DNA from: Candidatus Altimarinota bacterium
GTDB lineage: Bacteria; Patescibacteriota; Gracilibacteria; BD1-5; UBA6164
Direction of reading: 5' to 3'
Length of the DNA: 64,000 nucleotides
Assembly: GCA_028688895.1 (NCBI GenBank)
Contig: JAQTXG010000001.1
Span: 62,001 to 126,000 of the forward strand
How positions within the stretch are numbered: position 1 is the stretch's first letter; the number at the start of each line of letters is the position of its first letter. This document shows, one piece after another, positions 1-64,000 of this stretch. A model generated the notes under the pieces. It did not search any database, was not told where the DNA came from, and was given only the letters and a program-made list of their open reading frames with translations. The position numbers and the translations under genes are program-made.

Positions 1-2
1 AC

Positions 3-128
3 ACAGATTTAAAAGAAAAATACGGTATTACTATGCAACACACATTTGTAGAAGTAGATGCTAACTGAAATGAAATCAAAAAATGGTCAGGTTCATTCAA
101 TGTAACAGATTTAGTAAAAGAAATATAG
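3..128 (+). CDS. Thioredoxin-fold protein, C-terminal end (partial)
   Basis: The gene enters from the left edge, so only the last 41 residues are visible; it ends at TAG. One in-frame TGA is read as glycine (D-A-N-G-N). The pattern TFVEVDANG followed by a short amphipathic end matches the last strands and helix of a thioredoxin domain. It also resembles the thioredoxin part of the next gene (TFVQVDNDG). It lies in the same direction just upstream of a CcdA-Msr fusion, so a role in thiol redox delivery is likely. The family call is inferred from a short fragment. Confidence 0.6.
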
Positions 129-172
129 GAAAATTTTCATAAATACACTATATAATAGAAAATAATTATAAC

Positions 173-359
173 TTTCTCCCTTTTACACTGCGTCCAGTCT
201 TTAGCTGGAAAGGGAGTACCCGTAGGGGGAGGGATTAGAACCAAAGTACAAAATACTCATAAATATGTCTTATTTCTTAATTCTCAATATTTTAAATATT
301 GAGAGGAATAAACAAAAACAAATAAATATATAAAATACCTTTAATTTTGTTTATTCCTC
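173..359. repeat. Intergenic palindromes between thioredoxin and msr genes
   Basis: This spacer holds a G/C-rich piece with GGGAG and GGGGGAGGG blocks (about 176-236), which resembles other short repeats in the window. It is followed by the palindrome CTCAATATT-TTA-AATATTGAG. A larger inverted repeat pairs 303-317 (GAGGAATAAACAAAA) with 345-359 and ends about 22 bases before the msr start. The last could be a terminator for the upstream gene or a leader structure. No ORF is seen here. Confidence 0.5.
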
Positions 360-381
360 TTTATAATTAAACTATATAACC

Positions 382-2427
382 ATGATACTACTTATAATCT
401 CATTTTTTGCTTGAGTACTTACTATCTTAGCACCATGTGTATTACCACTTTTACCGATAATACTAGCAGGTAGCCTAGAAGATAACAACAAAAAATGACC
501 ATATATAATAATAGCCTCACTAGCTATTTCTATGATACTTTTTTCTATATTACTCAAAACAACCACTCTGTTTATAACTGTATCACCCCGTTTTTGGGCT
601 ATGTTTTCAGGATGAATTATTATTTGATTATGAATAATTACACTATTTCCAGATTTATGGAGCAAAATATCTACAAAACTAGGTTTTGAAAACAAATCAT
701 CTGAAGCACTACAAAAATCTACACAAACACAGTGATACAAAAAAAATATTCTTACTGGATTTGCACTTTGACCTGTATTTACAAGCTGTAGCCCTACTTA
801 CGCTTTGATACTAGCCATTATTTTACCAGCTTGATTTGCTTTTGGACTCATAAACTTGATTATGTATGCTATATGACTATCTGTTATGCTTCTTCTAATA
901 GCTATTTTTTGACAGAGAATTGTTTCAAAATTGAAAATAGTAGCAAATCCAAAATGATACTTCAAAAAGATCTTAGCTATTATATTTATCATCATCTGAC
1001 TAGCTATATTTACTGGAACAGATAAAAAAATAGAAACTTACTTGATTTCAAATGGATATTTCATAGACTTAAATGAGTTTGAAAATGGTTTGATTAAAAA
1101 TATTGATTTAGAAAAAAAAGATACAGATTTAAAAACTAACAACAAGATTATGGAAAATACAAATTTGAAAAATGCATATTTTGCCTGAGGATGTTTTTGG
1201 TGTATGGAGTGAATATTTGAAGCTCAACCATGAGTAAAAGAAGCCATTTCTTGATATGCAGGTTGAACAGAATCAGATGCCAATTACGACATAGTTTCCA
1301 CATGAAAAACTCAGCATAGAGAAGCAGTAAAAGTAGTCTATGACCCTAGTATTATATCATACGAAAAACTAGTAGAATTGTATTGGTCTCAAATAGATCC
1401 AACAGATCCAAACTGACAATTCGCAGATAAATGATATCAATACACAACTGCAATTATTTATGAAAACGAAGTGGAAAAACAATTGGCAGAAAAATCAAAA
1501 CAAGCACTAAGAGACTCAAAGAGGTTTGATAAAGATATAGCTACTCAAATTGTAGCATTTACTTCTTTTTATCCAGCAGAAGAATATCATCAAGATTACT
1601 ACAAAAAATCTGCATTTAGATACAATCTATACAAAAAATGATCTGGTAGAGAAGATTTTATAGAAAAATACAACAAAATTCCAGAAACAGATAATTTTCC
1701 TAGTTACTACAAAGCATATTCAGCCGAAAATCTAAAAAATGCTACTGGAAATATATTATTATTTTTTCATGCAGAATGGTGTAGTACATGTAAAGAGTTT
1801 GACAGACAGATAAAAGAGCTTTGAGATGTACAAAACATAACTATTTTGGTGGTAGATTATGACAATTCTACAGAACTAAAACAAAAATACTCAGTTCTAA
1901 GTCAATCTACTTTTGTACAAGTAGATAATGACTGAAATATGTACAAGAGATTTTTAGGTAAAACAGATATAAAAGATATATTTAACAATCTAGTGCCATA
2001 TGTAGATATTTTAAAAAAGAAATTAACCCCACTTCAATACAAAGTGACTCAAGAATCTGGCACAGAAAAACCGTTTGACAACGAATACTGGGACAATCAC
2101 GAAGCAGGTATTTATGTAGATATAATTGATGGTACTCCACTTTTTTCATCTACAGACAAATTTGACTCTGGTACTGGTTGGCCTAGTTTCACAAAACCTA
2201 TAGACCAAAATATGCTAGATGAAGAACAAGACAACACACTTTTTTCAACTAGAACAGAAATCAGAAGCAAAAATGCAGACTCACATCTATGACATGTATT
2301 TGATGACTGACCAGCAGATAAATGAGGTCTTAGATATTGTATAAACAGTGCTGCATTGAAATTTATACCATTAGCAGAAATGGAAGAGAAGTGATATGAG
2401 AAATATTTGGGATTGTTTGAAAAATAG
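382..2427 (+). CDS. CcdA-MsrA-thioredoxin-MsrB fusion, methionine sulfoxide reductase
   Basis: One 681-residue frame when TGA is glycine. Residues 1 to about 220 form a CcdA/DsbD-like membrane part with the [10 protein letters not shown] motif and a second Cys in TSCSPTYA. MsrA follows from about 265, with catalytic C271 in GGCFWC. A thioredoxin domain has C467-S-T-C470. MsrB runs from about 555 to the end, with GHVFDDGP and catalytic C653 in [10 protein letters not shown]. The layout recalls Neisseria PilB (Trx-MsrA-MsrB) but adds the electron-passing membrane domain. The protein probably carries reducing power across the membrane to repair oxidised methionine in exported proteins. The start is the first ATG, with no Shine-Dalgarno sequence. 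It is the clearest proof of the glycine reading of TGA. Confidence 0.93.
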
Positions 2428-2433
2428 CATTTT

Positions 2434-2462
2434 AAAACATAGATAATTTATCTATGTTTTTT
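2434..2462 (+). terminator. Hairpin terminator after msr fusion
   Basis: An AAAACATAGATA stem pairs with TATCTATGTTTT across a short AT loop and is followed by a T run, 6 bases after the TAG stop. Confidence 0.8.
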
Positions 2463-2557
2463 AGTTACAAAATATAATTTTTTTGCAATGAAAAACAAAA
2501 ACTTGCAAATAAAAATAAAGTATATAATTATATATGGATATATAAAAATACAAAATT

Positions 2558-2696
2558 ATGGAAACTAAATTAGCAATTTTTGAGCAAAAGGAATTAGGAA
2601 AGTATGAGATAGTGAAAATGAGACTGGTATTTTTCAATAGTTGAAATTATTAAACAATCATTTATAACAAGAGATAAATTTACAGTATTACACTAA
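2558..2696 (+). pseudogene. Remnant of a BRO-N / antirepressor-like gene
   Basis: An ATG opens METKLAIFEQKEL, typical of the start of phage BRO-N or RhuM-like proteins. About 60 bases later another frame gives WYFSIVEIIKQS, the conserved core of the same domain. At least one frameshift separates the two parts, and the frame ends at TAA after about 45 residues. It looks like a decayed mobile-element gene; 54170-55186 holds an intact RhuM-like relative. The assignment rests on two short motifs. Confidence 0.45.
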
Positions 2697-2706
2697 TCCA
2701 AAACAA

Positions 2707-2734
2707 AAACTGCCCCGGAGGGGCAGTTTTTTTT
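2707..2734 (-). terminator. GC-rich hairpin terminator for the 2759-3088 gene
   Basis: AAACTGCCCC-GGAG-GGGCAGTTTT with A and T runs on both sides. It lies 25 bases beyond the minus-strand TAA stop. The G/C-rich stem is typical of terminators beside the TGA-free genes of this window. Confidence 0.85.
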
Positions 2735-2758
2735 ACGCAATCAAATGCGTTCTCCTTT

Positions 2759-3088
2759 TTAATCCAATTTCGTCTCCTTGAAAGCATTAAGTGCTGCTTT
2801 AAGTTTTACAATAATTAATGCTGTCTTATTCTCTACAGCATCTACTTTTTCACTAGCCATTTCAGCAACTAAATTTACGAAATCAGCACTGAAATCCACA
2901 GTTGTATTACCAATTCCTTTTAGTAAAATCTCCAATAAATCCCTTAATTTAATATCGATATACTGAGTTTTATCTGAACTTATTCCTTTAAATATGATTC
3001 TAACACCATCTTTAATAGCAATCAGTTCATCTACATTTTGAAAATTACCATTTAATGAAAATAGTATTTTTTCATCTTGTTCTGCCAT
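2759..3088 (-). CDS. Unknown 109-residue acidic protein, TGA-free class
   Basis: No family recognised. The protein is mixed alpha/beta, without signal peptide or membrane helix. It starts MAEQDEKILFSLNG and ends in a helical stretch rich in Ala, Val and Lys. A strong GGAG ribosome-binding site precedes the ATG, glycine is always GGN, and the stop is TAA. It is divergent from the phosphatase-kinase operon, and two palindromic operators lie in the shared 221-base gap, so co-regulation is likely. The minus strand has a TTGACT / TATATT promoter near 3149-3122. Confidence 0.75.
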   Translation of the reverse strand: MAEQDEKILFSLNGNFQNVDELIAIKDGVRIIFKGISSDKTQYIDIKLRDLLEILLKGIGNTTVDFSADFVNLVAEMASEKVDAVENKTALIIVKLKAALNAFKETKLD

Positions 3089-3200
3089 ATCCTTTCTCCA
3101 AAGTGTTTTAAAGACTCATAAAATATAAAACTATTTACATAAAAGTCAATACTAAAAATATTGGCTTATATAAAATCAAAAATAAGAAAATGTTAAAAAA

Positions 3201-3274
3201 TAGTGTAGTATTAACACTAAAATCTTTTGACAAAGAAAAAAATAAAAATACAATTATAGTGTTCAAAAGACACT
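3201..3274 (+). promoter_or_regulatory. Promoter with two AGTGT-N7-ACACT operators
   Basis: The -35 box is TTGACA (3227-3232) and the -10 box TACAAT (3249-3254) with a 16-base spacer. Perfect palindromes flank it: TAGTGT-N7-ACACTA at 3201-3219 just upstream, and AGTGT-N7-ACACT at 3258-3274 over the likely start site. The string ATCTTTTGACAAA recurs before pncA (about 14084) and nadE (about 16499), and both promoters carry the same palindrome. The placement suggests repression by a dimeric regulator. The NrtR-like protein at 33556-34209 is the obvious candidate, by inference. Confidence 0.75.
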
Positions 3275-3309
3275 GTTCTTTAACATAAACCGAACTTAGG
3301 AGAATAGAA

Positions 3310-4182
3310 ATGAAAGATACATTTGAAATAGCGTTTGGCTCTATAGTTGGAACCGATCACACGAAAGTATTTAAAAATAATCAGGATGCATACGCATATA
3401 AGCAAGGAAGCAATTATATTGTAGCTTGCGTAGCAGACGGTTGTAGTGCAGGTATTTTTAGCGAATTTGGAGCTAGGTTTGCAGTCAATTTTTTTGTGAA
3501 TTCTGTGAGTAATATCTTGCAGTCACTTTCAGATAAAGAACTTGATTGTCTAGCCGAAAAAGAATATGTTTCATTTCCATTTTTCGATAAAATACGCCTA
3601 GATATGCTATCTTCGATTCGAGTTTTGGCTAATTCTATGGGCAATGATTTGAACAAAATCATCAGTGATTTTTTTTTATTTACATTAGTTGCAGTACTTA
3701 TCACTCCTTTTGGAACAGATATTGTATCCATAGGTGACGGTTACGCAGCCATAAACGGTGAAGAGTTTGATATAGATATTCCTGTCAGTCAGGACTCTAG
3801 TCTAATGAACGCTCCACCATATATGGTTTACAACCTAGTCCACTCAAAACTATATGAAAAAGAAAACAAATCACTAAATTTTCGCTTAATAAAAGGTGTA
3901 AAAACAACACAACTAGATTCACTATTAATTGCTACTGACGGAGTATCAAAATGGAGTGAAATACAAGACTTAAACATTCCAGCAAAGTCAGAATTAGTAG
4001 GTCCATTATCTCAGTTTTGGACTGATGATAAGTATTTTTCAAACCAAGATTTGCTCAGGCGAAAATTATTTTTGATGAACAATCCAAAAATAAGACTAGA
4101 CCGAGAAAACGATTGTATACAAAAATACTCAGGTTTACTAAACGACGACACCACAATTATAGCAATTCGCAGGAAAACATAG
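3310..4182 (+). CDS. PP2C-family protein phosphatase (YegK/TerY-P triad type)
   Basis: 290 residues with the metal-binding motifs of PP2C phosphatases in order: NQDAYA (D26), VADGCSAG (D43, G44), IGDGYA (D143), ATDGVSKW (D210) and NDDTT (D279, D280). It should remove phosphate from Ser/Thr residues using two Mn/Mg ions. It is the first gene of a run with a kinase, a nicotinamidase-like fusion and a VWA protein. That matches the phosphatase of the YegK-YegI-YegL / TerY-P group, which probably reverses the kinase. The start is fixed by TAGGAG 9 bases upstream. Glycine is always GGN and the stop is TAG, unlike host-dialect neighbours. Two palindromic operators precede it. Confidence 0.9.
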   Translation: MKDTFEIAFGSIVGTDHTKVFKNNQDAYAYKQGSNYIVACVADGCSAGIFSEFGARFAVNFFVNSVSNILQSLSDKELDCLAEKEYVSFPFFDKIRLDMLSSIRVLANSMGNDLNKIISDFFLFTLVAVLITPFGTDIVSIGDGYAAINGEEFDIDIPVSQDSSLMNAPPYMVYNLVHSKLYEKENKSLNFRLIKGVKTTQLDSLLIATDGVSKWSEIQDLNIPAKSELVGPLSQFWTDDKYFSNQDLLRRKLFLMNNPKIRLDRENDCIQKYSGLLNDDTTIIAIRRKT

Positions 4183-4256
4183 AAAACTCTATCCTGAATA
4201 CTTTCTATTATTTAAGGAAGGGACTACAGAATTTTTTTAAGCCTCCCTCTAGAGGT

Positions 4257-4290
4257 ATTTATGCCCGAAGGGAGGTATCCTGTGGACAAG
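4257..4290 (+). repeat. 34-bp repeat, inverted copy at 8253-8286
   Basis: ATTTATGCCCG, one variable base, then AGGGAGGTATCCTGTGGAC plus AAG. The reverse complement recurs at 8253-8286 with one mismatch, so the pair brackets the kinase and nicotinamidase-like genes. Upstream, GCCTCCCTC can fold back on GGGAGG to form a hairpin in the phosphatase-kinase spacer. The downstream leader (4285-4320) is also similar to the leader of the VWA gene. Confidence 0.7.
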
Positions 4291-4320
4291 TGAGAGTTTA
4301 AAAAATATGGAGAAAAAATC

Positions 4321-6189
4321 ATGTTAGTAAAAATAAACAACATTGCTGTAAATATTGATCCTACAAAATCAATAGGCAAGGGAGGTGAAGCTGATATTTA
4401 CAATTTGGGTTCCGGTAAAGCATTGAAATTATTCAAAACCGTTGACCATCCAGATGTAAAAGGTTCACCATTAGAAGAACTATCGGCAAAAAATCGTTTG
4501 AAAGAACATCAAAGCAAATTACCTAGTTTTCCTACAGGATTACCTGCAAATGTCATTACTCCAATTGATTTAGCATATGACAAAACAGGGAAAAAGATAG
4601 TAGGATATACTATGAATCTGGTTGATAATGCTTCTGTTTTGTATTCATTCTCACAAAGAATGTTTAGACAAGGCATTTCAAACAACGAGATTACTCAGAT
4701 TTTCCTGAAACTTTTTTCTACTGTAAATACATTGCATAAAAATGGTATTGTAATAGGTGATTTCAATGATTTGAATGTCCTTGTAAATGGACAAAATCCA
4801 TATATTATCGATTCTGACAGTTTCCAATTTGGACATTTTTTGGCCCGTAGTTTCACTCAAGATTTTACTGATCCATTAAATGCAAATCCAAATTCTACTG
4901 CAGTTGAACTTATAAAACCATTCAATCATTTTTCTGATTGGTATGCTTTTGCAGTACTATTATTTCAAAGTTATTTATTCGTAAAACCTTATGGAGGTAG
5001 TTACAAACCAAAAGACCAAAACAATCGAGTCTCACATACAAAAAGGCCGTTAGAAAGAATCACTGTTTTTGATGATGAAGTGAAATATCCAGTCAAACAA
5101 GCTTTGCATTATTCTCATTTGAGTCCTGATTTATTGGATTATTTTTACCAGATTTTCAAATCTGATTTGAGAGAAGTATTTGATAAAAAAATGCTTGAAA
5201 ACATAGAATGGAAAACATGTAAAAAATGCGGTTTGGAGCATGCAACATATGCGTGTCCTAGCTGTGTAGGAATAGTTCCAGGACATGTTGTACAGACTAT
5301 TGTGATAAAAGGCAACTTGAAAGCAAGCAAAGTATTTAATACAAAAGGATTTATAGTTTATTCAAAAGTCGAATCAGGTGTTTTGAAATATATCTATCAC
5401 TCAAATGGTGCATATTATCGTGAAAACGGTGAAAAAATCATTGATGGAGAAATAGACAATCAGATCAGATTTAGGATAAATTCTAGAAATACTTTGTTGT
5501 CCAAAAAAGGTATTTTAGTCACTATCAAAAATACTCAAATCATCGATAAGGTAGCAGTTGGTAGCTGTGGAATATTACCAGTATTTGATTCAAACTCTTT
5601 AAACAGATTTTGGATTTCGGCTGAAAATATCTACAAACAAGGTACATTAGGACCGGAACCAATTGGTAAAATACTTTCAAAACAAACTGTGTTTTGGGTA
5701 GGTGAAAAACTAGGATTTGGATTTTATAGAGCAGGTGATTTAAATGTTGGTTTTATCTTTGATACTTCCAAACACGCAATTCTCGACTCCATAGATTTCC
5801 CAATAATCCCAGGAAAACTCCTAGATGTGACTTGTTATATATCTGATAAACTGATTTGGTTTTTCGCAAGCTTCATGCAAAACGGAAACAAAACTAACAG
5901 ATGCATAGTCTATGACAAACAAGGCAAAATACAAGCGACAAAAGAAGAAATATCTAGCGTCGACTCTTGGCTTACTTCCATTCGTGGTAAAACAGTTTAC
6001 GGAGATTTTTTGATGTCTGCAACAGACAGTGGTATAGTCCAACTTAAAGTTGAAAACTCACAAATCATCGTAAAAAATTCCTACCCAGATACTGCCTCCT
6101 ACGTAGATGATGAAAGTATTATTCATCTCTCAAATGAGGGAATTTATGTAGTAGACTACAAAGAAATAACATTGTTGCAATTACATTAA
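4321..6189 (+). CDS. Ser/Thr kinase with zinc ribbon and beta-rich tail (YegI-like)
   Basis: 622 residues. The kinase fold covers about 1-290: glycine loop GKGGEA (19-24), lysine K36, catalytic GDFNDLN (D147, N152) and DSDSFQ (D163) in place of DFG, as in the YegI/TerY-P kinase family. A four-cysteine zinc ribbon follows (C300-x2-C303, C312-x2-C315). The remaining 300 residues are beta-rich and propeller-like, with no family recognised. It probably phosphorylates partners in the operon, opposed by the PP2C upstream. GGAGAAAAAATC precedes the ATG. There is no in-frame TGA in 622 codons, and the stop is TAA. The target is unknown. Confidence 0.88.
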   Translation: MLVKINNIAVNIDPTKSIGKGGEADIYNLGSGKALKLFKTVDHPDVKGSPLEELSAKNRLKEHQSKLPSFPTGLPANVITPIDLAYDKTGKKIVGYTMNLVDNASVLYSFSQRMFRQGISNNEITQIFLKLFSTVNTLHKNGIVIGDFNDLNVLVNGQNPYIIDSDSFQFGHFLARSFTQDFTDPLNANPNSTAVELIKPFNHFSDWYAFAVLLFQSYLFVKPYGGSYKPKDQNNRVSHTKRPLERITVFDDEVKYPVKQALHYSHLSPDLLDYFYQIFKSDLREVFDKKMLENIEWKTCKKCGLEHATYACPSCVGIVPGHVVQTIVIKGNLKASKVFNTKGFIVYSKVESGVLKYIYHSNGAYYRENGEKIIDGEIDNQIRFRINSRNTLLSKKGILVTIKNTQIIDKVAVGSCGILPVFDSNSLNRFWISAENIYKQGTLGPEPIGKILSKQTVFWVGEKLGFGFYRAGDLNVGFIFDTSKHAILDSIDFPIIPGKLLDVTCYISDKLIWFFASFMQNGNKTNRCIVYDKQGKIQATKEEISSVDSWLTSIRGKTVYGDFLMSATDSGIVQLKVENSQIIVKNSYPDTASYVDDESIIHLSNEGIYVVDYKEITLLQLH

Positions 6190-6229
6190 TCAACAGTATT
6201 AAATAATTCTTATTAAAAAGATGGGGGTT

Positions 6230-6334
6230 TTAGGGGGGAGGACTGAGATGAGCCGCATGTAGAAACATCAAAACATGCCAGTTGGAACTTCTCCCCCCTA
6301 ACAGTTTTGCCATACTTTTGCTGTCAAAAGTATG
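6230..6334. repeat. Stacked inverted repeats in the kinase to nicotinamidase-like spacer
   Basis: TTAGGGGGGAG (6230-6240) pairs perfectly with CTCCCCCCTAA (6291-6301), enclosing a smaller CATGT/ACATG stem. Next comes CATACTTTTG-CTGT-CAAAAGTATG (6311-6334), a perfect 10-bp hairpin without a T run. The rest of the 259-base spacer is an A/C-rich, T-poor leader ending in AGGTGA before the next ATG. It could be an mRNA processing or attenuation site or a short mobile repeat. Confidence 0.6.
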
Positions 6335-6448
6335 AAAGAACCATACCACACTACAAACTAAAAATCACAACAACCCAAAAATCTTAACACAAACTTATTA
6401 ACAAAAACAACTTTAAATTAATCAAAAATCCAAAACAGGTGAAATAAA

Positions 6449-8179
6449 ATGAAACCAAACAACTACAAAAACGCATTCTTAAATTCACAAAAACAAAGCG
6501 TATCTGGCTTGTGTGGGCGGATTATCCGAGGCGTACAGGACAAAGACTTCCTGTCACTGACCGATGATCCAAACCGCAAACTGGTTATGCTGATGGGACC
6601 TGACGGACTACAATCCATCTTGGGTAAAAACGGCCTTGAATCATTGGTACAAATCGGCTACGAAGCTGACTACATCAATCACAAAGTCAATGTTGAAAAC
6701 AACAAATTCAAACTGATTGTCTTCAAAGAAGGTGCTCAAGCCAGGATTGCCACTTGGGACAATGTCATAGACATTGCGTCAAGTGTATACCCAAGCATTG
6801 CACTGAAATTGCAAGCTCAAAAAAATGGTTTGAAACAATCAAGTTTTTCAGAAATCGAGTCTCAATCAGGCTTCAAGTTCAGTGAAGTAGACAAAGTCGG
6901 TGTTTCTGATTCACGATTTATGAATTTGGAACGTTTAGAAAAATCTATTGGAACTCTATCTGAAGTCAGAGCTTTTTTGTACTTTAGTGTTTATCTGAAA
7001 GAATTATTTTCTGGAGACGGCTATACTTATAGCTTCGACGGCAAAAAAGGACTTCAAGAATACATAGTTCCAAATATGTCAATCTCAGATCTGGACTCAT
7101 CAATAGTCATCGATCTGGAAATCAAATTACCACAACAAAACAAGGTGAATATCATGTCAAAAAAACAATTGAACATCCCAGCAATTTACGATGAATCAAA
7201 AGTTGATCAAATCCGTAGAATTGCATACAACGATATTGCTCAAAAAGCCAGACAGTGGGCAAAAGATAATGCTATCAAACCAGCAGCCAGCGACAAAGTA
7301 AAAGTTGCTGTGTTGGGTATTGATATGCAAAACACATTTTGCACTCCTGGTGGTGAACTTTTTGTACAAGGCGCAGTAGAAGACTCCAAACGGTTCGTAG
7401 AGTTTATCTACCGCAACATGAACTACATCTCTAAACTGGCAATGACATTGGACACACATACTGCCGAACAAATCTTTCATGAAGAATTTTTTGTGAACGA
7501 TGACGGCGAACACCCAGCTCCAATGACTATGATCTCTATCAAAGACATCGAAGATGGTATCTGGAAAGTGTGTCCCAGTGTAGCTGCAAACATCGCAAAT
7601 GGCAATTACATCGCTGTACAAAACCATGTTATGCACTATGTCAAAGAACTGAAATCAAAAGGTCGTTATGACTTGTTGATTTGGCCATATCACGCTATTT
7701 TGGGTGGTGTTGGTCACGCTTTGGTTCCAGCTATCGAAGAAGCTTGCTTTTTCTATGACCGTGCTAGAAACAACCAAACCAAGTTTGAAGTAAAAGGTGG
7801 AAATCCTTTGACTGAAAACTATTCAGTGTTTGGTGCTGAAGTCTTGACCACAAGCGGTGGCAAACCTATTGCACAAAAAAACACCAGTTTTATCAAATTG
7901 CTTTTGGACTATGATTATGTAGTCATCGGTGGTCAAGCAAAAAGTCACTGTGTGGCTTGGACTATCGAAGATTTACTGACTGAAATCCAAGCAAGAGACC
8001 CTAAACTGGCAAAAAAAGTTTACTTATTGGAGGATTGTACATCTCCAGTTGTAGTTCCAGGTATAGTTGATTATACCGATGAAGCAAACGAAGCATTCAA
8101 AAAATTTGAAAAAGCAGGTATGCACATCGTAAAATCTACTGATGCAATCGAAAACTGGCCAGGAATTATCCTGGACTAA
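6449..8179 (+). CDS. Unknown domain fused to nicotinamidase/isochorismatase-like hydrolase
   Basis: 576 residues. The N-terminal part (1 to about 228) has no family I recognise, but its paralogue is the free-standing protein at 12584-13234. The C-terminal part (about 280-576) is an isochorismatase-fold cysteine hydrolase: D292 in GIDMQNTFC, a TLDTH metal-site motif, YHAILGG, and catalytic C501 in QAKSHCVAWTIEDL. It probably cleaves nicotinamide or a related amide, but is larger and divergent from pncA at 14354. AGGTGA sets the start. A second GGTG and ATG at about 7143-7156 lies at the domain junction, as if two genes fused. Glycine is always GGN and the stop is TAA. It sits between the kinase and VWA genes. 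Confidence 0.82.
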   Translation: MKPNNYKNAFLNSQKQSVSGLCGRIIRGVQDKDFLSLTDDPNRKLVMLMGPDGLQSILGKNGLESLVQIGYEADYINHKVNVENNKFKLIVFKEGAQARIATWDNVIDIASSVYPSIALKLQAQKNGLKQSSFSEIESQSGFKFSEVDKVGVSDSRFMNLERLEKSIGTLSEVRAFLYFSVYLKELFSGDGYTYSFDGKKGLQEYIVPNMSISDLDSSIVIDLEIKLPQQNKVNIMSKKQLNIPAIYDESKVDQIRRIAYNDIAQKARQWAKDNAIKPAASDKVKVAVLGIDMQNTFCTPGGELFVQGAVEDSKRFVEFIYRNMNYISKLAMTLDTHTAEQIFHEEFFVNDDGEHPAPMTMISIKDIEDGIWKVCPSVAANIANGNYIAVQNHVMHYVKELKSKGRYDLLIWPYHAILGGVGHALVPAIEEACFFYDRARNNQTKFEVKGGNPLTENYSVFGAEVLTTSGGKPIAQKNTSFIKLLLDYDYVVIGGQAKSHCVAWTIEDLLTEIQARDPKLAKKVYLLEDCTSPVVVPGIVDYTDEANEAFKKFEKAGMHIVKSTDAIENWPGIILD

Positions 8180-8252
8180 AACTTTATTTTTTTGCATTAC
8201 TATAAGTGTAAAAAATACGTTAAATAATCCACCCTTGTAAAATTACCAATCC

Positions 8253-8400
8253 TTGTCCACAGGATACCTCCCTACGGGCATAAATTCCTTCCATTAAGTC
8301 TAATGAAGGAGGCTACAATCAATTTAATGTAGCCTCTTTCCAGCTTTAGCGGGATAGAATTTATCCGAAGGGACAAGAGAGAGGTTAAAAAATCAATTAG
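8253..8400. repeat. Inverted copy of the 34-bp repeat plus further palindromes
   Basis: 8253-8286 is the reverse complement of 4257-4290 with one mismatch. It is followed by AAGGAGGCTACA / TGTAGCCTCTTT pairing (about 8305-8340) and GAATTTATCCGAAGGGACAAG (split as GAATTTATCC and GAAGGGACAAG). The last is a partial direct copy that leads into the VWA gene's ribosome-binding site. A weak operator-like AGTGT-N7-ACGTT lies upstream near 8205. Confidence 0.65.
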
Positions 8401-8410
8401 GAGAAATATC

Positions 8411-9208
8411 ATGTCAAACACAACAGTAAATGATTTGTTTGGTTCTGCAGCGGATGAAGGTTTGTTATCACAAGACTCTCAATCAGCGATTGAATTTGCC
8501 GACATCGGCGAAGAAATCAATGCAGCACTAGGCATAAACGCAGACGATTTTGGTTCCAGTGAGGTAGTTCTAGTAACTATGCTCATCGATGATTCAGGAT
8601 CGATTCAGGGTAGTAACAACGTAGATGTAGTTATAAATGGCCACAACTTGGTCATCGAATCTCTACAATCCACAAAACAAGCACAAAGCGACTCTATTTT
8701 GGCACATACACGTTACCTAAATGGCAAAGTATTATTTCCTTATCAGTCTATAAATCAGGCTGTTAAAATGGACCATAGTAACTACAACCATTTCGGAGGT
8801 ACACCTCTATATGACCAATCTGCAGTTGTTTTGGCTACTGTCATTGCCAAATGTCAGGAATTTTCTGACAACGGTATTGCTTGTCGAAGTGTTACATTGA
8901 TTGTAACCGATGGCGCTGATTGTCACTCTAACAAGTTTAGAACAGCAAAAAGCATTTCGCCATTGGTTCGCGACTTGTTGAGACAAGAAAACCATATCGT
9001 TGCTGCAATGGGTATTGACGACGGTGGTTATACCGATTTCAATTCAGTATTCACAGAAATGGGGATTCCAGATTCATGGATTCTAACCCCAGCAAACACT
9101 GACTCAGAAATCCGTGCCGCTTTCAATATGTTTTCCCAATCTGCAACCCAGGCTTCTCAAAGCGCTCAAGCATTTAGCCAAGCTGCTATGGGAGGTTTTG
9201 GAAATTAA
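8411..9208 (+). CDS. Von Willebrand factor A protein (YegL/TerY-like)
   Basis: 265 residues with a complete MIDAS metal site: DDSGSI near residue 60, GGTPLYD near 129, and VTDGADCHS near 164. This is the pattern of TerY/YegL-type cytosolic VWA proteins. The last 30 residues are low complexity, rich in Ser, Gln and Ala. In TerY-P triads the VWA protein works with the PP2C phosphatase and kinase, probably as their target or scaffold. Here those two are upstream in the same run. AGGAG 8 bases before the ATG fixes the start. Glycine is always GGN and the stop is TAA. Confidence 0.85.
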   Translation: MSNTTVNDLFGSAADEGLLSQDSQSAIEFADIGEEINAALGINADDFGSSEVVLVTMLIDDSGSIQGSNNVDVVINGHNLVIESLQSTKQAQSDSILAHTRYLNGKVLFPYQSINQAVKMDHSNYNHFGGTPLYDQSAVVLATVIAKCQEFSDNGIACRSVTLIVTDGADCHSNKFRTAKSISPLVRDLLRQENHIVAAMGIDDGGYTDFNSVFTEMGIPDSWILTPANTDSEIRAAFNMFSQSATQASQSAQAFSQAAMGGFGN

Positions 9209-9502
9209 GCCCTAACCAATCAGGGCAACAGACCACCCACTACCCCCCTCCTTACTAAGGAGGGGAAACTAAAACAAAAAACAAAACAAAAAACAAAACA
9301 AAATAAAACAAAAACAAATTTCAACAAACAAAAAAAGGAGAAATAAAAACCCTCGTAAGCTATATGCTTACGGGGGGATTTGTCGTAGGAAAATACTATT
9401 TAAAAAATCAGTAAAATATAAAAAACAAAATTTTTTCTAGAAGTGAATTTTGCAAAGTTCCATATAATATTTAATCACGGCTTTTTCCTAGTCTATAAAA
9501 TT
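9209..9502. other. Non-coding tail of the triad operon, with an orphan ribosome-binding site
   Basis: It starts with a CCCTAACC/CAGGG hairpin and a CCCCTCCTTACTAAGGAGGGG palindrome (split CCCCTCC and GGAGGGG). Next is a long A/C-rich leader like the one before 6449, ending in AAAAAGGAGAAATAAAA at about 9334. No ORF follows; instead there is a CGTAAGC/GCTTACG hairpin. A downstream gene may have been lost. The 15-mer TTTTTTCTAGAAGTG, seen also at 21578 and 51856, is at 9431-9445. Confidence 0.5.
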
Positions 9503-11665
9503 TTACAAATTTTCATATCTCAAATTTCATGTTTCTTGATTACCATCTCAGTATTTTTCTATTGCAGGATCTATGAAATCCTTGTTGTGAATTTTTGTAG
9601 GCGATACTGAACAAGTTCTTTCCAATAACCATTCGTAAGATACATTTCAATCATTATCAAGTCTTGCATTTTCTGATGATTTTGCTCATATATCAACCAA
9701 TATTTCATACGCTGCTTTTGCTATATATTCAGCTGTTCTATACTCTGGTGCCACTATTTGAGAAGTTTGTTTATCTACTCTATCAAAAAATCAATGTTGC
9801 AATTTATGACGAACATATGCTAATGGACTAAATCAAGTATTTGTTGTATCTATTATATCAGTATGTCATAAAGCATCTGTAAAAGGTATTTCATAATGCA
9901 CAGTTTGTCACTCTAAATCTTGAATTCATTGACTTATTACATCTTTTAAAAATGGTTTTCAGTCTTCATGAGTTATTTCAAAAAGTATAATTTTTTTCAA
10001 TTTTTTCATTTCTTTCTCTTCTATTGAGTCAGACTTTTTTATTTTTATTCTTTCTAAGTATTCACTTGAAAATAGGGCAGATTCTTCCATAATATCTTCT
10101 TTGTCTATACCTGTTATTTTTGCGTATTTTTCATCAGCTTCAGACATTCTGTATGAATGATCTATATCATGCATGAAAAATTCTTCAGGAGACTGATCAA
10201 ACTCATCTACATAGATAAATTCGTCAGATAAACCAATAAATCTAATAGAGCTACATCTCACTTTCATCAAATCAGTAGCTCATAAATGCTCATATGTAGG
10301 TATAGCTATTTCATCAGGTATCTTATTCAAAAAATCATTTAAGTGATATTCATATTTTTTCATATGAAATGAAGCATATTTAATCATTTCTTTATTCATT
10401 TTTCATTCAGTATTTGCAACAGCATAATAACCGATTTTTTCTCTAGCAATCAAATCAACAAAAGAAATATATTTCAAAATAGCTTTTACAGTAGGTAAAT
10501 ATGGACAGAAATTTCTATTTTTGAAGCTCACATGTTCCAGAGAATTATAAACTTTTTCTCTTAGTCAGAATAATATATTATTTTTTGAACACAATTCATT
10601 TATCTCTTCACTTTTCAATTTGTCTTTCATTCTTTCAAGTATAGGGAAAAATTCTGGAAAAGATGTATTTAAATCATTATTATTTTCTTTAAAACGTTGT
10701 TTTAATGACTTCTGATATTCTAGAGGATTGTCTATTATATTTCTGATCCAAGTTTTGTGAGAAAAGTTTCTTTCCTTTTCTATTGAGGTTTTACCAGATA
10801 AAAATGCTACTATATTTCTATGATGACTAAAAGTAAGTCATCCATTTTCATTTTCCAAATCCATGATTTCAGATTTTTTTATCCATATGTTTCAATTATC
10901 TGGTATATTTCATTCTAGCTCCATGCTGTATCAAATAGTATCAACCAAATGACGAGGATCACTAGGTTTTGTTATTTGATTTAGTTTATCTTTATATATA
11001 TACCCAGAACTATCTTCTGCATACAATTTTATTTTTGTACTTTTGTCCTTGTTTGCTACAAAATAATAAAATTTATCATTTTCTCATTGAGCTTTTCAAT
11101 AAATCAAATCTTTGTCTTGGATAATTTTTTCTCCTGCTATTCTCAGTGCAGCAAATATATGAGTTTCAAGTCATAGTTCATTATCTTCATCATCATCTCT
11201 GATTATACCACCTGGCAAAGCATTTCATTCAGGAAAATATTTTCTTTCATTACAAAGTATATGTTTAACTCAATTTTCATCAGTCTTTGATATTACTAAA
11301 TCGACCGTAGGCTTTGAAGTCAGATAATTTAATACATAATTTCTAGATGCTTCCTTCAATTTTTCATTATGTATCAATCTATCTATTAAATCCTTTTTAT
11401 CCTGGTTATTTGAAAAATATTCTATTAATCAATTATATATCTTGGTTTGTAGATTTTTATTTCTAATTGCTCTATGATACCAATAAATCATATAATACAA
11501 ACTAGTAAGAAATACTTCTCTTCATATATTGCTATTTATAAAATCATATTCATTTCATACTAGTTGATTTATAGCATCATTTACATCTTGTTCTACTTTT
11601 TCTATACTATTTAGTACTTTTTGAGTATCCTTTATATCTATATTTTCTATACTATTTTCTATCAT
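9503..11665 (-). CDS. Large unknown protein, possibly with a Nudix-like segment
   Basis: 720 residues in code 25, with many TGA glycines, starting at the only ATG after upstream stops and ending in TAA. No family is recognised with confidence. About 180 residues in, NALPGGIIRDDDED then GLETHIFAALRIAGE loosely recalls a Nudix box but lacks the REXXEE core. A later part has FFMHDIDHSYRM, a His/Asp-rich stretch that could bind metal. There is no signal peptide or membrane helix. It is the only host-dialect gene between the triad operon and the TGA-free group at 11879-13985. It has no clear terminator. Confidence 0.7.
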
Positions 11666-11878
11666 TTTTTTTATTAAAATATCTAAAGTATTCAGTATTT
11701 TCTAAAGAATATTATTTTATAACCTAGAAATATACTTAATTATAATAATAATATAATAAATAAAATATATAAAAAGTCAATAAAATACTTGATTAATAAA
11801 ATTTATCTATATAATCTAACAGAAGGTAAAAAAACCTTCATTAAACTATCGTCATTATTTAAAAAAAGGGGAAAACTG

Positions 11879-12463
11879 ATGACAAGAAGAATTATTGATA
11901 AAGAACTACTAGAAAGAGTGTTTTTGATAACATTATCTGCACTTCTATTATTTGTAATTTCAAGTTACCTTACAAGTGGCTTTGAAAAATCTACAACATA
12001 CAAAATCGTCGCTACGATATTTTGTATAGCATTAGTTTATGGAATGAAGTATTCAATAAAAATGTATGATGGAACTGAAATATTGCTATCTATCGGATTC
12101 TTAAGTTTATTTGGTTCATTATTTGGCTCTATTTTGGAGTTGCTTGGCATGAATGATGCAAGTGAAGTAATATTAGCATCAAGCATTATTTTGGTAATAA
12201 CTTTCTTTTATCTATCTTACTATACTAGTATTACATCAAAAAAGATTGATTTTTTTTCAATGTACATGGCTAGTATTACTATTAATGTGATTCTAGGTTT
12301 TGTGTATTTTTACTTTGTAAATATTGAGGTAGCTCAGATATTTACAGCACTTATAGTTGTTTTTTTATTTATCGCTTATGTTTTCTACAAGACAGATAAA
12401 TTAATAAAAAATGATTATAGGGATCCTTATAAAATCTGCTTTAAATTGTTTTTCAATATTTAA
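11879..12463 (+). CDS. Six-helix integral membrane protein
   Basis: 194 residues with six predicted membrane helices and short loops. The shape recalls the Bax inhibitor-1/YccA group or small permeases, but no motif decides this. I choose ATG 11879 over an ATG 90 bases upstream because AAAGGGGAAAACTG gives a good ribosome-binding site, and a GAAGG-A7-CCTTC-like hairpin (about 11822-11839) lies in the leader. There are no in-frame TGA codons, and the stop is TAA followed by a hairpin terminator. It precedes the free-standing copy of the unknown domain, which has its own promoter. Confidence 0.72.
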   Translation: MTRRIIDKELLERVFLITLSALLLFVISSYLTSGFEKSTTYKIVATIFCIALVYGMKYSIKMYDGTEILLSIGFLSLFGSLFGSILELLGMNDASEVILASSIILVITFFYLSYYTSITSKKIDFFSMYMASITINVILGFVYFYFVNIEVAQIFTALIVVFLFIAYVFYKTDKLIKNDYRDPYKICFKLFFNI

Positions 12464-12482
12464 AGTCAGATATCTAAAATAA

Positions 12483-12515
12483 AAACCCATCTGGAAACAG
12501 AAGGGTTTAATTTTT
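12483..12515 (+). terminator. Terminator with GAAA tetraloop
   Basis: AAACCC-A-TCTG-GAAA-CAGA-A-GGGTTT followed by AATTTTT. It separates the membrane-protein gene from the promoter of the next gene. Confidence 0.85.
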
Positions 12516-12520
12516 ACATA

Positions 12521-12554
12521 TTGACATTTTATAAAATTGTGTATTATATACAAA
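12521..12554 (+). promoter_or_regulatory. Promoter with a degenerate AGTGT-N7-ACACT operator
   Basis: TTGACA (12521-12526) with TATTAT (12542-12547) or TATATA (12545-12550). Over the -10 lies TGTGT-N7-ACAAA (12538-12554), the same spacing as the perfect operators but with three mismatches. It precedes the paralogue of the N-terminal domain of the 6449 protein, which strengthens the regulon idea, but the site is weak on its own. Confidence 0.5.
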
Positions 12555-12583
12555 CTTTGTATAAAATCGTTGAGGTAAAGCTC

Positions 12584-13234
12584 ATGAATATAGATGAATA
12601 TGTAACTTGTTTTAAAAATAAACAAGAAATCACAGATTTGAATGCTTACAATGCTAGAATATTGAGAGGAAAAAAAGATAGTGATTTCCAGACTTTGTCA
12701 GATGATAAAAATAGGAAATTGGTTTTTGTAATGGATGATGAAGGATTGCAAAAAATAGTAGGAAACTCTACATATGAAATGCTCATAAAAACAGGATATC
12801 ATCCAAATTATATAGAACAACTTTTTGCTGAAAAAACAATTTTCAAACTGATTATTTTTCCAAAAATAAACCCAAAAATGTTAGCTACATGGGACAATGT
12901 ATTAGATATGGTAGTGATGCTATATCCAGATACAATAAATCAAGTAACTGACTACATAGAACAGTTAAAAGAAACCAGATTTGAAGAAATAGAAAAATTA
13001 TCAGGACACAGATTTGCAGATATAAGCAAGAATTATTTTAAAAATGCAGCTAGTTTAAAAGGCTTAGCAGAGTTTAGATTTTTTCTGTACCACTCAATTT
13101 ATCTCAGAGAATATTACCAAGGAGATGGATTTACAAAGAATTACAAAGGAGAAAAAATATTTAGAGAATATGTGGTTTTTAACACACAAATAAGATATTT
13201 GAGTGATTATAGAATCATAGATTTAGAGATATGA
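12584..13234 (+). CDS. Free-standing copy of the 6449-protein N-terminal domain; ends in UGA
   Basis: 216 residues aligned along their whole length with residues 1-228 of the 6449-8179 protein. Shared features are RILRGKKDSDFQTL vs RIIRGVQDKDFLSL, DDKNRKLVFVM vs DDPNRKLVMLM, ATWDNVLDM vs ATWDNVIDI, and the end IDLEI. The function is unknown. GAGG lies 9 bases before the chosen ATG; an upstream ATG-less frame is excluded because the promoter starts at 12521. The stop is TGA, 1 base before a terminator hairpin. If read as glycine it adds 23 residues, to TAG at 13303, through the hairpin. This fits descent from a standard-code genome. Confidence 0.78.
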   Translation: MNIDEYVTCFKNKQEITDLNAYNARILRGKKDSDFQTLSDDKNRKLVFVMDDEGLQKIVGNSTYEMLIKTGYHPNYIEQLFAEKTIFKLIIFPKINPKMLATWDNVLDMVVMLYPDTINQVTDYIEQLKETRFEEIEKLSGHRFADISKNYFKNAASLKGLAEFRFFLYHSIYLREYYQGDGFTKNYKGEKIFREYVVFNTQIRYLSDYRIIDLEI

Positions 13235-13235
13235 A

Positions 13236-13268
13236 AAGAGCCATATGCAATAAGCATATGGCTCTTTT
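13236..13268. terminator. Shared bidirectional terminator
   Basis: AAAAGAGCCATATGC-AATAA-GCATATGGCTCTTTT (stem of about 15 bp) between convergent genes 12584-13234 and 13284-13985. Both genes end in TGA just outside it. Confidence 0.9.
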
Positions 13269-13283
13269 ACAATCACAAATTTT

Positions 13284-13985
13284 TCACCCAGTTTTGCTCA
13301 TAGCTAACCATTGAGTAAGAGTTTGTAGTTCTTCAATTGGCTTTGATTGTACATTTGCAAGTTTTGCGATACTTTTAGATCCCATGGATAACAAGTACGT
13401 CATATAATTGTTAAAGACCAACTCATCCAATACAAAAATATTATCCGAATGTTCTTCAAAAATATAACCACCATTTGGCAAAGGAGTCTGAGATAATACA
13501 ACTGAATAATGTTCTTTTACAATAGATTCTTCAGTAGAATACATGAGGCCGATATTGTATCCTTTGCCTGAAAAACCATTTATCATAACCACAAGTACTT
13601 TTTTATCTCCACTTTTGGATGAATTAAAAAGCCCTATCAAGTCACTGATAAATCTATAACCAGGTATTTTGGACAAAATGAATTCTAAGCTATTTTTAAA
13701 CCAACTACCTATTCTAGTCTCTATAAAGTGACCAACGATATACGAAGCCAATACCAATATAAATATTCCAACCAAAGTCCACAAAATAGGGTAATGAATA
13801 GGAATAATTCCCATAATATGGAAAAGCTTTCCAGCTACAATATCAGCCTTACCATACAACCAAAGAACTATCATTGCCATAGCAGCAATCGGTGCCAACC
13901 AAAACAAACCTGAAATACTTGCTCTAACAAAGTGATTTACACCACCATCAAAGTATTTTTTCAAAGTAGTCAGTAAATTTTTCAT
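13284..13985 (-). CDS. DUF502-family membrane protein; ends in UGA
   Basis: 233 residues. Two membrane helices (about 24-46 and 66-90) follow GLFWLAPIAAM, then HFIETRIGSW, KIPGYRFISDL and a soluble part with MINGFSGKGYNIG and PLPNGGYIF. The pattern matches DUF502 proteins, whose function is unknown. Upstream is AAGGAG 5 bases before the ATG. No internal TGA is used, but the stop is TGA. If it were glycine the protein would gain 35 residues across the terminator and end at TAA 13179. It is convergent with the gene on the left. Confidence 0.82.
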   Translation of the reverse strand: MKNLLTTLKKYFDGGVNHFVRASISGLFWLAPIAAMAMIVLWLYGKADIVAGKLFHIMGIIPIHYPILWTLVGIFILVLASYIVGHFIETRIGSWFKNSLEFILSKIPGYRFISDLIGLFNSSKSGDKKVLVVMINGFSGKGYNIGLMYSTEESIVKEHYSVVLSQTPLPNGGYIFEEHSDNIFVLDELVFNNYMTYLLSMGSKSIAKLANVQSKPIEELQTLTQWLAMSKTG

Positions 13986-14353
13986 GATTTCTCCTTTTGA
14001 ATTGTATATTTTGGATAAATATACTTTATACCTTATACATAAAATTACACAAAAAGCAATAACAAATTATTATTTTCTAAAAATCTTTTGACAAATATAA
14101 AATTATTATTATAGTGTCTATATAACACTCATATATAAATAATAAAAACAGTATTAAAGGGGAATCAAAAACTCAATCTAGACTGTAAAATTTATTTATA
14201 TTATAGATATGTTATATATTTTTTTAAAAACTATAAAGTGTAAATATTACAGTATTAATTATAAAATAATATAAATAATATTGACTAATAATAAAAATAT
14301 TTTATAGTATAAGAAATATTCTCAAAAGTATATTATATATTAATCAAAATATT
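13986..14353 (+). promoter_or_regulatory. pncA regulatory region: two promoters and two operators
   Basis: TTGACA (14088-14093) is followed after 16 bases by TATAGT (14110-14115), with a perfect operator AGTGT-N7-ACACT at 14113-14129. A second copy, AGTGT-N7-ACAGT, is at 14237-14253. A second promoter nearer the gene has TTGACT (14281-14286) and TATAGT (14303-14308) with a 16-base spacer. ATCTTTTGACAAA is shared with the promoters at 3222 and 16499. No gene is seen in these 368 bases. Confidence 0.72.
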
Positions 14354-15115
14354 ATGAGAAATAAAGAAAAGGAAGCAGTCATAATAGTTGACTATCAAAA
14401 AGGTTTTGCAGATAAACAAGTGAACGAATTATATGTAAATGGTTGAGAAACATTGGCTCCAATTATAAATGAAGTCACTAGAGAAGTTAAATCAAAATGA
14501 TGAATCATACTAGCATCAAAAGATATGCACAGATTATGAAATGTATCATTTGCACAAAATTTCAAATGAAAAGTAGCACTTACAGATGCATTAAAAGCTT
14601 GAAAAACACCAGGACCTGAGAATTTTATTACATTAAGTGAAGTAGAACACTGGACAGAAGAAAGCAATTGATTGGAAGATTCAGCATGATTTACAGTATC
14701 AGAATTGAAAGCATATTTAAGTACTCAAAAAAACTATACTATGGCTTTATGGCCAGCACACTGTGTAGTAAATACTCCAGGATCAGAATACCAAGATGGA
14801 CTTGATAAAAGCTTGATAGATATAGAAATCATCAAATGATACCAAAACAATACACATCCATATAGTGCATATCCATGAATAGAACTTTGAACTAAGAGGG
14901 AAGTAATCGATGTACTTGATGAAGAATGAATCATAAAAGTAAAAGTTACATGACTAGCCGCTGATTGGTGCGCTTGAGATACTGCTATAGATATAGCTAA
15001 AGTATGAAGATTTGTAGTAGAATTTATAAAAAAAGCATCAAAAGCAGTTACTCCAGCAGACGAGGTAGAATACTTGATGAATATGAGAAATTCTTGAGTA
15101 ATAATCGTTGAATAA
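14354..15115 (+). CDS. pncA: Nicotinamidase
   Basis: 253 residues in code 25. It hydrolyses nicotinamide to nicotinate, the first step of the salvage route completed by the next genes. IVDYQKGF carries catalytic D13. KDMH follows near the metal site, WPAHCV lies at about 138-143, and the catalytic cysteine is C206 in GLAADWCAGDTAID. Numerous TGA codons fall on expected glycines (LAADWCAG, HPYSAYPG). There is no Shine-Dalgarno sequence. It is first in the run pncA-pncB, 30 bases apart, under the operator-bearing promoter. It belongs to the same superfamily as the C-terminal half of the 6449 protein but is clearly a separate, standard-length enzyme. Confidence 0.92.
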
Positions 15116-15145
15116 TAACAAATTTTAAATATTAATAAAAAAACT

Positions 15146-16495
15146 ATGAAGTCAAATCTATTGTATAGACCATCAGATGTATTTTCTGTAGCCAGAGATG
15201 AAGTTGAAGTAGATAATTTACTAAACAATGATATCTATAAATTCTTAATGTTAGATTTTATACTTGCACAAGATGAGTACAAAGATGTAAATGTTAGATG
15301 GAAAATGAAAATCCGTAATGATAATATACGTATTGCAGATGTAATTCCTTTGGAAGCATTAAAAGAACAATTTGATGCAACAGCTCAAATAAAGTGAGTA
15401 AGTCAAGCCGATATATCTTTTCTGAGATGAATGCAAAGACCTGATGGGAAACAACTTTTTAGAGAAGAAACTCTAAAATTTCTACAAGAATTCAGATTAC
15501 CAGAGTATAGTATTACAAAAGACAATGAATGAGGTTATGATTTAGAATTTGTTTGACCATGGAAAGCATCACTTATGTGGGAAGTATTATGATTAAAAAT
15601 AGTAAACACACTATATCTATATCACTATGGAAAAAAAGAAAAAATCTCAAATGTAGAATTTGATGAAATAATTAATCAGACAATAAGGAGATTATATGAT
15701 GATGTAAAAATTTATAAAAATCATCCAGGTATTACTCTTTCTGAGTTTGGAACAAGAAGAAGTGCTAGTACAGATATACAAAGAATGGTAAATGAAATAT
15801 TAAATGAAAAATTACCATGACAATATATGGGGACAAGTAATGTAATGATAGCAAGAGAAATGTGAAATGCTAACCCAAAAGGTACAAATGCACATGAACT
15901 AAGAATGATACCAACAGCATTAGAAGATGATCCACAAAGAATTATTGATGTTATGTATGATGTAGATAGAAAATGGTGAAAGCATTTCCCAGGACTAAGT
16001 ATATTATTACCAGATACATATGGAACCAGTTTCTATTTCAAAAATTGTCCCGAAGATATAGCTATGACTCATAATGGTAATAGATTTGATTCAAAAGACC
16101 CAAATATTTGAATACCAGAATATGAAAGATTTCTACAAAAATTTTGACTTGATCCAAAAACTCATTTGAGAATTCCAAGTGATTGACTTAATTCAAAAAT
16201 TGTTGTTGATATTTATGAAAGAAATAAACATTATTGACCAATTACATTCTGAAAGTGAACGCATTTAACAAACAATACAAAATGAACATGGCCTAGAGAA
16301 GTTGAACCACATGGACCATTTGGATCTATGTCAGTAGTAGTAAAACCATACGAAGTACAAAGACCTGATTGATCATGGGTAAAATGTGTAAAATTATCAG
16401 ACAACCCAGATAAAGGTATGTGAGAAGAAAGATTACCATTATTTAAAAGAACATTTTGAACAGAATGATTCCAAAGACAAGATGTTTTAGTTTAA
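15146..16495 (+). CDS. pncB: Nicotinate phosphoribosyltransferase
   Basis: 449 residues. It joins nicotinate and PRPP to give nicotinate mononucleotide. The family signature EFGTRRSAS is present, followed by GTSNVMIAREM, a catalytic-histidine context in NPKGTNAHELRM, and the PRPP-site stretch GLNSKIVVDIYE then ITFGKGTHLTN. Length fits the family. Many glycines are TGA. The stop TAA at 16493-16495 lies 7 bases before the -35 box of nadE, so the nadE promoter begins right at the gene end. Confidence 0.92.
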
Positions 16496-16502
16496 AAATC
16501 TT

Positions 16503-16639
16503 TTGACAAAATAATCTAAATCAATAATATATGTGTATAAGATACACTAAAAATAATATTTAGCTCTATGTATTGATTTGTTTTATCAAAAATACAGGGA
16601 GCTAAAAAATAAAAAATTATTAAGTGTATAAACTACACA
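16503..16639 (+). promoter_or_regulatory. nadE promoter with two operators
   Basis: TTGACA (16503-16508), a 16-base spacer, and TAATAT (16525-16530). Operator 1 is TGTGT-N7-ACACT (16532-16548), in which GTGTAT-AAG-ATACAC is a perfect palindrome. Operator 2 is AGTGT-N7-ACACA (16623-16639), 20 bases before the ATG. Between them TAGCTCTATGTA / ACAGGGAGCTAAA can form an imperfect leader hairpin. Confidence 0.72.
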
Positions 16640-16659
16640 ATTATAACTAAAACAGTATT

Positions 16660-18486
16660 ATGAACACAAATGCTATAAATCTATGACAAGTACAAGTAGA
16701 AGCTGGTAGACCAGATTTAAACATGGAAAAAGTTATAGAACAAATTAAAAACACTCCTAGATGATGAATACTGATTTTACCTGAAATGGTAATTCCAGGT
16801 TATATGATCTGAGATGATTGGTTGTATGAATCATATATAAAACACTGTAGAGACTTCAATGATGAGATTATTAGACTATCTGGAGAATATTGAATTACAA
16901 TAGTATGGTGAAATATAGCATTCGATGAATCAAAGAAAAACGAAGACTGAAGTATTAGGAAGTACAATGGAGCATACATAGCAAGTAACTGAAAACTATT
17001 AAAAACTCAATACAAAACTCTACTACCAAACTATAGAATGTTTGATGATAAGAGATATTTTCATAGCTTAAAAGATTTGGTTGTTGAAGAAAACTTAGAT
17101 AACAAAGATGAAAGTATCAGAGAAAAATTAGAAGAAGAATACAAACCAGTAGAAGTATTTATAGACTGAGTAAAAACTAAAGTATCTCTACTTATCTGTG
17201 AAGATATATGGAATATAAACGATGATTATGCAGTTGATCCAGTTGAAATGACAAAGAAATATTCACCTGATTTGATAGCAGTAGTATCAGCTTCACCATT
17301 TGGTTTAGAAAAAGCTAAATTTAGAGACAAATTACTTAAAATAGTTAGTGAAGATACTACTATTGCTTATGTAAATCCTATCTGAATTCAAAACAATGGT
17401 AAAAATGTATTTAATTTTGATTGAGGTTCTAGTATTTACAGAGATTGAGAATTTATCAGGTGAGTTAAAAATTATACTGAAAATAAAAATGACTTAGAAA
17501 CTACTATTACTGAATTGAAACACCTAGAAGAACCAGAACAAATTTTTGATGCTCTTATATATGTTATAAAAGAATTCTGGAAACAAAACTGATGGGAAAA
17601 AGCTATGATATGATTGAGTTGATGAATCGATTCTTGACTAGTTTCTACTTTGCTAACTATTGCATTGTGAAAAGAAAACATCACTGCTATAAATATGCCT
17701 AGTAAGTTTAACTGAGAAACAACTAAATCATTAGCTCATACTCTAGCAAATAATTTATGAATAGACTACAAAATATCTCCAATGGATAGAATGGTAGAAG
17801 CACAAGTACAAGATTATTTAGATTTAGTATGAGAAATGCCTAGTAGTTTTGAGATGGAAAATATTTATGCAAGAGCTAGAGGTGGTAAATTATCAAATCT
17901 AGTAGCAAAATTTTGACCATATACCAACAACTGAAACAAAGACGAAGTACTTACATGATATGCAACACTTTACGGTGATGTTAATGGAGTACTAGCAATT
18001 ATTTGAGACTTACATAAGACTCAAGTTTGGGATTTATGTAGATGGATAAATGATAATGTAGAAAAAGTAATGCCAAGTTCAAAATTAGAAGAAATTATTC
18101 CAAATGAAATGATAGAAATGAAACCAGCAGCAGAATTATCAGATGAACAAAACGTAGATAACGGTTGAGGAGATCCTTTTGATTACAATTTCTTATCAGC
18201 GATTGAAATGGCATATTATAACAAAAAACAAACTATTTTTGATATAATAAGTAAAATATCAGACGACACATTAGAAAATTATTTATGATTAGAAAAATGA
18301 TACTTGGATAAATTATTTGATACAAAAGAAAAAAGTATAGAAGAAGCAAAAAGGATATGGAGACTAAAAACCATTAGTTATTTCAAAAGAGTTCAATGTC
18401 CACCAGTAATAACTATTTCTAGATCTAGTCCATGATTTGATCACAGAGAATCTCAAAATAAACCATATTTTTGGGGAGAAAACTAA
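16660..18486 (+). CDS. nadE: Glutamine-dependent NAD+ synthetase
   Basis: 608 residues. The N-terminal nitrilase-fold glutaminase has LPEMVIPGY (Glu), KTLLPNYRMFDD (Lys) and C180 in LLICEDIW. The C-terminal synthetase has the ATP-binding S320-GGID-S325 loop, in which both glycines are TGA, then GDVNGVLAIIGDLHKTQVW and CPPVITISRSSPGFDHRE. It amidates nicotinate adenine dinucleotide to NAD+ with ammonia from glutamine. Length is typical of the two-domain type. There is no Shine-Dalgarno sequence. The stop TAA precedes a hairpin terminator shared with the convergent gene. Confidence 0.95.
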
Positions 18487-18494
18487 AAATAGCA

Positions 18495-18519
18495 AGAAAA
18501 AAGCCCCTTGCGGGGCTTT
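18495..18519. terminator. Bidirectional terminator after nadE
   Basis: AAAAAAGCCCC-TTG-CGGGGCTTT between nadE and the convergent small gene at 18535-18747. Confidence 0.88.
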
Positions 18520-18534
18520 ACAAAACCAATACAC

Positions 18535-18747
18535 TTAATTTCTTTTATTCCAAGACTTCCCGATACTATCAACAATAATCAAAGTAGGTAAACTACATGA
18601 CAATAGAGAAATAATACCGATAACAAAACCTGAAACCAAGTGACCTTCTTTCGTCAGCCAAAATGACAAGATATACAAAAGCAAACTAGGTAGTGTTGAA
18701 AAAATTACTTTGTATTTAAAGGTCAATTTATTAAAAAATTGAAACAT
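18535..18747 (-). CDS. Small two-helix membrane protein, TGA-free class
   Basis: 70 residues starting MFQFFNKLTFKYKVIF. I choose this inner ATG because TTTGGAGAAAACA gives a ribosome-binding site 6 bases away, while the longer frame starts beyond it. Two membrane helices (about 15-32 and 41-60) are joined by a short charged loop, with a basic end. No family recognised. Glycine is GGN only and the stop is TAA. A TTGACT-like box on the minus strand lies near 18855. It separates nadE from prs and is not part of the NAD operon. Confidence 0.65.
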   Translation of the reverse strand: MFQFFNKLTFKYKVIFSTLPSLLLYILSFWLTKEGHLVSGFVIGIISLLSCSLPTLIIVDSIGKSWNKRN

Positions 18748-18944
18748 TGTTTTTCTCCAAAAGTGAGTGATTTTTATTACTAAAAACAAAAAATACCATT
18801 GATATACAAAGATATTTATTTAAAGTAAATAAATAATAATACAATTATATTAAAAGTCAAATTTTAAAAATATGAAATTTATTTGTACTTAATTGTATTT
18901 CTATTATTTTAATATTAGTTTATTTTATACATTTACAATTACAT

Positions 18945-19853
18945 ATGAAAACAATTATTACACATCCAAATTTTGATTATCTATGAGAACAAATAGTTAG
19001 AGATAACAGAGGTAAAATATCAAAAGCACAAGTAGATTTTGAAGCTTTTGAAGATGGTTGGCCAAATATATTCGTAGAAAAAGTAAAAGAATTAATAGAA
19101 CATAATGATGTCACATATATCTGAGATTTTTCCAAACCAAAAGACTTGTTTATAAATTATGCACTTATAAACTGAATACTTGATTATTATGCTGACAAAG
19201 TAAGAGTTATTATGCCTTATTTTCCAGTATGAACTATGGAGAGAATAGATGAAAAATGACAAGTAGCTACAGCTAAATACTTCGCTGATATCATGAGCAA
19301 TTTACCAAGTGGTAGGATGTGAAAAACGAGTATACATGTTTTTGATATACATGCACTACAAGAGAGATTTTATTTTGATAGCAAAAATGTAAATGCTGAG
19401 ATGCACACAGCTATGAATTTACTAGACGAAATAGTTAAGTGAAAAATAATTGTATTTCCAGATGACTGAGCAAAAAAGAGATTTTGAAAAGACTTCCCGG
19501 AAAACGAAACTCTATCATTTTCAAAAATCAGAAAAGGTGATTCTAGAGTATTAACTTTGAACTGATGAGATGTAGATTGAAAAGATGTTTTATTAATAGA
19601 TGACCTAATACAAACTTGAAATACTATTATAGAAGCGACAAAAATACTGAGAGAAAAGTGAGCAAAATCTGTCACAGCATTTGCTACTCATGGTGTATTT
19701 CCAAATTGATCAGTAAAAAAACTATCCAAAGAAGTAGACAAATTGATAGTATCAGACTCTATACCAAAAAATATTTCTAGAGCAGAAAAAATAAAAAATA
19801 TGGAAATAATAAGTCTAAAATCAGATATAGAAAAACTTATATTTAATTGATAA
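18945..19853 (+). CDS. prs: Ribose-phosphate pyrophosphokinase family protein
   Basis: 302 residues. The PRPP-binding loop LLIDDLIQTGNTIIEA is near residue 220, with MPYFPVGTMER and VFDIHALQERFYF as the ATP- and ribose-5-phosphate-side motifs. It makes PRPP, the co-substrate of pncB, which explains its place among NAD genes. It is divergent from E. coli Prs but has the right order of motifs. Many TGA glycines and no Shine-Dalgarno sequence. nadD starts 4 bases after its TAA, so prs-nadD-nudix form one operon. Confidence 0.85.
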
Positions 19854-19857
19854 TTTT

Positions 19858-20457
19858 ATGGAAAACATAGCGATATACTGATGAAGTTTCAATCCACCTA
19901 CTTTATGACATATACAAGTAGTTAAGTGAGTTTTAGAACACACAGATATAAAAAAAATAATTGTAGCACCATCATGAGATAGACTAGACAAATCTCATAA
20001 TATAGAACACAATAATAGAAAAAAATTGATAGAAATATTTATAAAAGTACTAAAAGAATCATGAGTAAATGTAGATTTGGATTTATATTTCTTTGAATGA
20101 AAAAACAATGGAATAACTACTACATTGCAAGAAGAAAAATATTTCAAACAAAAACTATGACTAGAACCTACTTTTATCTATTGATCAGATGTAGTAACAC
20201 ATATGCACAATTGGGTTTGAAACGATAATAAGTACATAGAAAAAAAATTAAAAAAGATTTTTATAAATAGACCAGGTTATGAATTCAAACCACAAAATTA
20301 TTCACTAGATAATTACATATTATTAGACATTCCTGAACTTATCCAAGTTTCTAGTAGTGTAGCCAGAGAAATGATAAAAAATAAACAAAGTGTAGCAGAT
20401 ATATTGAATCCAGAAATAGTCAAAGAGATAATAAATAACAATTTATATACTAAATAA
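19858..20457 (+). CDS. nadD: Nicotinate-nucleotide adenylyltransferase
   Basis: 199 residues. The opening IYGGSFNPPTLGH, with TGA for each glycine, is the nucleotidyltransferase GSFNP-x4-H signature. VSSSVAREMIKN near residue 164 is the ISSS-x2-R ATP motif. It adds AMP to nicotinate mononucleotide to give deamido-NAD, the substrate of nadE. The gene is 4 bases after prs and 6 before the Nudix gene. The motif YGSDVVTHMHNW fits the substrate site of NadD-type enzymes. Confidence 0.9.
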
Positions 20458-20463
20458 TATATT

Positions 20464-21033
20464 ATGAAAGTATTAGAAACTCAAATAGTACATCCAGGTA
20501 GATTTGTAGACAAAGTAATTGTTTCAGTAGAAAATGATGATTGAACTACAACTCCTTGGGAGTGAGTATACAGAAAGGGAACTTGACTAGTAGCTGGAGC
20601 ACTAGTAGAAAACATACAAGAGTGATTTTTTTTACTTGTAGAACAGTTTAGACCGCACTTCAATTCTAGAGTTTTAGAAATAGTAGCTTGATTGGTAGAT
20701 AAATGAAACACGCCACTTCAAACAATAAATCTAGAATTATTAGAAGAAGCATGATATACAGCAAAAAATATCACTCTAATACTAGAATGACCAAAATCAG
20801 CATGAATGACAAATGAATACGAATATTATTATCATGTAGAAATAACAGGAAAATGATGAACACAAGATTTATGAAAAGATGAAAAAACACTAGAAATAGT
20901 AAAAGTAGAAAATAAATTGAGCGAACTACTGAAATTAACAAATCAAAAACAATCACAATGAATACTCGTTTCACCAGAAATCTGGAATATCATATGAAAA
21001 ATGACAGCAATGTGAGCAGAATTCAAAAAATAA
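20464..21033 (+). CDS. Nudix hydrolase, ADP-ribose pyrophosphatase-like
   Basis: 189 residues. The Nudix box is near 80-100: AGLVDKGNT then LELLEEAGY. It keeps the EXXEEXG core but has Leu for the usual Arg. Before it, FLLVEQFRPHFNSRVLEIVAG matches the NudF/ADP-ribose pyrophosphatase group. It probably cleaves ADP-ribose or a related nucleotide sugar, recycling breakdown products of NAD. It is last in the prs-nadD operon, and a long hairpin follows. The changed Arg makes activity less certain. Confidence 0.82.
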
Positions 21034-21738
21034 TAACACTTATTTTACAAGTCTGTTAATTCTATTGACTTATATTATAAAAACATTATAAAAAATCAAT
21101 ACAAATTAACAGATTTTTAGACTAGTAAATTGTGTTTTTTGATATCCTATTATACTCTACTTTAAGCAATAATTCACAAAAATAAAATCAACTAAGATTT
21201 TTAATAACTATAAATATTTACAAATGTCAATTTTTAAAAGTTACTATAAAAATTAATCAAAAAGCACCTATCGTTTGACAAAAAAATAGCTTAAAAACTA
21301 AGTCAAAAACTACTTTTTAACACAAAATTAAAAAACACCTCCAAATATTAATGTTATATTAATATCTCATGAGTATAATTATATATTTAAGCCCTTAGAA
21401 ATGGCTTAAAATACACAAAAGATTTGCATTAATAAAAAAAACTCGTATATTAATATCACTTAAATAAACAAGACATTTTTTAACCTATAGAATAACGATT
21501 TATTATTGTTATGTGCATACAAAAATAAATTTAAAAGGTCATATGCAAAATAGCTTCAAAAGAATAAAAATCTATATTTTTTTCTAGAAGTGGATTTTAC
21601 ATATATCCATAAACATCATATAAAATTAAAATTCCAAGGTAAATTGTCTGTTTATTTAAGTGATATTAAAAAAATAATATCACAAGTATGAAATTTTAAT
21701 ATTTCATACATACAAGTTTTATTTTTTAACTATTTTTT
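21034..21738. other. 705-base intergenic region with terminator and repeated 15-mer
   Basis: No ORF supported on either strand. TCTGTTAATTCTATTGA (21052-21068) pairs with TCAATACAAATTAACAGA (21096-21113) and is followed by TTTTT, a likely terminator for the Nudix gene. Further on are AT-rich palindromes near 21350 and an isolated TTGACA at 21275-21280 without a good -10 box. The 15-mer TTTTTTCTAGAAGTG is at 21578-21592, 147 bases before the toxin start. Confidence 0.55.
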
Positions 21739-24700
21739 ATGCAAAAAGTCTATAAAAAAATAGTGTTTATGATGTTACTATTAATCAGTATCTGAGTGAT
21801 ATGATTTAGCACAAACATCTATGCAAAAAATGATAATACATGAAACAAATTAGTATTGTCACAAAAGTACAATGGTAAAAAATTGGATAGAATAAAGAGT
21901 TCTATCAAAACAAATAAAAATTACAGGTTTTTAATCGACTCTAATCAATGATTGGAGGCTATTAAAGACTTTTTTGTTACCTGAGATAAAAAAGCAAAAG
22001 TGAAACAAGTATGAGAGCATACATATATGGTCAGATTACCACTTAATAGTAGTTTCCTAAGCGAAGAATTGAGTCAAATAGATGCTTGAACTATACCATG
22101 AACTATTTGATGATATGAAGTGGTAGAGCCAGAGATAGTGGAAGGATTAGGTTTTAGTATCCCTATCCTGAATCCTTTCCCTTTAGTCAAAGAGAAAGGG
22201 GCTACATTGTGAACTCTTTCTTTAGGTATATTGGAAGGGAGTAGCACATGAACAATAGAAAAAGTATGAGTATTAGACACATGAATAGATTATACTCACA
22301 CTGATTTAAGCAATCATTACAACTCAACACTTTCATACGACTTCATAAACGAAGACACAGATGCTATGGATGATAATGGTCATGGTACACAAGTATCTTG
22401 ATTAATAACAAATTCTGAGTTAATATGATTAAAAGTACTAGATGCAAATGGATTAGGTACTACGTACGATATACTAGAAGCTATAGACTATGCCAAAACT
22501 AATAATATCAAAGTATTAAACATGAGTTTTGGTGGTATATGAGATGCATCTACTAGTACAGTATGTGTGAAGCAATCACACAAGCAAAACAAGAGTGAAT
22601 ATATACAATAGTGTCAGCTTGAAATAACAATACAAGTATATCAAACTTGATACCAGCAAGCTGTAGTGATAGTATCACAGTATGAGCTATAGATGAGCAA
22701 AACAACAAAGCAAGTTTTTCAAACTATGGAACATGAGTGATGCTATATGCTCCATGAGTAGAGATATATACTACAAACTTAAACAACTTGTATTCTACAG
22801 TAAGTGGTACATCTTTTTCAGCACCATTTGTGACATGATTGGTAGCTAAGGAGTTGGCTTTTAGTGGAGGGATTAGTTATAGTGGAGTTGTTGAAAATAT
22901 TAATACTAAATACAATTTGTTAAGCAATATTTATGAACCATCATTGTATCCAATTCAAGAAATCATATTTTGAAGTGGAGAAGTTTTGCAAGGTTCATGA
23001 TCATGATTAACTCAAACATTAAATGAAGAGTGAATATTTACAGCAAGTTACAATTTATATCCTTCAGTTACAAACAACTGAATTTGGAATTGTTGACATC
23101 AATGAACAGCAACATTTTCAAATTGATATGTACTAAAACAACGTACAATAGCTCAAGATTTTACAAAAAATATATGAAGAACAGAATTATGGAAAGATTG
23201 AGTATTATTAGAATATCAAGATAATGTATTTTATGGCACACCATATACTCCATCATTTTGATGAAATAGTTGTCATCTATATTCAATGTTTAGAAGTATA
23301 ATATTAAGAGATAATTGAGTAATAGATATTGATTACTATTTTTGGGATTGATTTAGATGGAATTATTGAGTAAAACCAACAAAATTTAGTATAAATAAGA
23401 AAAATATATCTAATATTTCAGTAAGTACATCAGTATTTTGATATCCAGCACACTATTATATAAAATTGAACTTGATAGATAACAATCTAAGTACAACTAC
23501 AAATATTGCATCTCAGTGAGTGTATGATAATTCTGCTTGGCCAACATATAATGCAACAAATTGATCTTGGTTATGGTGATGAACTTCATTTGGTTCATCA
23601 TGATGTAGTATAACATCTACATCTGACACTGATGATAAATATTTTATAAGTTACAAATGTACAGTACATAAGTACTACTGATGATGAGCTGCAAATTGAT
23701 GATGATGAACAGATACAAAATATATTACATGAACTTTTAATTTATTAAAAGCAGATTATAACCTATGTGCATATGATTCAAAGTTTTGTGTTTCAAAAAA
23801 TTACTTTGATTTATGGCAAACATTAATAAATGAATACAATAAAATAAATTCTACTACAACTAACACCGACACAAACCCAGAAACACTTACATGAGATCCA
23901 GTAAATCTAAACACATGAGAATTCAAATATGACAATGTGCTTATGCAACATAATAGTAAATGATTTCCATTTGAATTTGCTGTAAAATACTGAAACAAAG
24001 TAGTTTATGATTGACCTATTTGATACAATTTTGATTATTCATACAATCAATATTTAACTACACAATCAAATTGAAATGTATATTACAACAACTGAAATGC
24101 TTGAACAATAGAATTTATAAAAAATACTACTTGATTTGACTATAACAAGACATACAAAGCACAACTAAGTCTAGTTAATTGAAAATACCAAATAAAAATC
24201 AATAATAGTAAAACATATGTTTTCAATACTGATTTAAAACTAGAAACTATAATTGACAATTTTTGAAATACATATAGCTTCACATATGATACAGACAAAA
24301 AATTAACTCAAATAATAGACTCAAATTCTAGATCTTATGATTTAGTTTACAATACAGATAAAAAACTACAAACACTTACAGATTTTAACTGAAATAAAGT
24401 AGAATTTATATATTTTGGAGAGTGAGAAACAACATGAACTAAAAACGATTTAAAAACAATTAAAATAATAAATGCAACAAGTACAAAAGAAATAAATTTT
24501 ACATATACATTATGAACAACAGACGAAGAAAAACACAACATAATCAAACTAATAGATAGTGAAAATAATATATATGTAGAAAATACATATAATGCACAAG
24601 ACAGAGTAGTAACACAAATGTTTGGTACATGAACTATTAGCTATACATACACAACAAATGCAGATAATAAAGTAACACAAAATAGCATAATAGACAGAGA

Positions 24701-27700
24701 ATGAAACAATGTAATCTACACTTATGATACAAACTGAAATACTCTTACAAAAACAGTTAAAAAACTCTCATGAGATAGTGTATTTAGTTTTAATTATGAT
24801 AGTGATAATTATGTTACAAAAGAAATACTACCACTATGAAACTGATTTACATATAAGTATGATGCTAACAAAAATCTAATAGAAAAGAGACAAAAATCAG
24901 ATATGAATGCTCCGGATAGTAGTGATGACATAGTTACAAATTATACATATGATTTAAATTTCAATAAACCGACTCAAGTAATCAGCCCAAACTGAGCTAT
25001 TACAAACTTTACTCTTGATACAAATTGAAATATAACAAGTAAAGAATTATTATGAGTAAAAGATATAGATTGATTAAGTCAAACAATAGTAGAAACATAT
25101 GAATACAATTCTATATGAGAACTTACAAAGAGAATAGATGCAAAAGGAAACCAAACTAGATTTGAATATTCTAGCTGAAATCTAGTAAAAAGCATTAAGT
25201 GAACATTATTAAATACTATAGAAACAAACTACAATTATGATACAAAATGAAATATAGTAAGTATTACAGACTGAGAATGAAATATCACAAATCTTACATA
25301 TGATGATTTCAATTTGTTAAAATCACTAAGTACTCCAGAATGAATTACAAGTGAATACACATATAACAAACTAAACAAAAAAACAAACGAAAACATTATA
25401 CTATGAGACCTATCAAAAGTAACTACTAGCTACAACTATGACATACTAGATAATCCTACAAATATCACAAGTGATGTAGATGCAACTAGACAAAAAACAA
25501 TAGTTGCAAAATATGATAAAAATAGTAATATAACAGAGATAAAAGACTGAAACAATGCAACAGTACAATTTATATACAACGAAGAAAACTACATAACAGA
25601 GAAAAAAGTAATAAATGCTACTGAAAATATTATCACAAAATACGAATACGATACAAACAATAGACTAACAAAACAAATACAGGCTAATAATAGTGAAATA
25701 ATATTTACATATGACCTATATGATAGAATAACTAAGCAAACACTATCAAACTGAGTAAATACTAGACTAGTATATGACAAAGTATGAAATATACTGGAAA
25801 CATCTACATATAACAGTGCAAATACACTATTGCAAAAAGAAACAAATACATATGATAAACTAGGAAGAAAAACAAGCAATACAAAACATCTATTAGAAAC
25901 AAGTATAGAAATAACAAATAAAACATACTACGATACAGTATGAAATATAACTAAAATAATAGATGCAAAAGCTGGAGAAATAAACTATACATATGATATA
26001 TTTAATAGACTAAAAGAAATCACAGATAGTCTATGAAACAAAATAAAAAATACCTACAACAAAAACGATAAACTAACACAAAGACAAATACTAGGAACAG
26101 ACTGAAAAACTATTACAACAACATACACATACGACAATGACAACAGATTAAAATCAGAAACAAATACAAAATGAGAAATAGTAAACTACACTTACAACAA
26201 TCTAAATCAAATAATAAGTAAAACAGAAAAAGATTGAACAATTACAAATTATAAATATGATTATAGATGAAATGTACTAGAAGAAACAACAGGAACAAAA
26301 ACGACAAAATACGAGTACGATATAAACGGAAACAAAACAAAAATAATAGACTCAAATAATAATATAACAGTTTACGAATACGACAGCCTAAACAGAGTAA
26401 CAAAACAAACATATCCAGATGGAACAATTCTAACAAATGAATATGATATCTCATGAAATCTAATAAAAAGAACAGATCCAAATGGTACAATAGTAAACAA
26501 CACTTATGACATACTAAATAGATTAACATCAAGAAGTATACAAACATCTACATGAGTATTATGAGCAACATCTGAAACATATACTTACGATGAACTAGGT
26601 AGACTAACAAACTGAAATGATAATCTAAATAATTCAGTAAGCTTTAATTATGATAGTTTAAATAGACTAATAAATGAAACAAATAATAACGAAAATACAA
26701 ACTACACATACGACATAAACTCAAATATTACAAGCATAAACAACACAAACTACGCATATGATATAGCCAACAGATTACAAACAGTAACAAACTGAACAGA
26801 ATCTATAGCAAACTACACATACAACAGCCTAACACAAACAAAACAAACACTATGAAACTGAGTAATTACAAACTATTCATATGATGAACTACTGAGATTA
26901 TCAACACTATGAAACTATAACTATACTTACAATACACAGTGAAATATAACAAACGATTGAAAAGATAGTTATACTTACGATATCCTATGAAGACTTACAT
27001 CAGTAAACTATGACAAAGTAAATACTCCAGGCTACAACTGAGACAAAATAGAGAGATTTTACTATGACAATGTATGAAACAGAACCAACCAAGAAAATTA
27101 TACTCTAAAAGAAACATCAACAGAAACATGTAGTGATGAAACAGTCGTAGAAGATATCACATTACCAAACGGAAAAACAAAAACAGTAGAGAAAAAAGTA
27201 AGAAAATGTGAAACAGCCATAACACAAACAGAGAAACAAAAAAATACAATTGCATACAACACAAACCAATTAAACCAATACACAAAACTTCAAAATCTAA
27301 ATAAAAATGGAGAAATAAAAAAGGAGTTCACATACAACTACGACAAAAACTGAAACCTGACAAAAGATGATATAAACCAATACTTTTATGATTACAAGAA
27401 TAGACTAGTAAAAGTAATCCAAAATGAAGTAATAAAAGTAGATGAAAATGGAAATATAATAGAAACTATTCCAGAAAAAGAAATAGTAAAATATAGTTAT
27501 GATGTACTAGGTAGAAGAACAACAAAACAAACCCAAACAGAAAAGATAAACTATATATACGCATGACAACAAGCAATAGAAGAAAATATATTTACATTAT
27601 CATGAACAACATTAATACAAAAAGAAACAAGACAAAATATATATAGTAATAACTTAGATGATATACTATCAACAATAGTAATAGATGAAATAAATCAAAC

Positions 27701-28799
27701 ATCAAAGCAATATTTTTACGAAAAAAATCATTTGTGATCAATAACAAAAGTCACAGATGAACTATGAGCAATAGTAGAACAATACGAATACGATGCATTC
27801 TGAACAGCCTACGCAAGTGTAAATAATGTAGAAGCAGTAACAGAAGCTCAAAGCAACAAAACATTATCAATCAAGAAATCAGATTGAAGTGAAACAGCAA
27901 GTCAGTGAGATAGTGAAGAAATAACAATAAATAATATTAGATACAAGAGATATAACTGAGTTTGAAAGATTTGAAATACGAGATTATATACAGGTAGAGA
28001 GTATGATGCAGAGCTAAAACTATACTATTTAAGAGCTAGATATTATAGTCCAGATTTAGGAAGATTTATAAGTAGAGATCCGATAGATGTAAGAGATGAT
28101 GTGAATTTATATGGGTATGTGGGGAATAATGGGGTGATGTTTGTGGATAGGAGTGGGTTGAGTAAAGCATTAGTTTTTATATCAAAAGATAAATTTTTCA
28201 ATGATAATAAAACATGATATACTGTTTTAGAAACTTTAGCAAAAATATTTATTGATGACTTAATTGAAAAATGATACAAATGGGATGGTAATTTTAATTT
28301 TGAATGAGACATAGTAAACTCAGAAAGCTCAAATATAGAAATAGTATATTGAAATAACATAGATGATTTTGTTAATTCGATAAATAATAAAGAGTATAAT
28401 GATATTATTTTAATATGACATGCAAATAGTAACGAAATTTCTCTTGATTCAAGTTGAAGCTGATTAATTCCTATTAATATAGTACCACAAGTTGATGCTC
28501 CATGAGATAGAGATTATATTATTGATGAATATTCTATTAATAAATTGCCAAGTTTAAATTCAAACACTACTCTAACCATTTGATGATGTCTTTCTTGATA
28601 TGGTGAAAATTCAATTGCTCAACAAATTTCAACACAAATGTGAATTACAGTAAAAGCACCTGAAACTCTTTTAAATTCTGATAATGAAGATTGAAAAATA
28701 TATAATGGATGAACTAGTATTTTTTGATGATTGATTGATATTATTAGAAATTGAAAACAAGAGGCAGAATTTAAATTATTTAATCCAATAAAAAATTAA
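21739..28799 (+). CDS. Subtilisin-RHS polymorphic toxin (frameshift near 22562)
   Basis: About 2350 residues in code 25. A signal peptide comes first, then an S8 subtilisin domain: D180 in VLDTGID, H215 in DDNGHGTQ, and Ser at nt 22812 in SGTSFSAP. A long series of YD/RHS repeats (about 24200-27900) follows, and the RHS core ends at GRFISRDPIDVRDDVNLYGYVGNNG. The final 215 residues are a variable toxin tip with IILIGHANS and LTIWGCLSGYG, a His-Cys pair 56 residues apart as in clan CD peptidases. The frame shifts by one base near 22560-22564, inside the subtilisin domain; a base seems missing. The downstream 6.2 kb is open, so this may be an error or recent damage. Confidence 0.85.
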
Positions 28800-28800
28800 A

Positions 28801-29178
28801 ATGATAAACAACTATTTAGATATTTTACTTTTTATATTTATTATAAATTTTATAATAAGATACATTTATAATTACTATAGTAAAAGTGTAAACATTTTAC
28901 ATATTACTTATGATAGTATTATTTTATCTATAATATTTTATATTATAATATTAATTTTAGATAAACCATATACTAATTATGATTCTATTTTTATAGATAT
29001 ATTAATATATCCATTTATAATTTTATGATTACCAATTATATATATTTTTTTAAAGAAAAAATATATATTAAAAATAGGGGGTGAAGTCAGTACATATTAT
29101 TTATTAACAGAGATAGTTATAATTATATTAACTGTATATACTTCAATAAAATTATCATGATACATAGAACATTTGTAA
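28801..29178 (+). CDS. Candidate immunity protein, membrane-bound
   Basis: 125 residues, starting 1 base after the RHS toxin stop. It has four likely membrane helices and only two TGA glycines. No family recognised. Position directly after a polymorphic toxin is the usual place for its immunity gene, so the role is inferred from context. A 30-residue frame (29157-29249) overlaps its end and runs to TAG; it may be a remnant of an older cassette and is not called. Confidence 0.65.
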
Positions 29179-29319
29179 GAAAACCTAGCGTTGTTGATGA
29201 AAATGATAATTTTATAAAAGTAGATAAAATCATTTGATATGTAAAATAGTTCTAAAAAACAAAGTAATTATCAATTACGATAGTTACTTTGTTATAAAAT
29301 ATAATTTAAAATTTGAATT

Positions 29320-31505
29320 ATGTTAAAACAATATTTCAGTAATAATAACAAAATAGTAAGCAGTACATACGATGAATTAAATAGACTAACAAACAGAACA
29401 ATCCAAACATCTACATGAGTATTATGAGCAACATCAGAAACATATACTTATGATGAACTAGGTAGACTAATAAACTGAAATGATAATCTAAATAATCCAG
29501 TAAGTTTTAATTATGATAGTTTAAATAGGTTAATAAACGAAACAAATAATAACGAAAATACAAACTATACATACGACCAAAACTCAAACATAACAAGCAT
29601 AAACAACACAAACTATTCATATGATATAGCAAATAGACTACAAACAATAAAAAACTGAACAGAATCTATAGCAAACTACACATACAACAGCCTAACACAA
29701 ACAAAACAAACACTATGAAACTGAGTAATTACAAACTATTCATATGATGAACTACTGAGATTATCAACACTATGAAATTATAACTATACTTACAACACTC
29801 AGTGAAATATAACAAACGATTGAAAAGATAGCTATACTTACGATATCCTATGAAGACTTACATCAGTAAACTATGACAAAGTAAATACTCCAGGCTACAA
29901 CTGAGACAAAATAGAGAGATTTTACTATGACAATGTATGAAACAGAACCAATCAAGAAAACTATACATTAAAAGAAACATCAACAGAAACATGTAGCGAT
30001 GAAACAGTCGTAGAAGATATCACACTTCCAAACGGCAAAACAAAAACAGTAGAAAGAAAACAAAGAAAATGTGAAACAGCAGTAACCCAAACAGAGAAAC
30101 AAAAAAATACACTTACATACAATACAAACCAATTAAACCAATACACAAAACTCCAAAATCTAAATAAAAATGGAGAAGTAAAAAAGGAGTTCACATACAA
30201 CTACGACAAAAACTGAAACCTGACAAAAGATGATATAAACCAATACTTTTATGATTACAAAAATAGACTAGTAAAAGTAATCCAAAATGAAGTAATAAAA
30301 GTAGATGAAAACTGAAATATACTAGAAACAATTCCAGAAAAAGAAATAGTAAAATATAGTTATGATGTATTATGAAGAAGAACAACAAAACAAACACAAG
30401 AAGAAAAGATAAACTATATATATGCTTGACAAAACGCAATACAAGAAAATATATACACACAATCATGAACAACACTTACACTAAAAGAAACAAGACAAAA
30501 TATCTACTCTAATAATCTAGATGATATACTATTTACAATAGTAGTAGATGAAATAAATCAAACATCAAAGCAATACTACTATGAAAAAAATCATCTATGA
30601 TCAATAACAAAAATCACAGATGAACTATGAGCAATAGTAGAACAATATGAGTACGATGTATTCTGAACAGCTTATGCAAATGTAAATAATGTAGAAGCAG
30701 TAACAGAAGCACAAAGCAACAAAACATTATCAATCAAGAAATCAGATTGAAGTGAAACAGCAAGTCAGTGAGATAGTGAAGAAATAACAATAAATAATAT
30801 TAGATACAAGAGATATAACTGAGTTTGAAAGATATGGAATATGCCCTGACCGAAGGGAGGAAATACTCTTGGGGTGCGAGATTGTATACAGGTAGAGAGT
30901 ATGATGCAGAATTGAAATTATATTATTTAAGAGCGAGGTATTACAGTCCAGACTTATGAAGATTTATAAGTAGGGATCCGATAGATGTAGCAGATGATGT
31001 GAATTTGTATGCTTATGTGGGGAATAATGGGGTGATGTTTGTTGATAGGAGAGGGATGGCAAAGGATTTAATTGATTTAATATTTTCTAAAATTTCTAGT
31101 GGCTATAATTATTTAGTAAATGTTAATTCATTAGATATAGAAGAGTTAAAGAATTCAGTAAAGTATGCAGATAAAGTAATAATTGTTAGAACTGTTCCAA
31201 ATGATCCAACAAATACAAAACCTTATGTACCAAGTCTTCATACACAAATAATTTTTTACAAATGAGATACTCCTATTGCATCACTTTGATCAGCTCCAAT
31301 ATGATGATGGTATTTATTGCTAGACGAAAAATCAATAAATAAATATGCAATGTATGGGATTATGATTTGAGAAGAAAAAAATGACATATCATGATGTATA
31401 ACTTGATTAGAGAATAGTTTTTCAACTAGTAATTGGACTTTTAATGGTAAGCTAGATATATGTTGGAATTGAGCATATTCATGTTATACTAATGCAAAAT
31501 ATTAA
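29320..31505 (+). pseudogene. Orphan RHS tip 1, disrupted by a 35-base insertion
   Basis: Starts at an ATG and repeats the end of the full toxin (from about 26500) nearly word for word: YD repeats, the Cys-containing segment, then the RHS core. At 30842-30876 a 35-base insert shifts the frame just before the core RLYTGREYDAELKLYYLRARYY. Beyond it the core ends NNGVMFVDRRG and a new 160-residue tip follows, different from tip 0, with six cysteines near the end. There is no signal or protease domain. It fits the displaced-tip model, in which recombination through the shared core swaps toxins. Confidence 0.75.
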
Positions 31506-31530
31506 TAATAATTGTTTAATTAAATAATAA

Positions 31531-31770
31531 ATGAAAAAAATAATTACTAATATTGTTAAAAATAAATTTAAGATATTAATTCGTACATTAATTATATTCT
31601 TTTTATTAATGATCTTTTGAGATACTATAGAGTTTTTTACATTAAAATTAACTGATAGTGAGTTTTTAATTAATTTAGTGTGATACATTTATTTTACTAT
31701 ATACTATATTAATTTATCTGCTATGGTATTAGCATTGCTATTAATTATTTTAAAGATAAAAAATAATTAA
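31531..31770 (+). CDS. Candidate immunity protein for orphan tip 1
   Basis: 79 residues with a basic start (MKKIITNIVKNKFK) and two membrane helices. It lies 25 bases after the orphan toxin stop and ends at TAA. It is unlike the 28801 protein except in being small and membrane-bound. No family recognised; the role is inferred only from its place after a toxin tip. Confidence 0.55.
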
Positions 31771-31827
31771 TACAAGTTAATAAATAAAATAACTGATAAT
31801 TTACAGTTATTTTATTTTTTTTGTAAA

Positions 31828-32970
31828 CAATACATATACGATGCATTCTGAACAGCTTATGCAAATGTAAATAATGTAGAAGCAGTAACAGAAGCTCAAG
31901 ATAACAAAACATTATCTATAAAAAAAGCAGATTGAAGCGAAACAGCAAGTGAATGAAACAGTGATGAAATAACAATTGATAATATTAGGTACAAGAGATA
32001 CAATTGAGTTTGAAAGATATGAAATACGAGACTTTATACAGGTAGGGAGTATGATGCAGAATTGAAACTATATTATTTAAGAGCTAGATATTATAGTCCA
32101 GATTTAGGAAGATTTATTTCTAGAGATCCGATAGATGTGAGAGATGATGTGAATTTGTATGCTTATGTTGGGAATAATGGGGTGATGTTTGTGGATCCTA
32201 CATGAGAAACTAAGCAAATACTGTTAAATGTTATTAGGGATGTAAAAGATGCAAATGATTATATTTGATATGCCTGACTTACTGTTACAGTAGCATGACT
32301 TACTCCAGTTCCTTGAGCTCAGGCATTAGTACCATTTTGAGTAGTGATATGATGAACTAGTATAGTAGTAGATATAGTTTTATCAATACCAGAATCATAC
32401 ATAATAAAGTCTTATTCACCATTTATGAAATCAAGCATAACTGGAGTAATAAGTTATGGTTGATGAAAAATTATTTCATGAATTTCTTGATTTAGAATAG
32501 AAGTTAATTCTTGAGCTGTAAAAGTAAATTGATTATGAGACTACACACTTAACTATTATTCTATAGATATATTCTGAAACATAGAAGAAAACAAAACAAT
32601 TAACTTTACACTTACAGAAAAACCAGAAACATACTCTTGAATAATCTCATGATTTGTGTATGATGATAATAACAATAACTGAATCAAAGAAACTACAGAA
32701 AAATTAATGGCATGATGGAAAGTATGTATAGACAAAAATAATAACTGAACTTGTGAAGAAAGTACAGAACCATTTATACTTACCAACAATGATTGATTCT
32801 ACGAATTCAATTGATTACCAAAATGATTATACAAAATCATAGAAATACCACACACAAATTGGAATATCATAAGTCCAACAAACATGTATTTTGATGTAAA
32901 TTTATGAATAGGTCAGGAAATAATAAATAAGAACTTTGGGAATTATAAGTATAAAGGCAATAAAAAATAA
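31828..32970 (+). pseudogene. Orphan RHS tip 2 with SdrD/Cna-B-like end, no start codon
   Basis: Homology to the RHS core starts abruptly at QY-x-YDAFGTAYANVNNVEAV and runs through GRFISRDPIDVRDDVNLYAYVGNNG. The frame is open back to the TAA of the immunity gene, but no ATG or GTG lies in that stretch, so it is probably silent. The new tip has hydrophobic segments (VTVAGLTPVPGAQALVPFG), then a repeat-type beta domain with DDNNNNGIKE and DGFYEFNGLPKGLYKI, typical of SdrD B/Cna B modules. It may serve as a store for tip exchange. Confidence 0.72.
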
Positions 32971-32991
32971 TTTACTACATAAATTAATATA

Positions 32992-33441
32992 ATGATAAAT
33001 AAAAGTTTTTTAAAAAAAATTACACTTAAAAAAGTATCAATATTTATTTTATTAATATTCATAATTTCTGAAATTATAAATATCAGTACTGATATTCATA
33101 ATTTCAAACAATTAGAAAAAGTAAAAATCATAATGAAAGATAAATACACAGAAAATAAACAATTTATAAATTTAAAGGAATTTAACGATATATACAAAAC
33201 AGATATAAAACCAATAAAAAATTGTTATTATGTAAGCTATAATAGCTCAGAAAAAAATGTTAAATACAATTTTTCTTTTAAATTATACTCAACATATTTT
33301 AGAATTATTTATTCTAATGAATATTATATTTATCCAAAATATAATTTACCAGTTCACAATTTCTGCGGATGATGATCTAAATGTGATGATATAAATTATG
33401 AATATTTCTTAGAAACAATATCTAATCCCTGCAGGGATTAG
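32992..33441 (+). CDS. Unknown membrane-anchored protein after orphan tip 2
   Basis: 149 residues, 21 bases after the second orphan tip. One N-terminal membrane anchor (about residues 15-32) is followed by a basic, Tyr- and Asn-rich outer part ending in CGGGSKCDD, with TGA glycines. Its place suggests an immunity gene for tip 2, but a secreted domain would be unusual. The last codons lie in a CTAATCCCTG/CAGGGATTAG palindrome. No family recognised. Confidence 0.6.
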
Positions 33442-33480
33442 ATATTACAAAAAAAGGAGTGAAAATCACTCCTTTTTTCA
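33422..33480 (+). terminator. Tandem hairpins ending the RHS region
   Basis: CTAATCCCTG-CAGGGATTAG overlaps the last codons. It is followed by AAAAAAGGAGTG-AAAAT-CACTCCTTTTTT, a strong rho-independent terminator. Confidence 0.85.
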
Positions 33481-33515
33481 TAACATTTTTTCACAAAAAT
33501 TTTACTTTTCCATAT

Positions 33516-33532
33516 ATTGTATATAATACACA
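33516..33532 (+). promoter_or_regulatory. Possible autoregulatory operator of the NrtR-like gene
   Basis: ATTGT-N7-ACACA, two mismatches from AGTGT-N7-ACACT, inside a TGTAT-ATA-ATACA palindrome 24 bases before the ATG. It supports self-control but is too degenerate to stand alone. Confidence 0.4.
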
Positions 33533-33555
33533 TATTATAACATAATCACAATTTT

Positions 33556-34209
33556 ATGGAATCACCAATTTTGGCAACAGATGTAGTTGTATTCAACATT
33601 AGAAAATGAAAATTGAAAGTGTTACTTATCAAGATGAACAAAGAACCATTTATCTGACAATGGGCTTTGCCAGGTTGATTTATAGGTATAAATGAACTCT
33701 GTATAGATGCCGCACATAGAATACTTTTTGAAGCATCAAGTGTATCTGATTTATACATAGAACAATTAAAAGTATTTGATAGTTTGGACAGAGATCCAAA
33801 AGCTAGAATAGTTTCCATAGCACATATGGCGATTATCAAAAAAGATGATTTAAGTATAAAAACAAATGATAGATATACTGATATAGCATGGTTTGATGTA
33901 GAGGATTTACCTATAATGGCTTATGATCACTTAGAGATTATCAAATATTGATATGAGAGATTGAAATGAAAAATCACTTATTCTACACTTTCTCTATCTC
34001 TGATGCCAGAAAAATTCACACTTACAGAATTGCAAAAAGTATTTGAAATAGTACTCAAAAAAGATTTAGACAAGAGAAATTTTAGAAAAAAATTACTAAA
34101 AGCATGAGTAGTACAAGATACTTGAGACAAAAAAACTATTTGAGTACCTAGACCAGCAGCATTGTATACAGCTATCCACTCAGATTTAGAATTTGTAGAT
34201 TTACTATAG
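33556..34209 (+). CDS. nrtR: NrtR-like regulator: Nudix domain plus winged helix
   Basis: 217 residues. The Nudix-fold part includes FIGQWALPGGFIGINELC, then AAHRILFEAS where the catalytic Glu residues should be, so it is probably not catalytic. LKVFDSLDRDPKARIVSIAHMA is the signature of the NrtR / ADP-ribose-sensing group. The last 75 residues form a winged helix (MPEKFTLTELQKVFEIV then KRNFRKKLLKAG). NrtR proteins repress NAD genes and release DNA on binding ADP-ribose or NAD-related ligands. It is unlinked to the NAD operon (12 kb away), but matching palindromes occur in both places. Confidence 0.85.
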
Positions 34210-34302
34210 GAGACTATACAAAATTTTATCTAGAAAAAAATTTGATAAACTATAATAATTCTTATAATATTATGGTTCCATTTTATAATTTAATTATTTA
34301 TT

Positions 34303-34512
34303 ATGAGATATTTATCATTATTCATTAGATTAGCAATTATAATTATCTGAATCTATATGATTATAAAAAATCCAGAACATGATGAAGCTACCTTACTAAG
34401 TGGTATACAATTTGTGCTGATATGAATTTTTATATCTATGTTATCAGTATTTTGAGGTAAATCTATTAGATGTCCATTTATAAAATGTGAATGAGAAAAT
34501 TGTAAAAAATAA
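34303..34512 (+). CDS. Small two-helix membrane protein
   Basis: 69 residues. Two hydrophobic helices (about 4-20 and 33-50) are followed by a short tail with CPFIKCEGENC, three cysteines that could bind metal or form disulfides. It lies between the NrtR-like gene and the FMN lipoprotein. No family recognised. No Shine-Dalgarno sequence, as in other host-dialect genes. Two glycines of the tail region are TGA. Confidence 0.6.
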
Positions 34513-34535
34513 TTTAGACTTTAAACATTATTTAT

Positions 34536-35015
34536 ATGAAAAATAATAAAATATTTATACTTTTAGCACTTTTTTTAACTATATTTTTAGCTAGTTGTTG
34601 AAGTGAAAATACAGAAGTAATTGAAGATACTACAGAAAACAATACTGAAAACACTCAAGTATTAGAAGACATAAACAATGAACTAGAAAATATTGAACAA
34701 CAAGATGATATACAATCTGATAATTCAGCAAATACTGAAACAAAAGTAGTAAAATTAAACAAAGTTTATACTACTCCAGGTTGAGAAGATGAAGTAGAAT
34801 TCAACATCACTATGAATTGAAATCTAATAGAAAATGTAGATACAAAACTAATAGTATGAGGAGATATATCTCAAGCTAGAACAAAAGCTTTTAGTGATTC
34901 TGTAAATACAGAACTAAAATGAAAGACTTTAGAAGAAGCAGCAGAAATCAGTATTATTTGAGGTTCTAGTTTGACTACATGAGCATTTAAAAGTGCTTTA
35001 AAAGATATGAACTAA
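34536..35015 (+). CDS. FMN-binding-domain lipoprotein
   Basis: 159 residues. A lipoprotein signal ends in the lipobox LASC at Cys21, then comes an acidic linker of about 45 residues. The last 90 residues look like an FMN-binding domain, with YTTPGGEDEVEF and the flavinylation-like motif GGSSLTTGAF, close to the known [DS]GA[ST]xT target of ApbE. The flavin transferase gene apbE starts 1 base after the stop, so this is very likely its substrate. It would carry covalently bound FMN on the outer face of the membrane. Confidence 0.8.
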
Positions 35016-35016
35016 T

Positions 35017-35853
35017 ATGTTATTAGAAATAAAATCGCTATGATCTATATTAAAAATAAATACTTTTGATATAGACATAAATCCAGAACTGATAAAAAAA
35101 ATAAAAAATAAAATATCATCATTTGAAAGCAAATATTCTAGGTTTTTAAATGATAATTTTTTGCATAAATTAAATGAGTCTTGAAAATCTAATATAGATG
35201 AAGAGTTCAAGACTCTTTTTAGAGTGTCAAAAATGCTGAACAATTTGAGTAAATGATATTTTGATATAACAGTTTTACCACTACTAGAAAATCTGTGATA
35301 CTGAATAGAAAAACAAAAACAGATAGAAAGCTTTTGAATGTCAAATATAGAAATAAATGAAAATACTATCACACTAAAAAACAATGTAAAAATAGAGTTT
35401 TGATCTCTTTGAAAATGATATATAGTTGATTATATATACTGATTGTTAAGACAAGAAATTCAAAAATTTACTATAGATTTCGGATGAGATATAAAAGTCT
35501 GAAATCAAAAAGAACTAGTATGACTAGAAGACCCAATGAATAATAATAAAATCATATGAGAGATAATATTATCAAATGAATCATTATGTTCATCAAATGG
35601 ACAAAAAAGACATTTCTGAAAAAATCATCATCTGATAAATCCATTTTTAAATTCAAGTCAAAATGATAAAATATCAGTCTATGTAAAACATAAATCAGCG
35701 ACATTAGCAGATTGATTTTCTACAGCATTATTCGTAACTCCTCTAGAATTATCTATAGAGATTTTAGAAAAAACTCAGTGACTAGAATGAATGATTATTA
35801 CACAAAATTGAGAAATATTTAAATCTAAATGATTTGACGTAAAACTATATTAA
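35017..35853 (+). CDS. apbE: FAD:protein FMN transferase, ApbE-like
   Basis: 278 residues. Family motifs are GSLGKGYIVD (K in the FAD site), FTIDFGGDIKV, HHLINPF and SATLADGFSTALFV, the last being the Mg-binding Ala-Asp region. It transfers FMN from FAD to Thr/Ser of target proteins, here probably the adjoining lipoprotein (gap of 1 base). No signal peptide is obvious, so it may act inside the cell or be retained by other means. TGA is used for most motif glycines. Confidence 0.87.
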
Positions 35854-36037
35854 ATAAAGGATAATGAAATAGTACTTGAAATAACAAAATAGAATATTTT
35901 TTCTGGATCTAAGTTTTTCAATATCATATCTAGGTTTTAAATCAATATTTAATGTTTATTTAAGATAAGAAAATAAGATAGTAATATCTTATTTTTTTAG
36001 TATTATAAAAACATATATACTAATTTAAAAACAATTT

Positions 36038-38116
36038 ATGCAAGATTTTGATGTGATAGTTATCTGATCAGGTTCATGATGATTGACAGTTTCTATATGA
36101 CTCGCAAGTGCAGGTAAAAAAGTAGCTCTTATAGAAAAATGACTCATAGGCTGAGATTGTACAAACTTTTGATGTGTTCCATCAAAAGCTTTTATTGATT
36201 TAGCAAAAAATAATCCTGAATGACTTTGAATAAAACAAGTTTTGGAAAAAGCGAGAGCAAGGAGAAAAATAATAAGAGATGAAGAAACACCAGAAAAAAT
36301 AGAAAACTACGGAATGAAAGTATTTAAGTGATTTGCTAGTTTTAAAGATAAAAATACTATACTTATATCATCTCCCTTTTTCAAAGGGAGTCCCTGAAAT
36401 GTAATGGAAGGGGAGGTATTAATGAATGAAATTACAGCAAAAAACATTGTAATTTCTACTGGTTCTCATGCAAATAATTTAGAAATAGATTGAGTAAATA
36501 ATGATGATATACTTACAAATGAAAATGTATTTGAATTACAAGAAGATATAAAAGATTTAGTAGTGATTTGATGATGATATATAGGATGTGAATTAGCTGA
36601 AAGTTTTGCTAATTGTTGAGTAAAAACCACTATTATTCAAAGAAATGAGTATTTAATACCTAGAGAAGAAAAAGAATCATCAATTTTGTTAAAAGATATT
36701 TTCTTAAATAAAAATATAAATGTTTTAACTAAAACAGATATTATAAAATCAACAGATTGATATTTAATTGTTCGTGATGAAAAATGAGAACACAAAATCA
36801 AGTATGATAAGATTTTAGTAGCACTAGGTAGATGAGCAAATATAGATAAATTATGACTAGAAAATGCTTGAATAAATTTCAGTAAATGATGAATAAAAGT
36901 AGATAAGTACAATAGAACAAATATAAAAAATATTTTTGCTATATGAGATTGTGTAGAAAACAATCCTATGTTTACACACTGGGCAAACAATGAAGGTAGA
37001 TGAGTAGTTAGAAATATCATTTTACCGTTTTTAAAAACATCTACTAGAAATGCAGTTCTACCAGCAACACTTTATACAAATATAGAAGTAGCGAGGATTT
37101 GAAAAACTGAGCAAGAATTATTAGAAATATATTCAAATGAAGACATAGTATCAAAGATTATATACTTTGATAAAAACGATAGAAGTATATTGACAGATAA
37201 CAAGACAGGATTTATAAAAATCAATTTCAAAAGACTTTCATGAACTATACTTTGAGCTACAATAGTATCATCTAATGCATGAGAAATGCTGCCAGTACTA
37301 AGTTCAGCTATGCAAAACAATATTTCAGCATACAAACTGTCAAAAATAATATTCTCATATCCTACAAAAGCTGAGCTTATCAAAAAAATAGCTGATAGTT
37401 TTGTAATTGAAACACTTTCAAATATCAAATGAGATATTAAATACTTGATAAAATCCCATATATTACAAATGATTACATGAATTATTTGGATTTCTATATT
37501 ATTTTCATATTTTTATTTCAAAAATAAATATAAGCTTACCAATATAGATATAGCTAAATCATTATATGATTTTTTCACGACTAGTATGTATTGACCAATT
37601 ATTTATATTTTGGTTTATGCTATTAGACCTCTTGTTTTTTTCCCAGCTACATTTTTGAGCTTTATGTCTGGAGCTATTTTTTGAATATGGTGATGATTAT
37701 TATATACTATTGTTTGAGAAAATTTAAGTGCCAATTTCTCATACACTATATGAAAAATATTTTGAAAAAGATTATTACCAGAATGATCTACCTGATTATT
37801 AGCTGAACTGAAATCAAAAACAGCCAAAGATTCATTTGTACCTATACTACTTACTAGACTTTTATTTTTTCCTTTTGATGTAGTTAATTATTTATCTGGT
37901 ATTTTAAAAGTAGAGAGAAAATGATTTTTCTTTTGAACTTTGATTTGAACTATACCATGAAGTCTAGTTTTTATACTTGCTTGAAGTAGTGTAGAAAATG
38001 TTTGAGAATTTGATTTTAGTCAGATTCATATAAATTTTGATTTAGTTATTATGTCAGTGATTATATTTGTGCTATCTTTGCTTTTAGCAAAAATATTGAG
38101 AAAAAAATGAGTTTAA
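36038..38116 (+). CDS. FAD disulfide oxidoreductase fused to a VTT/DedA-like membrane domain
   Basis: 692 residues. The first 455 form a mercuric reductase / dihydrolipoamide dehydrogenase-type enzyme: FAD motif IGSGSGGLTV, redox pair C41-x4-C46 in GGDCTNFGCVPSKA, NAD motif VVIGGGYIGCELAE and a second FAD motif NIFAIGDC. The last 230 are membrane-bound, with the SNARE-associated/VTT pattern SGAIFGIWGG and a conserved Gly-rich stretch. Nucleotides 36369-36420 look like a short palindromic repeat inserted in frame (about 18 residues). The fusion suggests a membrane-tied disulfide or quinone redox step. The substrate is unknown. Confidence 0.85.
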
Positions 38117-38133
38117 AATTTACTTGTTAACTT

Positions 38134-38850
38134 ATGAATATGAATTCAATCGAAAAGTACAAAAATATCCTAATTACAACTGTTAATTATCTAAAAACAA
38201 AAAACAAAATACTTTTTCTCACGACTTCAAATCGTTGGAGTTGAGAACACGGTTGAGAAATTCCTAAAAGTACGCAACTGGCTTACAAAATACAAAGCCT
38301 AGTTTGAAAAGACAAAGTAACTATTATAGAAGTACCAAAACTCAATATTTACACTTGTGAATGAAACAATTCTACAAAGAGATGAAATACTTGTTGAACT
38401 TCAAAAGCATTATTAAAAGATGACGAAAAAAATCCTAGTTGATTACATAGATGTTGGGCTAGTGTAAACAATCCAGATGATGAACTTTGGAAAATATCTA
38501 AAGCTATATTTGAATCAGATTGTGTTATGTTTTTTGGTAGTGTTAGACGGTGACAAATGAATAGTTTTTATCAAAAATTGGTAGAAAGACTTACTTGGAT
38601 GGAAACCAGGTGGACAGCACACGGTGATAATAATGTACTAGAAAAAACAGATTGTTGAATAATCGTTATAAATCAAAACTGGAGATGAAAAGAAGTACTA
38701 GATGTACAAAAACATGTACTTTGATACCTATGATTTAATATGGTAGACGAATTATCATGGAATTGGCAATACACTCAGGAAGTAGATGATGAAAGAAATG
38801 AAACATATGTAAAAGCTTTTATAGATTTTGAGAAAACATTTCTGAATTAA
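38134..38850 (+). CDS. Flavodoxin-like NADPH-dependent FMN reductase family protein
   Basis: 238 residues. LFLTTSNRWSGEHGE begins a flavodoxin-type fold, and DDELWKISKAIFESDCVMFFGSVRRGQMNSFYQKLVERL is the middle of the NADPH-dependent FMN reductase / flavodoxin family (given here as scattered motifs: DDELW, CVMFFGSVRRG, FYQKL). A cysteine-rich loop (YTCEGN and NTCGTS) is unusual. It follows the FAD oxidoreductase by 17 bases and belongs to the same flavin cluster. It likely reduces free or bound flavin. Confidence 0.75.
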
Positions 38851-38876
38851 TTTAAATCTTAATTTCTAGAATATTT

Positions 38877-40210
38877 ATGACAAAACTAATATCAACAAAT
38901 CCTTCAAACAATTTTGAAGTTTTAGGTGAAGTAGAAATTACTAGTGAAGCAGAAATTATTGAAATAGTACAAAAATCAAAAATTGCACAAAAACTTTGGG
39001 CTAAAATTTCTTTAGATGAAAGATTAAATCATTTACATAAGGTTTATAAAAATTTTCTTGAAAAGAAAGAAGAATTATCAATCTTGGTTTCAGAAGAAAT
39101 GTGAATGCCTATAAAATTATCTAGAATAGAAATAGAATCAGGATTAAATTATTTTAAATGGAGTTTAGATAATGCACATAAATACCTAGATCCAAAAACT
39201 ACTTTTGAAACAGAAACTGAAATTCATAAAATTCATTATATGGCTAAATGAGTAGCTTGAATAATGATCCCTTGGAATTTCCCATTTTCTATTTTTATAC
39301 GGCAATCAATTCAAAGTTTACTAGTAGGAAATAGTGTAGTACTAAAACATTCAAAAGAAACTTGCTTATTCTGAAAAGAAATAGAAAAAGTCTTTTTAGA
39401 AGCAGATTTTCCAACTGATGTATTTAGTGAAATTTATTGAAGTAGTGAAGTTGCTGATATTCTTGTTGCTAAAGATATAGATATGATATGATTTACTTGA
39501 AGTACTAGAGTTTGAAAATCATTATATAAAATAGCTGCAGAAAAATTTATACCTATAGTTATGGAACTATGAGGTTCAGCTCCTGGAATTGTTTTTGGAG
39601 ATGTAAAAGTAGATGATGTTGTAGAAACTATATTTGCAAAGAGATTTTTTTATTCATGACAAGTTTGTGATGGATTAAAGAGACTTATTGTTCATGAAAG
39701 TATTTATGATGAAATGCAACAGACGAAGATACTATTATATGACCATTAGTATGACAACATCAATTGGAATGATTAGAAAAATCAGTAAATGATGCTTTAC
39801 AAAAATGAGCAAAATTAGTAGTATGATGACAAAGAGCAACAGACTTACAATGAGCTTATTATTTACCGACAATTCTTACAAACATTACGTTTGATATGCA
39901 AGTATGGAATACAGAAATATTTTGACCTGTATTACCAATAGTATCATTTAAAACTTATGATGAAGCTATAAAACTAGCAAATGATACAGAATATTGATTA
40001 TGATGATATGTATTTACAAATGACAATGATTTATATGAAAAAGTAGCATCAGATATAAATACTTGAATGATTTGTCAAAATAATTTAACATATGAAATAC
40101 CAACTAATCCATTTGGATGAATTAAAAATTCATGATTATGAAGAGAAAATGGAGAATGGGGGTTTTATGATATGGCTGATGTAAAAATAATTGCTAAACA
40201 AAAAAGATAA
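38877..40210 (+). pseudogene. Aldehyde dehydrogenase with internal deletion and frameshift
   Basis: The first 280 residues match a complete NAD(P)-dependent aldehyde dehydrogenase: PWNFPFSIFIR, FTGSTRVGK, Glu in MELGGSAP, and catalytic Cys in YSGQVCDGLKR. After HESIYDEM the frame runs into TAG at about 39748. The continuation ATDEDTIIGPLVG...EIFGPVLPIVSF...NPFGGIKNSGLGRE is in another frame. About 16 residues normally between these parts are missing, so the lesion combines a deletion with a frame change near 39717. Either the gene is dead or the assembly lost about 47 bases. The next gene overlaps its TAA. Confidence 0.78.
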
Positions 40211-40863
40211 TGAAAAACCTAGTTGTTTTACTTACAAAATATCCAGATCCATGAAAAGTAAAAACTAGATTGGCAAAAGATATATGATTTGAAAAATCAG
40301 CTCAAATTCAAGAATTATTTATTAAAAATATATTAAAAAATAATTATTTTAATACAAATAGAGAATATGATTTCAAAATATGCTTAAAAGAAAGAGAAAA
40401 ATTAAATAATTTTGTAATCAAATTTTGAACTAATCAGGATGATATGTTTTTTCCTGAATGAGAAGATTTATGAAGGGTAATGGAATCAATATTTAAACAA
40501 ACTATATGAAAATATGATAAAGTAATTCTTATATGAAGTGATATCCCATTACTTAATAATATGGAATTTGATATAGCATTTCATATACTAAATAGTAAAA
40601 ATTTTGTATTTTGAAAAGCACTAGATTGAGGATATTATCTAGTTTGAATGAGTGAGCTAAAAACATATATATTTGAAGATATAATATTTTCTACAAGTAG
40701 TGTCTTTGATGAGACTAAAGATAAAATAGAAAAAAACAATGATTCATTTTGACTAATCGATGAAAAAAGAGATATAGATGTATTTATAGATATAATAGAA
40801 GAAGAAAAAATAGATAATACTTGATTTTTTAAAACAATAATTGATAAAATAAATGAAAAATAA
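40210..40863 (+). CDS. DUF2064 / TIGR04282-type glycosyltransferase
   Basis: 217 residues with TKYPDPGKVKTRLAKDIG at the start, ILIGSDIPLL in the middle and ALDGGYYLVGM, all marks of the TIGR04282 group. That group is usually found beside a TIGR04283 family-2 glycosyltransferase, as here. The ATG shares a base with the TAA of the broken dehydrogenase, and the end overlaps the next gene by 11 bases, so the pair is translationally coupled. Substrate unknown. Confidence 0.85.
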
Positions 40864-41548
40864 GATTTCAGTTATTATTCCTGCTTATTTTGAAGAAAAA
40901 TCTACAATTAATACTGTAAATGATTTATTAAATATTTCAAAAAATATAGAATTATTAATAGTTTATAAGTGAGAAAAATATAATTATATAAGTGAGCAAT
41001 TAAATAAAATGTGTTTAGATATTAAATTGATTGAAGTAAATGGAAAATCAACAAGGTCAATATTTATGAATATATGAGCAAAACAATCTACTTGAGATAT
41101 TTTACTTTTTTTACATAATGATACTATTTTGCCAATTAATTATTTTGAAGTATTATCAATCCTAGATTTATCTAAATACAATTATGGTTGATTTTATAAA
41201 CAATTTTATCCAAATAACTTTTTTTTAGCTCTTAATTCTACTTTGACTAATATAAGACTTAGACTATTTTGAAGTTTACTTTGAGATAATTCTATATTTA
41301 TTTCCAGTAAACTATTTAAAAAAATATGATGATTTGCAGATTTAAGTTTGATGGAAGATGTGGAAATATCAAAAAAACTAAAAAAATACTGAAAAATATT
41401 TATTATAAAAAATAAAACTATTACTTCATCTAAAAAATTTCAGAAAAATTGAACTATTAAAACTATTATTTTTATGATATATCTGAGATTTTTATATTTA
41501 CTTTGAGTAGACACTAAATTATTAAAAGAAAAGTATTCTAAATATTAA
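40853..41548 (+). CDS. Family 2 glycosyltransferase, TIGR04283-like
   Basis: 231 residues. ISVIIPAYFEE opens a GT-A fold, LLFLHNDTILP is the metal-binding D-x-D-like site, and LMEDVEISKKLKKYGK is the ED motif typical of this group. One hydrophobic stretch near the end (IIFMIYLRFLYLLG) suggests membrane contact. It overlaps the preceding TIGR04282 gene. The pair probably modifies a lipid or surface glycan. Confidence 0.85.
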
Positions 41549-41577
41549 AAGATATATTATTGATTAATTAAATTTTT

Positions 41578-41967
41578 ATGAAATTAGTAAAAATAATTTT
41601 ATCTATATTAATTGTATCATTTATACTTAATATAGCATGGGAAAATGCTAATGCACCACTTTATAAATGATTTATTGATTATTCTAATCATTTTAAAATG
41701 TGCTTTGATGCAAGTATTTGAGATGCATTATTAATTTTGACTATGTATTTTTTGATTAGTTTGATATTATGGAATTTAGATTGGATAGAATCAATTAAAA
41801 TAAAAGATTTTTTTTTAATAATTGTAATAGGATTAATTATTACCATTATATTTGAAAAATATGCACTCGATACTTGAAGATGGGATTATAACGAATATAT
41901 GCCTATAATTCCATTTCTCTGAATAGGATTATCTCCGATTTTACAACTAATATTACACCATATTTAA
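41578..41967 (+). CDS. Four-helix membrane protein
   Basis: 129 residues, four membrane helices. It keeps NIAWENANAPLYKGF after helix 1 and ALDTGRWDYNEYMP before helix 4, conserved-looking polar motifs that could form an active or binding site. The name of the family is not certain to me. It follows the glycosyltransferase pair by 29 bases and may act on the same lipid. Codon use includes TGA glycines and there is no Shine-Dalgarno sequence. Confidence 0.7.
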
Positions 41968-42004
41968 CATTTTTTATTATTTGAAAATGTTTAAAGAAAA
42001 AGTA

Positions 42005-42035
42005 AAAAAGTCGATGCAAACGCATCGACTTTTTC
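42005..42035. terminator. Bidirectional terminator before asd
   Basis: AAAAAGTCGATGC-AAAC-GCATCGACTTTTT, 37 bases after the membrane-protein stop and 19 bases beyond the minus-strand asd stop. Confidence 0.9.
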
Positions 42036-42053
42036 TATTTCCAAACTCACAAA

Positions 42054-43139
42054 TTATTTTAGAGGATATACATACCCCAATTTAATCATAAGTTCGGCAG
42101 TCAAAACTGCTCCTCCAGCAGCCCCGCGAACTATATTATTTACCATACCAGTGAATTGTAAAACACCAAATTTTTGATTGTATTTCAATTCACCGCATAC
42201 AAAAGCCATACCATTATGCTTGTTTACATCTCGAAGTGGCTCAGGATAGACATTATCACCGAGGTAATCGATTACTACTTCAGGCGATGATGGCAGATTA
42301 TAGTCAGCAAGTGGATTATAACGCTCAAATGATTTTTTCAGATTGTACATATCAATCAAAAAATTACTTGTCTTTACAAAAACATTTGCTGTGTGACCAT
42401 CTTCTACCGGCACTCTGTAAGAAGTAGCAAAAATAGGTATATTTGTATCAGAAATAATCTTTCCATCAGAAAATCTACCAAAAATCTTCATAGGTTCCTT
42501 TTCAGATTTTTCAGCTTCGCCAACAAGTGGCAAGATATTTCCATGAATACTGGGATATTCCGATAAATGTTTACCAGATCCACTTATAGCTTGCATCAAG
42601 CTTACATTTACATATTCTATCTGAATCTGTTTTCCTATCACATCCATGATAGCCATGTAAGCTTGAGCTGCACAATTTGGCTTCACTACGATACAACCTC
42701 TTCGAGTACCCAGTCTGATTTTTTGCTCAGACAAAACTTTTAGATGATTTACTCCATTTATTTCCGGCACTATCATCGGGACATCATCATGCCATCTCAT
42801 AGCCGAGTTATTTGAAACTACAACTACTTCTTTTTTAGCATAAGCTTCTTCCAACCGGATTATTTCATCCTTTGGCATATCAACTGCACAAAAGATCAAA
42901 TCAACCATTTTGGAAACACTTTCCACATCTGACGCATCCATGATAGTCATTTCGAGTATTTCTCTATCAATAAGTGCTTGTTCTTCCTGTGGTATTTTGA
43001 ACTTCATTTTTTGTCCTGCAGATCTTTCACTGGCTGCAACAACTACTACATTCATCCATGGATGTTCAGAAAGCATTCTCAAGAAAACACGACCAACCAT
43101 ACCAGTTGCACCGATTACTCCTACATTTATTTTTTGCAT
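42054..43139 (-). CDS. asd: Aspartate-semialdehyde dehydrogenase
   Basis: 361 residues, close to the archaeal/fungal-type length. GVIGATGMVGRVFLRML is the NADP-binding loop, VVVVSNNSAMRW follows, and the catalytic cysteine is in VVKPNCAAQAYM, with a catalytic-His context in ATSYRVPVEDGHTANVF. It reduces aspartyl phosphate to the semialdehyde for Lys, Thr and Met synthesis. The gene is TGA-free, has GAGG before the ATG, a near-consensus promoter and a G/C-rich terminator, all unlike the flanking host-dialect genes. No other gene of that pathway is near, so it looks imported as a single unit. Confidence 0.93.
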   Translation of the reverse strand: MQKINVGVIGATGMVGRVFLRMLSEHPWMNVVVVAASERSAGQKMKFKIPQEEQALIDREILEMTIMDASDVESVSKMVDLIFCAVDMPKDEIIRLEEAYAKKEVVVVSNNSAMRWHDDVPMIVPEINGVNHLKVLSEQKIRLGTRRGCIVVKPNCAAQAYMAIMDVIGKQIQIEYVNVSLMQAISGSGKHLSEYPSIHGNILPLVGEAEKSEKEPMKIFGRFSDGKIISDTNIPIFATSYRVPVEDGHTANVFVKTSNFLIDMYNLKKSFERYNPLADYNLPSSPEVVIDYLGDNVYPEPLRDVNKHNGMAFVCGELKYNQKFGVLQFTGMVNNIVRGAAGGAVLTAELMIKLGYVYPLK

Positions 43140-43193
43140 ATTAAAGCCTCATTTGTTTTGGTTTTTGAATTAATGCTTAAAAACATTGACAGA

Positions 43194-43220
43194 ATTATAA
43201 ATATTAATTTTAAATGTCAA
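43194..43220 (-). promoter_or_regulatory. Near-consensus sigma-70 promoter of asd
   Basis: On the minus strand TTGACA (43220-43215) and TATAAT (43199-43194), both perfect, with a 15-base spacer; TAATTC two bases on gives 17. Confidence 0.65.
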
Positions 43221-43308
43221 TTATGCTACTATTTATTTTGCTAGTTATTTATTGCTAAAATACACTAAATCCATAATATGTAACCATAATTATTTAACAA
43301 CAGATTTT

Positions 43309-44466
43309 ATGAACAGAGCATTCGCAATAATATTAGCCACAGTTTTATTAGATGTAATCTGACTATGAATAGTAATTCCTATACTACCATTTATAGTAAA
43401 ATGATTTTGATTTAGTGAGTTTTATGTATGACTTACTTATTCTATTTTTTCACTTTGAATGTTTGTTTGATGACTTACTTTTTGAAGATTGTCAGATAAA
43501 TTGGGGAGAAATAAAACTCTAGAATTTACAATATTTTTAAATATAGTTTGATACTTACTTTTTGCTTTTAGTACAAATCTATATGTATTTTTGATAGCTA
43601 GATTTATAGGATGATTGTGAGCTAGTTGATTTGCTATATGACAAGCATATATTTCAGATATTTCATCAAATGAAGAAAGAACCAAAAATATGGCTATGGT
43701 ATGAGCTATGTTTGGTATATGATTTATGATTTGACCAGTTTTAGGATGATTTTTTTCAAATTTTAGTGACAATTTAAATCTACTTTGATATATTTCAGCT
43801 ACAGTAGCATTTTTGAATCTATTATCTGTTATGTTTTTTTTACCAAAAGTAAAACAAAAAACAGTTTGAATATTACAAGAAAAGAAATTTACTATAAATA
43901 ATCCACTGATTTTAGTATTATTGGCAGTATCATTTATAACTGCACTTTGATTTTCAGCGATGCAGTCTACATTTGCATTGGTTATGAGTGACAGATTTTC
44001 ACTTGATAGCAAACAAGTATGATATTTACTATGATATGTCTGATTAGTTGCTATTATTTATCAAGCTAAACTTATAAAATATGTGAGAAATGCATTGTGA
44101 GAAGTAAAGATGATTATATTTTGATTGTCATTTCTGATATTGTGATTTTTGTTATTTTCTATAAACACTTATTATATAGCTATATATTTTATTATATTTA
44201 TGTTTCCGATTTGAAACGGTACTATTACTCCAACAATTGCATCAATGCAATCAAAACTATGAAATAATCATGTATGAAAACTACTCTGAATAAATTCTTC
44301 TATGATTAGTTTGTGAAACATTGTATGACCATTTATAGCAGGTGCTTTATATATAAAATGGAGTGGATTACCATATGTATTTTCTAGTATATTATTTATA
44401 ATTGCACTAGTACTAATTATATTTAAAATGAAAGAGTATAGTAATGTCTGAAAAACTCACTTCTAG
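43309..44466 (+). CDS. MFS transporter, drug-efflux type
   Basis: 385 residues, about twelve membrane helices. LLDVIGLGIVIPILPF at the start and the loop motif GGLTFGRLSDKLGRNKTL are classic for the DHA1 (tetracycline or multidrug) family. RFIGGLGASGFAIGQAYISDI and GFMIGPVLGG match motif C. Most glycines are TGA. The substrate cannot be told. The gene is divergent from asd. Confidence 0.9.
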
Positions 44467-44522
44467 AAAAAATCTCTTTTTTTTATTCTTACTAAGGATT
44501 TTTTCTAATATGCATATAAGTA

Positions 44523-44556
44523 AAAAAGGAGGAAGCGTTTTTGCTTCCTCCTTTTC
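44523..44556. terminator. Bidirectional terminator
   Basis: AAAAAAGGAGGAAGC-GTTTTT-GCTTCCTCCTTTT between the MFS gene and the convergent small gene at 44563-44739. Confidence 0.9.
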
Positions 44557-44562
44557 GAAATC

Positions 44563-44739
44563 CTAACAATTACAAGCAATTCTCCTCAATTTTTTACATA
44601 CATAAGTATTTTTAATCAAAAAGAAACTTGTAAAAGTCAACAAAACGATTTCTAAGGGGATAGGCACATATAGCCATAACATAGCAAGTACAAAACTTGC
44701 AATATGTAGACCAGTTTTTATGCCTTCTAGGGGAACCAT
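44563..44739 (-). CDS. Small membrane protein, TGA-free class
   Basis: 58 residues, MVPLEGIKTGLHIASFVL, then a second hydrophobic stretch and a basic Cys-rich end (CKKLRRIACNC). AGGAG 7 bases before the ATG gives a good ribosome-binding site. The stop is TAG just before a strong terminator. There are no TGA codons. No family recognised. Its size, strong signals and single-gene layout match the peptide at 52747-52830 and the protein at 18535-18747. Confidence 0.62.
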   Translation of the reverse strand: MVPLEGIKTGLHIASFVLAMLWLYVPIPLEIVLLTFTSFFLIKNTYVCKKLRRIACNC

Positions 44740-44885
44740 CTTTTACTCCTTCTATATAAAGTAAGTTTAAAAAAATCTACAAAAATTGTAGACGAGAAAT
44801 GTATCTATTTATAGATTTTAGTCAATTATATTTTTGAGAATATTTTATAATTATATATAATTCTTAATCAATTCTTAATTTGTAA

Positions 44886-44913
44886 TTGACAAGTAGAAAA
44901 ATATATCTATTAT
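44886..44913 (+). promoter_or_regulatory. Promoter for the 44973 gene
   Basis: TTGACA (44886-44891), a 16-base spacer, and TATTAT (44908-44913), 60 bases before the ATG. Confidence 0.55.
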
Positions 44914-44972
44914 TATATATGATACAATATTTTTATAAGAAAAATACTATTTAATTATTATTAAATTTAGAT

Positions 44973-45575
44973 ATGAAATTTGATTTATTCAATAAAAATA
45001 CTCAAATATATCCACTAGAAATTGAAAGCATGTTTTGAAAGAAATTTTCAGTTATAGTCGAATATGTTAAAAAGAAAGCATTTTATGCAATAGACATAAA
45101 AATGGACAACTGATTTTTTAGCAAGTCTATTTCTAGCTCAAAAATTTGATTAAATAAAAGAGGAGAAATACTATTGAAACTTGAAAATACTTACTGAACA
45201 AAACAAAAAACAAAACTCAATTTGAGCCAAGACAATTTTGATTCTGATTTAGAGATTGCAACATATGAATTAACAAAATCGATACAATTTCATTTTCTAA
45301 AAATGGAGCTAGAAAATTTAATGGATTTTTTCAAAGATAACTGATTAAAAGCATGATATACTACAGAAAAAAATTGACCAAATCTGGAATTTGAAATTTT
45401 CAACATAGATGATCCTATTAGGAGAGTAACATTTTATATTGAAGACTGACGCATACAATATTACTTTGAAGATATTAGGATGTCTCATACTGATATCAGA
45501 AAATTGTTATCACAAGTAGAACCATTAAATTACAAAATAGTAGAAAACTGGCTGAGGTCAGAATCACTTGTATAA
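44973..45575 (+). CDS. Unknown 200-residue protein
   Basis: Mixed alpha/beta protein without signal or membrane segments. It is rich in Lys, Phe and Asn and has scattered TGA glycines. The central helix (YELTKSIQFHFLKMELENLMD, split here as YELTKSIQF and HFLKMELENL) may form a coiled coil. No family recognised. The ATG follows AT-rich DNA without a Shine-Dalgarno sequence, and the stop is TAA. It stands alone before the helicase gene. Confidence 0.65.
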
Positions 45576-45738
45576 AAATAGGTTTAGTACTTACACAAAA
45601 TTTACATCTAGAAAATACTATCATTTTTGATAAAAAATATTTTTTATTTTATTATATGACAAAAGCATTTTTCTATATATAATAAGTTTTTTATGGAATT
45701 AATTATTCCTACATATATATTTTTTCACCCAAAAATTG

Positions 45739-47007
45739 ATGTTATTCAAAGATCTCCATATTATACCACCGATACTAAAAGCATTAGAAAGAGAAAAATA
45801 CTTAAAAGCTACACCTATTCAAGAAAAAGCCATACCTCATATATTAGCATGAAAAGATGTTATGTGAGCAGCTCAAACAGGTACAGGAAAAACAGCTGCA
45901 TTTGCTATACCTATACTACAATTACTATCTAGAGAAAAAGAGTTATCAAATACATCACGTAATATTAAATGTCTAGTTTTGACACCTACTCGTGAACTTG
46001 CTATTCAGATAGAAGAAAATTTCTTATCATATGGAAAATGATTATGACTTCGTCATTGTGTTATTTTTGGTGGAGTAAGTCAACATAGTCAAGTACTTAA
46101 ATTGAAAAAATGAGTAGATATAGTAGTAGCTACTCCAGGTAGACTTTTAGATCTGATGAATCAATGATATGTAGATTTACACAAAGTAGAAATATTTACA
46201 TTAGACGAAGCAGATAGAATGCTAAATATGTGATTTATCAACGATGTAAAAAAAGTAATAACAAAGCTACCAGTAAAAAGACAAACACTACTTTTTTCAG
46301 CTACTATGCCAAAAGAGATATTATCTCTAGCTCATTCTATACTTATAAATCCTATAAGTATAGAAGTAACTCCTGTTTCATCTACTGCAGAAACAGTAAA
46401 ACAATCAGTGTATTTTGTAAGTAAAAACGACAAAAAAAATCTACTAACTCATTTACTTAAAAATACAAAGATAAAAGCTATACTAGTTTTTACTCGTACG
46501 AAGCACTGAGCAGATAGGGTAGTAAAAGAATTGGCTATGGTATGAGTAGTGGCCGAAGCAATTCATGGTAACAAATCACAAAACGCTCGTCAAAGAGCAT
46601 TAAACAATTTCAAGTGAGGACAAACAAGAGTATTAATAGCTACCGATATAGCTGCTAGAGGTATAGATGTAGTAGAATTGTGACATGTGATAAACTATGA
46701 TCTACCAAACGAACCAGAGACATATATTCACCGTATATGACGTACTTGAAGAGCATGATTATTCTGAAACGCTTACTCATTTTGTAATCAGGAAGAAGTA
46801 GAATATTTACTAGATATACAAAAATTGATTGGTAAAAGTATTGACGTCGTACATGAACATCCTTTTGCTATTACTGTTGACGAAAATGTAAAATCACCAA
46901 AACAAACTAAACAAAAAAAAGTATATACAGAAAAAAGACTAGTAAGTGGAAATAGTAAGAGAAATCAAAGAAGATCAAAAAATAGAAGAGCAGAAAAAAC
47001 TCTATAA
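45739..47007 (+). CDS. DEAD-box RNA helicase
   Basis: 422 residues with the full motif set: Q motif near [22 protein letters not shown] (Walker A), [17 protein letters not shown] in [16 protein letters not shown] in FSATMP, and [11 protein letters not shown] and HRIGRTGRAG in domain 2. The end is short, basic and disordered ([14 protein letters not shown]). It unwinds structured RNA, likely in ribosome assembly or cold growth; a cold shock gene lies about 0.9 kb on. The start is the first ATG that fits the Q-motif spacing. A longer frame from 45693 is out of phase. Confidence 0.93.
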
Positions 47008-47014
47008 AATAAAA

Positions 47015-47055
47015 AATAATTTGAGTATCATTAATTGATACTCAAATTATTTTTT
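47015..47055 (+). terminator. Terminator of the helicase gene
   Basis: AATAATTTGAGTATCA-TTAA-TTGATACTCAAATTATT followed by TTTT: a perfect 15- to 16-bp stem. Confidence 0.85.
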
Positions 47056-47121
47056 ATTTTACTTGTAATTTATTAGATAATTATTATTTTATATATAATT
47101 TTTATAATTAATAATCTAAAT

Positions 47122-47781
47122 ATGTACATACCTTTTTTAATCATTATATCAATATTATCATTTTTTAGTATATGAGAAACTATTTCAAAATGGATAATAA
47201 AACATAAAAAAATCGTATCAGAAACAATATTGATATTAGCATTTTTGAGTTTATTTCTCATTCTTACACCTTTTACGATAAAAGAATCTTGAGAAATAGC
47301 TATTTGATTATTATGGATTATTTTATGGTTACCTATATTATCAAAAGTATTTTTGTTGAACATACCACAAAAACTTATGTTGTTTAGAAAGGAAATAGGT
47401 ATATGGATGTGAATGTTATCAATTGTACACACTACTTTGTATTTCAAAGTAGTTAGTTTCAATACACTATTTAGTACTGATTTTTGGTTTTTAAATGGAA
47501 CTATTACATTTTTAACTTGGTGAATGCTTGCATTTGTCATAGCAATTATACTTACATTTACTTCAAACAACATAAGTATGAAATTATTATGAAAAAAATG
47601 GAAATACCTACATAGAACTGCATATTTATTATTGATTTTTGCTCTATTACATGTAGCTTTTTTAAAAATATCTAATGAATGAATTATAGTATTTATCACT
47701 ACGTTTATCCCATTTATAATATATTTTATTCTCAAAATACTAGAATGGAAAAACATAAAAATACCGACTTGAATTAAATAA
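47122..47781 (+). CDS. Ferric-reductase-like heme membrane protein (MsrQ/YedZ-type)
   Basis: 219 residues with six membrane helices. Candidate heme-ligand histidines lie in SIVHTTLYF and in KYLHRTAYLLLIFALLHVAF, the spacing expected for the ferric reductase-like transmembrane domain. YedZ/MsrQ proteins of this size pass electrons from quinols or flavins to MsrP. The window has another methionine sulfoxide repair protein at 382-2427, but no MsrP was seen. It could instead pass electrons to the flavin cluster. Confidence 0.75.
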
Positions 47782-47871
47782 ATATTATTTTTATTAATAT
47801 ATATTTGATTAAATTAGATTATTGAGTAACATATAGACGGTTCGATTTTTAATTATAATAATTTTTCTATA

Positions 47872-48066
47872 ATGAGTACAGGTAAAGTTAAGTTTTTCAA
47901 CGAAACTAAAGGTTTCGGGTTCATAGTTGAAGATGATTCAAATACAGAATATTTCGTTCATATTTCAGGTACAGATGGTAATGTTTTAAACGAAGGTGAA
48001 AACGTTTCATTTGATTTAGAAGAAGGTAAAAGAGGTATGAATGCTGTTAATGTAAAAGTTATATAA
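47872..48066 (+). CDS. Cold shock protein, CspA family
   Basis: 64 residues: KVKFFNETKGFGFI (RNP1), EYFVHISG (RNP2), then NEGENVSFDLEEGKRGMNAVNVKVI. It is a single-stranded nucleic acid binder and RNA chaperone. All glycines are GGN although the gene has no Shine-Dalgarno sequence. So a lack of TGA in such a short, highly expressed gene need not mean transfer. Confidence 0.95.
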   Translation: MSTGKVKFFNETKGFGFIVEDDSNTEYFVHISGTDGNVLNEGENVSFDLEEGKRGMNAVNVKVI

Positions 48067-48079
48067 TTCATTTTTTACA

Positions 48080-48119
48080 AAAAAAATGCTTACTAATTTA
48101 TTTAGTAAGTATTTTTTTT
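48080..48119 (+). terminator. Terminator after the cold shock gene
   Basis: AAAAAAATGCTTACTAA-ATT-TATTTAGTAAGTATTTTTTTT style stem with a long T run. Confidence 0.8.
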
Positions 48120-48136
48120 GTTCTAAATTTTAAGAA

Positions 48137-48361
48137 TTATCTACCTCTACTAGCTCATCTACTAGGTCTTTGTTTATTATTACTAGACATAAAATTTCAT
48201 TTTCATAAATTCCCAGATTTTTGAAATGCCGGTGGTCTAGTATATTTTACTGTTACTACATTAGGTAATACATCTAGTTTTTTAATAGTTTCATTCTCTT
48301 CAACTTTTTCTTTTGATTCCAAGATAGAATCATTTTCATCATTTTCTATTTTATTTGTCAT
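48137..48361 (-). CDS. Unknown small protein with basic tail
   Basis: 74 residues. An acidic N-terminal half (MTNKIENDENDSILESKEK) is followed by VLPNVVTVKYTRPPAFQKSG and a Ser/Arg/Gly-rich end (RPSRGASRGR), with three TGA glycines. It may be disordered and bind RNA. It sits between the cold shock gene and alkD on the opposite strand to the former. No family recognised. Confidence 0.6.
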
Positions 48362-48439
48362 ACTAGAAAGTTAAAAATTATTAAAAGTATTATATTATAA
48401 ATTACTGTAGAATCAAGATTATTTTCTTTTATATAATAA

Positions 48440-49141
48440 TTACTTTATATTCAGATAATGCTTTCTCTTGTCCTCATCAAACTTTTCTATAGCATACCTG
48501 AGCATAGTTCTAGGCATATTAGATATATTCTCATCCAAAAATTCTGTTAATATTTTTTCATCCTTTTTTCATACTTCTCTCAAACACCATCCAGTAGCTT
48601 TGTGAATCAAATCATGAGAATCTCCAATAAGTACCTTGCACAATTTCAATGTATCATCAAAAAATCCATATTTTATGAAAAATAGAGTAGCAATTATTGA
48701 TATCCTTTTTTCCCATAGATTATCAGATTTAGCTAGAGTATAGAGTATACTTTTATCTCTATTCAACAAGTATTCTCATACTATATATGGAGCACTAGTA
48801 TCTACTAGATCCCAATTATTTATATTTTTTGTATGAGCCATATAAAAATCAAAAATACTCTTTTTTTCTTGCTCATTTGCTATCTTGTATTTGGCTACCA
48901 ATACCAATAATCCAGTCAATCTTTGTTCGTGGTATTTGTTTAGTAACAATTTTTCTACATCATCCAAGTCTAGTGATCTAAAATTTTTTTTTACTACTAT
49001 TCTAGTTTCTGGAACAGTTATACCATAAAAAAAGTCTCATTCTCAGTATTGTCAGGCTCCAGTTTTGAAATATCTGGCACTATTTGCAGATTTTTGAGGA
49101 TCAGCTAATTTTTCTAGGTCTTTTATTAGTTGTTTTAGCAT
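48440..49141 (-). CDS. DNA alkylation repair protein, AlkD-like
   Basis: 233 residues built of HEAT-like helical repeats. Matches to the family include ARYFKTGAGQYGEGDFFYGITVPETR, given as ARYFKTGAGQYGEGD and FFYGITVPE, then NWDLVDTSAPYIVGEYL (catalytic-region Trp and Asp), SILYTLAKSDNLWEKRISI, and KATGWCLREVGKKD. It removes alkylated bases. Several glycines are TGA. The start is the ATG nearest the conserved N-terminus. Confidence 0.92.
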
Positions 49142-49237
49142 AAATTTATTTAAAATATAGTTATTAAAAATAAGTATACTTTATTTAAAAATAAATCAAA
49201 CTATATAAATAATATTTCGAAATAAAATTATAAGTAT

Positions 49238-49262
49238 AAAAGCCCTCATTATGAGGGCTTTT
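49238..49262. terminator. Terminator, AAAAGCCCTCAT stem
   Basis: AAAAGCCCTCAT-T-ATGAGGGCTTTT, 13 bases beyond the stop of the minus gene 49275-49751. Confidence 0.88.
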
Positions 49263-49274
49263 AGATGGTTGTAA

Positions 49275-49751
49275 CTACATATTGATGAATTTTTTAATAT
49301 TCACTAAATGAATTTCAACAATTTTAATAGGATTGTCAGTAATACTAGCATATTCATCATAACTAGCATAGACAATAGTAGCATCTTTATCTGCTTGTAA
49401 TATATCGATAATATCACCAGTTCTCTCATTTATGCTAAACACAGATGATACCTGTTTTTCTGTTGCATTTATTGGTTTATACATAACCAATAATTCATCA
49501 TCATTAGCAAAGCTATGATAATCCCAAATTGTATAATGGAAACCATTAGAATTAAATTCAACCTGAAATCTAAAAATACCAGATCTAGGCTCATCAGTAT
49601 CCATTTCTGAGTCATTGAAATCAATTTTCTTTGAGATGAAATTTGTACTAGGTGTCTGATTCAACATGTCAACTATTGATTTGACATCGATAGCTGATGC
49701 TGTTTGAGAAACAAAAAACAATATTACTGCGACAAATTTTGTGATTTTCAT
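49275..49751 (-). CDS. Secreted protein of unknown function, TGA-free class
   Basis: 158 residues. A signal peptide MKITKFVAVILFFVSQTASA probably cuts after Ala20. The mature part is beta-rich and acidic, with FRFQVEFNSNGFHYTIWDYHSF and repeated Asp-Glu stretches. AAAGGA is 7 bases before the ATG. Glycines are GGN only and the stop is TAG. The window -35 TTGACT lies near 49822 on the minus strand. No family recognised. Confidence 0.75.
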   Translation of the reverse strand: MKITKFVAVILFFVSQTASAIDVKSIVDMLNQTPSTNFISKKIDFNDSEMDTDEPRSGIFRFQVEFNSNGFHYTIWDYHSFANDDELLVMYKPINATEKQVSSVFSINERTGDIIDILQADKDATIVYASYDEYASITDNPIKIVEIHLVNIKKFINM

Positions 49752-49927
49752 GACTTTTTCCTTTTGTTTTTGTTTGAATGATTTTTTTGTATGAGATTTA
49801 TATATTAAAAATGTAAAAAGTCAATATTATTTATTGTAATTAATTATAAACTATTACTAATACACTTATTGACAAAAACCAATAATATTCTATAATCTAT
49901 AAAAATATAAGCAAATCCCAAACATTT

Positions 49928-51814
49928 ATGAACAAATTTTTAAAAGATAATATAGAGTATAATTCTAGTGATATACTTACACCACAAGAAAAAAACAAGT
50001 TTAAAAACTTTCATCTACCTATGTTTGTTTGTCCATCATGCTGAACTATCAGTAAATGAAAACAGATAAATATGATAGCTAGTTCATGTGTAAATTGTGG
50101 AGACAAAATAGAGTTAAAAGAATTCAAACTATCATCACTAAAACAGTTTCAAAAAAAAGATTTCGCTTTTAAATTGGACATAAATGATGCAAAACATCAA
50201 GAAATCATAGCATTATTCAGAGACAATGTATTATGGCAATGTAATAGTTGTAATTGAAACAATCTAAATCTACCAAAAGATAAAAATTGAGATCCAGATA
50301 TATCTCATGATGTGCATTGTGATTGATGCGGTGATAAATACATACACTGAGAAAATCTATTACCATTTTGGGCACTCAAATGATTTTGATTTGATGATTG
50401 AGACGACAGTAACAATACTTACGAGTTAGAAAAACTATGAGAAACACAATTACTATGGCTTCAAGCAATAGAAAAAGCTCACTCTATCGATGCAACAACA
50501 AATAATTGAAAGAGACTAGAAATAAAAAAACTTCAAGACTGATTAGAAACACTGAAATCAAACACTAGAACAATTTCTAGAGGTAGACGGAAAGATGGTA
50601 CAAAAGCATTGGAATACTTAGAAAACTATTTATACTGAGAATCATATGCTTTAAATTCTGCCATACAAAGAAAAACAACAGAATATGTGAGAACTGTACT
50701 AGAAACCAACAATCCATTTTACGAAACACCAAAAGAAAAAACTATTATAAAAGATTACACCCAAAATCTGAAATACCTAGATTTAAAAACATGGCTATAC
50801 ACATGAACATGAGTAGCATTTATGTTTTTGGCTTTGACATCTATTATAGACTGAAAATACGAAATAGAAATCAGATGAACTAAACACTCAGTTTCATACC
50901 TAAAGGAAAGTAAATGAACACTAGATTTGGAATACAATATACAAAAACATACTCCATACTATGATGACTTTAAATTTTCTTTTACAGATGAATGAAACAT
51001 ATCATACAATACTACTACTGATAATACATGAAAAGAACTATATAATAAATATGCATCAAAAAAAGAATATTACAGATTGCAAATGGTTTGAGAACCAGTA
51101 GAAATAAAAAAGTGAACACTAGAGCTAGATACATGAAGAGATGAAACTATTCACCATTATGTATCATGCCCAGAAACATCTGATTATTCTAGTGATACTA
51201 GTTGATGATGAAGTTGGTGAGGGTGATGAGGTGGATGATGATGAAGTAGTGGTATGTGATTTTGATGAAGTGGAGATTTGATGCTATGACCCAAATGAGA
51301 AGAAATACAAAATCATACAATTACTCCAGCTGGTGAATACAATCCTACTATCCAACTAGCATCATTGACTGGTGAAAAGATATTTCAAATAATTACTATG
51401 ACAAGTGATGCACATGCAGATGATTGCTGATATGATACTACAGAAGATATCACTATAGAAGCAGATATAAAATACACTATCCAAAAATACAAAGTACGGG
51501 ATTGGAAAACAAAACAATGGTTTGAGTCAGAAATAAAAGAGGGAATAGATTATCATTCTACATATAGTAATTTAAAAGAAAAGATTTTAAGAGATATAGA
51601 AAATGAGAGAATAATAGACCAAAAACTAAAAATGATACTAGAAATAAAAGATGAAAATTGAAAAATAATACCAATTCCAATACTAGACGAAGCCATGTGG
51701 AAACAATTAAATAATGCAATGGAAAAAAGATGTACTATTTCAAAACCATTACTTTTTAAATGGATAAATGGTATCACAGATGATGATTTGAAACAATGTA
51801 ATATAGAAAAGTAA
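49928..51814 (+). CDS. Unknown protein with two zinc ribbons, one membrane helix and a UGA-coded glycine run
   Basis: 628 residues. Near the start are CPSC-x-CVNC and CNSC-x-CDGC pairs, typical of zinc ribbons. A helical linker follows, then a single membrane helix near 295-312 (GVAFMFLALTSIIDG) and an outer part. Around nt 51201-51270 a stretch of about 24 residues is nearly all glycine, with up to three TGA codons in a row. The pattern suggests a cytosolic zinc domain tethered to the membrane with a flexible external region. No family recognised. It forms a single operon with no obvious terminator. Confidence 0.75.
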
Positions 51815-51855
51815 GAAAAGAATCCAAATATAAGTACTTTTGTAAATACATATAA

Positions 51856-51870
51856 TTTTTTCTAGAAGTG
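51856..51870 (+). repeat. Third copy of 15-mer TTTTTTCTAGAAGTG
   Basis: Identical to 9431-9445 and 21578-21592. Each copy is followed by G/A-rich bases and TTTT. Here it lies 147 bases before the ATG at 52017, the same distance as the 21578 copy from the ATG at 21739. Confidence 0.7.
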
Positions 51871-52016
51871 AGTTTTTTAGAGATTAATTAAGCAGTCAAA
51901 TATATAATAATATTCGTTTAGATTTGTTTCTAAAAAATATTTAATTATATTTATTATTTTCTTGTAATATTTATAAAAGTCTTTATATTTTATCTATATT
52001 TTTTAACAAATATTAC

Positions 52017-52649
52017 ATGAAAGCAAAAAACATATTACTTACTATATTAACATTATTTTTATCTATAATAGTAGTTCAAGCATGGAATGGTTCATTGACT
52101 ACTACTTCAGGTTCTACTTTAACGGATACATTATGGAACAATTTGGTATCAAATGTAGAAGAATTAAATACTAGAACTACTTGAATTACTGCAAGTGGAT
52201 GAAATATATGAATCTGAACATCATCCCCAAGTACAAAACTAGAAGTGAACTGATCAATCAAATTTACACCAAATGGAAGTACTATATCAAAAGCACCACG
52301 TGTAGTTTATACTCCAGACACAAGAGTTTGATGTCCAGCTAATGCTGCAGCTGAATCCGACTTATTTACACAAACTTTTTCACTAGATAGTTCTGCCGAT
52401 GTCGTTATACATGTAGATTCTATTACAAATTATACTTCTCGTGTGGACACAAAATTATATATTGATTGAGTATTTAAAAAACAAACATTGACTTCATCTA
52501 TTAGTAGCTGACGGAAACCAGTTAATATAACATGGTGATGAACTTTAACATCTGGTAGTCATACGGTTTCAATTAGATCAACAATTGCAAATACTCTATG
52601 ATGCTGAGAAACATGGTGATGAATAACTACGACAATATATGAAAAATAA
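52017..52649 (+). CDS. Secreted surface protein with fibre-like N-terminal part
   Basis: 210 residues. A signal peptide (ILLTILTLFLSIIVVQAW) is followed by SSPSTKLEVNGSIKFT, a motif common in phage tail fibre and S-layer-attached proteins ('GTSSPSTKLEVNG'). The rest is Ser/Thr-rich and beta-stranded with a Cys pair. TGA glycines are common. It probably acts at the cell surface in attachment. Homology was not tested. Confidence 0.7.
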
Positions 52650-52663
52650 TTTAATAAAAAATA

Positions 52664-52700
52664 AAGAAGCATTAGACTAAAAATCATGCTTCTTTTTTTT
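52664..52700 (+). terminator. Terminator after the surface protein
   Basis: AAGAAGCAT ... ATGCTTCTTTTTTTT with a 14-base loop. Confidence 0.75.
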
Positions 52701-52746
52701 GAAAACAAATACAAATTTAATTATTTTTAAGTTAAATCATATTTAT

Positions 52747-52830
52747 TTAATATTCACTTGTTTTCTCCAATATTACTTTTATTAAATAAAAAACTCCTGC
52801 AAATGATAACATCAATACTAATGGCTCCAT
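52747..52830 (-). CDS. Possible 27-residue membrane peptide
   Basis: MEPLVLMLSFAGVFYLI then KVILEKTSEY: one membrane helix and a charged end. AGAAGGA is 7 bases before the ATG and a TTGACT box lies near 52907 on the same strand. Those are the signals of the TGA-free class, but at this length chance is possible. Confidence 0.4.
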   Translation of the reverse strand: MEPLVLMLSFAGVFYLIKVILEKTSEY

Positions 52831-53018
52831 ATTTTTATCCTTCTAAAATAGTTTAGTTAAAATAATTGTGAGGAAATACAATATAAAAAATATAGCATAA
52901 AAGTCAAATTTAATAATAGAAATTTTGGTATTTGAACATATAATTGACATTTTATTATAAATACATATAAGTTAACTATTATTTTTAAATCTATTAGTTT
53001 CTATATAGGAGTTGCAAT

Positions 53019-53327
53019 ATGAAAGTTAAAAATAATGCTAGTTTTGCAGTGATAGCTATTGCTTGGGATTATAGATTTGGTTTTGGTGAAGAAGTCGCTA
53101 TTGAACCGGGTGAAACACTAGAAGTACCAGGTCCATATGTAGGAGAGATGGGAGGAGGCACTTGTACATTGCATTTATCTGATGTCACTTATGAGTGTCA
53201 TGAAGGTGCTGATGAAGCAAATATATTTCATATATCTGCTGGTCATCAGTGTGCATTAGGAAACGACCAATCAGGTTTGACAATCAGACATTATTCAGAA
53301 GATTTACTGACTGAAAAGAAAAAGTAG
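53019..53327 (+). CDS. Unknown beta-rich protein, TGA-free class
   Basis: 102 residues, MKVKNNASFAVIAIAW, then VAIEPGETLEVPGPYVGEMGGG and a His-rich middle (CHEGADEANIFHISAGHQC). It looks like a small beta-sandwich with four Cys and five His, possibly binding metal. GGAG lies 8 bases before the ATG. It is followed by a G/C-rich terminator shared with the convergent gene. Stop TAG. No family recognised. Confidence 0.75.
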   Translation: MKVKNNASFAVIAIAWDYRFGFGEEVAIEPGETLEVPGPYVGEMGGGTCTLHLSDVTYECHEGADEANIFHISAGHQCALGNDQSGLTIRHYSEDLLTEKKK

Positions 53328-53337
53328 CCTATGTAAT

Positions 53338-53362
53338 AAAATAGCCCCGTAAGGGGCTATTA
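53338..53362. terminator. Bidirectional terminator
   Basis: AATAGCCCC-GTAA-GGGGCTATT between the genes ending at 53327 and 53389. Confidence 0.88.
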
Positions 53363-53388
53363 ATTTTCAGAAAAATTGCATTTACAAA

Positions 53389-53610
53389 TCAAGCAACGGA
53401 TTTCAAATGTTTTCTTTGTTTTACCAGTTCGCGTCGATCCATTTCATCAATGACGACTTGACCACCAGCTTTACCAGCTTCAATAGCCAGTTTTTTCATG
53501 TAATTATCTGGTCCACCTGCATCGCTCATATTTTGGAGCATTGCTGCGATACCATAGATTTTCCCACCAGTACGATGTGAAATTGCAGTTTGACTACATT
53601 TTCTAGTCAT
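53389..53610 (-). CDS. Unknown 73-residue basic protein; ends in UGA
   Basis: MTRKCSQTAISHRTGGKIYG, then DAGGPDNYMKKLAIEAGKAGGQ and a basic helix (DRRELVKQRKHLKSVA). I start at the inner ATG because GAGAGG lies 7 bases before it. All glycines are GGN. The stop is TGA; read as glycine it would add 20 residues through the terminator to TAG at 53329. The residue pattern recalls small basic nucleic-acid-binding proteins, but no family is recognised. Confidence 0.68.
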   Translation of the reverse strand: MTRKCSQTAISHRTGGKIYGIAAMLQNMSDAGGPDNYMKKLAIEAGKAGGQVVIDEMDRRELVKQRKHLKSVA

Positions 53611-54169
53611 ATTTATACCTCTCAATAAGTTTTGAAAAATACTAACTTGATAGTTAGTTTTGTGATTATAATAAAAAATTTAGATAGTCAAAATGTTTGT
53701 TAATTGTATCTGATACAATTGTACTATATGAATCTTTATTTTTATATGGTGATTTTTTTCTTTTCTCTTCAGAGAATTCATATTATCAGAGTAAAATATT
53801 TTTTTACTCTTTTTTTGGCAAAAGTAAATACTTAGTTAATCCAAAAATTAAAACATACAGCTTGGCTATATAGAGATATTATCAAGTATACACAAAATAG
53901 TTTTTGGTGTAAAAATGAATTATTTTTTAACTTGATTTATTATCAAATACAGTTATGTTCTTTTAGAATATTTAAAAAATATAAAAAAATATGAAAATAA
54001 AAATAAATATAGAATGATTATTAGAAAAGAAAAAAGATTTAGAAAAAATAGTAAATTTGAGCTATCAGCAACTAAGAAACTCGTAAAATAAGTTTTGAAA
54101 CAATTTGAGAGCTTTTGAAAGGGTTTAAATGTAAACCAAATGATTTATTTAAAATAACAAAATAGAAAT
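53611..54169. other. 559-base AT-rich region with one possible small ORF
   Basis: A TTGACT-like minus-strand box near 53684 serves the gene to the left. The only ORF of note is 53991-54086 (31 residues, MKIKINIEGLLEKKKDLEKIV), a short helix with one TGA, which could be a relic or a leader. T-rich CTTTTCTCTT near 53760 resembles the tails of the duplicated terminator at 55201 and 58619. Confidence 0.4.
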
Positions 54170-55186
54170 ATGTCAGAATCAAGTACTTGAGAAATACTTT
54201 TTTATAAATCAGATGAATGAGATATAAAAATAAATGTAATTTTTGAAAATGAAACTATTTGGCTTTCACAAAAACAAATGTGAGAGTTATTTGATACATC
54301 TAAACAAAATATTAGTTTACATCTTCAAAATTGTTTTGAAACTTGAGAAATAAGCGAAGAAGCAACTGTAAAGAATTTCTTGACAGTTCAAAAAGAGTGA
54401 AGCAGAGAAGTAAAAAGAGAAGTAGCTTTTTATGATTTAGATGCAATTATTGCAGTATGATACAGAGTAAATTCATACAAAGCAACAAAATTTAGAATTT
54501 GGGCTACAAATGTACTCAAAGAGTATGTTATAAAATGATTTGTAATGGATGATGAAAGACTAAAAAACTGAACTCATTTTTGAAAAGACTATTTTGATGA
54601 ATTACTTGCTAGAATTAGAGAGATTAGAGCAAGTGAAAGAAGATTTTATCAAAAAATTACTGATATTTATGCTACAAGTGATGATTATGATCCAAATTCA
54701 CAAATAAGTATAGATTTTTTTGCTGAAGTACAAAATAAGTTTTTATATGCAGTATCGAGTAATACTGCTCCTGAGCTTATAAGTTCAAGAGTAAATGCAA
54801 AAGAACCAAATATGTGACTTACAAGTTGGAAATTACAAAAAACATGATGAAAGATAGTTAAAACAGATATAATAATCTGAAAAAATTATCTTAGCGAAGA
54901 AGAAATAGATACACTTAATCTTTTAGTATCCGGATACTTAGATTTTGCAGAGCTTCAAGCAAAAAAATGAAAAGTTATGTATATGAAAGACTGGGTAGAA
55001 AAAACAAGAAATTTTTTAGAGCTCAATGATATGGAGCTATTGGAGTGAAAATGAAGTATTTCTAAAGAAACAGCTGACAAAAAAGCAGTAGAGGAGTTTG
55101 AAAAGTTTAGAGTAGAGCAAGATAAAAATTATATTTGAGATTTTGATAAGTTTGTGGAGGAGCTAGGGAAGAAAAAGTTAAAGTAA
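54170..55186 (+). CDS. RhuM-family protein
   Basis: 338 residues. IWLSQKQMGELFDTSKQNISLHLQN at the start and EVAFYDLDAIIAVGYRVNSYKATKFRIWATNVLKEY (motifs LSQKQMGELF, AVGYRVNS, RFRIWA-like) mark the RhuM/virulence-associated family, often on mobile elements. A coiled helical second half ends FVEELGKKKLK. The biochemical role is unknown; the N-terminal helix-turn-helix-like part suggests DNA contact. TGA glycines match the host. A decayed BRO-N-type relative lies at 2558-2696. Confidence 0.85.
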
Positions 55187-55200
55187 AATAATTACAAACA

Positions 55201-55240
55201 AAAAAGCACGAAATACTATTTCGTGCTTTTTTTCTTTTCT
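55201..55240 (+). terminator. Terminator, copy 1 of a duplicated element
   Basis: AAAAAGCACGAAATA-C-TATTTCGTGCTTTTTTT, then CTTTTCTCTTTTG. Copy 2 at 58619-58660 differs by a few bases and shares the T-rich tail, so the duplicated unit extends past the hairpin. Confidence 0.85.
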
Positions 55241-55439
55241 CTTTTGTACTCTGTCGTATCAGAAATCAGAAAAAAAATTATAGAATTTGAAGAGGGGATA
55301 AAAATATACTAGTTTTAGCTTAAATATAAGATGTAGTTAATAATTCTTTTTATTATTATTTTAAATGTAATTTGCATATATGATAAAATCCTATTATTAA
55401 TATAGTTACATATTATATTTTTGCTTATAACACTGAAAT

Positions 55440-55790
55440 ATGTTAAAATTATTACCAATATTAGTAATAATTTTTTTAATGTTAAATGATGAAAATATAT
55501 TATATAAAATAAGAAATTCAAACTTGTTTAATCCAAAATTAAAGCAAGAACTTATTTCGTATTTTTGATTTATATCATTAAAACAAAAAAATAATATATT
55601 AGAAGCATTAGATATCGAGCAAAAAATAATAAAAGATTTTCTAATTACACTCAAAAATATTGAAGTTCTTGATTTTTATGCTATTAAATCAGCTATTGAC
55701 AAAAACAAAAAAGACAATATAAGATTAATAGAGTTAAATGAAAAAATATTAGAAGATGCAGAATTAAACAATATTATATCAAATTTATAA
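55440..55790 (+). CDS. Small membrane-anchored unknown protein
   Basis: 116 residues. An N-terminal hydrophobic helix (LLPILVIIFLML) is followed by a helical, Lys/Ile-rich part. It ends 4 bases before the 55795 kinase-like gene and probably forms an operon with it. Only one TGA glycine. No family recognised. It could be a partner or chaperone of the effector. Confidence 0.65.
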
Positions 55791-55794
55791 ATTA

Positions 55795-58041
55795 ATGAGT
55801 GAAATCGCTAGAGATATAAATTTATGAGAAACAAATATTGACTCTCATGAAAAAGAACAAACAATAAAAGAGCAACAAGACAAAGAAATACTAGCTCTTT
55901 TAAATGATGTAGAAAATCTAAGTCAAGCAGATACACTATTACTTTTTAATAGTCTAGCTGAAAAAAATCCAGCATTTCAAGCAGAACTAGAAAAATTTCA
56001 AAATACAAATTCACAAAGAGTTGTAGAAATGTTAAAAGCTACTAATGAAAATAAAGAAAAAGAAACAACAACAATTCAAGAATATTTTGATATAGATAAT
56101 GATTCATTTAATAATTTAAATAGTGCATTAAGTGAAACGTGATTAGATATAAACGAGTTATTGAATTGATACAAAACTTATTTAGAAACAAATCTAGAAT
56201 GATTATCAAAAGAATCAAAAGATAAAATAATAAAATCAATTTCCATAAAAGTAATGAGTTTATCGGCTGAAATAGCAGAAATAAAGTCTAGTTCTAAAAA
56301 TCCAGAAGAATTAAAAAATAATAGATGGATAATAAATGAGAAATTATTAAATGAATTATGATTTATAAACAAACAATTATTGCCTAGTATAGAAGCAAAA
56401 CAAAAAATAGAATCATGAATACAAATTCCTGATAAATATAGTGATAAATTTATTTCTAAATCATGAGAGTATACACAATGATTTATGCCTACAAATGCTA
56501 ATTATGTAGATGTAAATTATAAAATATGAGAATTAGATGAATTATTAAAAGCTCCAGTAAATAAAAATTGAGATTTTGATGAGTGATTGATTTCAACACA
56601 AAATATTTTAAATACTGAAAATAAGCAAGAAAAAGGATTATTAACTGATTTATGAGTAGAGGAATTAGATTTATCTCTATTAAATGAAACTGATAAAAAA
56701 ATAGAAGAAAATGCTATGTTATATTTCATGGCAATGATATGAGTACAAATATGAGTAGAAACATTATGATGAATAATTTGAACGATTGCAGGTTGAGGAG
56801 TTGATTTATATGATATGGTTTCAAAAGATGAAGTTTTACTAAAAGTATTACAAAGTATAAACCTAGTACCAGAAGAATATAAAATGGATAAAACACTACT
56901 AGACAATATACTTGCATGAATATGAATAATACCATGAGCTACTCAAATAATAAAGTGATGAAAATTAGCTAAATTTATGGAAAAAGTGGATATTAAAGTT
57001 TTTGATAATGCAGTGTGAGAAATCAAGAATAGATTGTGAATTGAGAAAAGTAATAAAATAGAAAAAATAACTGAATTTACAACAGAAGAAATAGAGAGAT
57101 TAAGAGATGCAAACAATACATTAGCTAGAAAACTAGACGAAAAAGAAAAAATAGCTATAATAAAAGCACATAATACTTGAGAAAGACTAACAGACTGAAC
57201 ATATAGTCTGGGAGATTTAAGAGAAAAAGTAAAAATATTACAAGAATCATGAATAAGTAATATAGAAATAAAGATACTTTTTGATAAAAATATATGTGGT
57301 AGTGAATTTCCTAAGTATAAATCATTATATGAAGATCCTAGATACGAATTTTTGAATAAACCAGAATATAGCAAAGCAAAAGAAGTTCTTTGAGATTTGA
57401 ATTACTCAGATATTATTTGAGAATGAATGAATTGAATAATTCTAAAACATCCAAATGATAAAAAAGTATTAAAAATAGCTAAACCTAATAGTGATAAATT
57501 AGAAATTGAATTAGAAAATCATAGAAAATTTTATAGATTTTTAAAAAATATAAAAATTGAACTTCAGTGAACACCAGAATGAAAATTATTAGAAAAATTA
57601 AAAATTCCAAAAGTAAATGCAATAGATATAAAAGCAGGAATATATGAAATGGAAAAAGTTGAATGAAAAGCATATAAAACAATTGTTTTATTAGAATATC
57701 ATAAAGACAAACTAAAAGACTTACCACTATGATTTTTTGATAATACGAGTGATAATGAAATAGATGTAATATTAAAAGAAAGATGATTAAAAACCTATCC
57801 TAAAAACTCATCTGAATCACATGATATGTGGAAAGAACAAGATGATATAGATTTCATGGTAGATATAGAAAGAGCTTGAGATAATATAATTAGAGATGAA
57901 GTTAAACCAATAACTAAGATATTAAGAGATAGATGATATAATCATAATGATGAACATTGGTGAAATTTTATGAGGACAAATGATTGAACTATTTATATGA
58001 TAGACTTTGGTAGAAGTAAAGTACCAAAATCAGAAAAATAA
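55795..58041 (+). CDS. Large helical protein with membrane segment and kinase-fold end
   Basis: 748 residues. The first 310 are helical, with coiled coil. A glycine-zipper membrane stretch (GVQIGVETLGGIIGTIAGGG, TGA for glycines) is near 320-345. The end is a kinase fold: glycine loop near 542-547 (IIGEGMNGII), Lys in KVLKIAK, catalytic H717-N-D719 with N724, and D737-FG in YMIDFG. Such a layout fits a secreted or membrane-inserted kinase effector, or an aminoglycoside/lipid-type kinase. The gene after it (58058) is a possible immunity protein. No signal peptide is seen. All this is inferred from motifs. Confidence 0.72.
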
Positions 58042-58057
58042 TTTTTAAACAAAATGT

Positions 58058-58564
58058 ATGGAAATAAAAAAAATAGATACAAAAAAATGATATTGGGCTT
58101 ATGATATAAGAGGTGTTATTGTTGATAATATTCCAGAATGATTTGCCTGTAGTATTCATGCTGAAATTATTGATTTTTTATTAGAATGAGAAAAAATACC
58201 TAAGTATGATGATAATAGAAATATTATCACGAATATTTATGGAGATTTTATTTATATTGAATATTCCGATGCATATATTAGGAATAAAGATATTAAAAAT
58301 AATAATAAAATAAATAAGACTAATATGCTGAAATCAGAAGTAATAGATGGTACTAGACAAATTGCAGAAAATATATGAGATTTCGAATATAATTGAAAAT
58401 ATTATTTAGTATTACATCCTGTAAATTCAACTACTTCTGAAACTAATCCTGAAAAATGATTATTCAGATGAGTAATTGTAGATTATGACAAATATTATTG
58501 ATTAAATAGTGAAGTAGAGTCTGAAGTGAAAGATACTTCTTGAAAAGTGGATACAATATTATAA
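58058..58564 (+). CDS. Unknown protein, possible immunity gene of the kinase-like protein
   Basis: 168 residues, starting 16 bases after the preceding stop. It opens MEIKKIDTKKGYWAYDIRG, then ACSIHAEIIDFLLEGEK. It looks like a small globular alpha/beta protein without membrane helices. A nearer ATG 4 bases upstream is in another frame. The context (small gene directly after a large multi-domain protein) suggests immunity. No family recognised. Confidence 0.6.
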
Positions 58565-58900
58565 ATATAAATGATACAATCATAATTTTGTACACTGGTA
58601 AAATTATATGATAACACAAAAAAGCACGAAATATTATTTCGTGCTTTTTTTCTTTTCTCTTTTGGTACTCCCACAATAGGTGATTTAGAACTTTTAGTAG
58701 TTTATTTGATTATATAAATAACAATACTCGAGAAGTTAAAATTATCATGGAATCACTTAGAGAATTAAATTATATTAATTAAGCTTAATTTAGTGCTAAT
58801 ATACTCATGATTTAAGATTACCATAGAAAATTTAGAATTAGTATTAGAATATTTATATTAATGATTATAATATAAGTATAATAATTATTAATTTCCTTTT
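58565..58900. other. 336-base spacer with the duplicated terminator
   Basis: AAAGCACGAAATA-TTA-TTTCGTGCTTTTTTT at 58619-58651 is copy 2 of the element at 55201, with the same T-rich tail. The remainder is AT-rich, with a TTAATTAAGCTTAATTTA near-palindrome around 58775, and no ORF. Confidence 0.6.
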
Positions 58901-61900
58901 ATGAATAACTTTGATTTTAGTAACCTTGATATAGCTAGCTTTTTTAATACATGAGTTTGAAAAGAATATGATCCAAGTAATCTTATTATATTTTTGAAAA
59001 ATTATAGTCAGGAGGATTTATTAACATCATTTCTTGTATTAAACCTATGGTTACCAAATATATCTAGTCCTATTAAATTGCAATATTTATATGTACTTTA
59101 TGAAGAAATATTTGAAGAGTTATTAGATGAAAATCAAATTAAAAATTATTCTGATTTTGTTCAATTTATAGTAGGAATTTTTAAATTATTACCTTCACTT
59201 ACTTTTATAGAGGATTATGTACCTGAAATGGATTGGTGAGAAATAAAATATTTTTATGAGTGAAAAAAATATAAAATTTTTTATGGTACTGACTTATCTC
59301 ATGTATATGAATATTATTCTGCTCTAGAAATTATTCATAATGGTAATGAAGAAAATTATAATAATATATTATGAAAGTCATTTTTAAAAGAGTTTGAATC
59401 TTGTCTTAAATTACAAGACTTTATTATAAATTCCATAGATAAAAATAAAATTAGATTAAATATTCGTCCAGGTAATTTATCAGTAGTTCCAAGAAGTTTT
59501 TGGGAATCCGTTATTAATTTTTTACAAACTAGTGATTTTAAAAATGTAATTGATGAAAGTATCATTTCTATTTATAAATTCAATAATATAAGTTCTAAGA
59601 TTAGTTTTGAAAATTTTATAGATAATGCACACAATTGAAAAAACTGTATGTACTTTTTCATTGAAGCTAATAAAAAATTATTTCCTGTTTTACCAAGAAA
59701 GTATTGTACTGTAATATATGAAGCTTGGTATAACAATTTATTAGAATTAAAAGAAAAAATAGATATCAAGAATATAGATGAAAATGTTGTAATAGAGTTT
59801 TCTATGTATATGAAAAAAAGAATTTTTGAAGATAAAATATTCTCTTTTGTATCTCCTATAGATAATGAAAATAAACTAATTGATATATTAATACCTTCTG
59901 TAATAACTACAAAAAAGAAATTATGGATAGTTTATTCATTACCAATTTTTGTGGAAAATAAAGAAATTGAGACAATAATTAAAGAAGTTGAGAGTTTATG
60001 AGAAAATATGTTGAGAAATGGTTGTAAATTCTTATTAAATTGAAGTCAAGAATGTGTTGAACTTAGCAAAAGCAATATTGAAATAGATATAATTTTTTTA
60101 TATCATCCCATTACTACAAGGCAAGTTATAAGAATAGAAATTCCTCATAATTTTAATTGAAAGATTTTACAAACCTCAGAGTTTTTAGGGATAATTGACG
60201 AAATAAATGATATAAACCAACTGGATACATTTTTTGAATTTAGTGAATCTGTGAAATCACCTTTTAATTCTTACTTAGATATTTTTGCAGCTTTTATAGA
60301 TACTAATGGTGTTATTATAGAAGGGGATGATATGCCTACTCTCTTATCTTTAGATGTACATTGGGGAAGTAACTTTAGATATGAATCACTTAAAAATTTT
60401 TGGAATAAGTTTCCCGATATATGACTATTTTGAACACCAAGAAGTTGGGAAATAAAAGATTATTCTGATAAATGAACTGTACTAATTTCTAAGGAGAATA
60501 AATTATATTTATTTCATATTCAAATATGAAAATTATCTTTTTATATGAATTCTGCAATAGTTGATGAAAGTACTGAACATGAAATGATGATTTCAGAGCA
60601 GTTAATGAATATAGTTTTTGATGAAATACATTTATGTAAAGTTTTTTTGGAAAAGTATTTTTTTAATATAAAATGAAATTTGCAAATATTTTTTTGTCCA
60701 AATGAATTAATAGAAAGAACATGAGATAAGTTTAAATATTTGAGTCATTTAAAAATTAATAAAGATGAGTTACTTAAAGTTGAGGATGTTAAACCAATTA
60801 AAAATTGATGATACTGAATAAGAATAATTTTTAATACTAAAATGTTTATTGACACTCTTTCACTAATGAAAGATAAAAGCTTAGAAGTAGAAATATTTGA
60901 ACAAGTATTAAATGAGGTTTCAGTCTTTTTTTCATTATGAGATATTTCACCAGCATTCAGAACTTTTTTAACTGAAAGTAAAAAGTGAAAAGTAAGACAT
61001 TGAGTTTTTGTAGAAAATAAAGTTGCTTGTTATCCTAACTATGAACAGGTTGTTATACCATGAAAAACTAACAATAAAACTGTAAATAGAGAAATTTCCA
61101 TAGCTTTAAGTCATTCAAAAATACCAACTTGAATAATAAGCAAAAATTGAAAAGAAACTTTAAATCAGATAAAATCTATTATTCTTTCATTGATACATAG
61201 TTATTTATTAAAATTTAATTTCAATGAATCAATAAGATATATTATTTCAAAAAATGATGCATTGCATAATCAATATTTTAGAGATAGCATACTAACAAAA
61301 AAATCTAAGTATCATGAAATTGAATATGAACTTGATGAAAGGGCATATAAAAACTATTCTGAATACATTTTAAATATAAAAAATTATAGATTTATAATTG
61401 AAAAAATTATACAAATAAAACCTACTTGAAAATTAATGATATCTGAAGAAAATTTACAATATATATTAGCATTAATAGATAGTTTTTTACATATTCAGAG
61501 TTTAAGTGATATTATATTTTATGATATTGAGAATGCAGAAATACTAATTGAAACAGACTATATAATTAATATAAAATATCCTAAGGAATTCGCCATTAAA
61601 CAAGATGAATATTGAAAATATATTCAAAGAATCAATCTTTGAATAGAATGAAATACTAAACATCAACCATATACAAATAATGATGGTGAAACATATTTTA
61701 ATGAACTAAATGTTACTTTTAATGAAGATTTTGAATTCACTTATGAAGACTTAATGAAGTTTATAAAAATTTTAAGTAATTGGTCAGAAGTTAAATGAGT
61801 TAAGGAATCTACTTATTATCAGGCTACAAAAAAAGAAATAATTGATGTCTTGAAAAATCATATTTCTAGTGATATTATTATTAAAATATTAAATTTTCTT

Positions 61901-62650
61901 ACTATTGAGAGTGAATTACTTACAAAAATTAGAGATGAAAATTGAATTATATCTAGTAATGATGAAATTCCAATATGGGAACATAATAAAAGGATATATA
62001 GATATACATTACAGCCAATTATAAAAACAAAATGAAAATATATTTGGTGACCATACTCAATATATAAAACAGGTGAAATATTTTTAGATATACCGAATTA
62101 TCACAAGCTTCCAGCAAATTTTAATGCACCTAAAACTACTGAATTATTAAAAAAGAAGTATGAAGAAATTGAAAAAAACTTAGAAGTAGTAATAACAGAT
62201 ATAATTAAAAATCATACATGAATTGTAAAGAACAATATTTGGTTAAATAAAATAGATAAATCTCTAAAAGATGATTTATGAGATATAGACATACTATGAT
62301 ATATTGATGATAAAAATGTGATATTAAGTATTGAATCAAAAATTATTTGAAAATCATTCTGTTTGAAGGATAGCAAAAGGGAAAAAGAGTATATTTATGG
62401 TAGAAGTAGTAGTAGTTGAAAATTTAAAAAATGATATTTACAAAAACATGAAGCAAGACATTTTTACCTTTGTAATGAATATAAATCTGTATTTCAGAAA
62501 TTATGAATTGATATTATTAAAGATAATCCTAAAATCATTTCATTATTTGTCACAAAAAATTCTTCATGGTGGACTAATACAAGTGAAATAGATACTGAAA
62601 TTAAATTTTTAGAAGTTAAAGTATTAGATGATTTTTTAAATTCTTTATAA
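58901..62650 (+). CDS. 1249-residue protein with C-terminal PD-(D/E)XK-like motif
   Basis: One uninterrupted code-25 frame. The first 1000 residues are helical and beta-mixed and resemble nothing I recognise. Near the end is GDIDILGYIDDKNVILSIESK, split as GDIDILGYI and VILSIESK, giving D1130-x14-E1145-S-K1147. This is the usual active-site pattern of restriction-endonuclease-like folds, followed by HEARHFYLCNEYK. A very large protein ending in a nuclease, beside a four-helix membrane protein and a TIGR04255-like protein, fits a defence or anti-mobile-element locus. TGA glycines, no Shine-Dalgarno sequence and TAA stop show it is well adapted to the host. Confidence 0.7.
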
Positions 62651-62733
62651 TTATATATAAATAATAAAAATTTTTAGTATATTGATTTATATTTATAATT
62701 ATGTATATTATAAAAAATTTATTATAATATATT

Positions 62734-63384
62734 ATGATTATGAACAAAAAAGCAGAGAATGAAAAAAATGATAAAGGTTTAATATTCATTATTAATAATT
62801 TAAATTCTATTACAAATAATAAATGAATAATAATACTTGTTTATAGTATATTATTATTATTTCAATATTATATAATTTATATAATTACTTGAAGAATTGA
62901 TTCTATATATTTTGTTAATTTAACATTTTCTTTATTATTATTATTTGTAATTTTCTCATCAATAATTGTTTCATTATTATTATCAATATTAATTTTGTGA
63001 TATACATTTTTTCTTAATTGAGCATATATATTATTTTATATAACTTTATGAATTGGTTTAGGATTTTTAATTATTTTGATTTATGAATATATTTATAGAT
63101 ATCACAATAAACACATTAATAAGTTAGCTAATATTTCCAATATATTTATAAATTTATATTTAAAATTATTAATTTTTATATGAATTTGTTTTTATCTTTA
63201 TTCATTTAATATATTTATTAACACATTAATAAATTCACCTAAAAATGTATTAGTAGAAAATGATAAATGACTTAATGAATATAAACTACGTTTTTATAAT
63301 ATAAATTATTATTTTTTAGAAAATAATAGCTGATCAGTAATAATATATAATAGTTCAAGTATTAAAAGTATTGAGTTTAAATAA
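62734..63384 (+). CDS. Four-helix membrane protein of unknown function
   Basis: 216 residues. Four membrane helices (two hairpins) are rich in Ile, Leu and Tyr, and a short polar end is at the C-terminus. It lies 83 bases after the nuclease-like gene and 77 before the TIGR04255-like gene. No family recognised. Position suggests a component of the same locus, perhaps a membrane effector. Confidence 0.65.
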
Positions 63385-63461
63385 TTTCATTATTAATTAT
63401 TTCTTGATTATTTTTATATAAAAATATAATATTTAAGTATTATAAATAATAATAAAATCGA

Positions 63462-64000
63462 ATGAGTGAAATCTTTAAAAAAAATTATATAAATAGTGTT
63501 ATTTTTAGAATAGATTATGATAATATTAACTTAGATAAGATTTGAGAATTTTCATGAGTAATAAGTCATGAATTTTCTTTTTTATCACCAAAAAGTATTG
63601 AGTCAAATATGTTTTCTATTGATGAAAAATGAGATTTTAAAAAAATTCAACAAACCAATATGATATGGGTATCAAAGAATTCAGATAATACTAAAAACAT
63701 AGAAATAGGTAATACTCATCTATTTATTGAGTATAAAACTTATAAAAATAAGGATATTCTTTTAGAAGATATTGAACTTATTAATAGTTTTTTAAAAATA
63801 TTTTCAATTGATGTTATTAAAAGAATTTGATTAAGATATGTAAATATAATTAATGATGAAAAAATAAAAGAATTTATTGATTGGAATAATTATATAAATG
63901 AAAATTTATTATGAGTTGTTAATTTTACTTGAGATGATGAAAATAAACTTTGACTAAGGTATATATCTAATATTCATCTAAAAGAGGATAAATATTTAAT
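63462..64000 (+). CDS. TIGR04255-like protein (partial)
   Basis: The first 180 residues are visible; the gene runs off the right edge. SVIFRIDY at the start, LFIEYKTYKNKDILLEDIELINSF (LFIEYK, ILLEDI) and IKRIGLRYVNII are the characteristic points of TIGR04255 family proteins, whose role is unknown and which are often found among accessory genes. TGA glycines fit the host code. Confidence 0.72.

Follow-up and report, generated by a model that had tools for sequence, protein, structure and literature searches.

A predicted NrtR-family regulon joining NAD salvage genes to a TerY-P-type phosphatase-kinase operon in code-25 Patescibacteria

The locus and its palindromic sites

The window—the whole 64,000-nucleotide stretch of DNA analysed here—carries a PP2C-kinase-nicotinamidase-vWA operon, a set of NAD salvage genes and a predicted regulator gene, nrtR (Table 1). 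A first-pass annotation had placed the palindrome AGTGT-N7-ACACT, perfect or with one mismatch, six times in the promoters of the PP2C operon, pncA and nadE; every coordinate and mismatch class proved exact, as did the sharing of ATCTTTTGACAAA among the three promoters. The spacing of the paired sites differs by promoter (56 bp for the PP2C operon, 124 bp for pncA and 91 bp for nadE), a variation that counts against their being operators of one regulator. When the window was scored with a weight matrix built from 42 foreign sites, all six fell within the top seven. Two weaker copies had also been proposed. The one upstream of nrtR ranks eighth with the foreign matrix and, because sites also precede nrtR in relatives, is a plausible weak autoregulatory operator. 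The other, at 12538, has three mismatches and ranks 13th, indistinguishable from background, and we rejected it as an operator.

Table 1. Genes, predicted operators and promoter elements in the window
Feature	Position	Strand	Evidence or remark
Predicted operator AGTGTAGTATTAACACT	3202..3218		perfect; 5' of the PP2C-operon -35
-35-like element ATCTTTTGACAAA, PP2C operon promoter	3222..3234	+	sequence
Predicted operator AGTGTTCAAAAGACACT	3258..3274		perfect; covers expected -10/start region (PP2C operon)
PP2C-type protein phosphatase	3310..4182	+	PF13672 3.6e-18; metal-site aspartates conserved
Ser/Thr protein kinase with zinc ribbon CKKC...CPSC (TerY-P type)	4321..6189	+	Pkinase 2e-6, under Pfam cut-off; catalytic residues and zinc ribbon
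Fusion: N-terminal unknown-fold domain (~1-230), C-terminal predicted nicotinamidase (~236-576)	6449..8179	+	catalytic D, D-x-H, K, C invariant
vWA (TerY-like) protein, MIDAS motif DDSGS	8411..9208	+	motif; orthologues 50-58% beside PP2C/kinase
Claimed weak copy TGTGTATTATATACAAA	12538..12554		three mismatches; operator status unsupported
-35-like element ATCTTTTGACAAA, pncA promoter	14083..14095	+	sequence
Predicted operator AGTGTCTATATAACACT	14113..14129		perfect; pncA promoter
Predicted operator AGTGTAAATATTACAGT	14237..14253		one mismatch; within pncA leader
pncA, nicotinamidase (code 25)	14354..15115	+	PF00857 8e-10; PRK11609 1.7e-21
pncB, nicotinate phosphoribosyltransferase	15146..16495	+	PF04095 5e-19
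-35-like element ATCTTTTGACAAA, nadE promoter	16498..16510	+	sequence
Predicted operator TGTGTATAAGATACACT	16532..16548		one mismatch, exact core GTGT-N7-ACAC; nadE promoter
Predicted operator AGTGTATAAACTACACA	16623..16639		one mismatch, exact core GTGT-N7-ACAC; nadE promoter
nadE, NAD synthase with amidohydrolase domain	16660..18486	+	PF02540 4.6e-37
prs, ribose-phosphate pyrophosphokinase	18945..19853	+	PF14572 4.4e-15
nadD, nicotinate mononucleotide adenylyltransferase	19858..20457	+	PF01467 1.7e-9; NAD-cluster synteny in relatives
Nudix hydrolase, ADP-ribose pyrophosphatase-like	20464..21033	+	PF00293 6e-10; TIGR00052 1.6e-9, under cut-off
Probable weak autoregulatory operator ATTGTATATAATACACA	33516..33532		two mismatches; ~24 bp 5' of nrtR
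nrtR, Nudix sensor domain and NrtR winged helix, predicted repressor	33556..34209	+	NrtR_WHD 5.7e-23; helix DKRNFRKK

What does the PP2C operon encode? Its vWA protein has the MIDAS pattern DxSxS...T...D (DDSGS at 60, T131, D167), its phosphatase matches PF13672, and its kinase keeps the kinase residues and a C-terminal zinc ribbon (CKKC...CPSC at 300-315), the three components of the TerY-P triad (Anantharaman 2012) in the definition that PMC11090510 quotes. The ribbon is missing from the kinase of genome G020 and from both phage kinases checked. The third gene carries a predicted nicotinamidase domain with intact catalytic residues: a profile from which the PncA of the window was left out hits nicotinamidases of solved structure (2h0r, 2.3e-13), and D57, D100, H102, K214 and C266 are invariant in 15 homologues and that PncA. 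The operon is thus tied to NAD more closely than the first-pass annotation supposed. The fusion's N-terminal domain is absent from the orthologues found; a search for phage or viral relatives of this domain or of the free-standing paralogue at 12521 found none, and structure prediction for the two sequences was unusable (pLDDT 47.5). Rfam revealed no known RNA in window positions 1-36000 or the Absconditabacteria loci, and PADLOC gave weak matches only.

Distribution of the palindrome across genomes

Is the palindrome confined to these promoters? In the whole 1.8-Mb genome, AGTGT-N7-ACACT occurs only three times, always in the promoters of the PP2C operon and pncA, rather than in the random scatter that would have counted against the first-pass proposal. 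The core GTGT-N7-ACAC occurs eight times (six for a reversed-pattern control): five copies lie within the PP2C-operon, pncA and nadE promoters, one, overlooked previously, is inside the PP2C gene itself (at 3895), and two are elsewhere in the genome with no recognisable gene downstream. The probability of at least five cores in the three promoters (750 bp in total, 0.0025 expected) is ~8e-16 for a motif that was chosen from the window region itself; the independent test is therefore other genomes, and the motif passed it. When up to two mismatches are allowed, the number of sites is about what chance would give (35 observed vs. 31 expected), and we dropped such sites as an operator class.

Across 59 related genomes we counted 66 perfect sites, of which ~30 are NAD-linked; the other 36 approximate the number given by the reversed-pattern control. 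Within 300 bp 5' of NAD or PP2C-operon genes there are 23 sites where 0.03 are expected, and control patterns score zero. AGTGT-N7-ACACT thus again precedes NAD genes in related code-25 bacteria. The four operons located outside the class (G518, G391, G452 and Parcubacteria L106), by protein similarity alone, all have a perfect site just upstream; in L106 it stands 5' of nrtR, itself the operon's first gene. NrtR was found in each of the 10 operon-bearing genomes tested. A site also precedes nrtR in G452 and in six of six Absconditabacteria, where the PP2C operon is followed by pncA and usually nadE, and in most relatives nrtR lies inside the site-bearing NAD cluster. Together, the nicotinamidase domain, the four out-of-class sites and the constant presence of NrtR support assigning the PP2C operon to a predicted NrtR regulon, and the single regulon suggested earlier for this operon and NAD salvage gains from the recurrence of sites before orthologous operons and NAD genes alike.

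The predicted regulator and its recognition helix

Which protein would read the palindrome? The only NrtR_WHD protein in the genome, encoded at 33556, combines a Nudix domain (PF00293, 3e-10) with an NrtR winged helix (PF21906, 5.7e-23), each above cut-off, and palindromic sites are conserved 5' of NAD genes, as in the family. Its Nudix signature is impaired (GGFIGINELCIDAAHRILFEASS), having lost the REUXEE part of GX5EX7REUXEEXGU. By domains it classifies as an NrtR family member, but not as the NtrR equivalog of NCBIfam, where it scores 168 of 400 bits, below cut-off. As far as PMC4666351 and PMC6800001 relay them, the regulons in which NrtR governs NAD metabolism (Rodionov 2008) likewise have a Nudix plus winged-helix regulator with a broken Nudix signature and palindromic operators 5' of nad/pnc genes, to which our relatives add apparent autoregulation; here, the host is a code-25 member of the Patescibacteria, a phosphatase/kinase operon is included, and both operator and helix are AraR-like. 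Among the papers searched, none mentions NrtR alongside Patescibacteria or Candidate Phyla Radiation; the prediction would extend NrtR control to code-25 Patescibacteria.

The closest solved match is BtAraR of Bacteroides thetaiotaomicron (6e-41; PDB 5BS6, 5DD4, 5DDG, 5DEQ), ahead of SoNrtR (2e-30). The BtAraR co-crystal DNA includes AGTGT-TACTTTT-ACACC, in which Lys179, part of helix D178-K-R-N-F-R-K, touches GTGT at its first G (PMC4666351). All the DNA-contact residues DKRNFRK recur in the window helix, and the operator, AGTGT-N7-ACAC, is the same. However, BtAraR governs arabinose genes (PMC4666351), and Arg34 and Phe36, with which it contacts arabinose, correspond to Met and Lys in the window protein, which is predicted to read DNA like AraR, yet is not filed as AraR. 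In Absconditabacteria the NrtR helix is DVRNF (6/6) and the operator TTGT-N7-ACAA, found 5' of nrtR (6/6) and also of the PP2C operon, pncA or nadE. This G-to-T change falls on the base touched by the helix Lys, which points to NrtR as the reader of the palindrome and makes for a sharp prediction about specificity, in which Lys would recognise G and Val would recognise T. The Lys-to-Val/G-to-T correspondence represents one evolutionary event only. The match to BtAraR contacts, the code-25 recurrence and the Absconditabacteria change identify the probable regulator as NrtR.

We consider it very probable, from comparative sequence evidence, that the palindromes are operators of this NrtR-family repressor and that it jointly controls NAD salvage and the PP2C operon until released by an effector. 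NrtR dimers would bind AGTGT-N7-ACACT over or beside TTGACA promoters of the PP2C-kinase-nicotinamidase-vWA operon, pncA-pncB and nadE-prs-nadD-Nudix, and probably, weakly, of nrtR itself. As NAD is consumed, the Nudix domain would bind an effector, presumably ADP-ribose or a related NAD product, and NrtR would let go; nicotinamide recycling would then rise along with a TerY-P-type phospho-switch bearing its own nicotinamidase. Kinase, phosphatase and vWA protein may in turn control the nicotinamidase or the response to NAD loss. Such an arrangement would tie transcription of a TerY-P-type operon, a class without a known trigger, to NAD status. The first-pass choice of the 33556 protein as binder fares well given the BtAraR match and its co-presence with the operon; the ADP-ribose or NAD that it proposed as effector is no more than a candidate, for most of the residues quoted in PMC4666351 as touching ADP-ribose in SoNrtR are lost here (Arg41, Asn43 and Lys76, with Arg98 replaced by Lys).

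Could the same sites serve an AraR-like family member that senses a pentose or other sugar instead of an NAD metabolite? The better match to BtAraR, with its operator and contact residues, speaks for this reading, but the altered arabinose contacts do not, and in 17 order relatives the site-linked genes are NAD genes, with no sugar operon seen in the site-bearing loci; we regard it as unlikely. Less likely still is that another DNA-binding protein (e.g., NiaR-, NadQ- or Rex-like) reads the palindrome and NrtR merely co-occurs. One relative (G012, a 91% complete genome) has a site before pncA and no NrtR was found in it, and several NrtR-positive relatives are without a perfect site, as such a binder would allow; NrtR is favoured by the agreement of residues and operator with the BtAraR co-crystal, by the parallel change in Absconditabacteria and by the position of nrtR within site-bearing NAD clusters. 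Chance or low-complexity AT-rich repeats would account for the two-mismatch counts and for the other one-mismatch sites checked, mostly inside genes or beside terminators. For the strong sites the comparative test contradicts this explanation, which we judge extremely improbable: they are confined to these promoters and recur before distant operons, and control patterns are zero in NAD loci.

The four-gene module in viral loci and known systems

Of 80 viral loci, 64 hold the whole module of PP2C, kinase, nicotinamidase and vWA genes, which often adjoins nadE or pncB. The same loci hold just three perfect sites, about the chance level, and general use of the operator by phages was rejected; in L190/L191, AGTGTTATAAGTACACT lies ~40 bp 5' of the nicotinamidase ORF. 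We tentatively propose, as a possibility short of an even chance, that the TerY-P triad plus nicotinamidase forms a previously undescribed module for rebuilding or safeguarding NAD when an attack has depleted it. In bacteria, NrtR control would let NAD breakdown switch the module on; in large phages, where nadE or pncB often accompanies it, it would act as a counter-defence to the NADases of the host. Many contigs of large phages hold the module together with NAD salvage genes, which suggests phospho-controlled nicotinamide deamidation as a means of NAD recovery, a testable counterpart of known NAD-rebuilding phage pathways.

Like the TerY-P triad as PMC11090510 outlines it, the window operon unites a MIDAS vWA protein, PP2C and a Ser/Thr kinase with C-terminal zinc ribbon; relative to that outline, it differs in the nicotinamidase as constant fourth member, in the predicted NrtR control and in having no adjacent restriction or Ter genes. 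Operons built around an ADP-ribosylglycohydrolase, with a Nudix or WYL regulator, a phosphatase and a vWA chaperone (PMC9503650, section 3.8), share the Nudix-type repressor over a phosphatase/vWA operon and the NAD/ADP-ribose theme, whereas here a nicotinamidase takes the place of the ADP-ribosylglycohydrolase, and PP2C and kinase replace the rhodanese-type phosphatase.

The PP2C operon is also TGA-free. Among Absconditabacteria, fourfold-site identity is near random between more distant pairs, yet the nicotinamidase gene still has no TGA; recent transfer alone is therefore insufficient as a cause. High expression may contribute, since an EF-Tu gene of RAAC1_SR1_1 is likewise without TGA.

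Predicted operator sites around the NAD genes

How is the palindrome AGTGT-N7-ACACT (the predicted operator) distributed in this 1.8-Mb genome, where TGA is read as glycine (table 25)? The first-pass annotation had assigned it to the promoters of the PP2C operon, pncA and nadE, and all of its palindrome coordinates proved correct. A genome scan returned three perfect copies, every one in these promoters, on the 192-kb contig that includes the window. The core GTGT-N7-ACAC occurs eight times genome-wide (five in the three promoters, one within the PP2C gene at 3895, and two elsewhere); the count expected across 750 bp of promoter DNA is 0.0025. In each promoter one operator begins 25–31 bp past the start of TTGACA and the second lies up- or downstream, an arrangement that would suit a repressor. 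The only NrtR_WHD gene in the genome, at 33556, encodes the predicted repressor, NrtR. Rfam has no match for an inverted repeat in the nadE leader, nor Pfam or NCBIfam for a 720-aa protein, a 58% identical fragment of which adjoins nrtR in another genome (G020, locus L160).

Features in window coordinates, or in fetched loci (L-numbers)
Feature	Location	Remark
PP2C, kinase with zinc ribbon, fusion protein, vWA protein	3310-9208	operon
N-terminal domain copies	12521-13234 and 6449-7141	40% identical
720-aa protein	9503-11665 (-)	degenerate Nudix-like stretch by eye
pncA-pncB	14354-16495	NAD block
Inverted repeat	16562-16603	between the two nadE operators
nadE-prs-nadD-Nudix	16660-21033	NAD block
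Conserved stretch, ~170 nt	L125 5946-6134, L126 6647-6836, L127 5849-6037	Absconditabacteria
Four-gene nicotinamidase-vWA-PP2C-kinase module	L184-L263 (IMG/VR contigs); L165-L168	many large viral contigs; often close to nadE or pncB

Recurrence in other genomes

The motif was originally picked from the window region, so the test is its recurrence in places where it was not picked. By our own count, 59 relatives hold 66 perfect sites: about 30 adjoin NAD genes and about 36 lie elsewhere, the latter close to the number for a reversed-pattern control. Within the fetched NAD loci, 23 of the 27 perfect sites precede an NAD or PP2C-operon gene by at most 300 bp, and two control patterns are absent. 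A single operator in G002, from the same genus, precedes one gene run with all NAD genes and nrtR (L139).

The PP2C operon belongs to the regulon in other genomes too. Four operons outside the class were located through protein similarity alone. A perfect operator stands immediately 5' of PP2C in three genomes outside the class (G518, G391, and G452); on a Parcubacteria contig (L106) it precedes nrtR, the first gene of the operon. Two perfect operators lie 5' of a nicotinamidase-vWA-PP2C-kinase version in G020, whose PP2C was recognised by position and alignment. NrtR is present in 10 of 10 operon-bearing genomes tested, compared with 27 of the 59 genomes sampled from the order. In Absconditabacteria, pncA and usually nadE lie 3' of the operon. 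There, two TTGT-N7-ACAA operators 5' of PP2C flank a conserved stretch (with GCGACGGACTG) that resembles a structured leader or small RNA and has no Rfam match.

The operator's probable reader and its effector

In the DNA complex of BtAraR, an NrtR-family regulator of Bacteroides thetaiotaomicron, the duplex includes AGTGT-TACTTTT-ACACC, read by Asp178-Lys179-Arg180-Asn181-Phe-Arg183-Lys184, with Lys179 touching the first G at N7 and O6 (PMC4666351). The window NrtR has DKRNFRKK at the aligned place. The Lys179 position is K or R in every family member examined outside Absconditabacteria; the six Absconditabacteria have Val, and TTGT-N7-ACAA precedes nrtR in 6/6. In that group the TTGT form also precedes the PP2C operon and pncA and/or nadE. 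The altered operator base is the one contacted by the altered residue. This co-change supports NrtR as the reader without proving it, because it is a single event on the tree.

Most likely, NrtR keeps the three operons repressed when NAD suffices, and NAD breakdown would yield an effector that releases them. Recycling of nicotinamide via PncA, PncB, NadD, and NadE would follow, along with production of the TerY-P-nicotinamidase module. As to what this effector may be, the window NrtR lacks the arabinose contacts as well as most of the cited ADP-ribose contacts. The non-subscription literature searched yielded no paper linking NrtR with Patescibacteria or the Candidate Phyla Radiation and no description of the module.

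Composition and viral versions of the module

The window's PP2C, zinc-ribbon kinase, and MIDAS vWA match the TerY-P triad as PMC11090510 defines it; the nicotinamidase-like hydrolase is a new constant member. Its catalytic residues are invariant across the homologues aligned, and solved nicotinamidases are matched (2.3e-13) by a profile from which the window's PncA was left out. Among the genomes searched, only this one has an N-terminal domain of unknown fold fused to it; a second copy of that domain is the free-standing gene 12521. Searches of families, phages, and viral contigs turned up no clear relatives of this domain, and its structure model was unusable. Distant nicotinamidase homologues occur on Variovorax (L169) and Vibrio (L170) plasmids, where genes close by encode Nudix, macro-domain, and NAD-kinase proteins, or RNA ligase and TerD-family proteins.

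In-frame TGA is almost absent from the operon in code-25 bacteria (the window; L125-L129, L108, and L133): it accounts for none of about 118 Gly codons in the window operon, and the nicotinamidase gene lacks it in seven genomes. The adjoining NAD genes, in contrast, are mostly TGA-rich, and the difference holds even where synonymous sites approach saturation; native nadE has 30 in-frame TGA codons. Possible reasons are that UGA decoding is avoided, that expression is high, or that transfer has recurred.

The nicotinamidase family occurs on at least 115 viral contigs, viral status being IMG/VR's assignment, and named examples are large phage records (LR756500, LR745208, and LR756511). Among the best 80 viral loci, 64 have nicotinamidase, vWA, PP2C, and kinase on the same strand (median span 4.9 kb), complete modules follow two main gene orders, and a pncB-like gene occurs in 15, a nadE-like gene in 14, and an NrtR-like regulator in 3. 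The NrtR-like protein added in L241 and L239 has a Nudix signature that looks intact.

What the first reader, a model, noticed from the sequence alone, without database searches (positions are those of the whole stretch)
3310..9208. YegK-YegI-YegL / TerY-P-like triad with an embedded nicotinamidase-like enzyme
PP2C, a kinase with a four-Cys zinc ribbon, and a VWA protein in a run match the published TerY-P triad (YegK-YegI-YegL in E. coli). Between kinase and VWA lies a 576-residue protein ending in an isochorismatase/nicotinamidase fold with D292 and C501. I do not know of such a member in described triads. The combination suggests phosphosignalling coupled to NAD breakdown products, perhaps a stress or phage response that senses NAD loss.
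Basis: partly seen in the sequence, partly recalled or inferred. Interest (0 to 1): 0.85.

Follow-up and report, generated by a model that had tools for sequence, protein, structure and literature searches.

The report
Kinase switch wired to NAD recycling
Four neighbouring genes - a protein kinase, the phosphatase that would undo its work, a scaffold-type protein and an enzyme of the kind that recycles vitamin B3 - travel together in giant bacterial viruses, cyanobacteria and tiny bacteria, often beside genes that rebuild the coenzyme NAD, which suggests a switch that controls NAD supply, perhaps during virus-host conflict.

Summary
In detail: PP2C, YegI-like kinase with a four-Cys ribbon, a 576-aa protein and a VWA protein lie in a run at the stated coordinates. 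The C-terminal domain has the full nicotinamidase site (D292/K449/C501; metal D335/H337/H415), kept in 177 of 177 homologues aligned.

The linkage is conserved. Of 65 distinct viral homologues fetched by hydrolase similarity alone, 54 have PP2C, kinase and VWA beside them, in one of two orders (43 and 10); 25 of 65 also show an NAD-synthesis gene within about 9 kb. Complete sets (module plus PncB, NadD, NadE, Prs) stand together in two other Patescibacteria; in the window they lie 5 kb downstream (14354-21033).

The unknown N-terminal domain is sporadic. All seven loci found carry parts of the module; it is fused to the hydrolase in four and separate in three. Its AlphaFold model (pLDDT 91) matches, weakly, mostly ADP-ribosyltransferase-fold NAD+ enzymes (Z up to 3.1), without sequence support.

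The cassette contains no TGA codon, whereas neighbours spell most glycines TGA: it was acquired from a standard-code donor. Best reading: a TerY-P-like phospho-switch controlling deamidating NAD+ salvage. Sensing of NAD loss is unshown.

The parts
3227..3254 (+). sigma-70-like promoter site (TTGACA-N16-TACAAT) upstream of the PP2C gene
   Evidence: consensus scan, 11 of 12 matches; the region as a whole is not much above shuffles (74 v 63.9), so weak
3310..4182 (+). PP2C Ser/Thr phosphatase, 290 aa, metal Asp motifs NQD/VADG/ATDG/NDDT present
   Evidence: Pfam PP2C_2 E 3.6e-18; motifs; family HMM hits E. coli PphC E 1.2e-13
4321..6189 (+). YegI-like protein kinase, 622 aa, with C-terminal region after the zinc ribbon
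   Evidence: family HMM hits E. coli YegI E 5.1e-30; catalytic GDFNDLN and DSDSFQ
5218..5265 (+). four-Cys zinc-ribbon motif of the kinase (residues 300-315)
   Evidence: CKKC-x8-CPSC
6449..7150 (+). N-terminal domain of unknown family (about 225 aa), fused to the hydrolase; possible ADP-ribosyltransferase-like fold
   Evidence: no Pfam or PHROG hit; AF2 model pLDDT 90.8; structural matches Z 2.4-3.1, 7 of 8 ART-fold enzymes; no profile support
7166..8179 (+). nicotinamidase-type cysteine hydrolase domain; D292, K449, C501, metal D335/H337/H415
   Evidence: A2 profile against PDB; residues in 177 of 177
8411..9208 (+). TerY/YegL-like VWA protein, 265 aa, MIDAS DDSGS60 / GGT129 / TDG166
   Evidence: family HMM hits YegL E 4.7e-09; motifs; phrog_7371 E 9.3e-06, unknown function
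9350..9376 (+). terminator-like hairpin after the VWA gene
   Evidence: consensus scan
4253..4290 (.). left arm of a 38-nt inverted repeat in spacers around kinase and hydrolase genes
   Evidence: 95% complementary to 8252-8289
8252..8289 (.). right arm of the 38-nt inverted repeat
12584..13234 (+). stand-alone copy of the N-terminal domain (40% identical); homology ends at a TGA, which the genome would read as Gly and run on to 13303
14354..15115 (+). canonical nicotinamidase-type isochorismatase-family gene of the NAD+ salvage operon (code 25)
   Evidence: Pfam Isochorismatase E 8.1e-10
15146..16495 (+). NAPRTase (PncB)
16660..18486 (+). glutamine-dependent NAD synthetase (NadE)
18945..19853 (+). 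PRPP synthetase-like (Prs)
19858..20457 (+). nucleotidyltransferase, probably NadD
   Evidence: Pfam CTP_transf_like E 1.7e-09
20464..21033 (+). Nudix protein
   Evidence: Pfam NUDIX E 6e-10

Best explanation
The locus is a horizontally acquired module in which a TerY-P-like phospho-switch (kinase, PP2C, VWA) controls the nicotinamide-to-nicotinate step, and so the flow, of deamidating NAD+ salvage (nicotinamide -> nicotinate by the module's nicotinamidase, -> NaMN by PncB, -> NaAD by NadD, -> NAD+ by NadE, PRPP from Prs). Shown: the genes, intact active-site residues, conserved linkage, co-occurrence with NAD-synthesis genes. Inferred: that the kinase phosphorylates and PP2C dephosphorylates a client held by the VWA protein, most likely the hydrolase, its N-terminal domain or a salvage enzyme; that the kinase's ribbon and C-terminal region take the input. 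Inferred with less confidence: the N-terminal domain has an ADP-ribosyltransferase-like fold and binds or cleaves NAD+, passing nicotinamide to the fused nicotinamidase, so that NAD+ use and recycling sit in one protein. In huge phages the module would secure NAD+ for replication or restore it after NAD+-depleting defence; in Patescibacteria it would serve scavenging from a host.
For: Linkage: 54 of 65 distinct viral hydrolases (84 loci dereplicated at 90%) have all three partners in the fetched locus; 43 in order HYD-VWA-PP2C-KIN and 10 in PP2C-KIN-HYD-VWA, the same cyclic order. PP2C occurs once in each of 35 of 38 viral records searched whole; 32 of those 35 lie inside the ~19-kb locus, 2.87 expected, P 4e-33. 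All 6 f13 genomes of the window's class found by the hydrolase carry PP2C and kinase, 5 of 6 VWA; the sixth locus begins at a contig end. NAD link: PncB, NadE, NadD or NadM in 25 of 65 viral groups at E <= 1e-5, two or more in 12. Among genome-contig loci, Nudix 11 of 15 and ADP-ribosylglycohydrolase 9 of 15 where the triad is present, 0 of 61 and 1 of 61 where no partner is. Complete clusters: L194 (PP2C-kinase-fusion-VWA-Nudix-NadD-PncB-Prs-NadE) and L103; L113 (PP2C, N-domain, NadE, PncB, kinase, HYD, VWA). Active site 177 of 177. Fusion recurs in L110, L194, L195. Fold hint.
Against: The hydrolase occurs with none of the three partners within the fetched flank in 61 of 80 genome-contig loci, so it does not need them. 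40 of 65 viral groups show no NAD-synthesis gene in the fetched flank. The window and 5 of 6 f13 loci also have a second isochorismatase-family gene nearby, so a plain salvage role would be redundant. The window's NAD operon is native code-25 DNA and 5 kb away, not part of the acquired block. The N-domain is absent from all 46 further genomes or records searched and from 376 of 379 in the phylum. Its ART-like matches are weak (Z <= 3.1; Foldseek E > 1 for the better model) and hhalign against small RES and KptA profiles gave about 1%. No phosphorylation or enzyme activity can be tested here.
Confidence: 0.6

Rival explanations
1. Conflict system that consumes NAD+: the triad switches on the N-domain as an NADase or ADP-ribosyltransferase, and the nicotinamidase removes the product nicotinamide, making depletion or modification irreversible. 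The module is then defence, or phage-against-phage exclusion, not salvage.
For: TerY-P-like modules are reported as antiphage systems (PMC11090510 passages); weak ART-fold match of the N-domain; ADP-ribosylglycohydrolase in 9 of 15 triad loci of genome contigs; horizontal transfer.
Against: Most triad-hydrolase loci lack the N-domain; neighbours are NAD-building genes; many carriers are viral records, 19 of 39 with a terminase match.
Confidence: 0.17
2. The hydrolase acts on another amide, or is a pseudo-substrate sensor, and the triad regulates something unrelated such as ADP-ribose removal.
For: A second isochorismatase-family gene lies nearby in the window and in 5 of 6 f13 loci; no Pfam Isochorismatase hit for the window protein.
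Against: All six catalytic and metal positions kept in 177 of 177; the PDB profile hits are mainly nicotinamidases; PncB and NadE next to it in several loci.
Confidence: 0.13
3. Passenger linkage: NAD genes and the triad share islands and phage accessory regions without working together.
For: 61 of 80 genome contigs hydrolases stand alone.
Against: Fixed gene order and common strand in 53 of 65 viral groups, and one PP2C per record placed at the hydrolase in 32 of 35; fusion seen in four loci.
Confidence: 0.1

Closest known systems
TerY-P triad (Anantharaman et al. 2012, known to me through passages of PMC11090510 and PMC4978471)
   Same: TerY-like VWA, PP2C, and kinase fused to a C-terminal zinc ribbon, in one run
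   Different: Constant fourth gene, a nicotinamidase; no Ter, McrBC or restriction genes among the recurring neighbours; NAD-synthesis or ADP-ribose genes instead; most distant phage kinases lack the ribbon motif (60 of 62)
E. coli YegK(PphC)-YegI-YegL
   Same: Family HMMs hit PphC E 1.2e-13, YegI E 5.1e-30, YegL E 4.7e-09; PphC dephosphorylates YegI according to PMC13232886 (passage)
   Different: No hydrolase or NAD genes in the fetched K-12 stretches; YegI similarity is confined to the kinase domain
Phage NAD+ salvage and reconstitution: NadV-NadM/NadR (PMC9503650 section 3.6), NARP1 Adps-Namat (PMC12774641 passages), jumbo-phage NAD synthesis (Li et al. 2024, PMC11662467, title only, not held)
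   Same: Phages carry genes that rebuild NAD+
   Different: Deamidating route starting with a nicotinamidase, and a kinase-phosphatase-VWA set. Li et al. could overlap on the enzymes; I could not read it
ADP-ribosylglycohydrolase-centred host systems with Nudix or WYL regulators and vWA (PMC9503650 section 3.8)
   Same: ADP-ribosylglycohydrolase, Nudix and vWA together
   Different: No nicotinamidase, PP2C or kinase in the section I read

Membership tests
TerY-P triad | VWA protein of TerY/YegL type with MIDAS | tested here: met
   DDSGS60, GGT129, TDG166; YegL hit E 4.7e-09
TerY-P triad | PP2C phosphatase adjacent | tested here: met
   metal motifs
TerY-P triad | kinase fused at the C-terminus to a zinc ribbon | tested here: met
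   Window: residues 300-315. In the family: motif in all 17 genome contigs, all 11 close viral (some duplicate contigs), 10 of 11 Patescibacteria, 2 of 62 distant viral kinases
TerY-P triad | phosphotransfer among the members | not testable with these tools
   needs proteins
TerY-P triad | association with Ter or DNA-processing genes | tested here: inconclusive
   none among the commonest neighbour clusters, but only clusters recurring in several loci were looked at; not a strict defining feature
Nicotinamidase (PncA type) | catalytic Asp-Lys-Cys | tested here: met
   D292, K449, C501 in 177 of 177; role assignment recalled
Nicotinamidase (PncA type) | metal site Asp-x-His ... His | tested here: met
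   D335, H337, H415 in 177 of 177; columns align with yeast nicotinamidase 2h0r
Nicotinamidase (PncA type) | hydrolysis of nicotinamide | not testable with these tools
   needs assay
ADP-ribosyltransferase fold (N-terminal domain) | ART fold | tested here: inconclusive
   7 of 8 entries with Z >= 2 are ART-fold NAD+ enzymes, but Z <= 3.1; Foldseek E > 1
ADP-ribosyltransferase fold (N-terminal domain) | profile similarity to an ART family | tested here: inconclusive
   Pfam: no ART family; hhalign against two thin profiles (RES from one usable row, KptA from a few) about 1%
ADP-ribosyltransferase fold (N-terminal domain) | NAD+-binding Arg and catalytic Glu | tested here: inconclusive
   R24, R27 and E204 invariant in 6 of 6; the resemblance to ART strand motifs is recalled, not tested
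NARP1 | Adps and Namat pair | not tested
   no search for Adps was made

The most novel reading that the evidence does not exclude
A closed NAD+ cycle under protein-kinase control: the fused protein is a new ADP-ribosyltransferase-fold enzyme joined to the nicotinamidase that takes its product, switched by a dedicated kinase-phosphatase-VWA set and fed back into NAD+ by PncB-NadD-NadE. Huge phages and Patescibacteria exchange it as one unit, and cyanobacteria carry a form with ADP-ribosylglycohydrolases instead of the N-domain. It would be a signalling system that uses NAD+ turnover itself as its currency.
Probability: 0.3. Interest if true: 0.92.

Novelty: new variant of a known kind. Interest (0 to 1): 0.78.

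Why it matters
TerY-P-type triads have been known for years without an agreed client or signal. A form in which the triad is regularly joined to one metabolic enzyme offers a concrete, assayable output: nicotinamidase activity and NAD+ level. It would also add a regulated, deamidating branch to the known ways in which phages rebuild NAD+ against NAD+-depleting immunity. The possible ART-nicotinamidase fusion, if real, would be a new enzyme architecture.

Tried and rejected
Considered and set aside: (a) assembly or frame artefact - rejected, because the fused ORF is open without frameshift and the same fusion occurs in L110, L194 and L195. (b) Gene order unique to this genome - rejected. (c) TGA = Trp - rejected: aligned homologues have Gly in 342 and Trp in 19 of 835 residues at TGA columns. 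(d) Cassette native to the genome - rejected: 0 TGA against 116 GGN codons in the four genes, whereas the six native NAD genes use TGA for 59-83% of Gly.

Led nowhere: single-sequence and two-sequence searches for the N-domain in viral contigs found no relative; the four- and six-row alignments found four loci, two of them from contigs already held. The PDB sequence profile for the N-domain gave a lysozyme repeat match with no single stretch significant. The first, four-row model gave a best PDB match to MbcT, a RES-domain toxin, at Foldseek E 0.28 and VIA Z 3.0; BFVD gave nothing. VIA did not list many other fold families; that excludes none. PADLOC gave only weak hits. RES and KptA searches to build comparison profiles gave few rows; my extraction of the frames failed for most of these loci, so the hhalign test rests on thin profiles. 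The three best plasmid regions read (Variovorax L011 and L013, Vibrio L012) have the hydrolase without PP2C or kinase; L013 has PncB, NadE and NadM-like hits beside it, and a VWA-labelled frame in L011 was not followed. In one search eight loci were left out beforehand as duplicates or fragments (L025, L022, L027, L186, L187, L191, L192, L007). NadM counts include Nudix cross-hits; the stricter counts are the ones used.
Full report
WHAT IS THERE. The PP2C (3310-4182) is a clear Pfam PP2C_2 member. The kinase (4321-6189) is below the Pkinase cut-off but keeps GDFNDLN and DSDSFQ and has a four-Cys ribbon at residues 300-315. The VWA protein (8411-9208) keeps the MIDAS residues. HMMs built from the relatives fetched here hit E. 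coli PphC (E 1.2e-13), YegI (5.1e-30, kinase domain only) and YegL (4.7e-09), so the triad comparison holds. The protein at 6449-8179 joins an N-terminal domain without Pfam or PHROG match to a nicotinamidase-type domain. Its family profile hits nicotinamidases in the PDB. D292, D335, H337, H415, K449 and C501 are unchanged in 177 of 177 aligned relatives (eight duplicate or broken loci left out, near-identical contigs included). A promoter-like site (3227-3254) and a terminator-like hairpin (9350-9376) would frame one transcription unit, but the promoter scan is barely above shuffles.

SURROUNDINGS. The genome (1.8 Mb, 57 contigs) reads TGA as glycine: at TGA columns of four NAD genes the homologues have Gly 342 times and Trp 19 times of 835. 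Neighbouring native genes spell 57-85% of glycines with TGA; the four cassette genes contain none, against 116 GGN codons. The cassette therefore came from a standard-code donor and has not been recoded. The stand-alone N-domain copy (12584-13234), the membrane protein at 11789, the DUF502-like gene at 13284-13985 and the aspartate-semialdehyde dehydrogenase-like gene at 42054 share the absence (the last two names recalled). Five kb downstream lies a native, complete salvage operon: an isochorismatase-family gene, NAPRTase, NAD synthetase, PRPP synthetase, a NadD-like nucleotidyltransferase and a Nudix protein (14354-21033).

CONSERVED LINKAGE. In the window's class, 8 of 288 genomes had a match to the 576-aa protein, the window's own among them; six belong to family f13 and lack the N-domain. 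All six carry PP2C and kinase and five of six VWA, in the window's order; the sixth locus starts at a contig end. A contig of f13 member G255 appears to be the one titled Candidatus Peribacteria (L076; same length). A search of genome contigs with the hydrolase alignment A2 confirmed 569 relatives and kept the best 80: 15 have all three partners within the fetched flank, 61 none. A search of viral contigs confirmed 130 and kept 80; with four records of the phage collection these are 84 loci, 65 after dereplication at 90% hydrolase identity. Of 65, 54 have all three partners, 3 two, 6 one and 2 none; the order is HYD-VWA-PP2C-KIN in 43 and PP2C-KIN-HYD-VWA in 10, one cyclic order. As a control I searched 38 of these viral records whole for PP2C: 35 have a match, exactly one each, and 32 of the 35 lie in the roughly 19-kb hydrolase locus, where 2.87 are expected (P 4e-33). 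The loci were fetched by hydrolase similarity alone, so this is not built in. A terminase match (phrog_2) is present in 19 of 39 records searched, including those of L107, L108 and L110; PF03237 alone matched 10 of 38. The rest rest on the IMG/VR classification.

THE NAD LINK. By best label at E <= 1e-5, 25 of the 65 viral groups have PncB, NadE, NadD or NadM in the fetched flank and 12 have two or more. L182 shows NadM-HYD-VWA-PP2C-KIN-PncB-NadE; L188 shows HYD-VWA-PncB-NadE-PP2C-KIN-N-domain. In Patescibacteria, L103 (titled Parcubacteria) shows PP2C-KIN-HYD-VWA followed by NadD, PncB, Prs and NadE, and L194 shows PP2C-kinase-[N-domain-hydrolase]-VWA-Nudix-NadD-PncB-Prs-NadE. In genome contigs, Nudix is near 11 of 15 triad loci and 0 of 61 partnerless ones; ADP-ribosylglycohydrolase near 9 of 15 and 1 of 61 (the ARH and one Nudix cluster were confirmed by Pfam on representatives). 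These loci are related cyanobacteria in large part, so the counts are not independent.

THE N-TERMINAL DOMAIN. It was found in seven loci: the window twice; L110 (viral, fused); L113 (viral, separate, 57% identical); L188/L189 (viral, partial; the two contigs match alike and are counted once); L194 and L195 (Patescibacteria, fused). It matched 3 of 379 genomes in the phylum and 0 of 46 further carriers of the hydrolase. Every locus has parts of the module beside it; for the window's second copy that is the NAD operon and, 3.4 kb away, the cassette. With six sequences AlphaFold2 gave pLDDT 90.8, pTM 0.83. Of 205 PDB chains re-aligned by VIA, eight entries reach Z 2; seven are ART-fold NAD+ enzymes (Streptococcus NAD+ glycohydrolase 3.1, pertussis S1 in three entries 2.9-2.7, three RES toxins 2.9-2.7), the eighth is not clearly so. 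The fold assignments of these names are recalled. The Z values are low, Foldseek itself is not significant, and profile comparison gave no support, though with thin profiles. I hold an ART-like fold at roughly even odds. R24, R27 and E204 are invariant in 6 of 6 and are candidates for an NAD+ site.

HOW IT PROBABLY WORKS. The module's constant parts are a writer (kinase), an eraser (PP2C), a VWA protein and a nicotinamidase; the frequent guests build NAD+. The simplest mechanism is that phosphorylation sets the entry of nicotinamide into deamidating salvage. In Patescibacteria, which depend on hosts, this would manage scavenging; in huge phages it would keep NAD+ up during takeover or under NAD+-depleting immunity. 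A second isochorismatase-family gene beside the module in the window and in 5 of 6 f13 loci argues that the module's enzyme is specialised, perhaps to nicotinamide released by the fused N-domain. All of this paragraph is inference.

RELATION TO WHAT IS KNOWN. TerY-P is described as VWA, PP2C and kinase with zinc ribbon (PMC11090510 and PMC4978471, passages). Viral NAD+ salvage is reviewed in PMC9503650 (sections 3.6 and 3.8 read): NadV, NadM, NadR; a term search of that paper found no isochorismatase and no PP2C. The jumbo-phage survey PMC7824862 (passages) has Ter genes but no PP2C or isochorismatase hit. Ralstonia jumbo phage RsoM2USA carries NAPRTase, a NadM-like enzyme and a VWA protein near Ter-like genes (PMC8504454, passages), a related but different neighbourhood. 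A gut phage table lists a nicotinamidase (PMC10607447, passage). NARP1 is another route (PMC12774641, passages). Li et al. 2024 on NAD synthesis in gastrointestinal jumbo phages was not held (title only). My searches for the combination found no description of a nicotinamidase with the triad; the library lacks most subscription journals. A kinase tree puts the window's kinase in a supported set of 22 with viral, cyanobacterial and Patescibacterial ones; the nearest by path is viral L113, the locus with the most similar N-domain, compatible with phage-borne transfer but not proof of it.

VERDICT. Real, conserved and interesting; a new variant of the TerY-P kind, with an untested but concrete biochemical prediction.

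Noticed in passing
window 382-64000 (whole), most genes outside 2759-13985: The genome uses TGA as glycine (code 25): 57-85% of glycines in native genes checked are TGA. Standard-code gene calling would shred it.
   Followed up: yes
window 42054-43139 (-), 11789-12463 (+), 13284-13985 (-), 2759-3088 (-): Further genes without in-frame TGA and, for 42054 and 13284, higher GC than native genes: probably other recent acquisitions from standard-code organisms.
   Followed up: partly
window 12584-13303: The stand-alone N-domain copy loses its natural stop: homology ends exactly at a TGA, which the host would read as Gly and run on 22 residues.
   Followed up: partly
window 4253-4290 and 8252-8289: 38-nt inverted repeat, 95% complementary, in the spacers around the kinase and hydrolase genes; origin unknown.
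   Followed up: no
L024 (10-kb contig of a genome in the window's family): Phage-type order HYD-VWA-PP2C-KIN on a small contig; may be a phage contig binned with the genome.
   Followed up: no
L026-L040 (cyanobacteria): One or two ADP-ribosylglycohydrolase genes sit between PP2C and kinase in many of these loci.
   Followed up: partly
L013 (Variovorax megaplasmid), L012 (Vibrio 925-kb plasmid): L013: hydrolase of the same family with Nudix, PncB, NadE, NadM-like and an ARH-like hit but no triad. L012: a TerD-family gene about 4 kb beyond the hydrolase.
   Followed up: no
window 58901-62650 and 22563-28799: Very large code-25 ORFs (1249 and 2078 aa) of unknown function.
   Followed up: no

Follow-up and report, generated by a model that had tools for sequence, protein, structure and literature searches.

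What becomes of a gene that ends in UGA, with a terminator directly behind this codon, in a bacterium that reads UGA as glycine? Two convergent genes of a Candidatus Altimarinota bacterium raise this question. They lie in the 64,000-nucleotide stretch of DNA analysed here (the window), and the original prediction held that both are free of internal UGA and end in UGA beside a shared hairpin. The analysis confirmed this arrangement, which comprises the following features:

12584-13234, forward strand: gene for a 216-aa protein of no known family, UGA-free, ending in TGA 13232-13234
13284-13985, reverse strand: gene for a DUF502 membrane protein of 233 aa (Pfam DUF502, 7.9e-9), UGA-free, ending in TGA 13286-13284
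13234-13268, both strands: shared hairpin with A4 and T4 at its ends, resembling a terminator in either direction (-25.7 kcal/mol, z = -8.2)
13235-13303, forward strand: theoretical readthrough tail of the 216-aa gene, through the hairpin to a TAG; 23 residues including the Gly at the UGA
13179-13283, reverse strand: theoretical readthrough tail of the DUF502 gene, through the hairpin to a TAA

The organism reads genetic code 25, in which UGA encodes glycine. Its genome comprises 1.8 Mb in 57 contigs and is 91.8% complete. Glycine codons were counted in a 653-kb sample and UGA-ended genes were surveyed in 676 kb, with the ORF-poor contig C7/L020 and contig C12 (L025) excluded. The latter, 11 kb without UGA along its whole length, is probably a contaminant of the bin. 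UGA makes up about 69% of glycine codons (7929 TGA vs 3522 GGN), and in the 653-kb sample the UGA fraction per gene is bimodal, with almost no genes at 20-30%. Between species, UGA and GGN exchange at 133 of the 223 conserved glycine sites that have at least one GGN, a total summed by hand over ortholog pairs. A tRNA with a UCA anticodon (L035:13314-13389, reverse strand) has G1-C72, C2-G71 and U73. This acceptor end is the one expected of a bacterial tRNA-Gly, and we regard it as a candidate tRNA-Gly(UCA). The search for prfB (release factor 2) proposed in the original prediction yielded none above the cut-off in this 91.8% complete genome. The sole match was a cross-match to prfA (257 bits vs a cut-off of 370), which scores 453 bits with its own profile and itself contains 13 in-frame TGA. 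Likewise, prfB above the cut-off is absent from 47 of 48 family genomes, the present one included; the lone copy is UGA-free, comes from a bin with some 500 contigs and is probably contamination. RF1 carries PET at the PxT position, a motif that we take to mark it as the UAA/UAG type. From UGA usage, the absence of prfB, the RF1 motif and the UCA tRNA, it follows that UGA is glycine, with no known route of release. The suggestion that UGA can still terminate on some messages was therefore not borne out. Both components of ribosome rescue were found above their thresholds, namely a tmRNA (84 bits, above the gathering score; tag hand-read from its sequence as AKNRIAGGLASF) and SmpB.

The hairpin between the convergent genes is a perfect 15-bp stem (13234-13248 with 13254-13268) around the loop AATAA, and it starts with the A of the 216-aa gene's own UGA. 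None of 200 shuffled sequences was equally stable. Only four T follow the stem, and a pattern scan did not call a terminator here. The body of the 216-aa gene has 9 GGN and no TGA, and that of the DUF502 gene 20 GGN and no TGA. The GC3 of the DUF502 gene is 0.279, against 0.151 +/- 0.040 in native genes; that of the 216-aa gene is 0.208, merely 1.4 sd above native. Under code 25, the forward gene would extend by 23 residues to TAG 13301-13303, and the reverse gene by 35 residues to TAA 13179-13181. These lengths agree with those first proposed, but a simple gain of residues does not follow, because the 3' end of the hairpin precedes the next in-frame UAA or UAG, and a transcript ending there lacks a stop codon.

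Are these UGAs real protein ends? Another UGA-free gene in the window encodes a protein whose residues 1-225 match the 216-aa protein at 38% identity:

6449-8179, forward strand: UGA-free gene, relative of the 216-aa gene joined to an isochorismatase/nicotinamidase-like half; this second half has its own SD-like sequence and ATG

The alignment stops at the last residue before the TGA, and the readthrough tail is unrelated to the sequence that follows the matching domain in the longer protein. Judged from this paralogue alignment, the UGA of 12584-13234 is the true, ancestral protein end. This comparison of ancestral ends covered 12584-13234 and 53389-53610 (see below), the DUF502 gene having no close relative. 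The second half of 6449-8179 also has a free-standing homologue in MT837596.1 (L057). This sequence, labelled as a phage from human faeces, carries the gene set of window positions 3310-9208 plus a TROVE-like protein. The 3310-9208 region is a UGA-free block encoding a PP2C phosphatase, a kinase, the nicotinamidase-like fusion and a vWA-like protein, and its nicotinamidase-like gene is also seen in huge phages.

The convergent pair belongs to a larger group of genes:

11783-14064: block made of a Bax1-I-like gene, the 216-aa gene and the DUF502 gene; missing at the syntenic place in a congener (G002)

From 14065 onward the native flank is collinear with that of the congener. The right border is firm (score 103 vs a shuffle maximum of 68), and the left one is weak (57 vs 59) and not significant alone. 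A misassembly was considered; against it are the interleaved native UGA-rich genes and the right border supported by the congener. Homologues of the 216-aa protein were absent among 98 relatives, and no match was found in GTDB contigs, viral contigs, phages or plasmids. Its predicted structure was too poor for a structure search (pLDDT 47.5). The DUF502 protein had no close relative in the genus or among the relatives, and no homologue in GTDB contigs. These searches therefore point to no donor. The very recent transfer initially suggested suits this pair, as judged from its absence from the 98 relatives; it does not suit 53389-53610, which occupies the same place and ends in the same UGA in a congener. 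An integron-like cassette origin was also considered, since short repeats adjoin some UGA-free genes, and was rejected because these are dispersed small inverted repeats. One such small hairpin element has inverted 38-nt copies at 4253-4290 and 8252-8289 (95% alike); it adjoins UGA-free genes and also occurs in G002. At 27774-32196, in or near a 2078-aa ORF, there are long direct repeats, one of 375 nt at 89% and others shorter.

A third case had been proposed at 53389-53610. It is also correct: the gene ends in TGA beside a hairpin, and the next in-frame UAR is 20 codons away:

53389-53610, reverse strand: 73-aa gene, UGA-free, ending in TGA 53391-53389
53340-53361, both strands: hairpin common to this gene and to 53019-53327; it precedes the in-frame TAG 53331-53329 of the 73-aa gene
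53019-53327, forward strand: 102-aa gene, UGA-free, ending in TAG; its orthologue in G002 is likewise UGA-free

The body of the 73-aa gene contains 8 GGN and no UGA. The hairpin is also found 3' of the orthologue of 53019-53327 in G002. The 73-aa gene has an orthologue in another species of the genus (G004), with 81% protein identity, 87% DNA identity, dN of 0.11 and dS of 0.27. This orthologue ends at the same TGA, and its upstream region is conserved. After the TGA, conservation is not above chance, and the two UGA-ended orthologues have readthrough tails that do not resemble one another. A homologue from another family (G050) ends in TGA followed by a terminator. That genome can be assigned to code 25 because UGA is spread through an ORF of 1206 aa; it is GC-rich and uses UGA rarely (L073; 10 of 173 Gly in this ORF). 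In a fourth genome (G039), the homologue has TAA at the matching place and lacks a tail. Hence, the same end position reads TGA, TGA, TGA and TAA in four genomes, and these matching ends argue that the proteins do not include the readthrough tails. As in the 216-aa gene, comparison of homologues indicates that the 73-aa protein ancestrally ended at the UGA, which agrees with the original proposal of real ends and answers its call to examine the tails of homologues. The gene neighbourhood is the same in G004, so that the UGA-ended gene probably predates both species. A change from UGA to UAA requires a single transition; that UGA was kept through speciation implies that its cost is small or that the gene is little expressed.

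These genes are part of a wider set. The window holds ten UGA-free genes, with GC3 of 0.21-0.37 against 0.151 +/- 0.040 in native genes. They are not merely highly expressed native genes: EF-G and L11, which are presumably of that kind, are UGA-poor and keep the native GC3, whereas the UGA-free genes do not. A UGA-free body, foreign base composition and patchy distribution, the marks of foreign genes, are all found. In the 676 kb surveyed, eight UGA-free genes end in UGA and about 18 in UAA or UAG. A further candidate, L026:67-849, was dropped because it looks like a dnaK gene read on the antisense strand. Six of the eight have a hairpin and T-run before any in-frame UAA or UAG. In the seventh, readthrough joins an ABC permease to its ATPase (L030:16233-18002, reverse strand); the permease UGA lies directly before the SD and ATG of the ATPase, and the result would be a single fusion of 589 aa. 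In the eighth, a TAA three codons past the UGA could serve as back-up. A close in-frame back-up stop before the transcript end is thus found in one gene of eight, is missing in six and is replaced by a gene fusion in one. For comparison, a terminator-like hairpin just past a UGA near the 3' end occurs in 4 of 38 UGA-poor ORFs. Within native-like ORFs, any such hairpin occurs in 3 of 453, in every case mid-gene.

Some UGA-free genes are common to relatives: 42054-43139 is shared with G004, and 53019-53327 and two small genes are shared with G002. In the five UGA-free ortholog pairs, the 73-aa gene included, none of 50 conserved glycine sites (again summed by hand) shows an exchange between GGN and UGA, in contrast to the 133 of 223 GGN-containing sites in other pairs. 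Judging from these sequences, either amelioration is suppressed in these pairs or the genes were acquired separately. The gene at 42054-43139 is a UGA-free aspartate-semialdehyde dehydrogenase with 25 Gly here and 26 in G004. The pair is 66% identical and differs at 55% of fourfold sites, and may reflect persistent exclusion of UGA or separate acquisitions.

We consider it reasonably probable that these genes came from standard-code donors and that their recoded stops yield non-stop messages and ribosome rescue. The donor genes would have ended in a UGA stop with an intrinsic terminator directly after it. In the host, UGA would be decoded as glycine, chain release at this codon would be lacking, and the ribosome would pass the old stop and enter the hairpin region. 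Transcription would end at the hairpin, ahead of any in-frame UAA or UAG, leaving an mRNA without a stop codon. The ribosome reaching its 3' end would be rescued, most likely by tmRNA/SmpB, which would tag the foreign protein for degradation. We infer four of these steps, namely that the genes are transcribed, that transcription stops at the hairpins, that these particular UGAs are read through and that the products are tagged. Several points count against this model. Just four U follow the 13234-13268 stem, the GC3 of the 216-aa gene is only slightly above native, and the 73-aa gene has retained its UGA through speciation. Moreover, prfB could sit in the missing ~8% of the genome, although the family data speak against this.

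The short U-tract at 13265-13268 would equally suit a host that terminates weakly at hairpins, so that transcripts reach the next UAA or UAG and the proteins gain 20-35 neutral residues at the C-terminus. Just 20-35 codons indeed separate these UGAs from the following in-frame UAR, and the dissimilar tails of the 73-aa orthologues are what neutral tails would look like. We nevertheless find such tailed proteins unlikely, as in three further cases 7 of the 8 bases past the stem are T, the tails would be translations of palindromes, and convergent transcription would enter the opposite gene. A much less plausible possibility is that some residual release activity still ends translation at UGA on such messages. 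The retention of UGA-ended genes would be explained, including the family that keeps UGA in two species and in a second family of the order. Moreover, eight tails were compared, namely the six above and those of the homologues in G004 and G050. None contains an in-frame UAR ahead of its T-run, as against 8 of 16 out-of-frame readings; this deficit is suggestive only. However, prfB is lacking here and, above the cut-off, in 47 of the 48 family genomes, the RF1 motif is PxT-type, and general termination at UGA would be lethal given that native genes use this codon at ~70% of their glycine positions.

The 73-aa family is also what would be expected if UGA and terminator were retained deliberately and, in the manner of E. 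coli arfA, the product appeared only once rescue became saturated: in each of three code-25 genomes, UGA stands ahead of a different terminator and no in-frame UAR intervenes. Such programming seems very improbable to us, since any UGA-ended gene of standard code has this layout, the fourth member of the family ends in TAA and the other cases encode mutually unrelated proteins. It is also doubtful that these genes form a lasting class that excludes UGA, some of its members ending in it, maintained by ongoing exchange with standard-code organisms or by programmed non-stop messages. If this were true, the first example of the class would be the 73-aa family, which has UGA and terminator in three code-25 genomes.

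Does a changed code cut a lineage off from foreign genes? The debate, still unsettled, has drawn mainly on phages and on engineered E. coli. The origin from standard-code donors that we favour would provide a natural chromosomal case of such a barrier. The barrier would be the terminator behind the UGA, not the UGA alone, and it would remove the back-up stops on which published reasoning relies. This model predicts non-stop transcripts and tmRNA-tagged foreign proteins.

Several known systems resemble the present one in part. The E. coli arfA mRNA is a non-stop message through a hairpin inside its ORF. Our genes likewise have a hairpin ahead of the usable stop codon, a likeness in layout alone, without sign of regulation here. 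With the code 25 of Absconditabacteria and Gracilibacteria, the genome shares UGA within genes, a UCA-anticodon tRNA and prfA only; prfB has been reported absent from every BD1-5 genome available at the time (PMC6851277). The literature consulted here treats UGA as sense throughout and does not discuss chromosomal genes with their own UGA stop, in which the present genes differ. Code-11-compatible phages of Gracilibacteria and Absconditabacteria also have UGA-free bodies readable in both codes, and close alternative stops after UGA are argued to keep their products viable (PMC10746230). Here, on the other hand, the genes are chromosomal and a terminator lies between the UGA and the next stop in six of eight; these hairpins would defeat close back-up stops in most cases. 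In E. coli without RF1, UAG-ended transcripts undergo suppression, frameshifting and tmRNA tagging, and this tagging blocks plasmids and viruses in the recoded strain (PMC6207430). Both cases involve an imported stop without its release factor, and tmRNA rescue would be expected in ours too. However, UAG is unassigned in the recoded strain and ribosomes stall there, whereas UGA has a cognate tRNA in our organism and the block would arise at the 3' end of the mRNA. Finally, the recoded E. coli is an engineered system, and the present case is a natural one.
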